The notes: a model not told the origin generated them from the sequence alone. DNA of 47,434 bases from Gemmatimonadota bacterium (GCA_003222155.1 QHUU01000073.1:1-47434); one strand, 5' to 3'. Counted from the stretch's first letter, positions 1 through 47,434 are shown. A program made the numbers and translations.

Positions 1-779
1 TGCTCGTACACGCCGACCCCTTGGTAGCCGCGTTTCGCCTTGGGGCTCACGATCACGCAGGGGACGTGCCCGCCGCCGTTGGTGTTGTCGCTGTTCGCCT
101 CGTCGAACACGATCACCAGCAACCCGTCGCGCTGGAACGCCGCGCTCTTCACGAGCGGATCGATGTTCGTCTGGAGCCACTGGTCCGCCGTGGCAAGCGA
201 GCAGTCGTGCGCGTCGTTGCACAGGTTGGGGGCGACGAATGAATAGTCGGGGAGGCGACCAGCCGCCAAATCAGTCGCGAACTGGGTGAAGGGGACGAGG
301 TTGTTGCGCTGGGTAGCGGAGTTCACCACGTCGGACAAGAGCGCGATGACGTTGTGCTTGCGAGCGTAGTTGCCCGCGTCGCCCCCGGTGTAGCCCACCG
401 ACGGGAGATCCTCGGCGTAAGACTTCCACGTCTTCCCGGCGGCGATCAGGCGGCGGATGATGTTGTCGTCGCTCACCACGCCCGAGTAGCTGTCGTCGTT
501 GGTGACGACCTTGCCGACCGTCATCATGAAGTAGTTGCCGATGGACGGGTGCGTGACGGCATAGTACTTGGTCGCGAGCGCGTACTGCTGCGCCAGCCCG
601 TTCAGATACGGCATGGACGAGCTGCCGATCACGGACGAGTAGTCGTTGTTCTCCTCCACGACGACGATGACGTGCCCCATCAGCGGCACCGGCCCCCCGC
701 CCCCCCCAATCGGCGCGATGGACTCGGTGCCCTTGCACGCCAGCATCAGGAGAAAGAGCGTCAAGAGTCGCGGTCTCAT
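1..779 (-). CDS. AcpA/phospholipase C-like phosphoesterase lipoprotein (3' end outside window)
   Basis: The reading frame starts at ATG 779 and stays open to the window edge, so about 259 N-terminal residues are visible and the C-terminus is missing. The N-terminus has a short hydrophobic stretch ending LLMLAC, a plausible lipobox, which suggests an outer-membrane or periplasmic lipoprotein. The mature part carries hallmarks of the phosphoesterase family PF04185: VVVEENNDYSSVIG near the start, THPSIGNY, CNDAHDC and FDEANSDNTNGGGH followed by VPCVIVSP. Known relatives hydrolyse phosphomonoesters or phospholipids outside the cytoplasm; the substrate here is unknown. A good ribosome site (GAGGAG) precedes ATG 779. 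The gene begins only 12 bp after the stop of the upstream kinase, so it is probably the last gene of the left-hand operon. Family assignment is firm; substrate and exact role are not. Confidence 0.85.
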   Translation of the reverse strand, partial: MRPRLLTLFLLMLACKGTESIAPIGGGGGPVPLMGHVIVVVEENNDYSSVIGSSSMPYLNGLAQQYALATKYYAVTHPSIGNYFMMTVGKVVTNDDSYSGVVSDDNIIRRLIAAGKTWKSYAEDLPSVGYTGGDAGNYARKHNVIALLSDVVNSATQRNNLVPFTQFATDLAAGRLPDYSFVAPNLCNDAHDCSLATADQWLQTNIDPLVKSAAFQRDGLLVIVFDEANSDNTNGGGHVPCVIVSPKAKRGYQGVGVYE

Positions 780-791
780 ACCTCGTCTCCT

Positions 792-2270
792 CTAGAGTAG
801 CGCGCGTCGAGCGAGCTCGACGGCGGCGATGACCTTGTCGCGCCACGCGGGCTCCTGGCGGCGGAAGATGCCGCTCGCCACCTCGACCAGGGCCCCGGCA
901 CAATGCAGCGAAAAGCGTGCCCGCCAACCGGCCGGCACGTGGGCGAAATACTCCTCCACGAACGCCGCGGCCGCGGCCCGGATGCGAGCAACCGGCACGG
1001 CGTCGAGTCCCACCCCGCCCATGAGATAGGCCCACAAGTGGGCCGGATCGCGCACCGGGTCGCCCAGGGCCACCGAGTCGAGATCGATGAAGATCACCCG
1101 CTCGCCGTCCAGGAACACGTGGTCGGCCTTGAGGTCCCGGTGCAGCGGCGCCGCCGCCACATCGGGCAGGCCGCGCTCCAGCGCCGCAGTCACGGCCGCG
1201 ACGACGAGCTGCACCTGAGGACAGGCCCAGCTCACCAGCGCCGCCGCCCGCCGCACTTCGACCAGCTGGTCGGCGCGCGTGTGGGCGCGGCTGACGCCCA
1301 CACGCTGGGGATCCTGCTGGTTGAACGCGGCCACGGCCCGGGCGACCGGGCGCACAGTAGTCGCCGGGTCGTGGCCCGCCAGCAGCAGGTGCAACAGCGG
1401 CGTCCCGGACGCCTCTGCGATCGCGAGCGTGCGCAGCGGTCCGATGTAGGCGAGCGGCGCCACCACGTCATACGGGCGCCCGGGGTCCGGTTGGGACAGC
1501 CGTTGCAACAGCTGCCACGTCGCCTCGCCGCGCTCGTCGCGGTACACCTTGACGAAGCAGCGCCGCGTCGCCCGGCGCGCCGTCGCGCGCTGCCGGGCCT
1601 CGACCGTGTAGCGCAGCGCGGCGCCCAGCTCGGTGCGATAGCGCAGCGGCTCGATAAGGCGCCGCTCGACTTCCCAGCCGCCGGCGAACACATGCGGCTC
1701 CACCGCCGCCGCGAGGCCCCCGCCGTCGCCGCCCATCACCAGCCGCAGATGGCGCAGCTTGCGGTCGTACGGGAACACCTCCACCAGCATCGCCAGCTCG
1801 GGGATGAACCCCAGCGGCTCGAACGCGAGCCAATGCGCCGGGATCTCGCGGCGCGGCTCGGCGGCCAGACTCTCGCGCCACAGCCGCTCCGCTTCCCCGT
1901 CCGCGGCGTACACCACACCGGTGACCGATTGTTCCCAGCGTCGCTCCTCGCCGCCCACGTGCTCCACCAGCCGCAGCGTGTACTGCAGCACACAACGCGA
2001 CGTGGCCTGTCGGCAACGGAACCGGAACGGGATGCAGGCCTCGATCTCCACCCGGCGTCCCGGCACGGGCACGAGGTGCGTGCGGAACACCTCGAGCATG
2101 GCCGCCGGGTCGGTCGCGACGGGGAGCTGGGGGAACTCGGGGTCGTGCGGGAAGCCGCCCTCACCCCCTGGCCCCCTCTCCCTTCGGGAGAGGGGGAACG
2201 ATACGCCGTCCCCCCTCTCCGCAACGGAGAGGGGGACAGGGGGTGAGGACGAGCGAGCACGCCGCGTCAT
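792..2270 (-). CDS. APH-family phosphotransferase with large N-terminal domain; REP-like repeat in its 5' end
   Basis: About 492 residues. The C-terminal half is an aminoglycoside-phosphotransferase-type kinase: LHRDLKADHVFLDG supplies the catalytic Asp and IFIDLDSVALGDP the metal-binding Asp. The usual Asn five residues after the catalytic Asp is His here, a variant I associate with a subset of these kinases. An N-terminal region of roughly 200 residues has no domain I recognise. The start is uncertain. ATG 2270 (or GTG 2273) overlaps the ABC transporter stop as TGATG, which argues for coupling, but translation from there runs through an 88-bp cloverleaf repeat (2160-2247) encoding a low-complexity Pro/Arg/Gly stretch. 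ATG 2099 would skip the repeat and give 435 residues starting MLEVFRTHLVP. The enzyme probably phosphorylates a small molecule or glycan in the same pathway as the other kinase; substrate unknown. Confidence 0.82.
   Translation of the reverse strand: MTRRARSSSPPVPLSVAERGDGVSFPLSRRERGPGGEGGFPHDPEFPQLPVATDPAAMLEVFRTHLVPVPGRRVEIEACIPFRFRCRQATSRCVLQYTLRLVEHVGGEERRWEQSVTGVVYAADGEAERLWRESLAAEPRREIPAHWLAFEPLGFIPELAMLVEVFPYDRKLRHLRLVMGGDGGGLAAAVEPHVFAGGWEVERRLIEPLRYRTELGAALRYTVEARQRATARRATRRCFVKVYRDERGEATWQLLQRLSQPDPGRPYDVVAPLAYIGPLRTLAIAEASGTPLLHLLLAGHDPATTVRPVARAVAAFNQQDPQRVGVSRAHTRADQLVEVRRAAALVSWACPQVQLVVAAVTAALERGLPDVAAAPLHRDLKADHVFLDGERVIFIDLDSVALGDPVRDPAHLWAYLMGGVGLDAVPVARIRAAAAAFVEEYFAHVPAGWRARFSLHCAGALVEVASGIFRRQEPAWRDKVIAAVELARRALL
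2160..2247. repeat. REP-like cloverleaf element: outer inverted repeat enclosing two hairpins
   Basis: The outer arms CTCACCCCCTG (2160-2170) and CAGGGGGTGAG (2237-2247) are perfect reverse complements. Between them lie two perfect 11-bp hairpins: CCCCCTCTCCC/GGGAGAGGGGG (2172-2196, loop TTC) and CCCCCTCTCCG/CGGAGAGGGGG (2211-2235, loop CAA). The element can therefore fold as a three-arm cloverleaf on either strand. C/G-rich repeats of this look are widespread dispersed elements in several bacterial phyla, usually between genes. Here it lies inside the 5' part of a kinase reading frame without breaking it. Confidence 0.9.
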
Positions 2271-4051
2271 CACGTCACCGCCTCGTACAGCTGGCGGTAG
2301 CGCCCGCTCCGCGCCGCCAGCTCGGCGTGGGTGCCGCGGTCCACGATGCCCCCGCCGTCGAGCACCAGCACCTGGTCCGCGTCCGCCACCGACTGCAGGT
2401 CGTGGGTGATGACGATGCAGGTCTTGCCCGCCATCAGGCGGTCGAGCGCCTCGCGTACCTTGGCCTCGCTCTCCCCATCGAGCCCGGTCATCGGCTCGTC
2501 CAGGATGAGCACGGGTGCGTCGCGGATCAGGGCGCGGGCGATGGCGATGCGCTGGCGCTGCCCGCCGGAGAGCGTGGCGCCGCGCTCACCGATCACCGTA
2601 TCGTAGCCGTGCTCCAGCTCGCGGATGAACTCCTCGGCGTTCGCCGCCCGCGCCGCCGCTTCGATCTGCTCCGGCGTCGCCTTGGGCTTGCCGTAGGCGA
2701 TGTTCTCCCGGATGGTGGCCCCGAACAGGAGCGACTGCTGCAGCACGATGCCGATGTGGCGCCGCAGCGAGGCGCGCTTGTACTGCCGGATGTCACGGCC
2801 GTCGATCAGGATGGCGCCGCGCTGCGGCTCGTACAGCCGCAGGATCAGGCTCACGATCGTGGACTTCCCGGCCCCCGACACCCCCACCAGGGCGAGCCGC
2901 TGGCCGGGGGAGACGCTGAACGAGACGTTGCGCAGCACGTCCTTGCCGTCGCCGTAGTCGAACGACACGTCCCGGAACTCGATCTCGCCCTTGAGCCCCG
3001 TGGCGGGCACGGCGTCGGGCCGGTCGGTGATCTCGGGCTCGATGTCGAGGACTTCGGAGACGCGCTCCGCCGCCGCCATGGCCTTGGAGAAATCGGTCGA
3101 GAGCTTGGCGAGCTGGCGGATCGGCTTGTACATGTTGGTCAGGTAGCCCACGACCAGCACCAGCTCGCCCGGCAGCATGCGGCCCTTGAGCACCTGAAAC
3201 GCGCCGAACAGCACGGCGGCCGCCGTCCCCAGGGCCGTGATGATCTCCGACGAGCGGGTGGCCGCCGCTTCGAGCCGCGCCACGCGGATGCTCTCGCGCA
3301 CCGTCTGCTCCGTCACCGCGTCGAACTGCTCCGCCTCGTAACGCTCCCGCGCGAACGCCTGCACCAGCGGCACCGCCTGCAGCACCTCGCTCATGCGAGA
3401 CGCCACCTTCCCTTCCTGCTTCTTCTGCGTCTTGACCGACAGCTTGGTCTTGCGATACAGGTGCAGCAGGCTGTAGCCCAGGAACGGCAGCGTGGCGAGC
3501 GCGATCAGGCCGATCTTCCAGTCGATCGCGGCCATGATGGCGAGCATGCCCACCACCGTCAGCACGTACGACGAGAACTTGAGGATCGAGTCGGCGAACA
3601 CGTCCTTCAGGGTGTTCGTGTCGCCCGCGATCTTGGTGAGCAGGTCGCCCGAGCGGGCGCGGTTGTGAAACGCGAGCGACAAGGTCTGGAGGTGCGTGAA
3701 CAGCTCGCGCCGCAGCGCGTACACCATCTTGTAGCCGATGGACGAGGTAATGAAGATCTGGAAGTAGGAGAACAGCCCGCCGGCGAGCGCGATCACCACG
3801 ATCCCCGCCGCCGCTTCGAGCAACAGCGGCACCTTCCCCTCGGCCAGCAGGCCGTGCAGCGCCCGCAGGGTGCGGGGCACCGGCTTGTCCAGGATGACGT
3901 GGTCGAGGATGATCTTGAGCGGCCACGGCTTGAGCAGCTCCGCCGCGGTCGCGCCCAGCGTGCACAGCCCGGCGAACAGTAACCGCCCCTTGACCTCGCG
4001 CAGATTGCCGAGGAACAGCTGGCGGAATCGGCTCGGTGTCTCCTGGCTCAT
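2270..4051 (-). CDS. Type I ABC exporter, fused membrane and ATPase domains (MsbA-like)
   Basis: About 593 residues. The N-terminal half is a six-helix ABC transmembrane domain. The C-terminal ATPase domain has Walker A (GVSGAGKST, around residue 390), signature LSGGQRQRIAIARAL, Walker B LILDEP and a switch His (VITHD). Half-transporters of this kind homodimerise in the inner membrane and export lipids, lipid-linked glycans, peptides or drugs. ATG 4051 (MSQETPSRF) is chosen because the family-like sequence begins there; in-frame ATG 4111 would overlap the upstream kinase stop as ATGA and add 20 residues with no family likeness. Its position between two APH-like kinases and downstream of two glycosyltransferases suggests it exports their product. 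Family certain; cargo inferred. Confidence 0.93.
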   Translation of the reverse strand: MSQETPSRFRQLFLGNLREVKGRLLFAGLCTLGATAAELLKPWPLKIILDHVILDKPVPRTLRALHGLLAEGKVPLLLEAAAGIVVIALAGGLFSYFQIFITSSIGYKMVYALRRELFTHLQTLSLAFHNRARSGDLLTKIAGDTNTLKDVFADSILKFSSYVLTVVGMLAIMAAIDWKIGLIALATLPFLGYSLLHLYRKTKLSVKTQKKQEGKVASRMSEVLQAVPLVQAFARERYEAEQFDAVTEQTVRESIRVARLEAAATRSSEIITALGTAAAVLFGAFQVLKGRMLPGELVLVVGYLTNMYKPIRQLAKLSTDFSKAMAAAERVSEVLDIEPEITDRPDAVPATGLKGEIEFRDVSFDYGDGKDVLRNVSFSVSPGQRLALVGVSGAGKSTIVSLILRLYEPQRGAILIDGRDIRQYKRASLRRHIGIVLQQSLLFGATIRENIAYGKPKATPEQIEAAARAANAEEFIRELEHGYDTVIGERGATLSGGQRQRIAIARALIRDAPVLILDEPMTGLDGESEAKVREALDRLMAGKTCIVITHDLQSVADADQVLVLDGGGIVDRGTHAELAARSGRYRQLYEAVT

Positions 4052-4110
4052 GTCAACGTCTCGCTTCGGGGGCCTTTCGGTCGTACCCCGAGGGCCGGAA
4101 GAGGTGCGCA

Positions 4111-5115
4111 TCACGCCGTCGCGGCAGGACCCCGCCAACCTAGCGCGTCGCTCAGCAGGCGCCGGGCCACCCTCTGCCGCTGCGGATTCCGATCCGTGTC
4201 GGGATGCCGGGCCGAGTTGCACGCCAGGCGGTGGATCTTGCGCAGCAGAATGGCCCGCTCGTACCACGCGAGCCGCAGTCCGAAATCGGGCCCGGGCGCG
4301 CCGTCGTGCTGGTAGGCGTCGAGCACGCATGCCCGCGCCCACGGGAAGTCCGGGAGGTTCTCCGGCGCGCGCACGATCATGCGGCGCAACTGCGCCAGGA
4401 AATTCCCCAGGTCCAGGGCCGGGTCGCCGTGCGCACACTTGTCGAAATCGAGCGCCACGATGGTTCCGTCGCGCCACAACAGATTCGAGGGACCGAAGTC
4501 CCCGTGCAGGAACGAAGGTCTCGCGGGCAGCGGCGGGACCGCGCGCTCCAGCGCGAGCGCCGCCCGGCGCAGCCCCGTCGCATCTCCGGGAAACCGGACG
4601 CACAGCTCGTCGAGTCGACGGCGCAGATCCTCGAAGACGTCGACCGCGGAGCGGGTCACGCTGCGCGTGACGCGGGTGGCGTGCAGCGCCGCCAGGGCCC
4701 GTCCCACGCCCGTGAGCACCGTCGACGCGTCCCGGCCAATGGCCGCGCTCAGCGGCTCGCCCGCCTCGTACGTCAGGAAGAGCAGCCGTCGCGATCGGTC
4801 GTAGGCGATGACGCCCGACACCTCCGGCCCGCCCCGCGCGCGGCAGTCGCTCGCCGCCAGCTCCACGAGCACGCCGGCGACGCGGGCGCCATCGGCCTCG
4901 CTGTCGTACCACTTGCCGAGCCACTGGCAGTGCAGCACGCCCGGCACGCCCGTCACGCGGGCGTCCAGGTCGCACAGCATCACCCGTCCCCGTCCGTGCG
5001 GCGTGAACCGGGGGTCCACACTCCAGCGCTCGAGCCGCGCGCCGGCGCCGTGCACCGTCTGGAGCGCCGCGGTCAGCGCGGTGCCGTCCGTGTGGGGCGT
5101 CGCCAGCGCGTCCAT
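4111..5115 (-). CDS. APH-family small-molecule/glycan phosphotransferase
   Basis: 334 residues with a protein-kinase-like fold of the aminoglycoside phosphotransferase type. The catalytic motif FLHGDFGPSNLLW is intact (catalytic Asp near residue 206) and is followed by the metal-binding motif ALDFDKCAHGDPALDLGNF. The N-terminal lobe is less typical. ATG 5115 overlaps the stop of the glycosyltransferase upstream as ATGA, so the two are translationally coupled. No resistance-specific features are visible, and the context of two glycosyltransferases and an ABC exporter makes phosphorylation of a sugar or glycolipid intermediate more likely than antibiotic inactivation. That substrate is inference. 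Confidence 0.88.
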   Translation of the reverse strand: MDALATPHTDGTALTAALQTVHGAGARLERWSVDPRFTPHGRGRVMLCDLDARVTGVPGVLHCQWLGKWYDSEADGARVAGVLVELAASDCRARGGPEVSGVIAYDRSRRLLFLTYEAGEPLSAAIGRDASTVLTGVGRALAALHATRVTRSVTRSAVDVFEDLRRRLDELCVRFPGDATGLRRAALALERAVPPLPARPSFLHGDFGPSNLLWRDGTIVALDFDKCAHGDPALDLGNFLAQLRRMIVRAPENLPDFPWARACVLDAYQHDGAPGPDFGLRLAWYERAILLRKIHRLACNSARHPDTDRNPQRQRVARRLLSDALGWRGPAATA

Positions 5116-6326
5116 CAGTCTCCCCCCAGCCAGCGCGCCAGATACGCAGTGAGCCGACTCGCCCCGTCGAACGCCGGGATGATCTCGCGCACCAGGCGCG
5201 CATGCGCCGCGCGATCGCGCCGCAGCGCCCATTCGAGCGCCGCGGCGAGCTGGGCGCCGTCCCCGTGCAAGTCCCTGGGATGCACCCACTGCGCCAGGCC
5301 CTGCGCCGCCAGCGTCTCGGCGCGGATCTGCTGCTCGACCTTGTGGGTGGCGCGCGGCACGATCACCAGCGGTCGCGCCGCCGCCAACGCTTCGATCACG
5401 CTGTTGTAGCCGCCCATGCCGAGCACGGCATCGGCGGCGGCCATCAGCTCGAGCGTGTCGGCCTGCGGCACCACGCGACACGCGGGCGTGGCGCGCGCCT
5501 CGAGCAGCGTCCGCTCACGCGCCGGCATGAACGGGCCCGTCACCAGCACCGCGACCAGGTCGGGGAACGCGGGGCGCAGCCGCTCCAGCGCCGCACAGGC
5601 GGCGTCGAGCACGGGGTACCCGTCGCTCCCGCTCCCCACGCTGGCCGCGAGCAACGGCCCCTGCTCGGGCAGGCCGTAGCGGCGGCGCACGTCGGCGGGA
5701 TCGACCGTGGGAACGTCGCGCACCACGTAGCCGCAGTAGTGCAGCTTGGGGCGGACCGACTGCGGGATGGCGTAGGCGTCCGCCACGTCGAACAGATCGG
5801 GCTGGCCGTACACCGCGATCCCGTCGTACACGTGCTCCAGCGCGTCGTACACGCCCAGCTCCTGCCACTGTGCCCGAATGCGACCGATGTCGTCCATGAT
5901 GTCGCGCAGCCCGAACACGAACTTCGTGTCCGGGCTGCGCTCCTTGAGGGCGCACAGCCCGTCGCGAAACTCTCCCTTGTGCCCCAAGGGCTCGTGATCC
6001 ACCAGCACCAGGTCCGGGGCCAACCCCAGCGCGACTTCGCGCAACAGCTGCGCGCGCAACCGCCGGAAGCGGGCGTCGTCCGCGGCATCGCCCGCGCCCG
6101 GCCGGGGCCGCGGCGCGCCCTGCCGGGTGGGGAGCTTGACGTAGTCGCACCGCTCCGGCAGGACGAAGTCGCGCGTGATGGGCGACTCGGTCGCCACGTA
6201 CGCCACGGCGCTCGGATACGCGGCGAGCACGTGGCGCGCGATGGTGAGGGTACGCGTGATGTGCCCCAGGCCCTTGTGATCCTGCGCGTACAGCAGCAGG
6301 GTGCGGGTCGGGCCGGAGCCAGGCAT
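5115..6326 (-). CDS. GT-B glycosyltransferase (MurG/COG4671-like)
   Basis: 403 residues. The N-terminus opens LLLYAQDHKGLGHITRTL, the glycine-rich loop with His typical of MurG/UGT-type GT-B enzymes, and the C-terminal half has VLGMGGYNSVIEALA and PLVIVPR, the donor-site region of the same fold. It resembles predicted glycosyltransferases of COG4671. It is clearly related to the C-terminal half of the neighbouring fusion protein (shared GLGHI/GFGHI, VDHEPLG/VDYLPLG, MGGYN, IVPR), so the pair probably arose by duplication and may act in sequence. ATG 6326 is used; GTG 6341, five codons upstream, overlaps the fusion-gene stop as GTGA and is a real alternative. Sugar donor and acceptor are unknown. 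Confidence 0.88.
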   Translation of the reverse strand: MPGSGPTRTLLLYAQDHKGLGHITRTLTIARHVLAAYPSAVAYVATESPITRDFVLPERCDYVKLPTRQGAPRPRPGAGDAADDARFRRLRAQLLREVALGLAPDLVLVDHEPLGHKGEFRDGLCALKERSPDTKFVFGLRDIMDDIGRIRAQWQELGVYDALEHVYDGIAVYGQPDLFDVADAYAIPQSVRPKLHYCGYVVRDVPTVDPADVRRRYGLPEQGPLLAASVGSGSDGYPVLDAACAALERLRPAFPDLVAVLVTGPFMPARERTLLEARATPACRVVPQADTLELMAAADAVLGMGGYNSVIEALAAARPLVIVPRATHKVEQQIRAETLAAQGLAQWVHPRDLHGDGAQLAAALEWALRRDRAAHARLVREIIPAFDGASRLTAYLARWLGGD

Positions 6327-6337
6327 GATGGCGCCCG

Positions 6338-8587
6338 TCACACGGCGAGCGACACCGGCCGCGCCGCCGCGCCCAGCAGCTCCGTCAGCAAGGTGGGGAT
6401 GCGGGTCAGCCCGCCCAAATCGACGCGGTCGCGTACGACGGGCGGCGGGCCCGGATCGCGGGCCAGCCACTCGCTCAACGCGCGCGCGTCGAGCTGGTCG
6501 GGATGCAGCACGTCCACCAGTCCCAGATCGCGCAGGCGCTGGGCACGAATCCACTGCTCCGTCTCCGGGGCCACGCGCGGCACGATGAGGGCGTGCTTCT
6601 CGAACGAGAGGATCTCGCAGCACGTGTTGTAGCCGCCCATGGCGATGACGCGGTCGGCGCGCTCGATCAGCGAGATCGGCTCGGGCACGAAGTCGAGCAC
6701 CCGGAAGCGGGAGCGTTGCTGCGCGTCGTCGCGCACGCGCTGGCGCTGCTCCCACGGCATGAGCGGGCCCGTCACGAGCACCCCGGTCATGTCCCGCGGC
6801 AGCTCGGTCTGGAGGAACGCCTCGGCCAGCGCCTCGCCGTCGTGACCGCCCCCCACGAGACAGAGCGCGATCTTGCCGGGCGGCAGGTTGGCCACCAGGG
6901 AATCGGCGTGGGCCGCCGCGGCGAGGTCGAGGCGGGGGCGCTGGTCCAGGTACCCCGTGTAGCGCGCCTTGGCCGCCACGTCGGCGCCGAGGCCGTACTC
7001 CCGCACCGGGTCGAACACGGCCGGATCGCCGTAGATCCAGACGGCGTCGTAGCAGTCGCGAATCGCGTCCAGGTTGGCCCGGTCGGCCCAGGTGCGGCGC
7101 ACCGTCTCGCTGTCGTACAGCACCTCGCGCAGCCCCAGCACGCAGCGCGTGTTGCCGCGCGCGCGCAGCCGCTCGAGCGTGGTGGCGAGCTCACCCGCGA
7201 CGCCCAGCGGCAGGTAGTCCACCACCAGCACGTCGGGGTCGAACACCTCGATGGTGCTGCGGATGACCCTGGTGCGCAGGGCGATCAAGTCCTGATCGGA
7301 CACGTCCAGCAGGAAGCGCGGGTTGTATGCCCCGTCGGCCTCGCGGCGCAGCGCCGGCAGCGTCACGCAGTCCACGCCTTCCGGGAGGAGCAGCGCCCCG
7401 GCCTGCCACGCCTCCGCGATCATCACGATGCCCGGCTGCAGCGCGGAGCTGCGCAACGCCTGGGCGATCGACGCGTTGCGGCGGATGTGGCCGAACCCGA
7501 CCATCCCCTGCGAGTACATCGCCACGCGCGGTGGGGACGGCGGCTGGGTGGGGCGACTGTCCCGGCGGGGACGTCCCGGCCGCACCCGCGGCGGCGAGGT
7601 CGCCGCCCTGGCGCGCAACCGGATGTCGTCGACCACGCTTTCGATCTGGGCGAGCTCCTGCGGCGTCGCCTCGGTGCCGGACAGGGCGCCGAGCACCAGC
7701 TGCAGGCTCGAGCCCTTGAGGGCGCGATGCGTCGCCGCCCGGCCCGCCGTCCGTTGCAGCTCCGCCGGCACCACCGGCTCGCCGCACACGGCGCGCTGGG
7801 CGGCCGCGTGGACGTACTTGGCCACGCGCCGGGCCGCCTCCGGCACGCCGCGGAACCCGGGGAAGCTCGACATGTCGACTACGTACGCGCGGCCGCCGCT
7901 CTCCACCACGCTGACGCCGAACAGGTCGATGCCGAGGGCCGTGCCACAGCGACGCGCGATGTCGACGAGCTCCGGCGAGAGCGGAAAGGGCACGTCGTGC
8001 TGGCCGCGCAGCACGCCGAACAGCTCGGACCCGATCGAGTACACGGTCCGATCCGGCCCGTCCGGCGGATGGTACCGCTGGGCGAAAACCGGGTCTCCAA
8101 TGTGGCCCAGCGCCGCGAGCTCCGCCGCGTTCGTGACCACCTCGGTACCGTGCTTCTTGTGGCGGCGGTACGGCTTGATGATGAGCGGGCCGCGGTCGAG
8201 CGCGGGCAGTAACTGACTGGCATGGGACGCGACGAACGTCTCGGGCACGGGCACGCCCGCCGCCCGGAGCAGGCGGAACGTCACGACCCGGTCGCGCAGC
8301 AGGGCGGAGACGGGGTACGGATTGAGCAGCCGGGCGCCGGCCCCATGCAGGTCGGCGGCCACGCTCATCGCGAGGTCGCTGCGGCTCTTCAGGACGAAGA
8401 GGTCATGGTCCAGACTCACGCGCGCGACGTCGATCAGGTCGTCGCCGAGATGCAGCGGCTCCGCCGTCGCCCCCCACTGCCGCAGCCAGCTGAGAATGTC
8501 GGCTTGGTGGCGATCCTCGGTGAACGACCGACCCATCAAGAAGCCGATCCGCACAAAGCCCTCCCTTGGCCGTTGCGCCGCCGCCAT
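6338..8587 (-). CDS. Fusion of ATP-grasp domain (RimK/ITPK-like) and GT-B glycosyltransferase
   Basis: 749 residues in two parts. Residues about 10-300 look like an ATP-grasp enzyme: RIGFLMGRSF start, a lid region LRAAGVPVPETFVAS, ATP-binding LIIKPYRRHKKHG, FAQRYHP and the terminal metal motif VDMSSFPGFRGV. In relatives that last motif usually has Asn where this protein has Ser, so the metal site may be altered. After a low-complexity Arg/Pro linker, residues about 353-749 form a GT-B glycosyltransferase like the next gene (MYSQGMVGFGHIRRN, VDYLPLG, AMGGYNTCCEILS, IVPR). ATP-grasp enzymes join a carboxylate to an amine or phosphorylate polyols; GT-B enzymes add sugars. One chain could thus ligate and glycosylate one acceptor. 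It is the first gene of the left operon. The fusion is plain in the sequence; chemistry is inferred. Confidence 0.87.
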   Translation of the reverse strand: MAAAQRPREGFVRIGFLMGRSFTEDRHQADILSWLRQWGATAEPLHLGDDLIDVARVSLDHDLFVLKSRSDLAMSVAADLHGAGARLLNPYPVSALLRDRVVTFRLLRAAGVPVPETFVASHASQLLPALDRGPLIIKPYRRHKKHGTEVVTNAAELAALGHIGDPVFAQRYHPPDGPDRTVYSIGSELFGVLRGQHDVPFPLSPELVDIARRCGTALGIDLFGVSVVESGGRAYVVDMSSFPGFRGVPEAARRVAKYVHAAAQRAVCGEPVVPAELQRTAGRAATHRALKGSSLQLVLGALSGTEATPQELAQIESVVDDIRLRARAATSPPRVRPGRPRRDSRPTQPPSPPRVAMYSQGMVGFGHIRRNASIAQALRSSALQPGIVMIAEAWQAGALLLPEGVDCVTLPALRREADGAYNPRFLLDVSDQDLIALRTRVIRSTIEVFDPDVLVVDYLPLGVAGELATTLERLRARGNTRCVLGLREVLYDSETVRRTWADRANLDAIRDCYDAVWIYGDPAVFDPVREYGLGADVAAKARYTGYLDQRPRLDLAAAAHADSLVANLPPGKIALCLVGGGHDGEALAEAFLQTELPRDMTGVLVTGPLMPWEQRQRVRDDAQQRSRFRVLDFVPEPISLIERADRVIAMGGYNTCCEILSFEKHALIVPRVAPETEQWIRAQRLRDLGLVDVLHPDQLDARALSEWLARDPGPPPVVRDRVDLGGLTRIPTLLTELLGAAARPVSLAV

Positions 8588-8961
8588 GTGCCGCCGGCGG
8601 TGTTCCAGGCGCCCGGGAGCAAACCGTGTACCAGCCGCGTAACGGCGTCGTCACGCGCGAGTGACCGACGCCGCCGTGACATTGCGCACGTCCCGCCGCT
8701 CCCGCGTGGGGTCCGCGGGAGGTTTTCCCGCACGCCATCCCGCGTCGCAACTCGGGCGGCGTCGCCCCGCGACCACGCCCTTGGTGATCAGGTGCGGCGT
8801 GACGGCAACGCCACACCGGTCGTCGCGGCCGCAATTCAGGGCGGCTACGCCGCGGGCGGCGGCGCGAACTGGTGCAGCGCTTAGCGTTACGGGAGGCACC
8901 TCAAACGTCCCCGTCCACGTCCCCCGCCCCTCGTCCCTCGTCCCCTTCTACCTTATGTGCC
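8588..8961. other. Intergenic region between divergent genes
   Basis: 374 bp separate the fusion gene (minus) from the metallophosphoesterase (plus) and should hold both promoters. I find no convincing -35/-10 pair. One short hairpin, GCGGGA-GGTTT-TCCCGC, lies near 8716-8732. Reading frames crossing this region show no family likeness. Confidence 0.4.
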
Positions 8962-9825
8962 ATGGGTCCCCCTCCCGTGCTCACGCGCCGCCGCTTTCTC
9001 ACCGCCACGGGCGGTGCGCTCGCCGCCGCCGTGTTGGGGGACGGGTTCATACGGGAGCCGGCGGCGATCGAGCTCACCCGACACGATCTCGCGATCCCCG
9101 GGCTCGACCCGCGCCTCGCCGGCCTGCGCCTCGCCTGCATCACGGACGTGCATCTGCACCGCCACTTTTCGCGCGCGGCGCGCGCCACCCTCGCGCTGCT
9201 CGAGCGGGAGCGCCCCGACGTCGTCCTCCTGATCGGCGACATCTGCAACTACCGTCGGGACCTGCCGGTGCTGGGCGACTGGGCACGCGCGGCGCGCGGT
9301 ACCCAAGCGACGTTCGCCACGCTGGGAAACTGGGAGCACGACGGCGGGATCGATCGCGGCCGGGGAGAGCGGACGTACGACCAGGCCGGTGTGGAGCTGC
9401 TCTACAACTCGAGCGCGCGCGTGTCGCTCCGCGGCGCGGAGCTCACGCTGGTGGGCGTCGACGACCCGGTGGCCGGAGAGCCCGACCTCGCCGCCGCCGT
9501 ACGCGGGCTCGATGCCGCCGATCCGGCGATCTGGATGGTGCATGCGCCGGGGTTCGTGGACGGCGTGCCGCGCGACCGCTTTCCCCGGCCCGCCGCGATC
9601 CTCACCGGCCACACGCATGGCGGCCAGATCCGCCTGCCGTTCTACGCGCCGTACACGCCCTGGGGGAGCGGCCGTTTCGTGGGGGGCTGGTACCGCGACA
9701 CGCTGGCGCCGCTGTACGTCTCGCGCGGCGTCGGCACGGTGCTGATTCCGGCCCGGTTTTTTTGTCCGCCGGAGGTGGCGGTATTTACGCTGAGGGACTC
9801 TTCGTCTCGGGCAGCGGCGCCTTGA
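8962..9825 (+). CDS. Tat-exported metallophosphoesterase (YkuE/YaeI-like)
   Basis: 287 residues. The N-terminus LTRRRFLTATGG followed by an Ala-rich hydrophobic stretch is a twin-arginine signal, so the folded enzyme is probably exported. Calcineurin-like metal motifs are in order: ITDVHLH, LLIGDICNY, TLGNWEHD, VHAPGF and GHTHGGQI. The third motif is normally GNH(D/E); Trp replaces that His here. Relatives such as YkuE and YaeI hydrolyse phosphodiester or pyrophosphate bonds in lipids. ATG 8962 is chosen because it directly precedes the Tat motif. The 3' end overlaps the convergent zinc-ribbon gene by 41 bp. Confidence 0.9.
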   Translation: MGPPPVLTRRRFLTATGGALAAAVLGDGFIREPAAIELTRHDLAIPGLDPRLAGLRLACITDVHLHRHFSRAARATLALLERERPDVVLLIGDICNYRRDLPVLGDWARAARGTQATFATLGNWEHDGGIDRGRGERTYDQAGVELLYNSSARVSLRGAELTLVGVDDPVAGEPDLAAAVRGLDAADPAIWMVHAPGFVDGVPRDRFPRPAAILTGHTHGGQIRLPFYAPYTPWGSGRFVGGWYRDTLAPLYVSRGVGTVLIPARFFCPPEVAVFTLRDSSSRAAAP

Positions 9826-10033
9826 GAAGCCCGTCCCGGCCGGTGAGGCCGAAGCGGTTCAGCTCGGCCAGCACGGCGACGTGCTGCGCGGTCAAGTCTT
9901 CGGGACCGAACGGGGCGCCGCAGCGCACGCACAACACGACGGACAACACACCCAGCGTCGTGGGCGCGGGGGCCGCAGGGGCCTGAGGGGACGGGGCCGC
10001 CGATTCGAGTCCGCTGCAACGTCGACACAGCAT
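9785..10033 (-). CDS. Small zinc-ribbon-like protein (paralogue of the one before glmS)
   Basis: 82 residues starting MLCRRCS with a second knuckle VVLCVRCGAPFGPED about 30 residues later, giving two CxxC pairs able to bind one zinc. A Pro/Ala-rich spacer separates them and the C-terminal part reads HVAVLAELNRFGLTGRDGLL. The same layout, including LAxLxRFGLxGxD, recurs in the 76-residue protein at 13319-13549, so the two are paralogues. Function is unknown; such ribbons often mediate protein contacts. The gene lies just after a likely terminator of the PEGA/Wza/GlmS transcript, so it may have its own promoter. Its end overlaps the convergent phosphoesterase gene. Confidence 0.65.
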   Translation of the reverse strand: MLCRRCSGLESAAPSPQAPAAPAPTTLGVLSVVLCVRCGAPFGPEDLTAQHVAVLAELNRFGLTGRDGLLKAPLPETKSPSA

Positions 10034-10049
10034 CGCGTCGACAGTGTTC

Positions 10050-10072
10050 AAAAAAGGGGCCGTGGCGCCCCC
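10050..10072 (-). terminator. Likely intrinsic terminator after the glmS-wza-PEGA operon
   Basis: On the minus strand a GC stem GGGGC/GCCCC (10071-10067 with 10060-10056, six-base loop) is followed directly by six T residues. This is a short but classical Rho-independent shape, placed after the PEGA gene and just before the zinc-ribbon start at 10033. Confidence 0.55.
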
Positions 10073-10085
10073 GACACCCTGTTGC

Positions 10086-10106
10086 GCGCCTGCCTCAGGC
10101 AGGCGC
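10086..10106. other. Perfect 10-bp inverted repeat downstream of the PEGA gene
   Basis: GCGCCTGCCT and AGGCAGGCGC are perfect reverse complements separated by one base. The hairpin is 13 bp past the PEGA stop codon and has no T-run of its own. It may protect the mRNA 3' end or assist the terminator at 10050-10072. Confidence 0.6.
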
Positions 10107-10118
10107 ACCCGTCCCGCC

Positions 10119-10661
10119 TTATAGATGAAAGGGCTGGAGCACGACGCCGGTGAGCCGCACGTCCGCGCCGGGCGCTACCTGGATGCGCTGCTCGAACGGC
10201 GCGAATCCGTCGCGCACGATGCGCACCTGATGCCACCCGGCCGCAATCACCAGGGCCGCGATGGGCGTATGGCCGATGAGGCGGCCGTCGATGTGCAGCT
10301 CACCCCACGGCGTCGCCCCCACGAACAGGCGCCCCGCCGCGACGACGGCCGGCCGCCGGGGACGTGGCGGCGGGAGCGGAGGCGCGGTGTCTCGTGGCGG
10401 CGCCGGCTCTACGGGTGCGGCCGCGACGGGCGCCGCCTGGGGCGGCGAGGAGGGCGGGGGCGTAGGCGGGGGGGTGACGAGCTCAGGCGCCGGTGTCGCG
10501 CTACGCCCGGCGAGCCGGACGCCGGACAGCGCGGCGCCCGCGAGCACGCTCACCACTCCCGCGCCGAGCGCCAGCCGGCGCACGAGACGCGCGCGTGGTG
10601 CCGTCGCCTCGTACCCGTCGTCCCACAGCACCGGGGGAGGGGCGGCTTTACGGTGACCCAT
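10119..10661 (-). CDS. Membrane-anchored PEGA-domain protein
   Basis: 180 residues. A short basic N-terminus is followed by one transmembrane helix (RLALGAGVVSVLAGAALSG, about residues 29-47), a long Pro/Ala linker and a C-terminal PEGA domain: LFVGATPWGELHIDGRLIG, then HQVRIVRDGFAPFEQRI. PEGA domains are small beta-sandwiches found in surface proteins and next to kinases or polysaccharide machinery. The topology suggests the inner membrane with the PEGA domain in the periplasm. It lies 17 bp after the Wza-like gene in the same operon, so a role in polysaccharide export or envelope attachment is a fair guess. Confidence 0.8.
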   Translation of the reverse strand: MGHRKAAPPPVLWDDGYEATAPRARLVRRLALGAGVVSVLAGAALSGVRLAGRSATPAPELVTPPPTPPPSSPPQAAPVAAAPVEPAPPRDTAPPLPPPRPRRPAVVAAGRLFVGATPWGELHIDGRLIGHTPIAALVIAAGWHQVRIVRDGFAPFEQRIQVAPGADVRLTGVVLQPFHL

Positions 10662-10678
10662 CGGGCGAGGTCGCGCGG

Positions 10679-11482
10679 TCAGTGCAGGTGCGTGAGCGTG
10701 TATATCGTCACCGGAATGCTGAGCAGCACGGCGAGGAACCGCAGCGGTCCGTACATGTCCCCGTGCTGCTTCGACGGCACGAGCAGCTGGTCTCCGGACC
10801 GCACGTGGAGCGCGTCGAGCGTCGCTCCCTGCTCGATGGCCCGTCGCAGGGTCTTTCCCTCGAACAGGGCCCGCCCGTCCCGCTCGAGCTTGAGCTTGTC
10901 CATCCTGGCGTCCTTGGTCGGACCGCCGGCGGCGTTGAGCACCGCCGACACGACGGCGTCGGGCGGCAGGCCGTAGAACCCGGGCCGCGCCACCTCGCCG
11001 GTCACGCCCACGCTCACGAGCGAGCGCGCGTGCGCGACGGGATCGCGGATGTAGCGGCCGATGGCGCGGATCATCACCGGCTCGAGCTCCGAGCGCAGCG
11101 TCCCCCGCAGCGAGACCGCTCCCACCACGGGCAGGACGATCTCCGGCCCGACGCCGACGGTGAACGTGTCGGACAGCTGCTGCTCCTGGGACTTTCCCCC
11201 CAGCGGCGGTCGGTCGGCGCCCAGCATGGGGTCTTCCACCGCGAGCAGCACGCGGTCGCCGGCGCGGAAGTCGCCGGCGTCGAGCCGCGAGCGGACGTAG
11301 CTCGTCTCGGCCTCGAGCCACGCGGGGCCCGGGCCGGACCGCCCCAGCTCCCGCAGCCGCCCGAGGCTCGCCTCGAGCTCGGGACGCGTGGCCTGCATGC
11401 GGTGGCCGTCGCCGTTCGGCTGTTGCGCCGTGGCGGACAGTGATACGAACGCGAGCATGGCGAGGACGTTCCTGGATGGCAT
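10679..11482 (-). CDS. Wza-like polysaccharide export protein (Poly_export + SLBB)
   Basis: 267 residues. A cleavable-type signal peptide (VLAMLAFVSLSATAQ) without a lipobox Cys is followed by about 70 residues of uncertain fold, a polysaccharide export domain (DTFTVGVGPEIVLPVVGAV) and an SLBB domain (VGVTGEVARPGFYGLPPD). The C-terminus ends in a hydrophobic helix (LRFLAVLLSIPVTIYTLTH) that could be the outer-membrane span. Wza proteins form the outer-membrane pore and work with Wzc, encoded at 14690-17071. It starts 6 bp after the glmS stop, so precursor synthesis and export are co-transcribed. Confidence 0.85.
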   Translation of the reverse strand: MPSRNVLAMLAFVSLSATAQQPNGDGHRMQATRPELEASLGRLRELGRSGPGPAWLEAETSYVRSRLDAGDFRAGDRVLLAVEDPMLGADRPPLGGKSQEQQLSDTFTVGVGPEIVLPVVGAVSLRGTLRSELEPVMIRAIGRYIRDPVAHARSLVSVGVTGEVARPGFYGLPPDAVVSAVLNAAGGPTKDARMDKLKLERDGRALFEGKTLRRAIEQGATLDALHVRSGDQLLVPSKQHGDMYGPLRFLAVLLSIPVTIYTLTHLH

Positions 11483-11488
11483 CGGCAG

Positions 11489-13315
11489 TTACTCCACGGT
11501 GACGCTTTTGGCGAGGTTGCGGGGTCGGTCGACGTCGCAGCCGCGCTGCACCGCAATGTGGTACGCGAGCAGCTGCAGGGGAATGGTCGTCAGCACCGGA
11601 GACAGCAGCGGCGCGGTCGCCGGTACGCGCAGCTGATGCTCGACGAGGCCCGACAGATCATCGCTCCCTTCGGTGGTCACGGCGATGATGCGCCCGCCCC
11701 GCGCCTTCACCTCCTGCATGTTCGAGCGCACTTTCGCGTACACGGCGTCCCGCGGCGCGACGAACACGACGGGCATGGCCGCGTCGATCAGCGCGATCGG
11801 TCCGTGCTTCATCTCCGCCGCCGGGTAGCCCTCGGCATGGATGTAGGAGATCTCCTTGAGCTTCAAGGCGCCCTCGAGCGCCGCCGGGAAATTCACGCCC
11901 CGCCCCAGATACAGGAAATTGCGCGCGTCGGCGAAGCGCGCCGCCAGTGCCTGGACGTCCGGCTCGAGCGCCAGCGTGCGCGTCACGAGCTGGGGCAGCT
12001 GGATCAGGCGGCAAATCAGCTCCCGGCCCCGCTCCGCCGGGAGCCCGCGCGCCCGGCCCAGGTACAACCCCAACAGGGCCAGGGACACGATCTGCGACGT
12101 GAAGGCCTTGGTCGACGCCACGCCGACCTCGGGCCCCGCATGCAGGTAGATGCCGCCCCCGCATTCGCGCGCGATCGTGCTCCCCACCACGTTGACGATC
12201 CCCACCACGCGCGACCCCGCGGCCCGCGCCGCGCGCAGCGCCTCCAGCGTGTCCGCGGTCTCCCCCGACTGCGAGATCGCCAGCGTCAGCGTCCCCGGGG
12301 CCACGAGCGGCCGCCGGTAGCGGTACTCCGACGCGTACTCCACCTGCACCGGGATCCCGGCCAGCTCCTCGATCACGTCGCGGCCCACCAGTCCCGCGTG
12401 CCACGAAGTGCCGCACGCCACGATCACGATGCGCTGGATCGCGCGGCACTCCTCGGGAGTGAGGTTGAGGCCATCCAGGCGCGCGCTCCCCGCCTCGGGC
12501 AGGAGCCGCCCGCGCAGCGTGGCCCGCACGGTCTCGGGCTGCTCCATGATCTCCTTGAGCATGAAGTGGGCGTAGCCGCCCAGCTCGATCTGGGTCACGT
12601 CCCAGGAGACGTCGTCCACCGCGCGGAGCTGCACGTGCGACTCCCGATCCAGCACCGAGTACCCCGCCGGCGTGAGGACCGCGATGTCGCCGTCGTCCAG
12701 ATACACGACGGAGCGCGTGTGCTCCAGCACCGCCGACGCGTCCGACGCCACGAACAGCTCGTCGTCGCCGATTCCCAGCAGCACCGGCGATCCCTGCCGC
12801 GCCACCACGATCTTCCCCGGCTCCGTCGCCGACACGACCGCCAGCCCGTACGTCCCCTCCACCAGCGCCAGCGCCGCGATCACCCGCGCCTCGAGGGTCT
12901 GCCCCACCGCCTCCTCGATCAGGTGCGCCAGGATCTCCGTGTCGGTTTCGGTGGTGAAGCGGTGGCCGCCGCGCTCCAGCACCGCCCGCAACGCGTCGGC
13001 GTTCTCGATGATCCCGTTGTGCACGAGCGCCAGGGTGCCGCTGCAATCCGTGTGGGGATGCGCGTTGCGCGTGGTGGGGGCGCCGTGCGTGGCCCAGCGG
13101 GTGTGCGCGATGCCGCTCGTCCCGTGCAGCGGCGCGCGCCCCAGCAGCTCCCCCAACGCCCGTACGCGCCCCGCCAGCTTCGTCACCATCACGCCGGCCC
13201 CGTTCTGCACCGCCAGCCCCGCCGAGTCGTAGCCCCGGTACTCCAGCCGATGCAACCCCTCGACCAGAATCGGCGCCGCTTCCCGCCGCCCCACGTACCC
13301 GATGATGCCGCACAT
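11489..13315 (-). CDS. glmS: Glutamine-fructose-6-phosphate aminotransferase (isomerising)
   Basis: 608 residues, the normal length. The N-terminal glutaminase domain begins MCGIIGYVG with the catalytic Cys2 and contains HTRWATHG and HNGIIEN. Two SIS domains follow (CGTSWHAG, SQSGETADT, STKAFTSQ, and later EGYPAAEMKHGPIAL), and the C-terminus ends in the usual LAKSVTVE. The enzyme makes glucosamine-6-phosphate from fructose-6-phosphate and glutamine in the cytoplasm, the first step to UDP-GlcNAc. Being next to wza suggests that amino-sugar supply is tied to polysaccharide production; the gene also serves peptidoglycan. It begins 3 bp after the zinc-ribbon stop. Confidence 0.97.
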   Translation of the reverse strand: MCGIIGYVGRREAAPILVEGLHRLEYRGYDSAGLAVQNGAGVMVTKLAGRVRALGELLGRAPLHGTSGIAHTRWATHGAPTTRNAHPHTDCSGTLALVHNGIIENADALRAVLERGGHRFTTETDTEILAHLIEEAVGQTLEARVIAALALVEGTYGLAVVSATEPGKIVVARQGSPVLLGIGDDELFVASDASAVLEHTRSVVYLDDGDIAVLTPAGYSVLDRESHVQLRAVDDVSWDVTQIELGGYAHFMLKEIMEQPETVRATLRGRLLPEAGSARLDGLNLTPEECRAIQRIVIVACGTSWHAGLVGRDVIEELAGIPVQVEYASEYRYRRPLVAPGTLTLAISQSGETADTLEALRAARAAGSRVVGIVNVVGSTIARECGGGIYLHAGPEVGVASTKAFTSQIVSLALLGLYLGRARGLPAERGRELICRLIQLPQLVTRTLALEPDVQALAARFADARNFLYLGRGVNFPAALEGALKLKEISYIHAEGYPAAEMKHGPIALIDAAMPVVFVAPRDAVYAKVRSNMQEVKARGGRIIAVTTEGSDDLSGLVEHQLRVPATAPLLSPVLTTIPLQLLAYHIAVQRGCDVDRPRNLAKSVTVE

Positions 13316-13318
13316 CGC

Positions 13319-13549
13319 TCAGCGATCCCGCGTGCCGGAGGGGGGCGGGCCGAGCACGTCGTCCGACCCCGCGAGGCCGAACCGTCTCAGTTGCGCCAGC
13401 TTCGCGACCAGACGCGACGCGATGTCGACCGGCCCGAGCATGACTCCGCAAGAGGCGCACACCACCCCCGCCCCCACACCGACCGTAGGTGGGCTGAGCT
13501 CGGGCCGTCGCGCCTCCGCCTGCATCTCGCTGCACCGCAGACACCGCAT
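13319..13549 (-). CDS. Small zinc-ribbon-like protein upstream of glmS
   Basis: 76 residues starting MRCLRCSEMQ, with a second CxxC knuckle VVCASCGVMLGPVD and a tail VAKLAQLRRFGLAGSDDVL. It is a paralogue of the 82-residue protein at 9785-10033. Its stop codon is 3 bp before the glmS start, so it leads the glmS-wza-PEGA operon. ATG 13549 is chosen because it places the first CxxC at the extreme N-terminus, as in the paralogue. Function unknown. Confidence 0.62.
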   Translation of the reverse strand: MRCLRCSEMQAEARRPELSPPTVGVGAGVVCASCGVMLGPVDIASRLVAKLAQLRRFGLAGSDDVLGPPPSGTRDR

Positions 13550-13759
13550 CGTGCTGCCATGCTCTATCAAGATTGAGGCCGCGGTCCCCCGCCCGCTCGG
13601 CCGCGGCGCGCGCCCGGCAAACGCCGCAGGTGCGTTACAGCCTTGTTGGCAGATCACCGCGACGGCCGGTCCCGGGGGCCCGGTTTCCATTTCAAGCGGC
13701 TTGACGCCAACGAGTTGCCGCCGCCGCCCCTGCGCACGCGGTATGCACCTACTGCGCGC

Positions 13760-14689
13760 ATGCCGGTCCTCGCGACGCCCGCTCACGCCCCGCTCGTGCT
13801 GATTGCGAACGCACAAGAGTGGGTGACCCGATCGCTCGAAAGCGTTCTGCGGCCCGCCGGCTACGCGGTCCTCAAGGCCTATACCGGGCACGATGCGCTC
13901 GAGGGCGCGCGCCGCTCCGGGCCCGACGTCATCATCCTCGACAGCGGGCTCCCCGAGACCGACGTCCTGGCGTTGTGCCGCGCCCTGCGTGTCGACCCCT
14001 ACCTCACGCCCAGCACGCCCATCCTCGTGACCAACCCGGGACCGCTCGCCCGGGCCGGGGTGATCGACGCGCTGCGGGCGGGGGCGAACGGGGTGTGGGG
14101 CCAGCCACTCGACACCGAGGAGTTCCTGCTGCGGCTCGAGGGGCACGTGCGGGCCAAGCTCGACGCCGACGCGGCGCGCGACGGCGGCCTGCTCGATCCG
14201 CGCACCGGCCTGTACAACGCGCGCGGGCTCGAGCGCCGCGCCCGCGAGCTGGCGGCGCAGGTGGACCGGCGCGACGCGTCGCTCGCGTGCGTCGTGCTCG
14301 CGCCCGAGCCGAACGGCTCGGCGTCCGTCGACTCGCTGGCGCGGGCGCTCCGCACCGCCGCCCGGGCCGCGGACACCGTCGGCCGGCTGGGCCCCCGCGA
14401 GTTCGCGGTGCTCGCGCCCGACACCGACGCCGCCGGCGCGGTGCGCCTGTTTCATCGCCTCGGCGGGGTGCTCGCCGCGCCGATCCTCGTCCTGGGGGGA
14501 GTGACGGCGGCCGCGGAGCGGCCGCTGCGCCTGCGGGCGGGGTACGACGCGCGCTCGGGATTTCGCACCGCGGCGCTCGATCCCGCCGTGCTGCTGGCGC
14601 GCGCGCTGCACGCCTTGCGGGCCGCGCAAGAAGAGGGAAGCGACGCGGGCGCGATCCGGCAGTTCGTGAGCCGCCCCACCCCTCAGTAG
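13760..14689 (+). CDS. Response regulator with degenerate GGDEF domain
   Basis: 309 residues. A receiver domain fills about residues 10-130, with the phospho-accepting Asp in VIILDSGLPETD. A GGDEF-like domain follows, recognisable from DPRTGLYNARGLERRA. The signature that should read RxGGDEF is RLGPREF, which removes the glycines and Asp needed for cyclic-di-GMP synthesis. The domain is therefore probably a binding or signalling relic. The gene is divergent from the glmS operon and its stop abuts the convergent Wzc-like gene, a position that suggests a role in controlling polysaccharide production. ATG 13760 immediately precedes the receiver domain; an upstream extension to 13643 has no family likeness. 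Confidence 0.82.
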   Translation: MPVLATPAHAPLVLIANAQEWVTRSLESVLRPAGYAVLKAYTGHDALEGARRSGPDVIILDSGLPETDVLALCRALRVDPYLTPSTPILVTNPGPLARAGVIDALRAGANGVWGQPLDTEEFLLRLEGHVRAKLDADAARDGGLLDPRTGLYNARGLERRARELAAQVDRRDASLACVVLAPEPNGSASVDSLARALRTAARAADTVGRLGPREFAVLAPDTDAAGAVRLFHRLGGVLAAPILVLGGVTAAAERPLRLRAGYDARSGFRTAALDPAVLLARALHALRAAQEEGSDAGAIRQFVSRPTPQ

Positions 14690-17071
14690 CTACCGCGTCA
14701 CCGGCTCCTCGACGGGGCCGCGCAGCACCCGCGCCTGCGCCGCATCCGGCTCGTCGTGCGCTTCGTACCCTTCGAGATAATAGGAGTAGTAGCGGTACGC
14801 GCCCCCCGGTCGCACGTCGTTCAGGACGGCCCCGAGCACGCGCACCGGCAGGTGCGTCAGCACGCCGAGCTTCGTCTCCGTCAGCTCGCGGTCGCTCACG
14901 CCCGCCCGCAGCACCAGGACCAGGCTCCCGGTCACCGTCGCCAGGGCGAGTCCGTCGGCGCCCGCGGCGAGGGGCGGGCTGTCGACCACGACCGCGTCGT
15001 AGCTCGTCCGCACGCCGTCGAGCAAGCGGGCCATGGTGGCCGAGCTGAGCAGCGCCGGGCCGGCCTGGCTGCGTAGGCCGCAGGAAATGAACGACAGGTT
15101 CTTGTACGGCGTGGCCTGCACCACCTGATCCCACCCGACGCTGCCTTCGAGCAGGTCCGTGAGACCCGGCCGCCGCGCGGCGCCCAGCGTCCGATGCAGC
15201 CGCCCGCGCCGCACGTCGCCGTCCACGAGCAGGGTGCGCAGTCCGGTGTCGGCGAAGGCCAGCGCGAGATTCGACGCGACGAACGATTTGCCGTCGCTCT
15301 TGCCCGGGCTCGTGATCGTGAGCCGTACCGGCCCGGCGCTGCCGTGCCGGTGCACCACGTTCAGCCGGATGCCGCGCAACGCCTCGATCACCTGCGCCAC
15401 CGCGGCGTCGCGCTTGCCGTTGCGCCAGTCCACGTGCGGCACGGCGCCCAGGATCGCGAGCCCCATCGCCCGCGTGACGTCGTCGGGGTGGCGCACGCGG
15501 CGGTCCGTGCTGTCGAGCACCACCGCGCCCGTCATACCGAGGCCCAGCCCACCGACCATCGCCAGGGCGATGAGGATCGCGCCGATGTGCCCCACGGGAC
15601 GATGCGGCGCGATGGCGCGATCCAGCAGGCGCACGTCCGGAATGCTGCTCACTTCCGCGAGGCGGGCCTCCTCGTAGCGCTGCTGCAGGTTGGTGACGGC
15701 CTGCTCCGCCAGCGTCACGTTGCGCTGCAGCCGCGCTTCCTCCACCGCCAGCGGCGGCACCTGCTGGAGACCGGTGGACGCCGTCGCCACCCGCTCCGCC
15801 AGCTCCGTCTCCCGCACCCGCAGCTCGGCGGCGAGCGACGACGCGAGGGCTGGAATCGTGCGCCGGCCGAGGGCCTCCGCCTCGGCCGCGGCCCGCCGCA
15901 CGGGCGGGTTGTCGTCGGTGTAGTGCCCCCGGAGGGCGCGCAGCTCGGCCTGCTTCGCGGTGAGATCGCGCAGCGCCTGGACCAGCTCGGTGGAGCGCTG
16001 CACCGCGCCGACCATCGCCAGCGCGTCCACCGACACGCCGGAGTCGATCCCCTGGCGCAGCAGCCGGTCGATCGCTGCGCGGTCGCGCCGCACCTCGTCG
16101 AGGCTCACCTTCATCTCGACCAGCCCGGCGAACAACGGGTCCCGCTGGTATTGCGTGTTCTGGGCCACCGACCCGGCGCCCTCCGCGAGTGTGGTCACGG
16201 CGCCCACGCGGAACGCGCGCAGCGCGTCTTCGGCGCTCCGCAACGCGGCCTGCCCTTGTGCCAGCTGCGCGCCGAGGATGCCGGTGAGCTCGCCCAGGTT
16301 GTCGCGCTTCAAGCCCGCGGCCACCGCGACGAACCGCTCGGCCACCGTGTTCACGGTCGCGGCGATGGCCACGGGATCGCGGCCTCCGAGCTGCATGTGA
16401 AGGAAGTTCCCGTCGAGGTCCGCGCTCACCTTCAGCTGATCCGCCAGCTTCAGGGTCGCTTCATAGGGCGCGTCCAGCGTGAATGTGACCTCACGCCCGG
16501 GCGCCAGCGCCGCGGCGGGCGGCACCCACGCGAGCCCCAGGTCGGGGGCCACGGAATCGCCGGCCCCGCCGCGCGCCACCGGATCGAGCGACGAGACTGC
16601 GAACAGCGCAAAGCGAGGAGCCGTATCGTCCACCACCAGCCGGTACTCGCCCGGCAGCACGTGCTCCTTGATCGCGAGCGTCCCGAGCACGTCGGAGTCG
16701 CCGGGCAGGCCGGGATGGAGGTACAGGCGCCGCGACCGCACCGCGTAGTCGAGTACCGCGTAGGATTGCAGCAGCTCCATCCATCCGGAGGAGATCGGCA
16801 GCTGACCCTGCCAGATGGGCCCTTCGTTGCGCGGCTCTTTGTTCGGAACGCGGATCCACACGATGGCCTGCGCCACGTAGCTCGGCGGCATGAGCACCGC
16901 GGCGACGACGCCGAGACCGGTAACGGCCAGCGTCACCGCGACGACCAGCCAGCCGAAGCGGCGCACCGCGGAGAGATAGCGCAACCACTCGGGCTGCTGG
17001 GGTTGCTCGGGCTCGTTCGTCACGGCGAGTGGAGCCGTGCTGCGGGAGGGCATGAGCGAGTCGCCGGCCAT
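14690..17071 (-). CDS. Wzc-like polysaccharide co-polymerase with tyrosine autokinase domain
   Basis: 793 residues. A Wzz-type chain-length domain is bounded by two membrane helices (about residues 41-61 and 515-540), with a long coiled-coil-rich periplasmic region between. The cytoplasmic part is a bacterial tyrosine kinase: Walker A TSPGKSDGKS (about 587-596), Walker A' LLVDGDVRRGRLH and Walker B YDAVVVDSPPL. The C-terminus carries the phosphorylated Tyr cluster YRYYSYYLEGY (759-769). Such proteins set polymer length and pair with a Wza pore, here at 10679-11482. The start at ATG 17071 is favoured by a GAAGGA ribosome site eight bases upstream; the frame extends further without likeness. 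Expression likely starts in the palindrome-rich region shared with the NtrC-like regulator. Confidence 0.93.
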   Translation of the reverse strand: MAGDSLMPSRSTAPLAVTNEPEQPQQPEWLRYLSAVRRFGWLVVAVTLAVTGLGVVAAVLMPPSYVAQAIVWIRVPNKEPRNEGPIWQGQLPISSGWMELLQSYAVLDYAVRSRRLYLHPGLPGDSDVLGTLAIKEHVLPGEYRLVVDDTAPRFALFAVSSLDPVARGGAGDSVAPDLGLAWVPPAAALAPGREVTFTLDAPYEATLKLADQLKVSADLDGNFLHMQLGGRDPVAIAATVNTVAERFVAVAAGLKRDNLGELTGILGAQLAQGQAALRSAEDALRAFRVGAVTTLAEGAGSVAQNTQYQRDPLFAGLVEMKVSLDEVRRDRAAIDRLLRQGIDSGVSVDALAMVGAVQRSTELVQALRDLTAKQAELRALRGHYTDDNPPVRRAAAEAEALGRRTIPALASSLAAELRVRETELAERVATASTGLQQVPPLAVEEARLQRNVTLAEQAVTNLQQRYEEARLAEVSSIPDVRLLDRAIAPHRPVGHIGAILIALAMVGGLGLGMTGAVVLDSTDRRVRHPDDVTRAMGLAILGAVPHVDWRNGKRDAAVAQVIEALRGIRLNVVHRHGSAGPVRLTITSPGKSDGKSFVASNLALAFADTGLRTLLVDGDVRRGRLHRTLGAARRPGLTDLLEGSVGWDQVVQATPYKNLSFISCGLRSQAGPALLSSATMARLLDGVRTSYDAVVVDSPPLAAGADGLALATVTGSLVLVLRAGVSDRELTETKLGVLTHLPVRVLGAVLNDVRPGGAYRYYSYYLEGYEAHDEPDAAQARVLRGPVEEPVTR

Positions 17072-17109
17072 GGTCGGGTCGCATCCTTCGGGAAGTACGG
17101 AGCGGGTCT

Positions 17110-17121
17110 GCACGATCGTGC
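17110..17121. promoter_or_regulatory. Perfect 12-bp palindrome upstream of the Wzc-like gene
   Basis: GCACGATCGTGC is a perfect palindrome about 40 bp upstream of the Wzc-like start, a position suited to an operator. No match to a known site is claimed. Confidence 0.4.
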
Positions 17122-17239
17122 CCGAGGCACACCGCAAGGGCGATACCGCGACCCTGGCGGGCCCCGGTCCCGTCAACTCCTTACGTCATGACCGGATAGC
17201 GGGCTCCGCTCCGGCGCGTTTCGGGCGCGGCGCCTGGCC

Positions 17240-17257
17240 TGTATCACCCCTGATACA
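17240..17257. promoter_or_regulatory. Inverted repeat TGTATCA-N4-TGATACA
   Basis: Two perfect 7-bp arms separated by CCCC lie between the divergent Wzc-like gene and the NtrC-like regulator, about 170 bp from one start and 190 bp from the other. The spacing fits an enhancer-type site for the adjacent sigma54 activator, but that link is inference. Confidence 0.5.
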
Positions 17258-17299
17258 AGATGGTAGTCACTGATCGTCGTCTGCCGTCCGCGCGGAATG

Positions 17300-17314
17300 C
17301 ACACGAGTCGTGTG
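17300..17314. promoter_or_regulatory. Inverted repeat CACACGA-N-TCGTGTG
   Basis: A perfect 7-1-7 palindrome in the same divergent intergenic region (17072-17447) and different in sequence from the one at 17240-17257. It may be a binding site for a second regulator. Confidence 0.45.
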
Positions 17315-17447
17315 ATGCCCCTCACGCTGCCACCGAAACCATGCTAGTATTGGCGGTCGCGCCGGTCCAGATGAGGCTCGCTCGCGTGCGGTTTTTACAC
17401 CTCATCGAGTTCGCCGCCGCGGCAACACACAGTTCGCGGAGACTCCG

Positions 17448-18983
17448 ATGTCGAGGTTTGCCGAGAGTTCCCTGGCGGTTGCACATCCTGCATCGCCGGC
17501 ACCTGCCCGTACGCTCGCGCAGCTCGTTCCGGTCGAGCCGGCCACCAAGCTCAGCATCCGTATTCTCGTCGCCGACGACGAGCGCACGCTGCGCGAGAGC
17601 TGCGCCAGCGTGCTGGGCGTCGAGGGCTACAACGTGACGGTGACCGGGCGCGGCGAGGAAGCGCTCGACATGTTGCGGCGTCGTCCCTTCGACATCGTGC
17701 TGCTCGATCTCTACATGACGCCGGTGAGCGGCAGCGAGCTGCTCGCCACCGCGCTCGCCGCCAATCCCGAGACGATCGCGATCGTCATCACCGGGAAGCC
17801 GAGCGTCGAGGCGAGTCTCGAAGTGCTGCGCGCGGGCGCGTGGGACTTTCTCCCCAAGCCGTTCACGGGCAGCCAGCTGCAGATCCTCGTGGGGCGGGCC
17901 GCGCACGCCGTGGCGGTGGCGCGCGAGTCGCGCGTGCTGCACGAGCAGGGCGGCGTGGTCGAGCCGGGCGACCGCATCGCGGTGCTGGGCAACGCGCCCA
18001 AGTATCGCGAGACGATCGCCCTGGCCCGCCGCGTCGCCGCGACCGATGCGTCCGTGTTCATCACGGGCGAGAGCGGCAGCGGCAAGGAGCTGATCGCGCA
18101 ATTCATCCATCATCGCAGTCGGCGGGCCAGCCGGCCGGTGGTCGCCGTGAACTGCGCCGCGCTGCCCGAGATGCTGCTCGAGTCGGAGATGTTCGGGCAC
18201 TGCAAGGGCGCGTTCACAGGCGCGGTGCGCGACAAACCCGGGCTGCTCGAGACCGCCAACGGCGGGACCATGTTCCTGGACGAGCTGATCGAGATGTCGA
18301 AGCCGATCCAGGCGAAGCTGCTGCGCGTGATTCAGGACGGCGTGGTGCGGCGCGTGGGCAGCGAAACCACGGACGCGGTCGTGAACGTGCGCTTCATCGC
18401 CGCCACCAATCGCGATCCCGAAGAAGCAGTCGCGGCGGGTGCGCTGCGCGAGGATCTGTACTACCGCCTGCGCGTGGTGCCGATCCACGTGCCGGCGCTG
18501 CGCGAGCGGGTGGACGACATCCCGCTCCTCGCCGAGCACTTCCTCACATTCTACTGGAACCGCCATCGCGCGGGGGAAGAGCCGGTACCGCATCTTTCCA
18601 AGGCCGCGATCTGGGCGCTGCGGGCCCACTCCTGGCCAGGGAACGTGCGCGAGCTGCAGAACGTGATCGAGCACGCCGTCGTGCTGCTCGAGCCCGGCGC
18701 CGACGTGCGGCCCGAGGACATCCCGTTCATCAGCGACAACGGGTCCGACCCCGAGCTGGGGGCGGTGGACGATACGGTCGACGCGGGCGAGAGCTATTAC
18801 GAGGCGCGCGACCGGCTGCTCGCGCGCTTCGACCGCCGCTTCCTCACGCGCGTGGTGATCCGCGCCGGCGGCAACCTCTCCAAGGCGGCGCGGTTGGCCA
18901 AGGTCGACCGTACGACGTTCTACCGGCTGATGAGCCGGCACGGCCTGCAGCGCAACCTGTTGCCCGGATCGGAAGACGAGTGA
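17448..18983 (+). CDS. NtrC-family sigma54-dependent response regulator
   Basis: 511 residues. A receiver domain (about 38-155) has the phospho-accepting Asp87 in VLLDLYM. The AAA+ domain has Walker A GESGSGKE (207-214), an intact sigma54 contact loop GAFTGA (254-259), the Walker B-like GGTMFLDE and the arginine-rich motif LREDLYYRL. A Fis-type helix-turn-helix closes the protein (NLSKAARLAKVDRTTFYRLM). It should therefore activate sigma54 promoters when phosphorylated. The stop overlaps the GTG start of the histidine kinase, its probable partner. It is divergent from the Wzc-like gene and sits beside the polysaccharide cluster, which makes export and polymerisation genes likely targets. Confidence 0.94.
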   Translation: MSRFAESSLAVAHPASPAPARTLAQLVPVEPATKLSIRILVADDERTLRESCASVLGVEGYNVTVTGRGEEALDMLRRRPFDIVLLDLYMTPVSGSELLATALAANPETIAIVITGKPSVEASLEVLRAGAWDFLPKPFTGSQLQILVGRAAHAVAVARESRVLHEQGGVVEPGDRIAVLGNAPKYRETIALARRVAATDASVFITGESGSGKELIAQFIHHRSRRASRPVVAVNCAALPEMLLESEMFGHCKGAFTGAVRDKPGLLETANGGTMFLDELIEMSKPIQAKLLRVIQDGVVRRVGSETTDAVVNVRFIAATNRDPEEAVAAGALREDLYYRLRVVPIHVPALRERVDDIPLLAEHFLTFYWNRHRAGEEPVPHLSKAAIWALRAHSWPGNVRELQNVIEHAVVLLEPGADVRPEDIPFISDNGSDPELGAVDDTVDAGESYYEARDRLLARFDRRFLTRVVIRAGGNLSKAARLAKVDRTTFYRLMSRHGLQRNLLPGSEDE

Positions 18984-20176
18984 GAGCGAGTCCCGAGCGC
19001 GACGGCGCGTTCGAGGCGAGTTCGCCGGTGGCGGCCCTGCCGCCGCAGGCCCTGTCGCCGCTGGCACTCGATGCGCCGCTGGCGGGCGTGGCCTCGGCCA
19101 TCATCACCGCCGCCACCCGGCGCGTCGCGCGCCGCTGGCGCGACGAGGCGGCCGGCGGCGGGCTGCCCGCCGCCGACGACGAAGTCGTCGCGGGTCTGCT
19201 CTCGGCGCTCGCCCTCGCGGTCGACCAGGAGCGGCCCGGCTACGTCACCGAGCTCCTGCCCCGGCCCGCGGCGGGGCTCGGCCAGCGTCTGGTCGACATG
19301 CTGCGCGCGGAGCTGTTGCGCGCCTGGTCGGCCGGGGCCCCGCCCGTGTCCCCCGCCGCCATGCTCGGTCCCTTGAACGCGCTGGAGCAGGTGCGGCAGG
19401 CCATCGACCGCCACGAGGTGCGCCAGCTCGAGTCCCATCTCAACGGCGTGCAGGGTCTCGATCTGCTGGTCGAGGTGATCCACGACCTGCGCTCGCCGCT
19501 CACGTCGATCCTGTTCCTGGCCGAGACGCTGCAGCGGGGGCAGAGCGGCGGCGTGAACCCGGTGCAGCACCGCCAGCTGGGGTTGATCTACAGCGCGGCG
19601 CTGGGACTCTCGTCCATCGTGAGCGACACGATCGAGCTGGCGCGCGGCGGCGACGAGCTGGCCGATCGCGAGGTCACACCCTTCTCCGTCGCGGAGCTGT
19701 TCGAATCGATCCGCAGCGTCGTGCGACCGCTGGCCGAGGAGAAAGGCCTGTCGCTGCGCTTCGGGCTGCCCGCGAGGGACCGCCGGGTAGGCCACCCCGT
19801 GGCGCTGTCGCGCGTGCTCCTCAACCTGACGACCAACGCCATCAAGTTCACCGAGCAGGGCTTCGTGGAGATCACGTGCGAGGAGCGGCCCGATGGGCCC
19901 GTGCGCTTCTCCGTCCACGACTCCGGGCCGGGCGTGAACCCCGACGCGCTCGCGACGCTGTTCCAGCCGTTCCGACGCGCCCGCGGCCGCGACGCCTACT
20001 GCTTCTCGGGCACCGGCCTCGGCCTCGCGATCACGCGCAAGCTCGTGCGGGCGCAGGGCACGACGCTCCAGCTCGAGACCCGCCCCGGCTGGGGGACCTG
20101 CTTCTTCTTCGAGCTGGACCTGCCGGCGCACGCGGCCACGTTCAGCGGCATGCCCGTCGGCCCGCACATCGTCTAA
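18980..20176 (+). CDS. Soluble sensor histidine kinase
   Basis: 398 residues from GTG 18980, which overlaps the regulator stop as GTGA. The dimerisation/phospho-acceptor motif EVIHDLRSPLTS carries His168. The ATPase domain follows with N box LLNLTTNAIKFTEQG, G1 DSGPGVN and G2 GTGLGLAI. No transmembrane segment or signal peptide is visible, so it probably senses a cytoplasmic cue. The N-terminal 165 residues are Ala/Leu-rich, helical-looking and not a sensor domain I recognise. Overlap with the NtrC-like gene makes them a two-component pair. Confidence 0.9.
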   Translation: MRASPERDGAFEASSPVAALPPQALSPLALDAPLAGVASAIITAATRRVARRWRDEAAGGGLPAADDEVVAGLLSALALAVDQERPGYVTELLPRPAAGLGQRLVDMLRAELLRAWSAGAPPVSPAAMLGPLNALEQVRQAIDRHEVRQLESHLNGVQGLDLLVEVIHDLRSPLTSILFLAETLQRGQSGGVNPVQHRQLGLIYSAALGLSSIVSDTIELARGGDELADREVTPFSVAELFESIRSVVRPLAEEKGLSLRFGLPARDRRVGHPVALSRVLLNLTTNAIKFTEQGFVEITCEERPDGPVRFSVHDSGPGVNPDALATLFQPFRRARGRDAYCFSGTGLGLAITRKLVRAQGTTLQLETRPGWGTCFFFELDLPAHAATFSGMPVGPHIV

Positions 20177-20185
20177 GCCACCGCG

Positions 20186-21472
20186 TCAGTTCCTGACCGT
20201 CACCATCACGATGCCCGCGGTCGCCCGGTTGCCGACGGCATCGCGCGCGCTCGCGGTGAGGGCGTACGACCCATTCGGCACGGCACGGGAATCCCAGCGC
20301 AGCGCATACTTCGTGAATCGGTCTCTCCGAACCAGCGTCGGCGTGACGACTTCGGACCCGATGTCGCGGCCGTCCAGGCGGAACTGAACGCCGGCTACCC
20401 CCCGGTCATCCACCGCCGTCGCGACCAGGTCGATCGTGCCGCTGAGGACGCTCGTGCCGCCGGGTCCCGGCTGGAACAGCGACACCACGGGCGGGGCCAC
20501 GTCGGGCGACGCGTACGGGTGGCGCGCTTTCCATAGCGCGACCACGCTGTCCCACAGCGCGAGGCCCCGCGTCCCCGTCTCGAGCGTGAAGCAGCTCGGC
20601 AGGCGCTCCGGAAACGGACCATTGCCCTCCCAGATCATGATGTTGCCGGCGCACTCGTTCAGACGCCCCGGCGGGGGCGCCATGTACATGTCGGCGTGGT
20701 TCGACGACACGGATGAGTCGTCCGTGAAAAAGACGTTGTTGCGCAGGTTCAGCCTGGGCCCTCGCGTGGCGCTCCATTTCCAGAAGGCCTCGTGGCGGGG
20801 GATTGCTTCGCGCGTCTCGTAGATCCCATCCATCACCTGGAGGCGCAGCAGTGAATTGCGGATCGTCACGACGTTGGCCTGGCCATCCGGCACGTCGAGA
20901 CCGGGATCCTGGAGCGAGCTCATGACGTCGTAGCAGCCGTCGAAGAACGACGAGTCGATGAGACCGGTGTTGTACCAGTCGTTCTCGATGCAATCGTCCC
21001 GCCCGTACACGACGTGCACGTTGCGGATGGTCCAGTCGCCGTCGCCGCCGGCATCGAGACTGACGCCCTTCCCGTAGGCGAACGCCGTGAAATTCTCGAC
21101 CGTGAACGCCGCTGCGCCGGCGCGATTGGTGACGCCCACCACCATGCCGTACGTCTCGTGGATCGTGTTCCACGAGGCATCGGGTGGAAACGCCCCCAAC
21201 GCTTCCCCGCCGCTCCAACACATCCCCTCACCACCTGCGACATGGATCACGATGTGCTTGGTGGTGGGAAGGACGAACTGCGCGCCGCTCGCGTCGACGA
21301 CCGTGCCCGCCGCCAGCCGCTCGCGGTCGTACGCCTGCGTCTGGCGGCCGCGGATCGAGAAGGCCCCCGGGCGGGCGCTGCACGGGGCGGCCGTGGGCAG
21401 CGCCCGGCCGGCCCCCACCAGAAGGATGGCGCCACCTATCACCGCCCACATAGCTCGCGCGCTGGTGCTCAT
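20186..21472 (-). CDS. Secreted right-handed beta-helix protein with C-terminal Ig-like domain
   Basis: 428 residues. A hydrophobic N-terminal segment (AVIGGAILLVGAGRAL) is a likely signal peptide. The central part has short repeated strands typical of a pectate-lyase-like beta-helix (FTVENFTAFAYGKGVSL, WTIRNVHVVYGRDDCIE, VVTIRNSLLRL). The last 100 residues resemble a bacterial Ig-like domain (GTIDLVATAVDDRGVAGVQF, NGSYALTASARDAVGN). Shared signatures CWSGGE, DDCxE, DGCYD and MYMAPPPG show it is a paralogue of the proteins at 45109-46698 and 46724-47434. A polysaccharide-binding or -cleaving role is plausible from the fold; catalytic residues cannot be assigned. The stop lies 9 bp from the convergent histidine kinase stop. 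Confidence 0.8.
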   Translation of the reverse strand: MSTSARAMWAVIGGAILLVGAGRALPTAAPCSARPGAFSIRGRQTQAYDRERLAAGTVVDASGAQFVLPTTKHIVIHVAGGEGMCWSGGEALGAFPPDASWNTIHETYGMVVGVTNRAGAAAFTVENFTAFAYGKGVSLDAGGDGDWTIRNVHVVYGRDDCIENDWYNTGLIDSSFFDGCYDVMSSLQDPGLDVPDGQANVVTIRNSLLRLQVMDGIYETREAIPRHEAFWKWSATRGPRLNLRNNVFFTDDSSVSSNHADMYMAPPPGRLNECAGNIMIWEGNGPFPERLPSCFTLETGTRGLALWDSVVALWKARHPYASPDVAPPVVSLFQPGPGGTSVLSGTIDLVATAVDDRGVAGVQFRLDGRDIGSEVVTPTLVRRDRFTKYALRWDSRAVPNGSYALTASARDAVGNRATAGIVMVTVRN

Positions 21473-21587
21473 CCGCTCGATCCTCCCCGAGCGACAGCGC
21501 GGCGCAAGGTCGATACCGCGAGCCCCGTCCCGGCGCGCGCCCGCGGCGCGGTACGCCAGAGGGGCGCAGCGTCGCAGAACGCCCGCG

Positions 21588-21599
21588 GAGTTGTAACTC
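21588..21599. other. Short inverted repeat GAGTT-GT-AACTC in divergent spacer
   Basis: A perfect 5-2-5 inverted repeat in the 256-bp spacer between the beta-helix gene (minus) and the aminotransferase gene (plus). It could be an operator, but the arms are short. I see nothing else definable in this spacer. Confidence 0.3.
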
Positions 21600-21728
21600 G
21601 GTCGCGGCATCGCGCCGCACGCCACTCGCCCACCCTCGGCGTAACCCCTTCCACCGCAAGGCGCCGCGGCGTGCGATCTGGTGCATGCAACCTGCTTCCC
21701 CACACGACGCACCCACCACTGTGACGGC

Positions 21729-22931
21729 ATGACGACGATACCGGCTGCCTCGACTGCCTCGGTCCCCACACCCGCGCGGCGGGATTTCCTGCCGTTCGCT
21801 CCTCCGCTCATCGGCGAGGAAGAGATCGCCGAGGTCGTCGACACGCTGCGGTCGAGCTGGATCACGACCGGGCCCAAGACCAAGCGCTTCGAGCAGGAGT
21901 TCGCCGCCTATATCGGCGCGACCGGCGCGCTGGCGCTCAACTCCTGCACCGCGGGCCTCCACACGGCGCTGGTGACGCTGGGCATCGGCCCCGGGGCCGA
22001 GGTCATCACGACGCCGACGACGTTCGCGGCCTCGGTCAACGTCATCGAGCACGTGGGCGCCCGTCCCGTCCTGGTGGACGTGGAACCGGACACCTTGAAC
22101 ATCGACGCCGCGCTGGTGGCTGCGGCGATCACGCCTCGCACCCGCGCCATTCTTCCCGTGCATTACGCCGGCCACCCGGCCGACCTCGACCGGATCGGCG
22201 AGCTCGCGGCGGCGCACCGGCTCGCGGTGATCGAGGACGCGGCGCACGCCGTGGCGGCGAAGCACCGCGGCCGTCTCATCGGCGCGGGCGACAACCCCGT
22301 CGCCTTCAGCTTCTACGCGACCAAGAACCTCACGACCGCCGAGGGCGGGATGCTCACGGGCGACGCGGCGTTTCTCGATCGCGCCCGCATCGTGAGCCTG
22401 CACGGCATGAGCCGGGACGCCTGGAAGCGCTACGACAAGGGTGGGAGCTGGTTCTACGAGATCGTGGTGCCGGGCTTCAAGTACAACATGACCGACATCC
22501 AGGCCGCGCTGGGGCTGTGGCAGCTGCGCAAGCTCGCCGGCTTCCAGGAGCGGCGCCGGGCCGTGGTCCGGATGTACGACGCGGCGTTCGCGCCGGAGGA
22601 CGCGCTCGAGCTTCCGGCGCGCCGCCCCGAGGTGGAGCACGCCTGGCACCTGTACGTGCTGCGCCTCGTGCCCGGCGTGCTGCGCATCGACCGCGATGGC
22701 TTCGTCGAAGAGCTGCGGCAGCGGAACATCGGCACCTCGGTGCACTTCATTCCGATTCATCTGCACCCCTACTACCGGGACAAGTATCGCTACCAGCCCG
22801 ACAGCTTTCCGGTGGCGAACTCGAACTATCAGCGGATGCTGAGCCTGCCCTTGAGCGCCGGGCTGAGCGACGCCGACGCGCGCGACGTGATCGAGGCCGT
22901 GCTCGACGTCGTGCGCCGGCACCGGCGCTGA
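21729..22931 (+). CDS. DegT/DnrJ/EryC1/StrS-family sugar aminotransferase
   Basis: 400 residues of the PLP-dependent nucleotide-sugar aminotransferase family. Visible motifs are SSWITTGPKTKRFE, ALNSCTAGLHTAL, VIEDAAHAVAA and the PLP-lysine motif FYATKNLTTAEGGM with Lys199, and HFIPIHLHPYY near the end. Relatives transfer an amino group from glutamate to a 4-keto or 3-keto nucleotide sugar (ArnB, PglE or WecE types). The exact sugar cannot be read from sequence. It is the first gene of the plus-strand cluster, 12 bp before a PIG-L deacetylase, a pairing suited to making or editing an amino sugar. Confidence 0.93.
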   Translation: MTTIPAASTASVPTPARRDFLPFAPPLIGEEEIAEVVDTLRSSWITTGPKTKRFEQEFAAYIGATGALALNSCTAGLHTALVTLGIGPGAEVITTPTTFAASVNVIEHVGARPVLVDVEPDTLNIDAALVAAAITPRTRAILPVHYAGHPADLDRIGELAAAHRLAVIEDAAHAVAAKHRGRLIGAGDNPVAFSFYATKNLTTAEGGMLTGDAAFLDRARIVSLHGMSRDAWKRYDKGGSWFYEIVVPGFKYNMTDIQAALGLWQLRKLAGFQERRRAVVRMYDAAFAPEDALELPARRPEVEHAWHLYVLRLVPGVLRIDRDGFVEELRQRNIGTSVHFIPIHLHPYYRDKYRYQPDSFPVANSNYQRMLSLPLSAGLSDADARDVIEAVLDVVRRHRR

Positions 22932-22943
22932 GGTCCCAGTCCC

Positions 22944-23618
22944 ATGAGCCGTCGCGTCCTGGTCATCGCGGCCCATCCGGACGACGAGCTGCTGGGGTGC
23001 GGCGGCACGCTCGCCCTGCACGCCCGCGCGGGCGACGAGGTCACGGCCGTGATCGCGTGCGAGGGAGAGTCGCTGCGCTACGGGCCCGGCGGTGCAGGCC
23101 AGGCGGAGCACATGCGCCGCGCCGCGCGCACGCTCGGCCTGGTGGAGTCCCGGCCCCTGGGATTTCCCGATCAGCGGCTCGACACGCAGTCGCTGCTCGA
23201 CCTCATCGTGCCGCTGGAGCGCGCGGTGCGCGAGCTGCGCCCGTCCGTCATCTACTGCCAGTTCGGAGGCGACGCCAACCAGGATCACGAGCTCCTGTTC
23301 CGGGCCGCGCTCGTCGCCACGCGTCCGATCGAGCCGTTCATCGAAGCGGTGTACGCCTTCGACACCGCCAGCAGCACCGAGTGGGGCTACCCGCGCAGCT
23401 TCATCCCGGACACGTGGGTGGACATCTCGACGACGCTCGAGCAGAAGATCGCCGCCATGGCCTGCTACGAGAGCGAGGTGCGCCCGTATCCTCACCCGCG
23501 CTCCCTCGACGCGCTGCGCCATCGCGCCCGCGCCTGGGGCAATCAGTGCTGCATGGACGCGGCCGAGGTGTTCATGACCGTGCGGCGCACGCTGCGCGCG
23601 GGCGCGGCGGTCGGCTGA
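22944..23618 (+). CDS. PIG-L family N-acetylglucosamine-type deacetylase
   Basis: 224 residues. The zinc/catalytic motif AAHPDDELLGCGGTL is at residues 9-23 and the second His region QDHELLFRAA is present. The family removes N-acetyl groups from GlcNAc-containing lipids, thiols or antibiotics. Context suggests deacetylation of a nucleotide sugar, lipid-linked sugar or polymer unit. No signal peptide, so it is cytoplasmic. It follows the aminotransferase by 12 bp and is probably co-transcribed. Confidence 0.9.
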   Translation: MSRRVLVIAAHPDDELLGCGGTLALHARAGDEVTAVIACEGESLRYGPGGAGQAEHMRRAARTLGLVESRPLGFPDQRLDTQSLLDLIVPLERAVRELRPSVIYCQFGGDANQDHELLFRAALVATRPIEPFIEAVYAFDTASSTEWGYPRSFIPDTWVDISTTLEQKIAAMACYESEVRPYPHPRSLDALRHRARAWGNQCCMDAAEVFMTVRRTLRAGAAVG

Positions 23619-23716
23619 TACACGATTGTGACTAAAGTGTGGCCGTTGAGTAGCAGGCGGGCGCGCGCGGCGCCGCGACACCGCCTGCCGCCGTCGGGCA
23701 CGAGACGTGATAAGCA

Positions 23717-23740
23717 GCCGGGCGGCAACACACGCCCGGC
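23717..23740. other. Hairpin in the leader of the epimerase chimera
   Basis: GCCGGGCG and CGCCCGGC form a perfect 8-bp stem with an 8-base loop, ending 30 bp before ATG 23771. There is no T-run, so it is not a standard terminator. It lies in a 152-bp spacer after the PIG-L gene and may mark a new transcription start or an mRNA control element. Confidence 0.45.
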
Positions 23741-23770
23741 AGGCTCGCGCCACCCTCAACCAGGGCTGAG

Positions 23771-25726
23771 ATGACTTCGACCCGCCTCGAGCTGGATCAA
23801 GTCGCGCAGGGACTCTTCTTCTGGCCCGTGCGGGCCCTCGACCGCGGGCTGCGCCACGCGGGCGTGCGGCGCGCCGTGAAGGTGGGCGTGGACTTTTGCT
23901 GCGGCGCGTGCGCCGTCGTGACGGCGGTGGCCGTGAGCGAAGGCGTCGGCACGGTCGGCGTGGGCGAGACCGCCGCGCTGGCCCTGCTGGTAGGACTCGT
24001 CCTGGTGGTCGCGGACGGGTTGGGCGGCAGCTATCGGGCCATCTGGCGCTACACCAGCATGCGGGAGGCGGTCACGCTCAGCGTGTCGAGCAGCGTCGTG
24101 CTGGGCGCGCTGCTCGCGCTGCGGGGGCTCGGGACGTTGGGCATGTCGGTGGCCACCCTGCTGCTGGTGGTGCTGCTCATGCTGTTCCTGTCGGTGGGCG
24201 TGCGCGCGCTGCGTCGCTGGTCGGTGGCCGAAGCCAAGCAGCGGGCGCACGCGTCGGGCACGAGCGCCGCCCCTCCCCACCGCGTGCTGATCGCCGGGGC
24301 GGGCCAGCACGGCTTGTCCATCGGGCGCGAGCTGATGCAGGGCGCCGCACCGGGCGTGCAGCTGGTCGGGTTCCTCGACGACGATCCCGCGAAGCACGGC
24401 GCCCTGCTCAACGGCGTGCCGGTGCTGGGAGGGGTGCGCGACGCCCTCGCGCTGGCGCAGGGTCACGATGTGCGCGAGGTGATCGTGGCGATGCCCTCGG
24501 CCACCCGCGCCGTGGTGCGCGCGCTCGGCCGCCGCCTCGAGGAGGTCGGGATCCGGGTACGGGCGGTCGGCGGCATCGACCGGTTCGTCCGGGGGCGCGA
24601 CGTCCACCGTCCCGGGAGCGTCACGCTGCACGAGCTGCTCGACGGGGCCCCCTCCGCGCCGACCGCTCACCCCACGCCGGACGGCAGCCGCCGCGTGCTC
24701 GTGACCGGCGGGGCCGGTTTCATCGGCTCGCATCTCACGCGCATGCTCCTGGACCGGGGCTACAGCGTGCGGATGTTGGACCGATTCGACTACGGTCGGG
24801 CCGGGATCGAGGGGCTCGCGCATCCGCGGCTCGAAGTGCTGGCCGGGGACGTCTGCTCCAGCCGCGACGTGGGCCGCGCGCTGCGCGACGTGCACGGCGT
24901 GATCGCCCTCGCCGCCATCGTGGGCGATCCCGCGTGCAATCTCGACCCCGAAGAGACGATCAATCTCAACTACACGGCGACGAAGATCCTCATCGAGGCG
25001 TGCAACTTCCACCGCGTGCGGCGGCTGGTCTTCGCCTCGAGCTGCAGCGTGTACGGCGCCAGCGGCGGCGGCGCCCTGACCGAGCAATCCCGGCTCAACC
25101 CCGTGTCTCTGTACGCGCGCACGCGCGTGCTGAGCGAGAGTATCCTGTTCGACCGCGCCGGCGACGTGGAGCCCGTGGTGCTCCGACTCTCCACGGTGTT
25201 CGGACTGTCGCCCCGGATGCGCTTCGACCTCGTGGTGAACACGCTCGCCGTGCGGGCGGTGGTGGACGGCGGAATCACCATCACCGGCGGCAACCAGTGG
25301 CGGCCCAACGTGCACTGCCGCGATGCCGCGCGGGCGTTCATCGCCGCGCTCGAGGCTCCCGCCGAGCGCGTCGCCGGCGAGGTCTTCAACGTCGGCGGCG
25401 ACGCCTTGAACCACACGATCGCGGACCTGGGCGACCTGGTGGCCGAGATCGTCGGCGACGTTCAAGTGGCACGGGCACGCGACGGCACCGACCTGCGGGA
25501 CTATCGCGTCAGCTTCGCGAAGATCCGCCGCGTGCTGGGATTCGAGCCCGAGTGGACGGTGGCGGCGGGCATCCGCGAAGTCGCGGCCGCCGTGCGCGCG
25601 GAGCCCGCACTGCGCAACTACCAGAATTCCGCCTACCACAACGTCCAGGCGCTCAGGCAGACGCTCACGACGCCGCGACGCCGGCGGGGGGACTGGACCG
25701 CCGCCCGCGAGCCCACCCCGGTCTGA
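23771..25726 (+). CDS. Chimera: FlaA1/CapD-type membrane Rossmann half joined to an extended-SDR epimerase
   Basis: 651 residues. The first 145 residues contain about four membrane helices; a Rossmann domain follows (VLIAGAGQHGLSIGREL, near 176, and LVGFLDDDPAKHG). This is the N-terminal half of FlaA1/PglF/CapD-type membrane dehydratases. In place of their usual catalytic domain is a soluble-type extended SDR: VLVTGGAGFIGSHL (about 314), FASSCSVYG and a C-terminal half like UDP-sugar epimerases/dehydratases. The YxxxK motif reads LYARTR: Tyr448 is present but Lys is replaced by Arg452. It probably converts a nucleotide sugar at the inner membrane face. Domain layout is clear; the reaction and the effect of the substitution are open. 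Confidence 0.85.
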   Translation: MTSTRLELDQVAQGLFFWPVRALDRGLRHAGVRRAVKVGVDFCCGACAVVTAVAVSEGVGTVGVGETAALALLVGLVLVVADGLGGSYRAIWRYTSMREAVTLSVSSSVVLGALLALRGLGTLGMSVATLLLVVLLMLFLSVGVRALRRWSVAEAKQRAHASGTSAAPPHRVLIAGAGQHGLSIGRELMQGAAPGVQLVGFLDDDPAKHGALLNGVPVLGGVRDALALAQGHDVREVIVAMPSATRAVVRALGRRLEEVGIRVRAVGGIDRFVRGRDVHRPGSVTLHELLDGAPSAPTAHPTPDGSRRVLVTGGAGFIGSHLTRMLLDRGYSVRMLDRFDYGRAGIEGLAHPRLEVLAGDVCSSRDVGRALRDVHGVIALAAIVGDPACNLDPEETINLNYTATKILIEACNFHRVRRLVFASSCSVYGASGGGALTEQSRLNPVSLYARTRVLSESILFDRAGDVEPVVLRLSTVFGLSPRMRFDLVVNTLAVRAVVDGGITITGGNQWRPNVHCRDAARAFIAALEAPAERVAGEVFNVGGDALNHTIADLGDLVAEIVGDVQVARARDGTDLRDYRVSFAKIRRVLGFEPEWTVAAGIREVAAAVRAEPALRNYQNSAYHNVQALRQTLTTPRRRRGDWTAAREPTPV

Positions 25727-25743
25727 GTGGCACGACCTTGGTC

Positions 25744-26973
25744 ATGGCACCGAGAACGACCGACTTCCTCGTGGTAGGGGGCGGCATCCTCGGCCTCACG
25801 CTCGCCCTCGAGCTCAAGCGCCGCCATGGTGACTGCTCGGTCACACTGCTCGAGAAAGAGCCCGCCTGCGGTCTGCACGCGAGCGGCCGCAACTCGGGCG
25901 TGCTCCACGCCGGCTTCTACTACACGGCCGATACGCTCAAGGCGCGGCTGACGCGCGAAGGCAACCGCCGGCTCGCCGCCTACTGCGTTGAGCGCGGCCT
26001 GCCGCTCGACCGCTGCGGCAAGCTGGTGGTCGCGCGCGACGCCGCGGATCTCCCCGGCCTCGACGAGCTGCAGCGCCGCGGCCGCGCCACTGGCGTGCCG
26101 CTCGAGATGCTGTCCGCGGACGACGTCCGCCGCCTCGAGCCCCGTGCGCGGACGCACGAGCGGGCGCTGTTCTCCCCCCGTACCGCGACCGTGCAGCCGA
26201 CCGAGGTCGTCGCGAGTTTGGTGGCCGATGCGGGTGCGGCCGACATCGCGGTCCTCACCGGCGTGGCCTACCGGGGGCGCGGCCGCGGCGGAGTCTTCAC
26301 CTCGGCCGGCACCATCGACGCCGGCTATCTCGTGAACGCGGCCGGGCTGTACGCCGACCGCGTGGCGCGCGATTACGGGTTCTCCGAGCGCTACCGCATC
26401 CTGCCGTTTCGCGGACGCTACCTCCTGGCCGAGCCCGGCGCACCCGGCGTGCGCACTCACGTGTACCCCGTGCCGGCGCTCGCCAACCCGTTTCTCGGCG
26501 TCCACGTCACCCGCCGACTGGGGGGGGACGGCGCCGTGAAGATCGGACCGACCGCGGCGCCCGCGCTGTGGCGCGAGCAGTACGACGGGTGGCGCAACTT
26601 CCGGCTGGACGAGTGTCTGACGATCGCCGCCCGGGAGCTGGGGATGCTGTGGCGCGACGACTTCGGGTTCCGGCGTCTCGCCCTGGCGGAGCTGCGTACC
26701 CACGGCCGACGCGGCCTGGTGCGGCGGGCCGCGGGCCTGGTCGACGGCATCCACCCGGCGGCGTTCCGCCGCTGGGGGTCGACGGGGATCCGCGCCCAGC
26801 TGCTCGACGTGCGGGAGCACCGCCTGGAGATGGACTTCCGCTACGAGGGAGACGACCGCTCGTTCCACGTCCTCAACGCCGTGTCGCCCGCGTTTACGTG
26901 TGCTTTCTCCCTGGCGGCGTATCTCGTCCAGCGCATCGGCGAGCGGCTCCACGTCGTGGCGGCCGCGTCATGA
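25744..26973 (+). CDS. FAD-dependent oxidoreductase, L-2-hydroxyglutarate oxidase-like
   Basis: 409 residues of the D-amino-acid-oxidase-like fold. The FAD dinucleotide loop DFLVVGGGILGLTLALEL begins at residue 7, followed by ASGRNSGVLHAGFYY, characteristic of LhgO-type proteins, and VNAAGLYADRVA and FRGRYLL further on. LhgO oxidises L-2-hydroxyglutarate and passes electrons to the membrane quinone pool. Such genes do occur inside polysaccharide clusters, where they may oxidise a hydroxy-acid group or a sugar, so the annotated substrate is uncertain. The stop overlaps the ATG of the flippase gene (ATGA). Confidence 0.87.
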   Translation: MAPRTTDFLVVGGGILGLTLALELKRRHGDCSVTLLEKEPACGLHASGRNSGVLHAGFYYTADTLKARLTREGNRRLAAYCVERGLPLDRCGKLVVARDAADLPGLDELQRRGRATGVPLEMLSADDVRRLEPRARTHERALFSPRTATVQPTEVVASLVADAGAADIAVLTGVAYRGRGRGGVFTSAGTIDAGYLVNAAGLYADRVARDYGFSERYRILPFRGRYLLAEPGAPGVRTHVYPVPALANPFLGVHVTRRLGGDGAVKIGPTAAPALWREQYDGWRNFRLDECLTIAARELGMLWRDDFGFRRLALAELRTHGRRGLVRRAAGLVDGIHPAAFRRWGSTGIRAQLLDVREHRLEMDFRYEGDDRSFHVLNAVSPAFTCAFSLAAYLVQRIGERLHVVAAAS

Positions 26974-28544
26974 CCGTCCCGACGCTGCTCGGCGCGCGCC
27001 GGGGGGCGCCGGAGACGGCGCATCCCCCCACCCTCACCCAGAAGGCGTCGCTCACGGTCGTCGCCTACGGGCTCGAGTACGGCGCGAAGATCGTCGTGGG
27101 CTTGGTGCTCACGCCCATCCTGGTGAGCCGCCTCGGCCAGGCGTTCTACGGTGTGTTCGAGATGCTCGGCCGCCTGACCAGCTACGTCGCGCCGGTGAGC
27201 GGCCGCCCGCCCGAGGCGCTGCGCCTCGTGGTGGCGAGCCGTCAGGCCGCGCGCGACACGGACGCACAGCGGCGGGCGGTGGGCGGCGCCCTGGCGGTGT
27301 GGCTGTTGTTCCTGCCCCTCGCCGCCGCCGCCGGCGCGGTCGTCACCTGGCTCGCGCCGACGCTCGCCGGCGTCGCGCCCGCGCTCGCGGGGACCGTGCG
27401 GCTCGCGTGCGCGGCACTCGTCGGCGCGGTCCTCCTGGGCGGTCTGCTCGCCGTGCCGGAATCGGTCCTGTTCGGCGTGAACCTCGGCTACAAGCGCATG
27501 GAGCTGCAGGCGGGGTTGAGCGTCGTGGGCGGCGTGCTGACGGCGGCGGCCGCCTACGCCGGGCTGGGACTCGCCGGAGTGGGGGCGGCGCAGCTCGTGG
27601 TCGCCGCCCTCACCGGCTTGTGCTACTGGGGGATCGCGCGGAGCTACGTCGCGTGGTTCGGCGCCGCACGCCCCACCCGCGCCGACCTGCGCGCCCTGTT
27701 CGCGATGAGCGGCTGGCTCTCCCTGGGCGACGTCATCGCCAAGCTGCTGCTGGCGAGCGATCTCGTCATCCTCGGGTTCATGCTGTCGCCCTCGGTGGTC
27801 ACCACCTACGTCCTCACGAGCTATGCCGCGCGTACCGCCGTGAACCTGCACAGCGCGGCGGTCACGGCCGCCATGCCGGGCCTGGGCGGCCTCATCGGCC
27901 GGGGACAGTTCGCCTGGGCGGCCCTCGTGCGCCGCGAGATCTTCTCTCTCACGTGGCTGTTCGTCACGGCGGCGGGCGTGACCATCCTGGTGTGGAACCA
28001 CTCGTTCGTGACGCTGTGGATCGGCGGCGGCCAATGGGCGGGCACGGTCGTGGACCTGCTCATCGTGATCACCGCGGTGCAGACCGCGTTCATCCGCACC
28101 GACTCCAACATCATCGACGCCGCGCTGCACCCCTGGCGCCGGGTGCGGGTCGGCGCCGCGGCGGCGGTCGTGTCGCTGGCCGCGATGGTCGCGCTCACGC
28201 GCTGGCTCGGCCTCCCGGGTCTCTGCCTCGGCATCGTGACGGGCCGGGCGGTGCAGACCCTGGCCTATCCGGGTCTCGCCCGCGCCTGTCTCGGTGGAGC
28301 GACGCCGGAGACCAACTGGCCTGCGGCGCGGCCCCTGGTGGCGACGGCGCTGCTGTTCGCCGGCGCCGCGGCGCTCGGGAGTCGTCTCGTCGTCTCCGGG
28401 TGGCTGGTGTGGATCGGGGGCGTGACCGTGAGCGTGGCGCTCGCCGTGGCCCTGGCGTTCGCGGTCGGACTGCCGTCGGACGCCCGGCGCGGCGTGATCG
28501 CGCGAGCGCGGGCGGTCATCGTGGGACGGGGGGCGGCCGCATGA
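26970..28544 (+). CDS. Wzx-like polysaccharide flippase (first copy)
   Basis: 524 residues with about 12-14 predicted membrane helices over the whole length, of the MOP/polysaccharide transporter type. It begins LTQKASLTVVAYGLEYGAKIVVG and carries GLNPV-like conserved pieces VPESVLFGVNLGYKRM and ASDLVILGFML. It is a clear paralogue of the protein at 37244-38821, which has the same pieces almost unchanged. Wzx proteins flip undecaprenyl-linked repeat units to the periplasm. It is coupled by ATGA overlaps to the genes on both sides. Confidence 0.85.
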   Translation: MTVPTLLGARRGAPETAHPPTLTQKASLTVVAYGLEYGAKIVVGLVLTPILVSRLGQAFYGVFEMLGRLTSYVAPVSGRPPEALRLVVASRQAARDTDAQRRAVGGALAVWLLFLPLAAAAGAVVTWLAPTLAGVAPALAGTVRLACAALVGAVLLGGLLAVPESVLFGVNLGYKRMELQAGLSVVGGVLTAAAAYAGLGLAGVGAAQLVVAALTGLCYWGIARSYVAWFGAARPTRADLRALFAMSGWLSLGDVIAKLLLASDLVILGFMLSPSVVTTYVLTSYAARTAVNLHSAAVTAAMPGLGGLIGRGQFAWAALVRREIFSLTWLFVTAAGVTILVWNHSFVTLWIGGGQWAGTVVDLLIVITAVQTAFIRTDSNIIDAALHPWRRVRVGAAAAVVSLAAMVALTRWLGLPGLCLGIVTGRAVQTLAYPGLARACLGGATPETNWPAARPLVATALLFAGAAALGSRLVVSGWLVWIGGVTVSVALAVALAFAVGLPSDARRGVIARARAVIVGRGAAA

Positions 28545-30184
28545 CCCGGCCCGTGCTCCGGTTCCGCGAGATCACCGGGCTGCCGCAGCTCGCCTGGGTC
28601 GCGAGCGCCACCGCGGACGGCGACGAGGCGATCGTCTACCACGGCTCGTCCGTCGAGCACTCGCCGGAGTGGATGGTCGAGGGCGTGTGGGATGAGGAGT
28701 TCCGGGCCGGCGCCTTTCACACGAGCCCGCACTTCTTCGGGAGCGGCATCCGCGTCCAGCAGGACCGGCTGCATTTCGTCCCCTCGAGCGCGCTGGTGAA
28801 CCGGCTGCTGTATTGCCGATACCAGGAGCGCATCGTGGTCTCGAACAGCCTGGCGCTGCTGCTCGCCTTCACCGGCGCCACGCTCAACCCCGCGCACCAG
28901 TATCGCGCGGAAACGTACGCCATCCGGCACGGCGTCGGGCGCTACCCCCGCAGCTTCACGATCACGCATCCGGAGATCCGCTCGTTCTACCAGGTCTACG
29001 ATGAGAGCCTGGTGGTCGCCGCGGGCGGGCTCACCTTCGAGTCGCTGCGGCGTGCGCCGCACCTCACGTCGTTCGCCCACTACCGCGCCCTGGTCGGGGA
29101 GGCGCTGGGCCGGTTGCGGGCCAATTACGCCAGCCCCGAGCGGCGCCTGCCCATGACGGCGTTCGCGACGATCTCCTCGGGCTACGACTCGGCCGCCAGC
29201 GCCGCGCTGGTCGCACCGCTCGGCATCGCGATGTGTTTCACCAGCCGGCGCTCCAACTCGCACATCCCCTCGTGGCTCAGCCGGCGCGCGGCCATCGACG
29301 ACGGGAAGCCGATCGCCGACGTGCTCGGCCTCCGCACGGTCTATATCGACCGCCGGACCGCCCGCGTCGACGGGGACGAGCTGTACTTCCTCGCGCCGGG
29401 CTGCGCGCCCACGATGACGGTCCTGCATCCGCTCGCCAGACAGCTGCAGCAACGCGGCGCGCCGGCCGTCCTGTTCACCGGATTCCAGGGAGACGAGATG
29501 TGGGACGTGAACCGCTGGGAGCGCGCCTATCAGGAGGCGGGACTGGTGCGCGGCGACACGACCGCCTTGATGTTGTCGGAGATCAGGCTCAAAGCGGGAT
29601 TCGTCAACATCGCGGTGCCATCGCTGTTCGCCCACGCGGTGCGGGATATCTCGGCGATCTCGCTGTCGGACGAGATGGCGCCCTGGCGCCTGGGCTCGGG
29701 CTACGAGCGGCCTATCCCACGGCGCATCCTCGAGACGGCGGGCGTGCCGCGGACGTTGTTCGGGGGGCGGAAGAAGGCGATCGTCGAGCGGCGCACCTAC
29801 CCCGCCAACCGCGTGCTGCGCCGCGCCTTCTTCACTTATCTCCGGGCGCAGGGCCGCTGCTCGGGCGCCTTCGTCTACCTGCACGGCGCGGTGAACCGCT
29901 GCGCCTTCCCGTTCGTGCGGGCGTGGGACCTCCTGCGGCAGCGGCTGTTCGGCATCGAGCCACCCACCATCCCCGCGGCCTACGTCTGGAAGCGCTTCGA
30001 CTTCGCCTCGATGATGTTCGCCTGGGCCGCGGGCGCGTTGAGCGAGCGCTTCGCCGCCGTGCTACGGGAGAGCGGCGTGGCACGGCACCCGTCTCCGGCC
30101 GGCCGTCGTTCGGACACCGATCCCGGTCGAGCAGTCCCCTGGGCGCGTCCCACCGTCGAAGGCGCGCGGGCGATGCTGCCATGA
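28541..30184 (+). CDS. Asparagine-synthetase-like PP-loop protein without glutaminase domain
   Basis: 547 residues. The pyrophosphatase-type ATP loop FATISSGYDSAAS (SGYDS at 213-217) and the second motif FTGFQGDEMWD match the synthetase half of asparagine synthetases and beta-lactam synthetases. The N-terminus MTRPVLRF lacks the Cys2 nucleophile of a glutamine amidotransferase domain, although the first 200 residues could be a remnant of that fold. The enzyme may adenylate a carboxylate and attach an amine, for example amidating a uronic acid, as proposed for WbpG-like proteins in other surface polysaccharide clusters. Start and stop overlap neighbours as ATGA. Confidence 0.83.
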   Translation: MTRPVLRFREITGLPQLAWVASATADGDEAIVYHGSSVEHSPEWMVEGVWDEEFRAGAFHTSPHFFGSGIRVQQDRLHFVPSSALVNRLLYCRYQERIVVSNSLALLLAFTGATLNPAHQYRAETYAIRHGVGRYPRSFTITHPEIRSFYQVYDESLVVAAGGLTFESLRRAPHLTSFAHYRALVGEALGRLRANYASPERRLPMTAFATISSGYDSAASAALVAPLGIAMCFTSRRSNSHIPSWLSRRAAIDDGKPIADVLGLRTVYIDRRTARVDGDELYFLAPGCAPTMTVLHPLARQLQQRGAPAVLFTGFQGDEMWDVNRWERAYQEAGLVRGDTTALMLSEIRLKAGFVNIAVPSLFAHAVRDISAISLSDEMAPWRLGSGYERPIPRRILETAGVPRTLFGGRKKAIVERRTYPANRVLRRAFFTYLRAQGRCSGAFVYLHGAVNRCAFPFVRAWDLLRQRLFGIEPPTIPAAYVWKRFDFASMMFAWAAGALSERFAAVLRESGVARHPSPAGRRSDTDPGRAVPWARPTVEGARAMLP

Positions 30185-30891
30185 GCACCATCCTCAAGCG
30201 GGGGCTGGACGTGTTGCTCTCGGTGGTCGCGCTGGTGCTGCTCAGCCCGCTCCTGTCCCTCGCGGCGCTCGGCGTCTGGCTCTCCGATCGCACCCCGATC
30301 CTGTACCGCGCGCGCCTGACGGGGCGCAACGGCCGGCCGTTCACGATGTACAAGCTCCGCACCATGCGGGTGAACCACGGGGCGTTCAAGAGCGTCATCA
30401 CCGCCGATCGCGACCCCCGCGTGTTCCGGTTCGGGGCGTGGCTGCGGCGCGCCAAGGTCGATGAGCTGCCACAGCTCGTCAACATCCTGCGCGGCGAGAT
30501 GTCGATCGTCGGACCGCGGCCCGAGCATCCCGACATCGTGCGCCACCACTATGGGCCGGAGCACCGCGAGTTGCTGGGCGTGCGCCCGGGGCTCACGAGC
30601 CCCGGCACGCTGTACGACTACGCCCACGGCGACACGATCGTCGGGCGCAGCGATCCGGAGCGCGGCTACGTGGAGCGACTGCTGCCGCTGCGACTGGCGC
30701 TCGACCTGGTCTATGTCCGCCGGGCGTCGCTCGCCTACGACGCCGCGCTCGTCGCCCGCACCGTGCGCATGATCGCCGCGACCGTGTTCGGGCGCCGCTC
30801 CTCGGGCGATCCGCCGGAGCTGATCCAGGCGCGGGGGCTGCTCGCCCTCGACCGCGGGACATCCCGTCGTACGGCTACCGCCCATTTGTAA
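30181..30891 (+). CDS. Bacterial sugar transferase (polyprenyl-phosphate priming enzyme)
   Basis: 236 residues of family PF02397. One N-terminal membrane segment (VLLSVVALVLLSPLLSLAALG) leads into the catalytic part: FTMYKLRTMR, LRRAKVDELPQLVNILRGEM and IVGPRPEHP. These enzymes move a sugar-1-phosphate from a nucleotide sugar to undecaprenyl phosphate, starting repeat-unit synthesis at the inner membrane. The short form, without the extra membrane helices of WbaP, is common. It is the last gene of the coupled run 25744-30891. Confidence 0.93.
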   Translation: MSTILKRGLDVLLSVVALVLLSPLLSLAALGVWLSDRTPILYRARLTGRNGRPFTMYKLRTMRVNHGAFKSVITADRDPRVFRFGAWLRRAKVDELPQLVNILRGEMSIVGPRPEHPDIVRHHYGPEHRELLGVRPGLTSPGTLYDYAHGDTIVGRSDPERGYVERLLPLRLALDLVYVRRASLAYDAALVARTVRMIAATVFGRRSSGDPPELIQARGLLALDRGTSRRTATAHL

Positions 30892-30904
30892 GGGAGCTGC
30901 CACA
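30887..30904 (+). promoter_or_regulatory. TGTAA-N5-CTGCCACA element, copy 1
   Basis: The 18-bp TGTAAGGGAGCTGCCACA covers the stop codon of the sugar transferase and begins 119 bp upstream of ATG 31006. The same 13 fixed bases with the same spacing occur at 35005-35022 and 40154-40171. Regulatory function is inferred from conservation and constant distance to the next gene. Confidence 0.6.
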
Positions 30905-30960
30905 ACGGGCGGCCGAGCGCCTGCCGCTTCGCGGCTCAACTCGTCGCGCCCGAGCCGGTT

Positions 30961-30974
30961 AACGGTTGACCGTT
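30961..30974. promoter_or_regulatory. Inverted repeat AACGGT-TG-ACCGTT upstream of the giant phosphoesterase gene
   Basis: A perfect 6-2-6 palindrome ends about 32 bp before ATG 31006, in a locally AT-richer patch. It could be an operator near the promoter. Confidence 0.4.
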
Positions 30975-31005
30975 GCGAGCACGCAACATGCAGAAGGAGT
31001 ACGTG

Positions 31006-34000
31006 ATGCACACCCGTGCGCGTCCCCTCGCCGCCGCCTCCCGCGCGCTCGTCGCGCTGCTGGCCATCATCACATGTCGCAGCGACCAGGGACCCGAGGC
31101 CCCCATTCAGCGGACCGCGGCCCGGCCCAGCTTCGCGACGGTGCCTGTCGGCGCGGTCACGCTGGTCGGTGCCGGGAACATCGCGCGCTGCGACCGCGCC
31201 AACGACGAAGCCACGGCGGCGCTGCTGGACGGAATCCCCGGCACCGTGTTCGCGCTGGGCGACGCCGCGTATCCCAACGGCACGGCAACGACCTACTCCA
31301 ACTGCTACGACGCCAGTTGGGGCCGCCACAAGGCCCGCACGTACCCGGTCCTGGGCAACCACGACTACGACTCGAGCGCCACCGCCGCCGGCTACTTCGG
31401 CTACTTCGGCGCCGGCGCGGGAGAGCCGAGCAAGGGCTACTACAGCTACGATCTCGGTGCCTGGCACATCGTCGTCCTGAACAGCAACACCAGTTTCGTC
31501 TCGACCGCGGCGGGCTCGCCCCAGGAGACGTGGCTGAAAGCGGATCTCGCAGCCACCACCAAGCAGTGCCTGCTCGCGATGTGGCACAATCCGCGCTTCT
31601 ACTCCACCACGTCCAGCTCGTTCTCACCGAGTTCGTCGGTGAAGCCGTTCTGGGACGACCTCTATGCCGCGCACGCCACGCTGATCGTCAACGCGCACAT
31701 GCGCGACTACGAGCGGTTCGCGCCACAGGCGCCGACCGGCGTCGCCGACCCGGTGACCGGGATCCGCGAGATCATCGTGGGCACGGGGGGCGAGGGGCTC
31801 GACGCCGCGAGCACGTTGATCACGGCGAACAGCGAGGTGCGGATCAGCGGCGCGTACGGCGTCCTGAAGCTCACGCTCGCCGACGGGTCGTACTCCTGGC
31901 AGTTCGTTCCGGTGCCGGGCCAAGCCGCGAGTGATGCGGGGAGCGGCACGTGCTACGCCGCACCGCCTCCGGCACCGTTCGTGAACGCCGGCCCCGACAT
32001 GCAGGCGCACCCCGGCGATACGGTGAGCGTCGCGGTCACGTTCAGCGATCCGGGACCGAACGATGCCCCATGGTCGTACACGATCGCTTGGGGCGACGGG
32101 TCTCCCGCCACGACCGGCAGCACGACGACCCAGAGCTCACCCATTGGCGCGTCTCACGTCTACCCCACGCTCGGCACGGACAGCGTGCGCGTCACCGTCA
32201 CCAACAGTGCGGGCAGGTCGGGAGCGGATTCGCTCGCCGTGGCGCTCACGACAGCCACCACGGCCGTGATGGTGGGAGCAGGCGACATCGCGGACTGCGC
32301 CAAGACCAGCGACTCCCTCACCGCGAACCTGCTGGACACCATTCCCGGCACGGTATTCACCGCCGGCGACAACGCCTATCCAGAGGGATCGACCACCGAC
32401 CTCGCGAACTGCTACGGTCCCACGTGGGGCCGCCAGAAGGCCCGCACCAGGCCCGCGCCGGGCAATCACGACTACAGCCAGCCCGGCGCCGCCCCGTATT
32501 TCGCGTACTTCGGCGCCGCCGCAGGGGACCCGAGCAAGGGCTATTACAGCTACGACCTGGGCGATTGGCATGTCGTCGCCCTGAACTCCATGATTGCGCA
32601 CTGGGCCGGCTCGCCGCAGGAACAGTGGCTGCGCGCCGACCTCGCGTCGAGCACCAAGCGCTGCACGTTCGCCTATTTCCACCATCCGCTCTACACGTCC
32701 GGCATGTTGGCCGATACGTCGGTCCGGGCGCTGTGGCAAGCGCTCTACGACTTTGGCGCCGAGATCGTCGTCAGCGGGCACGACCACGACTATGAGCGGT
32801 TCGCGCCCCAGACCCCGCGCGGCGTGGCCGACCCGCTCACCGGGATCCGCGAGTTCATCGCGGGCACCGGGGGCGCCGGCCTGTTCACGCTGGGTACGCC
32901 GCTCCCGAACTCCGAGGTGCGCAACGACGTCACCTTCGGCGTTCTCAAGCTGACGCTCTCCTCCGGAGGGTACGCCTGGCGCTTCATCCCTGTGGCGGGG
33001 AAGACGTTCACGGATGCCGGCAGCGGAACCTGCCACGATGCCCCCTCGGCCACGAATCACCCGCCCAGCGCCGCCGTCGGAGGACCGTACACGGGCATCG
33101 AGGGCGGCGCGGTCGCCTTCGACGCCACCGGGTCGTCCGACCCGGACGGCGAGACCGTGAGCTACGCCTGGACCTTCGGTGATGGCAGCACCGGCAGCGG
33201 CGTGAAGCCGACCCATGTCTACGCCGACAACGGCAGCTACTCCGTGACGCTCACGGTCACGGACGCTCGCGGCGCCGCGAGCCCCGCGGCGAGCACCACG
33301 GCCACCATCGCCAACGCCGCGCCGGTCGCGAGCGCAGGCGCCCAGGCGGCGACCGCCGCAGCGAGCTTCACGTTCAGCGCCACCTTCAGCGACGCCGGCG
33401 TGAACGACGGCCCCTGGGCGTTTACGATCGCGTGGGGGGACAGCTCGGCGCAGACGACCGGAAGCGCCACGAGCCAAGCGAGCGCGATCACGGCCACGCA
33501 CACCTACGCCGCACCGGGGACGGACACCGTCCGGATCACCGTCGCGGACAAGGACGGAGCGACCGGCTCGGCCACCGCGGCCGTAAACGTCAGCGCGACG
33601 AATCGGCCGCCTGCCGCGGTGGCGGGAGGACCCTACGCCGGCTCCGAAGGCGCAGCGATCGCCTTCGACGGGAGCGCATCGTCCGACCCCGACGCAGACG
33701 CGTTGAGCTACGCGTGGAGCTTCGGCGACGGCGCGTCCGGTACGGGCGTCAAGCCGACCCACAGCTACGTCGACAACGGCGCCTACACGGCGACGCTCAC
33801 GGTGACCGACGCGCGCGGTGCGGCGAGCGCGCCGGTCACCACGACTGTGACGATCGCCAACGCGACTCCGACGGTGAATGCGGGACCGAGCCAGACCGTC
33901 ACCACCGGCGCGCCCTTCGCGCTGAATGCGACGTTCGCCGATCCCGGCAGGAACGACGCGCCCTGGTCGTATGCGATCGATTGGGGCGATGGCGGCGTGC

Positions 34001-34962
34001 AGACCACCGGAACCACGGCCAGCCAGGCGTCACCCATCGCGGCGACGCACGCGTACGGCGCCGCGGGGACGGCCGTGGTACAGGTGAGCGTGACGGACAA
34101 GGACGGGGCGGTGGGCTCCGCCACGACCACGGTCACGATCACGCAGCCGGTAGCCTCGGTGACGCTGGTGGGTGCGGGCAACGTCGCGCGCTGCGATCGC
34201 ACCAACGACGAAGCGACGGCGAGCCTGCTCGACGGCATTGCGGGCACCGTCTTCGCCCTGGGCGACGCCGCCTATCCCAACGGGACGGCCGCCACCTATC
34301 AGAACTGTTACGATCCGAGCTGGGGCCGCCACAAGGCGCGCACCTACCCCGTGATCGGCAATCACGACTACGACTCGAGCGCCACGGCGGCCGGATACTT
34401 CGGCTACTTCGGGACGGCCGCAGGCGACCCCACCAAGGGATACTACAGCTACGACCTGGGCGCCTGGCACATCGTCGTGCTGAACGGCAACTCGAGCTTC
34501 GTCGCGACAGCCGCGGGCTCTCCGCAGGAGACCTGGCTCAAGGCCGACCTCGCGGCCACCACCAAGCAGTGCGTACTCGCGCTGTGGCACAACCCGCGCT
34601 TCTACTCGACCACGTCGACGTCGTCCTCGCCCACGTCGTCCGTGAAGCCGTTCTGGGACGACCTCTACGCCGCCCATGCAGAGCTGATCATCAACGGGCA
34701 TATGCGTGACTACGAGCGGTTCGCGCCGCAGACGCCGGCGGGCGCGGCCGATCCCCTGAACGGCATCCGTGAGATCATCGTGGGCACCGGGGGAGAAGGA
34801 CTGGACAGCCCCAACACGCTGATCATCCCGAACAGCGAGGCACGGATCAGCGGTGTGTACGGCGTCCTGAAGCTCACGCTGTACGACGGCTCGTATGCCT
34901 GGCAGTTCGTCCCGGTGGCAGGCCAGACCGCCACCGATTCGGGGAGCGCCTCGTGTCACTGA
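31006..34962 (+). CDS. Giant secreted protein: three metallophosphoesterase modules and five PKD domains
   Basis: 1,318 residues. ATG 31006 is chosen because AGAAGGAG lies six bases before it. The N-terminus has a hydrophobic stretch (ALVALLAIITC, Cys24), a signal peptide and perhaps a weak lipobox. Order: phosphoesterase 1 (48-320), PKD (326-417), phosphoesterase 2 (421-680), four PKD (686-1047), phosphoesterase 3 (1051-1318). Module 2 has the purple-acid-phosphatase-like set GAGDIADC, GDNAYP, GNHDY, FHHPLY and GHDHDYERF. Modules 1 and 3 read GAGNxARC, GDAAYP, GNHDY, WHNPRF and HMRDYERF, losing the first Asp and the second His of the last motif. Modules 1 and 3 resemble each other most, and the four PKDs form a doubled two-domain unit. 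PKD domains bind or space on surfaces and glycans, so a cell-surface phosphatase that contacts the polymer is plausible. Confidence 0.93.
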   Translation: MHTRARPLAAASRALVALLAIITCRSDQGPEAPIQRTAARPSFATVPVGAVTLVGAGNIARCDRANDEATAALLDGIPGTVFALGDAAYPNGTATTYSNCYDASWGRHKARTYPVLGNHDYDSSATAAGYFGYFGAGAGEPSKGYYSYDLGAWHIVVLNSNTSFVSTAAGSPQETWLKADLAATTKQCLLAMWHNPRFYSTTSSSFSPSSSVKPFWDDLYAAHATLIVNAHMRDYERFAPQAPTGVADPVTGIREIIVGTGGEGLDAASTLITANSEVRISGAYGVLKLTLADGSYSWQFVPVPGQAASDAGSGTCYAAPPPAPFVNAGPDMQAHPGDTVSVAVTFSDPGPNDAPWSYTIAWGDGSPATTGSTTTQSSPIGASHVYPTLGTDSVRVTVTNSAGRSGADSLAVALTTATTAVMVGAGDIADCAKTSDSLTANLLDTIPGTVFTAGDNAYPEGSTTDLANCYGPTWGRQKARTRPAPGNHDYSQPGAAPYFAYFGAAAGDPSKGYYSYDLGDWHVVALNSMIAHWAGSPQEQWLRADLASSTKRCTFAYFHHPLYTSGMLADTSVRALWQALYDFGAEIVVSGHDHDYERFAPQTPRGVADPLTGIREFIAGTGGAGLFTLGTPLPNSEVRNDVTFGVLKLTLSSGGYAWRFIPVAGKTFTDAGSGTCHDAPSATNHPPSAAVGGPYTGIEGGAVAFDATGSSDPDGETVSYAWTFGDGSTGSGVKPTHVYADNGSYSVTLTVTDARGAASPAASTTATIANAAPVASAGAQAATAAASFTFSATFSDAGVNDGPWAFTIAWGDSSAQTTGSATSQASAITATHTYAAPGTDTVRITVADKDGATGSATAAVNVSATNRPPAAVAGGPYAGSEGAAIAFDGSASSDPDADALSYAWSFGDGASGTGVKPTHSYVDNGAYTATLTVTDARGAASAPVTTTVTIANATPTVNAGPSQTVTTGAPFALNATFADPGRNDAPWSYAIDWGDGGVQTTGTTASQASPIAATHAYGAAGTAVVQVSVTDKDGAVGSATTTVTITQPVASVTLVGAGNVARCDRTNDEATASLLDGIAGTVFALGDAAYPNGTAATYQNCYDPSWGRHKARTYPVIGNHDYDSSATAAGYFGYFGTAAGDPTKGYYSYDLGAWHIVVLNGNSSFVATAAGSPQETWLKADLAATTKQCVLALWHNPRFYSTTSTSSSPTSSVKPFWDDLYAAHAELIINGHMRDYERFAPQTPAGAADPLNGIREIIVGTGGEGLDSPNTLIIPNSEARISGVYGVLKLTLYDGSYAWQFVPVAGQTATDSGSASCH
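31147..31965 (+). repeat. Phosphoesterase module repeat, copy 1
   Basis: Closely similar to 34156-34962 at DNA level, for example in the GRHKAR to YFGYF region where most differences are third-position. This indicates duplication of the module within the gene or gene conversion. Confidence 0.8.
33058..33594 (+). repeat. PKD two-domain unit, copy A
   Basis: Encodes a PKD pair (GGPYTGIEGGAVAFDATG then SFTFSATFSDAGVNDGPW) that is repeated directly after it at 33601-34146 with the same order of the two domain types. Confidence 0.75.
33601..34146 (+). repeat. PKD two-domain unit, copy B
   Basis: Second copy of the unit at 33058-33594 (GGPYAGSEGAAIAFDGSA then FALNATFADPGRNDAPW). The alternating A-B-A-B order shows duplication of a pair and not of single domains. 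Confidence 0.75.
34156..34962 (+). repeat. Phosphoesterase module repeat, copy 2
   Basis: Encodes the C-terminal phosphoesterase module, the closest relative of copy 1 at 31147-31965 and with the same lost metal ligands. Confidence 0.8.
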
Positions 34963-35004
34963 CCGGCCGGGCGCGAAACCGCCGCATCGTAACGCCCACG
35001 TAGC

Positions 35005-35022
35005 TGTAAGGAGCCTGCCACA
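35005..35022 (+). promoter_or_regulatory. TGTAA-N5-CTGCCACA element, copy 2
   Basis: TGTAAGGAGCCTGCCACA lies 42 bp past the giant phosphoesterase stop and 115 bp upstream of ATG 35120. Unlike copies 1 and 3 it does not overlap a stop codon, so its conservation is not explained by coding sequence. Confidence 0.6.
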
Positions 35023-35119
35023 GCGCCGCCATCCGCGCCGGCTCATCGCAGCCAATGGTATGCGGGGTCATGAGTTACACGATGTGCCCGGGGCACGTCT
35101 CCTGCCTCGCCGAAGCGTG

Positions 35120-36598
35120 ATGCCGAGCCGCCCGCTGGTCGACCCCTCCGCGCCCGACGTCGCTTCCGGCCGCCCGCGCTCCCTGGTCCTCGAGCTGGGC
35201 GAGGCGCTGGAACGGCGGGACGTGATGTACTGCTGCCAGTGGAAAGGCAGCTGGAAGAAGCGCCGCTGGATGTCGGGACAGGGCGACATCGATCTGCTGG
35301 TGGAGCGCTCTACGGAACCCCGTTTCACCGCGGTGCTCGAGGAGCTGGGCTTCCGGCGCGCCACGCCTCCCTGGGAAGCGCGGGTCGCGGGACTGGAGAG
35401 CTGCTTCGGGCTCGATCGGGCCACGGGACGTCTCATCCACGTGCACGTGCACTACCAGCTGCTCACCGGCGGCTTCTGGACCACCATCTACCGGCTTCCC
35501 TTCGAGCGAGCGCTGCTCCAATCCACCACCCATCACAATGTGTTTCGCACACCTGCACCGGACTTCGAGCTGCTCGTGTTCGCGATCCGCATGGTGCAAC
35601 GCTACCGCTGGCGCGATGCCCTGGTCGGAGAGCCGGGCTGGCTCAAGGCCATCCAGGGGGAGCTCGACGCGCTGCTCAAAGAGGCGCAGCTACACCGCCT
35701 GGAGGACGTGATGGCGCAGCATCTCCCCACCGTCGATCTGGCCTTCGTGGACGAATGTCTCGCCTCGCTGCGACCGGGCTACTCTCGCTGGCGCCGTCTC
35801 GCGCTGCGGCGGGAGTTGCACGACCGGCTGCGGGCCCATTCCAAGCAGGCGCCCTTGAGCTTGAAGCTCTGGCGTACCGCCCGCTCGATCGTCACGCTGC
35901 GGGGCCGACTCGGGGGGGACTCGACGAAAAAGCGGCTGGCGCACGGCGGCACCGTGATCGCGCTGGTGGGAGGCGACGGCGCGGGTAAGTCGACGTGCGT
36001 GCAGGAGCTCGCCCGATGGCTCGGCGCCGAGCTCGACGTGATGACCGCGCATCTCGGCCGGCCGCCGCGCTCCTGGCTCACCCTCGCGGTGGGAGCGCTC
36101 CTGAAAGTGCGCCGGGTGATCGGAAAGAGGCCCGCCGACGACTCTCCCGAATTCCCGGGCTACATCTCCTGCCTGCGCGATCTCTGCACGGCCCGCGACC
36201 GCTACCGCCTGTATCTGCAGGCACGGCGGTTCGCCCTCGCCGGCGGGGTCGCGCTGTGCGAGCGGTACCCGGTCCCGCAGAACTGGGAGCTCGCCGGCCC
36301 GCGGCTGGGGGAGTTCGCGGCGCGGCTGGCCCGCACCCGCCTCGGGCGTCTGCTGCTCGAGGCCGAGCGTCGCTACTACCAGCACATCCTGGCCCCGGAC
36401 ATCCTGATCGTGCTGCAGATCGATCCCGAGGCGGCGGTGCGCCGCAAGACCACCGAGCCGGCGGACTACGTGCGCACCCGCAACCGGATCGTGCGGGGTG
36501 CCGACTGGTCCGGGAGCGGCGCTCGGTTCGTCGACGCCGGCCGGCCGCTCGCCGAGGTCGTCGAGGACCTGAAGGTCCTCATCTGGTCGGCGCTCTGA
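35120..36598 (+). CDS. Nucleotidyltransferase-like domain fused to a thymidylate-kinase-like P-loop kinase
   Basis: 492 residues. The N-terminal 250 residues resemble the nucleotidyltransferase fold of PF14907-type proteins: a GDIDLLV motif at 55-61 where the metal-binding Asp pair is expected, and VHVHYQL further on. From about residue 281 a kinase domain starts with ALVGGDGAGKSTC, and later has LCERYPVPQ and ADYVRTRNRIVRG. The domain is of the thymidylate-kinase fold, but placement in a polysaccharide cluster argues against dTMP as the substrate. ATG 35120 is preferred (GTG 35117 is alternative); an upstream extension has no likeness. The stop overlaps the next start as TGATG. Confidence 0.8.
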   Translation: MPSRPLVDPSAPDVASGRPRSLVLELGEALERRDVMYCCQWKGSWKKRRWMSGQGDIDLLVERSTEPRFTAVLEELGFRRATPPWEARVAGLESCFGLDRATGRLIHVHVHYQLLTGGFWTTIYRLPFERALLQSTTHHNVFRTPAPDFELLVFAIRMVQRYRWRDALVGEPGWLKAIQGELDALLKEAQLHRLEDVMAQHLPTVDLAFVDECLASLRPGYSRWRRLALRRELHDRLRAHSKQAPLSLKLWRTARSIVTLRGRLGGDSTKKRLAHGGTVIALVGGDGAGKSTCVQELARWLGAELDVMTAHLGRPPRSWLTLAVGALLKVRRVIGKRPADDSPEFPGYISCLRDLCTARDRYRLYLQARRFALAGGVALCERYPVPQNWELAGPRLGEFAARLARTRLGRLLLEAERRYYQHILAPDILIVLQIDPEAAVRRKTTEPADYVRTRNRIVRGADWSGSGARFVDAGRPLAEVVEDLKVLIWSAL

Positions 36599-37254
36599 TG
36601 ATTGCGGAGCTGGTCGGCACCGCGGGCACGGGCAAGAGCACGCTGAGTCAGCGGCTCGCCCGGGGGCCGGGGGTGATGCGGGCGAGCGTATGGAAGCTGC
36701 CCCGTGGCTGGTGGCTGCTCAACGCGGTGCGGTCGTTGCCGACCCTGCTGGCGCTGTGCCTGCGGACGCGGGCGCTCCCGTGGGCCGACATGCGCTACAT
36801 GATCCGGCTGCGCACGCTGCACCAGATGGTCACGCGCCGGCGGGCGCGCCAGGCGCCGTTGGTGGTCCTCGACGAGGGCCCCGTGTTCGCGCTGGCGTGG
36901 CTCCAATTGTTCGGGCGCGGGCGCGCCGCCGACCACACCATGACCCGGTGGCGGCGAGCCGTCATCAGGGACTGGGCGGAGACGGTGGACGTCGTGGTGC
37001 TGCTCGATGCGCCGGACCCCGTGCTCGCCGGCCGGATCCGCACGCGCGACCAGCCCCATCGCATCAAGGGCGGCAGCGACAGCGAAATCGGCCGCTTCGC
37101 CACGGCGTATCGGCAGGCGTTCGGCGAAGTGATCGCCGCGCTGACGGCGGCGAACGGCGTGCGGGTGGTACGGCTCGGGAGTGACGGCGAAGCGGTCGAT
37201 CGCACGGTCGACCGGCTGCGGCAGCTGCTGCGCTGCGACGCGAATGGCGACTGA
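36598..37254 (+). CDS. Small P-loop kinase-like protein
   Basis: 218 residues. Walker A ELVGTAGTGKSTLS is at the N-terminus and a Walker B-like strand with Asp-Glu follows (PLVVLDEGPVFAL). VVVLLDAPDPVLAGRIRTRD resembles the base/lid region of adenylate/thymidylate-type kinases. The substrate is unknown. The start overlaps the preceding kinase as TGATG and its 3' end overlaps the second flippase gene by 11 bp, so the three genes are tightly coupled. Confidence 0.75.
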   Translation: MIAELVGTAGTGKSTLSQRLARGPGVMRASVWKLPRGWWLLNAVRSLPTLLALCLRTRALPWADMRYMIRLRTLHQMVTRRRARQAPLVVLDEGPVFALAWLQLFGRGRAADHTMTRWRRAVIRDWAETVDVVVLLDAPDPVLAGRIRTRDQPHRIKGGSDSEIGRFATAYRQAFGEVIAALTAANGVRVVRLGSDGEAVDRTVDRLRQLLRCDANGD

Positions 37255-38821
37255 AGCCGTGGAGCTCCCGGCCCCCGCCGCGGCGCGCCCCCGGCCGGCG
37301 GCGAGCCTGACGCAGCGCGCCTCGCTCAACGTCGCCGCCTCGCTGCTCGACTACGCGGCCAGGATTGCGGTCAACTTCGTCGTCATCCCCATCCTCGTCG
37401 CCGGGCTGGGACGCTCGCTGTACGGCATCTGGGAGATGCTGGGGCGCCTGGTGGGCTATCTGACGGCGGGCGACGGGCGCCCCACGCAAGCCCTCCGCCT
37501 CGTCGTCGCGACGCTGCAGACGAGCGACGACGACGACGCCAAGCGACGCTACGTGGGCGCGGCCTTCGTCGTGTGGATGTTGTTCCTCCCGGTGATCCTG
37601 GCGGCCGGCACCCTGCTCGTGTGGCTGGTCCCCGCCATCACGCAGGCGCCGCCCGCGTTGCATGCCGCCGTGCGGCTCGCCGTCGCCCTGCTGGTGGTGG
37701 GCCTGCTGTTCGCGAACCTCGCCTCGCTCCCCGAATCGGTGCTGCGGGGGATGAACCTCGGCTACAAGCGCATGGGCCTGCAGGCCGGGCTCGAGATCGT
37801 GGGGGGCGCGCTCACCGCGGGCGCGATCGCGCTGGGGCTCGGCCTCGCGGGCGCCGCCGGCTCGCAGATCGTGTTCGCGGCGCTGCTCGGCGGCGCCTTC
37901 TGGATCGTGGTGAAGCGGTACGTGCCCTGGTTCGGCGTCGCCCGCCCTACCCGCGCCGACGTCCGCTCCCTGCTCGGCCTGAGCGCCTGGTACTCCGTCG
38001 GCGAAGCGATCGCCAAGTTGCTGCTCGCGAGCGACGCCATCATCCTGGGAATACTCGTCTCGCCGGCGGCGGTCGCGTCGTATGTGCTCACCGGCTATGC
38101 GGCGCGTCTCGCGGTGAACGTCCACGTGCTGGCCGCGGGCGGCGTCATCCCGGGGATCGGCGGCGTGATCGGCCGGCAGCAGTACGACAAGGCCGCCCGG
38201 CTGCGATACGAGCTGCTCGCCGTCACCTGGCTGTTCGCCACCGCCGTGGGCGGCGCCATCCTCCTCTGGAATCGCTCCTTCCTCGCCCTGTGGGTGGGCA
38301 GCGACAACTACGCCGGGGGCGTCGTCAACCTGCTGATCGTGCTCGTCATGGCGCAGACGACGCTCATCCGGAGCGACGCGTTCATCATCGACTCGGCGCT
38401 GCAACCGCGGGCGCGCGTCTATGTGGCGGGGGCGACGGTGGCGGTGACGATCGCGCTCGCGACGCTCTTGACGTGGCGGTTCGGGATGGTGGGCCTGTGC
38501 GTCGGCGTGTTGGTCGGCCGGCTCACGCAGAGCATCGCCTACCCCATGCTCACCCATAACTGCCTGGGGCGGCCGCCCAAACCGCCGCTCGGCACGTTCG
38601 TGCGGCCCCTGGTCGTGATGCTCCTGCTGCTCGCCGCCTGCGCGTACGCGGGTCAACGCGTCGTGGTCCGCCATTGGGCGCTCTGGGCGGTCGGGGCCAC
38701 GGCGTCGTTCGCGCTGCTGCTCGGTGTCGCCCTCATCGCCGGCCTGCCGGCGGAATTTCGGCGCGCCGTACTGGTGCGGGTGCGCGAGGCACGCCACGGC
38801 CTGCGCATGGTCGGTCGATGA
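37244..38821 (+). CDS. Wzx-like polysaccharide flippase (second copy)
   Basis: 525 residues and about 12-14 membrane helices. It shares many stretches with the protein at 26970-28544: LTQRASLNVAASLLDYAARI, LPESVLRGMNLGYKRM, ARPTRADVRSLLGLSAWYS and AKLLLASDAIILG. Wzx proteins flip lipid-linked repeat units to the periplasm. Two copies in one cluster could mean two substrates, a heteromeric pair, or an old duplication with one copy changing function. ATG 37244 overlaps the preceding gene by 11 bp and the stop overlaps the Wzy-like start as ATGA. Confidence 0.85.
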   Translation: MATEAVELPAPAAARPRPAASLTQRASLNVAASLLDYAARIAVNFVVIPILVAGLGRSLYGIWEMLGRLVGYLTAGDGRPTQALRLVVATLQTSDDDDAKRRYVGAAFVVWMLFLPVILAAGTLLVWLVPAITQAPPALHAAVRLAVALLVVGLLFANLASLPESVLRGMNLGYKRMGLQAGLEIVGGALTAGAIALGLGLAGAAGSQIVFAALLGGAFWIVVKRYVPWFGVARPTRADVRSLLGLSAWYSVGEAIAKLLLASDAIILGILVSPAAVASYVLTGYAARLAVNVHVLAAGGVIPGIGGVIGRQQYDKAARLRYELLAVTWLFATAVGGAILLWNRSFLALWVGSDNYAGGVVNLLIVLVMAQTTLIRSDAFIIDSALQPRARVYVAGATVAVTIALATLLTWRFGMVGLCVGVLVGRLTQSIAYPMLTHNCLGRPPKPPLGTFVRPLVVMLLLLAACAYAGQRVVVRHWALWAVGATASFALLLGVALIAGLPAEFRRAVLVRVREARHGLRMVGR

Positions 38822-40158
38822 CGGCCGCCATCGCGGCCGCACGGCCCGCTGCGCCCCGGCCCTGGCAGGCCACCGCGTCGTCGTTGGCGCACCGGATCGT
38901 GTGCGGGGCGTTCTACCTGTTCGTCTGCTCCATCCCCTTCGAGTTTTCCGATCGGGATGCGCGGGACTTCCCGATCGAGATCCCCACGGCCATAGGCGTC
39001 CTCTTCCTGGCCACGACGATCCTGCAGCCGCGGACCAGCTTCGGTCGTGCCTCGCGGCCCGCCCGGTGGTTCATGCTCTACCTGTACATGTTCGTCGTCG
39101 CGGCGGCGATCAGCGGTCGCGACCATCTCGCGACGCTCCTCAACGGGGCGGATTACTGGACCGAAGTCCTGAAGATGCTGTTTTCACTGGTGCAGCTGTT
39201 CCTCATCTTCTGGGTGGCGCGCAACCTGATGCGGTCGCCCGCCGTCACTCAGCGCGCGCTGCTCGCGCTCGGCCTCGCGTGCGTGGTGCGCGCCGCCATG
39301 CCGTTCCTGGGCATCATGACGACGGTGCACAAGGTCCAGACGGGCGGCGCCCGGCTTTCGGCATTGGGTCAGAACTCCAATCACGCGGCCATGATCCTGG
39401 GAGCCGGGCTGGTCGCGCTGGTGGGCCTCACCTTCGCGCGCCAGGGGCGGACGTGGCGGCGACTGCTCGTCGGCGCACCGCTCATCGGCCTGCTCGCGAT
39501 TGCGGTGGCCGACACCGGATCGCGCGGCGGTATTCTCGCCCTCGCCTGCGGCATCATGGCCTTCATGTTCCAGGGCGGCACCCTGGGCAACCGCCTCCGC
39601 AACATGGCGCTCGCGCTGTTCGTCATCGCGGGGCTCGCGGTCGCGGCCTACCAATCCGAGGTGATGCGCAACCGGTTCGAGGACACGCTCGAGACCGGCA
39701 CGCTCACGGGCCGCGAGCGGATTTATCCGGCCGTCGTCGGCATGATCGTCGACCGCCCGCTGTTCGGCTGGGGACCCGCGAACAACAAGTACGAGCTCGG
39801 CCTCCGCCTCGACGAGCGCGTCCGTCGCCGCCGCGGCACGCACAACTCGGTGCTCGAGGTGCTGAGCGCGACCGGCATCGCCGCCGCCATCCCCTTCCTG
39901 TTCGGCACCTGGCTGTGCCTGTGGAGCGCGTGGCGGGCCCGCGCCGGGCCCGACGGGACGCTGCCCCTGGCCCTCACGCTCATGGTGATGGTGTCGAACA
40001 TGAGCGGGGACTGGTTCATCACGCCGCTCTACTGGTTCGCCCTCGCCTACGCGGTTGCGAGTGAGGGCCATGTGGTGGCTCGCGCCGCCGTGGCGTGGCT
40101 GGCCGAACGCCTGTCGCGGTCCCTGCCGGGGCGTATCGGGACGCCCGCGCAGCTGTAA
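38818..40158 (+). CDS. Wzy/O-antigen ligase-like polymerase
   Basis: 446 residues with about 10-12 membrane helices and a large periplasmic loop. The Wzy_C-type region includes LSALGQNSNHAAMILG, VADTGSRGGILAL, LTGRERIYPAVVG and GWGPANNKYE followed by RRGTHNSVLEVLSATG. These pieces are typical of O-antigen polymerase/ligase proteins. Next to a Wzx flippase and with a Wzc and Wza nearby, polymerisation of flipped repeat units is the likeliest role. The TAA stop lies inside regulatory element copy 3. Confidence 0.9.
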   Translation: MTAAIAAARPAAPRPWQATASSLAHRIVCGAFYLFVCSIPFEFSDRDARDFPIEIPTAIGVLFLATTILQPRTSFGRASRPARWFMLYLYMFVVAAAISGRDHLATLLNGADYWTEVLKMLFSLVQLFLIFWVARNLMRSPAVTQRALLALGLACVVRAAMPFLGIMTTVHKVQTGGARLSALGQNSNHAAMILGAGLVALVGLTFARQGRTWRRLLVGAPLIGLLAIAVADTGSRGGILALACGIMAFMFQGGTLGNRLRNMALALFVIAGLAVAAYQSEVMRNRFEDTLETGTLTGRERIYPAVVGMIVDRPLFGWGPANNKYELGLRLDERVRRRRGTHNSVLEVLSATGIAAAIPFLFGTWLCLWSAWRARAGPDGTLPLALTLMVMVSNMSGDWFITPLYWFALAYAVASEGHVVARAAVAWLAERLSRSLPGRIGTPAQL

Positions 40159-40171
40159 CGCAGCTGCCACA
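40154..40171 (+). promoter_or_regulatory. TGTAA-N5-CTGCCACA element, copy 3
   Basis: TGTAACGCAGCTGCCACA covers the Wzy-like stop codon and begins 120 bp upstream of ATG 40274. An AT-rich patch including GGATATATGG (near 40209-40218) follows and could be the -10 region of a promoter. Confidence 0.6.
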
Positions 40172-40273
40172 AAGGGCTCCGTATCCGCTGCGACAACACT
40201 GCCTAACAGGATATATGGCAATGGTTTATCGACGAGACCCGCCCGCACGGGTCCTGCTCGACAGGCCGTCGGC

Positions 40274-40960
40274 ATGTTGATCACGTTTTCGGGTCTCGAT
40301 GGCGCCGGGAAATCGACGCTGATCGAGTGGTTGCGCTCCGCCCTGGAAGAGCAGCGCCACCGCGTGGCGGTGCTGCACCTCGAGCACGACGTGGGCGTAT
40401 ACGCCGCCGTGCGCCGCTTGCGCGAAGGCGCCGCGCGCCTGGCGTGGCGCCGCTCGGGGAGCGCCACGCCCGCGGCGTCGCGCGGTCCGATCGCGACGCT
40501 GCTGCGCCGCATCCGCCACGCCGTCGTCTGGAGCAAAGTCGTGCGGCGTCTGATCTACCCGCTCGATGTGGTGGTGTTCTTGTGCTACCGCGCCTACATC
40601 GAGGGCATTCGGGGGCAGGTGCTGATCATGGACCGGTATTTCTACGACATCCTGGTGGACGTATCGAGCGAGCGCGCCCGCTGGTGGATCCGCTGGCTGA
40701 AGCGGATCACGCCGACGCCGATGTTGCCGCTGCTGCTCGACACCGGGCCGGAGGAGGCCTACGCCCGCAAGGGTGAGTACTCCGTGGCGTACCTGCGAGA
40801 CCGGTGGACGGCGTACGGGGAGGTGTTTCCCTGGGTGCGGGGCGGCGTCAGGCTGCGCAACGACGATCCCGGCGCGGCGCGCGCCGCTTTGCGGCAGGTC
40901 GTCTTCTGGCGGATGGGCGACGCCCGGAGTGCGAGCCCGGCCGTGCTGGGGCAGCCCTGA
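40274..40960 (+). CDS. Thymidylate-kinase-like P-loop kinase
   Basis: 228 residues. It opens MLITFSGLDGAGKSTLIEWL, a classical thymidylate-kinase P-loop, and has LIMDRYFYDILVD, the DRY-type motif of that fold, and LPLLLDTGPEEAYARKGEY. Insertion of a basic segment and the glycan context suggest that it is not the housekeeping enzyme. It is the third kinase of this fold type in the cluster. The stop overlaps the GT4 start as TGATG. Confidence 0.82.
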   Translation: MLITFSGLDGAGKSTLIEWLRSALEEQRHRVAVLHLEHDVGVYAAVRRLREGAARLAWRRSGSATPAASRGPIATLLRRIRHAVVWSKVVRRLIYPLDVVVFLCYRAYIEGIRGQVLIMDRYFYDILVDVSSERARWWIRWLKRITPTPMLPLLLDTGPEEAYARKGEYSVAYLRDRWTAYGEVFPWVRGGVRLRNDDPGAARAALRQVVFWRMGDARSASPAVLGQP

Positions 40961-41997
40961 TGACCGCCGCTGCCGCGCTCAGGGTCCTGATGATCACCAG
41001 CGAGTGGCCGGTGCCCGACGGTCTCCCGCGCACCACGTTCTTCATCAAGCGTCAGGCGGAGTTCCTGCGGGCGGCCGGGGTGGACGTCGACGTCTTCCAC
41101 TTCAAGGGCGCCGGCAGGCCCTGGAATTACGTCAAGGCCTGGCTCCAGGTTCGTCGCCGCGTGGCGCGCGGCCACTACGACCTGGTCCACGCGCAATTCG
41201 GGCAGAGCGGACTGCTGGCGTTTCCCAAGCGTCTGCCGCTCGTCGTGACGTTCCGTGGAGACGACCTCCAGGGGATCGAGGATGCGCGCGGGCGCCTCAC
41301 GTTGGGTGGCCGGTTGCTCAAACTGGCCTGCCAGGCGATCGCCCGACGCACCGATACGTCCATCGTCGTGTCGGAGCACATGAGGCAGCTCGTGCATCCC
41401 TCCGTCCCGACGCGCGTGATCCCGTCCGGCCTCGACCTGAGCCTCTTCCGCCCCATCCCGCGGGACGAAGCGCGGCGCCACCTCGGCATGCCGGTCGACA
41501 CGCGGTTGGTGCTGTTCGCCGGCGACCCCGCGCTGCCGCGCAAGCGATTCGGCCTGGCGCGCGCGGCGATGGACGTGCTGAGCCGTTCGTTCCCGGCCGA
41601 GTTGGTCGTCGCCTGGGGAGTACCGCATGGCGACGTGCCGTTCTACATGAACGCGTGCGACGCGCTGGTGTTCACGTCGATGCAGGAAGGGTCGCCCAAC
41701 GTGGTGAAGGAGGCGCTCGCCTGCAATCTGCCGGTGGTCTCGGTCCCGGTAGGCGACGTGCCTGCGCGGCTGCGTGGCGTCGCGGGGTGTGAGTTGTGTG
41801 CCGACGATCGGCCCGCGACCATCGCCGCGGCGCTCGAGCGCGTGCTGCGGTCGAGGCAGCGCATCGCCGGCCATGAGGCCGTCCAGGATCTGGACGAGTG
41901 CAAGCTGACACAGGACGTGATCGCCATCTATCGGTCCGTCCTCGCACGGCGCGACCCCGGACTGGCGGTCGTCGAGGCACCCGATGCGGTCTCCTGA
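40960..41997 (+). CDS. GT4-family glycosyltransferase
   Basis: 345 residues, GT-B fold. The N-terminal half has LMITSEWPVPDGLPRTTFFI, VHAQFGQSGLL and VVTFRGDDLQG; the C-terminal half has the GT4 donor-site region YMNACDALVFTSMQEGSPNVVKEALAC with the E-x7-E pattern. Retaining glycosyltransferases of this family add sugars from nucleotide donors to lipid-linked chains on the cytoplasmic side. The start overlaps the preceding kinase and the last 14 bp overlap the ATP-grasp gene. Confidence 0.92.
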   Translation: MTAAAALRVLMITSEWPVPDGLPRTTFFIKRQAEFLRAAGVDVDVFHFKGAGRPWNYVKAWLQVRRRVARGHYDLVHAQFGQSGLLAFPKRLPLVVTFRGDDLQGIEDARGRLTLGGRLLKLACQAIARRTDTSIVVSEHMRQLVHPSVPTRVIPSGLDLSLFRPIPRDEARRHLGMPVDTRLVLFAGDPALPRKRFGLARAAMDVLSRSFPAELVVAWGVPHGDVPFYMNACDALVFTSMQEGSPNVVKEALACNLPVVSVPVGDVPARLRGVAGCELCADDRPATIAAALERVLRSRQRIAGHEAVQDLDECKLTQDVIAIYRSVLARRDPGLAVVEAPDAVS

Positions 41998-43279
41998 CCT
42001 CGCGGGCAGCCGGGTCCTCGTGCTGGACGGGCACACCAATCAGGCGCTCGCGTGCGTGCGGTCCCTCGGACGGGCCGGGGCGACGGTCTTCGTGGCCAGT
42101 CCGGAACGTTGGCCATTGGCCGGATGGTCACGGTACTGTCGCTCCCGGTTCCGTCAGAGCGGAGAGACCCTGGCCGCGTTCGCCGAGTTGCGGCACTGGG
42201 CGCGCGAGCACGCCGTCACGGTCGTGTTGCCCCAGCGGGAACGCTCGTGCGTGCTGTGCGCTGCCCAGCGCGCCGAGTGGGAAGGGGCGGGCGTGGCGGT
42301 GGGTTGCGGCCCCGAGGAGATGTTGCTCTCCGCCTTCGACAAGGCGCGCACGCTGGAGCTGGCCGACTCCTGCGGCGTACGGATTCCTCCGACGCGTTTC
42401 CCGGGGTCGCTCGCCGAGTGTCACACGGCCGCCGCGGCGGTCGGGTACCCCTGCATCCTCAAGCCCCGGTTCTCGGACTTCTGGGACGGCGGCCGCTTTG
42501 TCGCGGACCACGGCCCGCAATACGTGCGCGATGCCGCGGCGCTCGAAGCGACGGCCCTCGCCACCCGGCAGGGCGATCTCTGGCCCGTGGTCCAGGGATT
42601 CGTCCCGGGGCGGGGCAAGGGCGTGTTCGCGCTGTACGACCACGGCGACCCCGTCGTGTGGTTCGCGCACGAGCGGCTGCGCGACTTCCGGCCGTCGGGC
42701 TCGGGCTCGAGCCTGCGGCGCTCGATTCCCGTCGATCCCCGGCTGCAGCAGCCGGCGAGCCGGCTCCTCTCCGCCATGGCGTGGCACGGACCGGCCATGG
42801 TCGAGTTCCGCGACGACGGCGCCGGCGAGCCGTGCCTCATGGAGGTGAACGGCCGCTTCTGGGGCTCGCTGGAGCTGGCCGTGGCGGCGGGCGTCGATTT
42901 TCCGGCCCTGTGGACGGGGCTGCTCCAGGGCCGGCGCGTGCCGCCTCCCCTGGGTTACCAGACCGGCGTGACGAGTCGCTGGCTGTGGGGCGACGTCAAA
43001 CGGGTGCTCTACATCCTCGCCGGACCACCTCCGGGCTGCCTCGACCACTATCCCGGCATTCTCGAAGGATTGCGCGAGGTGCTGGGGCCCCAGCCTCCCG
43101 GCACCACGAGCGAGATGTGGAGCCCGGACGACCGCTGGCCCGCCCTCGGCGAGTGGGTCCAGGGTGTGAGCGAGCTGGGCCGCATGGTCCTGAAGCGCGT
43201 CGCCGCGGGCCTGTCCCGCGCCCCCCAGGCGCTGCCGGCGCACGGGCCCCGAGTCCCGCTCGAGGCGGTGCGCGGATGA
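41984..43279 (+). CDS. ATP-grasp ligase-like protein
   Basis: 431 residues, PurK/carbamoyl-phosphate-synthase-like ATP-grasp fold. It begins VLVLDGHTNQALACVRSL, has the lid segment AVGYPCILKPRF, FVPGRGKGVFALY, and the metal-binding end MVEFRDDGAGEPCLMEVNGRF followed by WGSLELAVAAGVDFP, with Glu and Asn in place. Such enzymes activate a carboxylate as acyl phosphate and join it to an amine or thiol. Between a GT4 and a GT2 it may decorate a sugar with an amino acid or acyl group. It overlaps both neighbours. Confidence 0.85.
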   Translation: MRSPDLAGSRVLVLDGHTNQALACVRSLGRAGATVFVASPERWPLAGWSRYCRSRFRQSGETLAAFAELRHWAREHAVTVVLPQRERSCVLCAAQRAEWEGAGVAVGCGPEEMLLSAFDKARTLELADSCGVRIPPTRFPGSLAECHTAAAAVGYPCILKPRFSDFWDGGRFVADHGPQYVRDAAALEATALATRQGDLWPVVQGFVPGRGKGVFALYDHGDPVVWFAHERLRDFRPSGSGSSLRRSIPVDPRLQQPASRLLSAMAWHGPAMVEFRDDGAGEPCLMEVNGRFWGSLELAVAAGVDFPALWTGLLQGRRVPPPLGYQTGVTSRWLWGDVKRVLYILAGPPPGCLDHYPGILEGLREVLGPQPPGTTSEMWSPDDRWPALGEWVQGVSELGRMVLKRVAAGLSRAPQALPAHGPRVPLEAVRG

Positions 43280-44322
43280 GCGCGCCGGGCGGGCTCCTGC
43301 CGTCGGTCTCGGTGATCGTGCCGTGCCGCAATGAGGAGGGCTACATCGGGCGCTGCCTCAACTCGATCGTCGCCACGGACTACCCCAAGGAGCGGATCGA
43401 AGTGCTGGTGGTGGACGGCCGCAGCGACGATCGCACGCGGGCGATCCTCGACGGCTACCACGCCAGCCACCCGACCGTCCGCGTGCTCGACAACCCCGCG
43501 CGCATCCAGCCCAGCGCCCTCAACATCGGGATTCGCGCCGCCTCGGGCGACATCCTCGTGCGGATGGACGCCCATGCCGTGTACCCGCGGAATTACATCG
43601 GCGATCTCGTGGCCGCCCTGCAGCAAACGGGGGCCGACAATGTCGGCGGCGTGCTGGTCACGGAGCCCGTGACCGAGACGCCCATGGGGAAGGCGATCGC
43701 GATCGCGCTGTCGCACCCTTTCGGCGTGGGCAACGCGTACTTCCGCATCGGTGCGCAACAGTCGCGCTGGGTGGACCACGTGGCGTTCTTCTGCTGTCGC
43801 CGCGAGACGTTCGAGCGACTGGGCCTGTTCGACGAGAAGCAGCGCGACGAGGACAGCGAGTTCAACGCCCGCATCATCCGGCGCGGCGGGCGGGTGCTGC
43901 TCGTGCCGAACGTGGTGGCCCGCTACTACGCCCGGGGGACGCTGCGCCAGGTGGCCCGGATGTTCTACCAGTACGGCTATTCCAAGCCGCTGGTGGTGCG
44001 CAAGCTGGGCCGCGTGATGACGGGGCGACAACTCGTCCCACCCGTGTTCCTGCTCACGCTGTGCGCGACCGCGCTGCTGGGACGCTGGGTGGGCGCCGCG
44101 GGCGTGGCGTTCGCCACCACCGCCGGCGCGTACCTCCTGAGCGTGCTGGGATGCTCCATCCTCGCCGGCCGCAAGGCGGGCCTGACGACCATCCTGGCGC
44201 TCGCGGCCGTGTTTCCGGTGGTGCACGGCAGCTACGGATTCGGATTCCTGCGGTGCGTGCTCGACCTCGCCGTGCGGTCCCGGCGCCAGGCATCGGGCAT
44301 CACCTTGCCCTTGTCGCGCTGA
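43276..44322 (+). CDS. GT2-family glycosyltransferase with C-terminal membrane helices (ExoA-like)
   Basis: 348 residues. The GT-A fold begins VSVIVPCRNEEGYIGRCL, with VLVVDGRSDDRTRAIL, the DXD-like site ILVRMDAHAVY and the acceptor-region motif DEKQRDEDSEFNARI. Three or four hydrophobic helices at the C-terminus (about 265-330) anchor it to the inner membrane, as in ExoA of succinoglycan synthesis. It should add a sugar to the lipid-linked repeat unit. ATG 43276 overlaps the ATP-grasp stop (ATGA). Confidence 0.92.
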   Translation: MSAPGGLLPSVSVIVPCRNEEGYIGRCLNSIVATDYPKERIEVLVVDGRSDDRTRAILDGYHASHPTVRVLDNPARIQPSALNIGIRAASGDILVRMDAHAVYPRNYIGDLVAALQQTGADNVGGVLVTEPVTETPMGKAIAIALSHPFGVGNAYFRIGAQQSRWVDHVAFFCCRRETFERLGLFDEKQRDEDSEFNARIIRRGGRVLLVPNVVARYYARGTLRQVARMFYQYGYSKPLVVRKLGRVMTGRQLVPPVFLLTLCATALLGRWVGAAGVAFATTAGAYLLSVLGCSILAGRKAGLTTILALAAVFPVVHGSYGFGFLRCVLDLAVRSRRQASGITLPLSR

Positions 44323-45101
44323 TGGTGTCGGTGCCTGAGCGCATCGCGGCGTTCGCCTATCACGACGTCACGGACGATGCGAGGGACTCGGGGTTTCACG
44401 ACGCCGGCGCCCTGCCCTTCAAGCTCAGCCGGGCGGCGTTCGCGCGGCACCTCGACGCGATAGCCGAGACGGCGGCCCGACCGCAGCTCGTCACGGCGAT
44501 CGACTGTGCCACGCCGGGCCGGGCGCTGCTGCTCACGTTCGACGACGGCGGCATGAGTGCTTTGCACGCGGGGGACGAGCTGTGTCGTCGCGGCTGGCGG
44601 GGGCATTTCTTCATCGTGACGGCGCGCATCGGGACCCGGGCCTTCCTCGACGCCGCCGGCATCAGGTACCTGCGCGCGTGCGGGCACGTCGTCGGCAGCC
44701 ACTCGCATTCGCACCCCCACATTTTCCGCGAGCAGACGGCCGATCAGATGGCGACGGAGTGGCGCACCAGCGGGGGGCGCCTCGCCGACCTCCTGGGCGA
44801 GCCCTGCACCACCGCGGCCGTCCCCGGCGGCGACATCTCGCCGCTGGTGCTCGAGTCGGCCGCCGCGGCCGGGTTCCATCATGTCTTTACCTGCGAGCCC
44901 ACGCTCGCACCCCAGCGGGTCGGCGGGTGCTGGGTGCTGGGCCGCTTTTCCGTGAAAGTCACCACCTCTGCGTCCCGGATCCGGGAGCTCGCGGGCCTGC
45001 GCGGCTGGGAGCGCGCGCTACTGGTGCGGCGGCTGAAGAACTTCGCGCGGATGGCGCTGCCCGGACCATACCGGCACTACGTGCGGTGGCGCACGACGTG
45101 A
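44322..45101 (+). CDS. Polysaccharide deacetylase (NodB-like)
   Basis: 259 residues. The NodB homology domain has AFAYHDVTDD, LLLTFDDGGMSAL with the metal-binding Asp pair, and GSHSHSHPH with the two metal His. Family members remove N- or O-acetyl groups from chitin-like, peptidoglycan or exopolysaccharide chains. No signal peptide is evident, so it may act on a cytoplasmic or membrane-face intermediate. It is the last gene of the plus-strand cluster (TGATG overlap with the GT2) and ends 7 bp from the convergent beta-helix gene. Confidence 0.9.
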   Translation: MVSVPERIAAFAYHDVTDDARDSGFHDAGALPFKLSRAAFARHLDAIAETAARPQLVTAIDCATPGRALLLTFDDGGMSALHAGDELCRRGWRGHFFIVTARIGTRAFLDAAGIRYLRACGHVVGSHSHSHPHIFREQTADQMATEWRTSGGRLADLLGEPCTTAAVPGGDISPLVLESAAAAGFHHVFTCEPTLAPQRVGGCWVLGRFSVKVTTSASRIRELAGLRGWERALLVRRLKNFARMALPGPYRHYVRWRTT

Positions 45102-45108
45102 CGCGGGC

Positions 45109-45800
45109 TCAGTTACTGACCGTCACCGTCACGCCGGCGGACGTCGTCGTATGGCCGGCCGTGTCTCGAGCGATTGCCGTGAGCGTGTAGGTCCCGTTCG
45201 CCACGCCGTGCGAGTCCCACGTCAGCGCGTAGTGCGTGGGGCCGAACGCGTCGTCACCACTCACGCCGTCCTGCGTCACCTCCGCCCCGATGTTCTGGCC
45301 GTTCAGCTGGAGCTGCACGCCCGCCACCGCGCGATCGTCCACTGCGGTCGCGATGATCGTGACGGTACCCGTCAGCGTCGTGCTGCCCGAGATGCCCGGC
45401 GAGAAGAGCGACACGATCGGCGGCGCCACGTCGGGCAACGGGTCCGGATGGGCGGCCTGCCACTGCGCCACGGCGTTGTTCCAATACTGCAGGCCCGCGG
45501 CGCCCGTCATGATCGTAAAGCACTGCTGCCCGTTGAAGGTGGTGGGGAGCGTCTCCGGGAACGACCCGGAGCCGAGCCAGACCATGACGTTGTTCCTGCA
45601 GTCGGCGAGCTTCCCGGGGGGCGGCGCCATGTACATGCGAGCGCCATTCCCCTCTTCGGACGGCCCGTCGGCACGGAACACGTTGTTGTACAGGGCGAGG
45701 CTCGGCGCGAGGTCGCTCCACTTCCAGAACGCGTTGTGGTTGGGCACGGGGCCGGAGTACACCGAGTCCAGCGCCTGCAGCCGCACCAAGGAGTTGGTGA
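45109..45800 (-). repeat. Tandem duplicate segment of beta-helix genes, copy 1
   Basis: DNA closely matches 46724-47410 base by base over nearly 700 bp with scattered, mostly synonymous changes. Confidence 0.8.
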
Positions 45801-46698
45801 TCGTGATGAGATTGTCGACCCCCTGAGTGGCACCAGGGTCTTCCTGCGAACTGACGGCGTCATAGCAGCCGTCGAGGAACGTGGAGTCGATCGTCCCGCC
45901 GTTGAAGAAATCGTCCTCGACGCAATCGTCGCGGATGTACTTGAAGTGCGCGTTGCGGATGGTGAACCCGGTGTCCAGGCCGGGATCGTCGAAGCTGACG
46001 CCCTTGCCGTACGCGAAGACCGTGAGATTCTCGATCCGGACCCCGACCGCGCTGCTCTGGCTGCCGGGGATCATCCCGTACTTGTCGTGCATCGTGGTCC
46101 ACGACGTCGCGGGGGGAAACTGGCCCAGGATCTCGCCGCCCGACCAGCAGAGGCCCGACCCTCCTCCCACCCGGACCACGACGTTCACCGACGTGTCGAG
46201 CAGAAACTGCGCCGTGGTCGCGTCGATCTTCGACGAGGAGGCCAGGCTGGTTGTTTCGTAGGTCGACGTCTGCGCGCCGCTCAGGGCGACGCTCGGGCCC
46301 GCCTCGTTCAGGCACGCGCCTGCGGGAGGCGGTGCCAGCGTCCAGACGATCGCCGTTACGGAATCGGACTTGCTGTCACGGGCGACGACGTGGAACCGGC
46401 CCGCCCGCGCACCCGCCGTGTAGCGCCCGTAGTGAACGCCCTGACTCGTGGTCGAATCGCTGATGGTGCCGCCCGTGGCGCTCCAGGTGACGGCGATGGG
46501 AATGGTATCGCCGGCGGCACCGAGATCGAAGGCCACGAATTGCGTAGACTGATTCTCAGGGAGCGCGACGGTCTGCGGGACGACCACCAGCCGCCCGCCG
46601 CCGCCCGAGCCCGTGATCTGCGAGGTGTGGTCGCAGCTCAGGACCAGGGCGGCGGTCAGTGTCGCCGTCAGTTGCGCCGGGGCTCGGCTCCTCCACAT
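45109..46698 (-). CDS. Beta-helix lipoprotein with N- and C-terminal Ig-like domains
   Basis: About 529 residues from ATG 46698 (GTG 46707 adds three). A signal peptide ends ALVLSC, a good lipobox. An Ig-like domain (LPENQSTQFVAFDLGAAG, YTAGARAGRFHVVARD) precedes a right-handed beta-helix (VRIENLTVFAYGKGVSF, FTIRNAHFKYIRDDCVE, LITITNSLVRL). The last 110 residues form a second Ig-like domain. It is a paralogue of the proteins at 20186-21472 and 46724-47434, and nearly identical to the latter over its C-terminal 160 residues. Polysaccharide binding or cleavage is plausible; no catalytic residues can be named. Confidence 0.82.
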   Translation of the reverse strand: MWRSRAPAQLTATLTAALVLSCDHTSQITGSGGGGRLVVVPQTVALPENQSTQFVAFDLGAAGDTIPIAVTWSATGGTISDSTTSQGVHYGRYTAGARAGRFHVVARDSKSDSVTAIVWTLAPPPAGACLNEAGPSVALSGAQTSTYETTSLASSSKIDATTAQFLLDTSVNVVVRVGGGSGLCWSGGEILGQFPPATSWTTMHDKYGMIPGSQSSAVGVRIENLTVFAYGKGVSFDDPGLDTGFTIRNAHFKYIRDDCVEDDFFNGGTIDSTFLDGCYDAVSSQEDPGATQGVDNLITITNSLVRLQALDSVYSGPVPNHNAFWKWSDLAPSLALYNNVFRADGPSEEGNGARMYMAPPPGKLADCRNNVMVWLGSGSFPETLPTTFNGQQCFTIMTGAAGLQYWNNAVAQWQAAHPDPLPDVAPPIVSLFSPGISGSTTLTGTVTIIATAVDDRAVAGVQLQLNGQNIGAEVTQDGVSGDDAFGPTHYALTWDSHGVANGTYTLTAIARDTAGHTTTSAGVTVTVSN

Positions 46699-46723
46699 CC
46701 ACCGCACACACTGAAGACCCCCG

Positions 46724-47410
46724 TCAGTTGCTGACGGTAACCGTCACCCCCGCCGAGGTCGTGGTGTGGCCCGCCGCGTCGCGCGCGACCGCGGTGAGCG
46801 TGTAGGTCCCGTTCGCCACGCCGTGCGAGTCCCACGTCAACGCATAGTGCGTGGGGCCGAACTCGTCGTCACCGCTCACCCCGTCCTGCGTCACCTCTGC
46901 CCCGATGTTCTGGCCGTTCAGCTGGAGCTGAACGCCCGCCACCGCCCGATCGTCCACGGCGGTCGCGATGATCGTGACCGTGCCCGTCAGCGTCGTGCTG
47001 CCGGAGATGCCCGGCGAGAACAGCGACACGATCGGCGGTGCCACATCGGGCAGCGGATCCGGATGGGCCGCCTGCCATTGCGCCACGGCGTTGTTCCAGT
47101 ACTGCAGGCCGGCGGCGCCCGTCATCAGCGTGAAGCACGGCTGGCCGTTGAACGTGGTGGGGAGCGTCTCGGGGTAGTTCCCCGAGCCCAGCCACACCAT
47201 GACGTTATTCCTGCAGTCGGCGAGCTTCCCGGGCGGCGGCGCCATCCACATCTGCGCGCCGTTCCCCTCCCGGGAGGGCCCGTCGGTCCGGAACACGTTG
47301 TTGTACAGCGCCAGGCTGGGGCCGATCGTGCTCCACTTCCAGAACGCGTTGTGATTCGGGACCGCGCCCCCGTACACCGCGTCCATCGACTGCAACCGCA
47401 ACAGCGAGTT
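46724..47410 (-). repeat. Tandem duplicate segment of beta-helix genes, copy 2
   Basis: Counterpart of 45109-45800. High conservation of the 3' part suggests recent duplication or continuing gene conversion. Confidence 0.8.
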
Positions 47411-47434
47411 GCTGATGGTGACGATGTTGTTGTT
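46724..47434 (-). CDS. Beta-helix protein, tandem paralogue (5' end outside window)
   Basis: The frame is open to the right window edge, so only the C-terminal 235 or so residues are seen. They cover the end of the beta-helix (MWMAPPPGKLADCRNN) and the C-terminal Ig-like domain. It differs from the neighbour at 45109-46698 by only about seven residues in the last 160. The two genes are in the same direction with a 16-25 bp gap, so they form a tandem duplicate. Confidence 0.82.
   Translation of the reverse strand, partial: NNNIVTISNSLLRLQSMDAVYGGAVPNHNAFWKWSTIGPSLALYNNVFRTDGPSREGNGAQMWMAPPPGKLADCRNNVMVWLGSGNYPETLPTTFNGQPCFTLMTGAAGLQYWNNAVAQWQAAHPDPLPDVAPPIVSLFSPGISGSTTLTGTVTIIATAVDDRAVAGVQLQLNGQNIGAEVTQDGVSGDDEFGPTHYALTWDSHGVANGTYTLTAVARDAAGHTTTSAGVTVTVSN

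Follow-up and report, generated by a model that had tools for sequence, protein, structure and literature searches.

Pseudo-enzymes are well studied in eukaryotic signaling but, to our knowledge, have rarely been studied in bacterial surface proteins where they sit in tandem with an intact copy. In the purple acid phosphatase (PAP) of red kidney bean, Fe(III) at site M1 is held by Asp135, Asp164, Tyr167, and His325, and Zn at site M2 by Asp164, Asn201, His286, and His323, with Asp164 bridging the two (PMC2267794). His295 and His296 of the same enzyme touch a substrate mimic (PMC2267794). Outside the PAPs, carboxypeptidase D carries its enzyme domain in three tandem copies, one of them predicted to be inactive (PMC5683605). 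Here we analyze a gene of a soil-dwelling Gemmatimonadota bacterium that encodes three PAP-type modules in one chain.

Gene and domain layout

Within the window, by which we mean the whole 47,434-nucleotide stretch of DNA that was analyzed, an intact open frame encodes a protein of 1318 aa (Table 1). Its ATG at 31006 lies 6 bases downstream of an AAGGAG ribosome-binding site (30994-30999), GC3 is 0.89, and the frame contains no frameshifts or stops. Matches to a sigma-54 promoter pattern were not above chance. A Pfam search of the protein returned three Metallophos stretches (whole-protein E = 7.9e-20) and five PKD stretches (E = 3.6e-77; 254.9 bits with PF18911 against a cut-off of 27). The three phosphoesterase modules and five PKD domains that a sequence-only reading had placed in one chain are thus borne out, in the order module-PKD-module-PKD4-module, with modules of PAP type. 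The same module-PKD1-module-PKD4-module layout was also sought in other genomes and was found at loci L072 (1347 aa) and L077 (1335 aa).

Identity is 84% between modules 1 and 3 and 58 to 59% between either of them and module 2. Four cysteines are common to all three modules, which fits an exported protein. An AlphaFold model of module 3 (pLDDT 93, pTM 0.92) had only PAPs as its best solved matches (E = 2.9e-14, probability 1.0, TM to query about 0.75 to 0.8). A PAP fold is therefore predicted for module 3 from its model and for module 1 by way of its identity to module 3. Modeling two modules together gave low confidence (pLDDT 58, pTM 0.39), and the result was not used for packing. An assembly artefact or collapsed repeat was ruled out, since 16% of residues are not shared between modules 1 and 3 (pS 0.46) and the identical layout occurs in independent genomes.

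Table 1. Features of the three-module gene and its neighbors (positions in the window)
Feature	Position	Strand	Basis
Frame with bacterial sugar transferase domain (PF02397), upstream	29233..30891	+	Pfam; NCBIfam EPS_sugtrans partial match
Three-module PAP/PKD gene, 1318 aa	31006..34962	+	Open frame, AAGGAG, GC3, Pfam
Signal peptide with lipobox-like ...AIITC end (Cys24)	31006..31077	+	Sequence and homologue N-termini; lipoprotein status putative
Module 1, degenerate, N-D-Y-N-H-H-R	31153..31962	+	Motifs, ligand alignment
Module 1 AAC (Asn) at Asp135 position, M1 ligand	31177..31179	+	Alignment; role from PMC2267794
Module 1 CGC (Arg) at His325 position, M1 ligand	31702..31704	+	Alignment
PKD domain 1	31966..32241	+	Pfam PKD_4/PKD
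Module 2, complete D-D-Y-N-H-H-H, putative catalytic	32266..33042	+	Motifs, ligand alignment
Module 2 loop HHPLYTSGMLADTS, without the second-sphere His of the SSGxHG loop (His296-like)	32680..32721	+	Alignment
PKD domains 2-5	33055..34155	+	Pfam, local PKD profile
Module 3, degenerate, N-D-Y-N-H-H-R	34156..34959	+	Motifs, ligand alignment, AlphaFold model
Module 3 AAC (Asn) at Asp135 position	34180..34182	+	Alignment
Module 3 CGT (Arg) at His325 position	34705..34707	+	Alignment
Nucleotidyltransferase-like frame, downstream; NTP_transf_5 below cut-off	34895..36598	+	Pfam; also adjoins L077 triple gene
Polysaccharide flippase-like protein (PF01943)	37181..38821	+	Pfam; also near L077 triple gene

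Metal ligands and maintenance of modules 1 and 3

The ligands of each module were read in the order D135-D164-Y167-N201-H286-H323-H325 (red kidney bean PAP numbering), with positions assigned by profile alignment to PAP chains and by the fold matches of the module 3 model. Module 2 reads DDYNHHH and is the only one of the three with all seven PAP ligands, including the PAP-typical Tyr. Modules 1 and 3 both read NDYNHHR, with Asn in place of Asp135 and Arg in place of His325. In modules 1, 2, and 3, respectively, the first motif is GAGNIA, GAGDIA, and GAGNVA; the second is GDAAY, GDNAY, and GDAAY; the HxP motif is HNP, HHP, and HNP; and the last is NAHMRDYERF, SGHDHDYERF, and NGHMRDYERF. All three have GNHD. 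Earlier statements of the motifs (GAGDIA and GHDHDYERF in module 2, Asn and Arg in modules 1 and 3) proved exact on re-reading, and the two substituted positions are metal ligands, as had been proposed, with the refinement that both belong to one metal, M1. The site in modules 1 and 3 is half-lost, not erased: M1 is hit twice, and every M2 ligand is kept. Because the M2 ligands are intact, these modules could still bind one metal.

Degenerate modules split into several clades in a tree. The clade holding modules 1 and 3 has 15 members (SH-aLRT 99), every one of which carries Asn at Asp135. In another clade, made up mostly of N-terminal modules, His325 is replaced by Glu, Ala, Thr, or Gln; in a third, Gln mostly takes the place of His323 and Phe that of Tyr167. 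These clades persisted in a tree built without the seven ligand columns, in which the clade of modules 1 and 3 was still a group (support 83); grouping merely through shared ligand columns was thereby ruled out. Among the 14 full members of the modules 1/3 clade, the M1-only ligands are complete in none (Asp135 is lost in all 14, His325 in 13), and the M2 ligands are complete in 13, with Asn or His allowed at position 201. Across all 66 degenerate modules, M1-only ligands are kept in 25 to 27, M2-only ligands in 35 to 59, and the bridging Asp in 61.

Relative to the ligands, the rest of these modules has changed little. In the three degenerate clades the canonical residue is kept at 52 to 60% of ligand positions, versus 93 to 96% of the non-ligand positions conserved among complete modules; for the clade of modules 1 and 3 the values are 58% and 96%. 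By a simple count method applied to GC-rich, partly saturated sites, dN/dS was 0.13 for module 1 versus module 3 (a value that conversion between the two may have affected), 0.12 to 0.27 for other degenerate pairs, and, at a similar level, 0.18 and above for complete pairs. Decaying copies were ruled out by these ratios. Conservation and low dN/dS together support a function without the full metal site, and by this comparison the degenerate modules look like maintained pseudo-enzymes. In modules 1 and 3 we thus find metal residues lost with the rest conserved, a loss that is clade-specific for M1, and maintenance by selection, seen in dN/dS and in the intact window gene. The pseudo-enzyme reading of these two modules is well supported by such sequence comparison.

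Selection might maintain modules 1 and 3 for fold and length alone, as inert spacers or stabilizing partners with no ligand of their own. Such a role would accommodate the observation that which ligands are lost differs among degenerate modules, and the PKD domains already point to a spacer architecture. However, within the clade of these two modules, column conservation near the former active site is no lower than elsewhere (0.86 versus 0.82), and the clade-specific conserved residues include active-site loops, which a pure spacer would not need. We therefore regard the spacer role as unlikely.

Modules 1 and 3 might also still be enzymes, with a single M2 metal activating water and phosphate neutralized by the Arg at the His325 position instead of by M1. 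The near-complete retention of M2 ligands in their clade is consistent with this, as are the conservation of the Arg in 11 of the 14 members and the presence of the GNHD His in both window modules; in addition, the paper that reports the same Asp-to-Asn change in Toxoplasma GRA44 does not decide whether that protein is active (PMC7031617). Less variation would nevertheless be expected of an active site under catalytic selection. Within the clade, the Arg gives way to Gln or His in 3 of 14 members, Asn201 to His or Lys, and the GNH His to Arg or Gln in 6 of 15; most members have Phe where the second-sphere His would be. Retained one-metal catalysis in modules 1 and 3 thus appears quite improbable.

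Complete modules in related chains

Searches for relatives gave 14 matches on seven contigs of the same genome, matches in 76 of 395 genomes at the phylum level and in 33 of 102 genomes at the family level, and 20 loci in a genome_contigs search, mostly from Gemmatimonadetes soil genomes. The full ligand set is present in 74 of 102 single-module frames. Among the 31 multi-module chains, exactly one module is complete in 21 and no module in 10; two complete modules never occur together. When labels were shuffled among the modules of these chains, 3.8 chains with at least two complete modules were expected, and 43 of 20,000 shuffles gave zero; the chains are related genes and not independent events, which makes this more a description than a test. 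The complete module stands in second place in 19 of the 21 chains. One of the two others (L177) is cut at its 5' end, and the second (L070:7698) begins at an assembly gap just behind a frame with a degenerate module; among multi-module chains with an intact N-terminus, the complete module is always second. Across the sequences compared, the one-complete-module plan is a lineage-wide pattern in the Gemmatimonadetes relatives. In the genome that carries the window, the ligand set is complete in only 3 of 12 full-length modules.

Mobility on phages or plasmids was considered and rejected: plasmid relatives are less than 60% identical, and viral fold matches are general phosphoesterases.

Retention of the seven ligands made module 2 the candidate catalytic module. 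The loop after HxP reads SSGxHG in most standalone relatives and TSGMLA in module 2. The SSGxHG His aligns with the His296-type PAP residue, with a one-residue gap in the alignment of that loop. By a strict count, 48 of 74 complete modules that stand alone have this His, compared with 5 of 21 complete ones from multi-module chains and 3 of 58 degenerate modules; the difference between standalone and multi-module complete modules has a Fisher p of 0.001 if kinship among modules is ignored. Module 2 has the GNHD His (the His202 equivalent) and lacks the SSGxHG His, which makes its activity less certain than the ligand set would imply. Catalysis by module 2 is plausible, a weaker statement than the one first made for it, and its activity may be altered or weak. 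That the entire chain, module 2 included, is a non-catalytic surface binding or structural protein would fit the missing SSGxHG His and a family that can manage without a complete module in 10 of its 31 multi-module chains, but we consider this very unlikely given that module 2 retains all seven ligands and that the 21 chains with exactly one complete module are best explained by selection for metal chemistry.

Probable surface location, proposed function, and known systems

Most homologues with a readable N-terminus begin with a hydrophobic stretch followed by [TAS]-Cys and then polar residues. The window gene has Thr at position -1 of Cys24, departing from the usual lipobox. The protein had been described as secreted: a signal sequence is indeed present, but the lipobox-like Cys and the homologue N-termini suggest that the product is probably a lipoprotein and hence lipid-anchored.

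Besides the neighbors listed in Table 1, a kinase-like frame and an O-antigen-ligase-type protein lie downstream, with a glycosyltransferase and a deacetylase farther along, and a Wzc-like kinase and an aminotransferase lie to the left. At L077, the order of triple gene, NTP_transf_5, and flippase matches the window, and at L072 a sugar transferase is near the triple gene. The polysaccharide-cluster setting proposed earlier is therefore confirmed by transferase, flippase, ligase, and glycosyltransferase neighbors, with partial synteny at both loci. For several paralogous degenerate-module genes on other contigs of the same genome, the sampled neighbors were not polysaccharide genes. A polysaccharide role may thus hold for the window gene and not for the family, and binding of phosphorylated glycans by modules 1 and 3 stays a guess.

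Taking these data together, we favor, with moderate confidence, a surface lipoprotein of PKD-joined PAP modules in which maintained, M1-less modules 1 and 3 bind or position around a hydrolytic module 2. The product is a probable surface lipoprotein with three PAP-fold modules and PKD spacers, encoded in an exopolysaccharide cluster. Modules 1 and 3 belong to an old subfamily, kept by selection, in which the M1 site was lost and M2 retained. They would no longer hydrolyze phosphoesters and would instead have a binding or positioning role, in which they may hold a single metal ion or a ligand that carries phosphate, and one hydrolytic module would be kept at the surface with modules 1 and 3 on its two sides. 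Relative to the sequence-only reading of pseudo-enzymes around one catalytic module, pseudo-modules beside a metal-complete module are upheld by the recurrent layout, the clades, the ligand-specific loss, and purifying selection; the catalytic module itself, with seven ligands and the GNHD His but no SSGxHG His, has a weaker case than was stated. Counting against the favored explanation, the retained M2 ligands could allow weak one-metal chemistry, and module 2 may be weak too. A broader proposal, that multi-module PAPs of Gemmatimonadetes form a set with at most one metal-complete module, always second, and that the flanking modules, without M1 but with M2, have had their phosphatase pocket converted to one-metal binding of a phosphate-bearing surface ligand, is tentative and in our judgment doubtful.

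Vps29 was a weak fold match to the module 3 model. Vps29 and the phosphoesterase folds of the DNA polymerase B-subunit type are non-catalytic members of the wider superfamily; unlike the modules described here, they are distant, intracellular, and not PAP-type. The solved PAPs (red kidney bean 1kbp/4dhl/2qfp, sweet potato 1xzw, and wheat phytase 6git) are alike in fold, and module 2 shares their seven ligands, including the Tyr. In contrast to these enzymes, to which identity in the fold match is ∼18 to 19%, the modules here are repeated with PKD spacers, two of them are without the M1 site, and module 2 is without the His296-like residue. Plasmodium GAP50 (3tgh), a PAP-fold match to the module 3 model, has a membrane-anchor role (PMC8949495); however, it is single-module and eukaryotic and has also been described as an acid phosphatase. 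The PAP-type domain of Toxoplasma GRA44 shares with modules 1 and 3 the replacement of an Fe(III)-ligand Asp by Asn, and its authors leave the pseudophosphatase question open (PMC7031617). It differs in its own Asn-to-Glu change at the second metal, in the missing Tyr, and in not being a bacterial PKD multi-module chain. Carboxypeptidase D has an unrelated fold; two of its three copies are active, and the odd copy is terminal.

In the literature on PKD with PAP, metallophosphoesterase pseudo-enzymes, and Gemmatimonadetes PAP, coverage of which included few subscription papers, we found nothing on this protein type. The PAP/PKD family offers many natural cases in one fold, with either metal site lost in separate clades, and intact and degenerate copies in one chain make the role of a half-lost two-metal site directly testable. 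The 3 complete modules among 12 in the genome studied also warn against annotating all such modules as phosphatases. Ligand changes and anchor roles in the PAP fold, like tandem inactive copies, were already known or suspected; what is new is the way the plan recurs across this bacterial family, together with a ligand loss specific to one metal.

A repeated intergenic element in the polysaccharide cluster

Allowing two mismatches, we found the pattern TGTAA(G/C)N5TGCCACA four times in the window, against 0.26 occurrences expected by chance; one of these matches lies within the triple-module phosphoesterase gene (31006-34962), on the opposite strand. Across the window's own genome, three of the four exact occurrences were located in the polysaccharide cluster of the window. 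Near-copies were also detected immediately 5' of multi-module genes at five further loci (L070, L072, L077, L178, and L184). The element is possibly a regulatory or leader element.

Degenerate paralogues and Big_7 proteins

Paralogues with only degenerate modules, in which metal ligands are partly lost, were observed on contigs C88, C15, C56, and C99 of the same genome (L064-L067). These chains contained no complete module, and some consisted of just one module accompanied by PKD or Big_7 domains. Two Big_7-ending proteins were observed, one on either side of the polysaccharide cluster; Big_7 is also the terminal domain of the degenerate paralogue in L065.

Other frames in the window

Searches of Pfam and NCBIfam returned no match for the PP-loop-like frame. 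For the response regulator, which scored under the family cutoff, the closest family was the PEP-CTERM/XrtA type.

Coordinates of additional features in the window
Feature	Position	Strand	Basis
PP-loop/asparagine synthase-like frame (ISSGYDSAASAALV)	28541-30181	+	sequence appearance
Separate second metallophosphoesterase-like frame	8872-9822	+	Pfam, E 4.5e-07
Response regulator	17448-18980	+	nearest family, under cutoff
Adjoining Wzc-type kinase	14693-17176	-	family match
Two proteins with C-terminal Big_7 domain	20189-21883, 45112-46707	-	domain match
Intergenic element, three copies	30887-30904, 35005-35022, 40154-40171	+	pattern search
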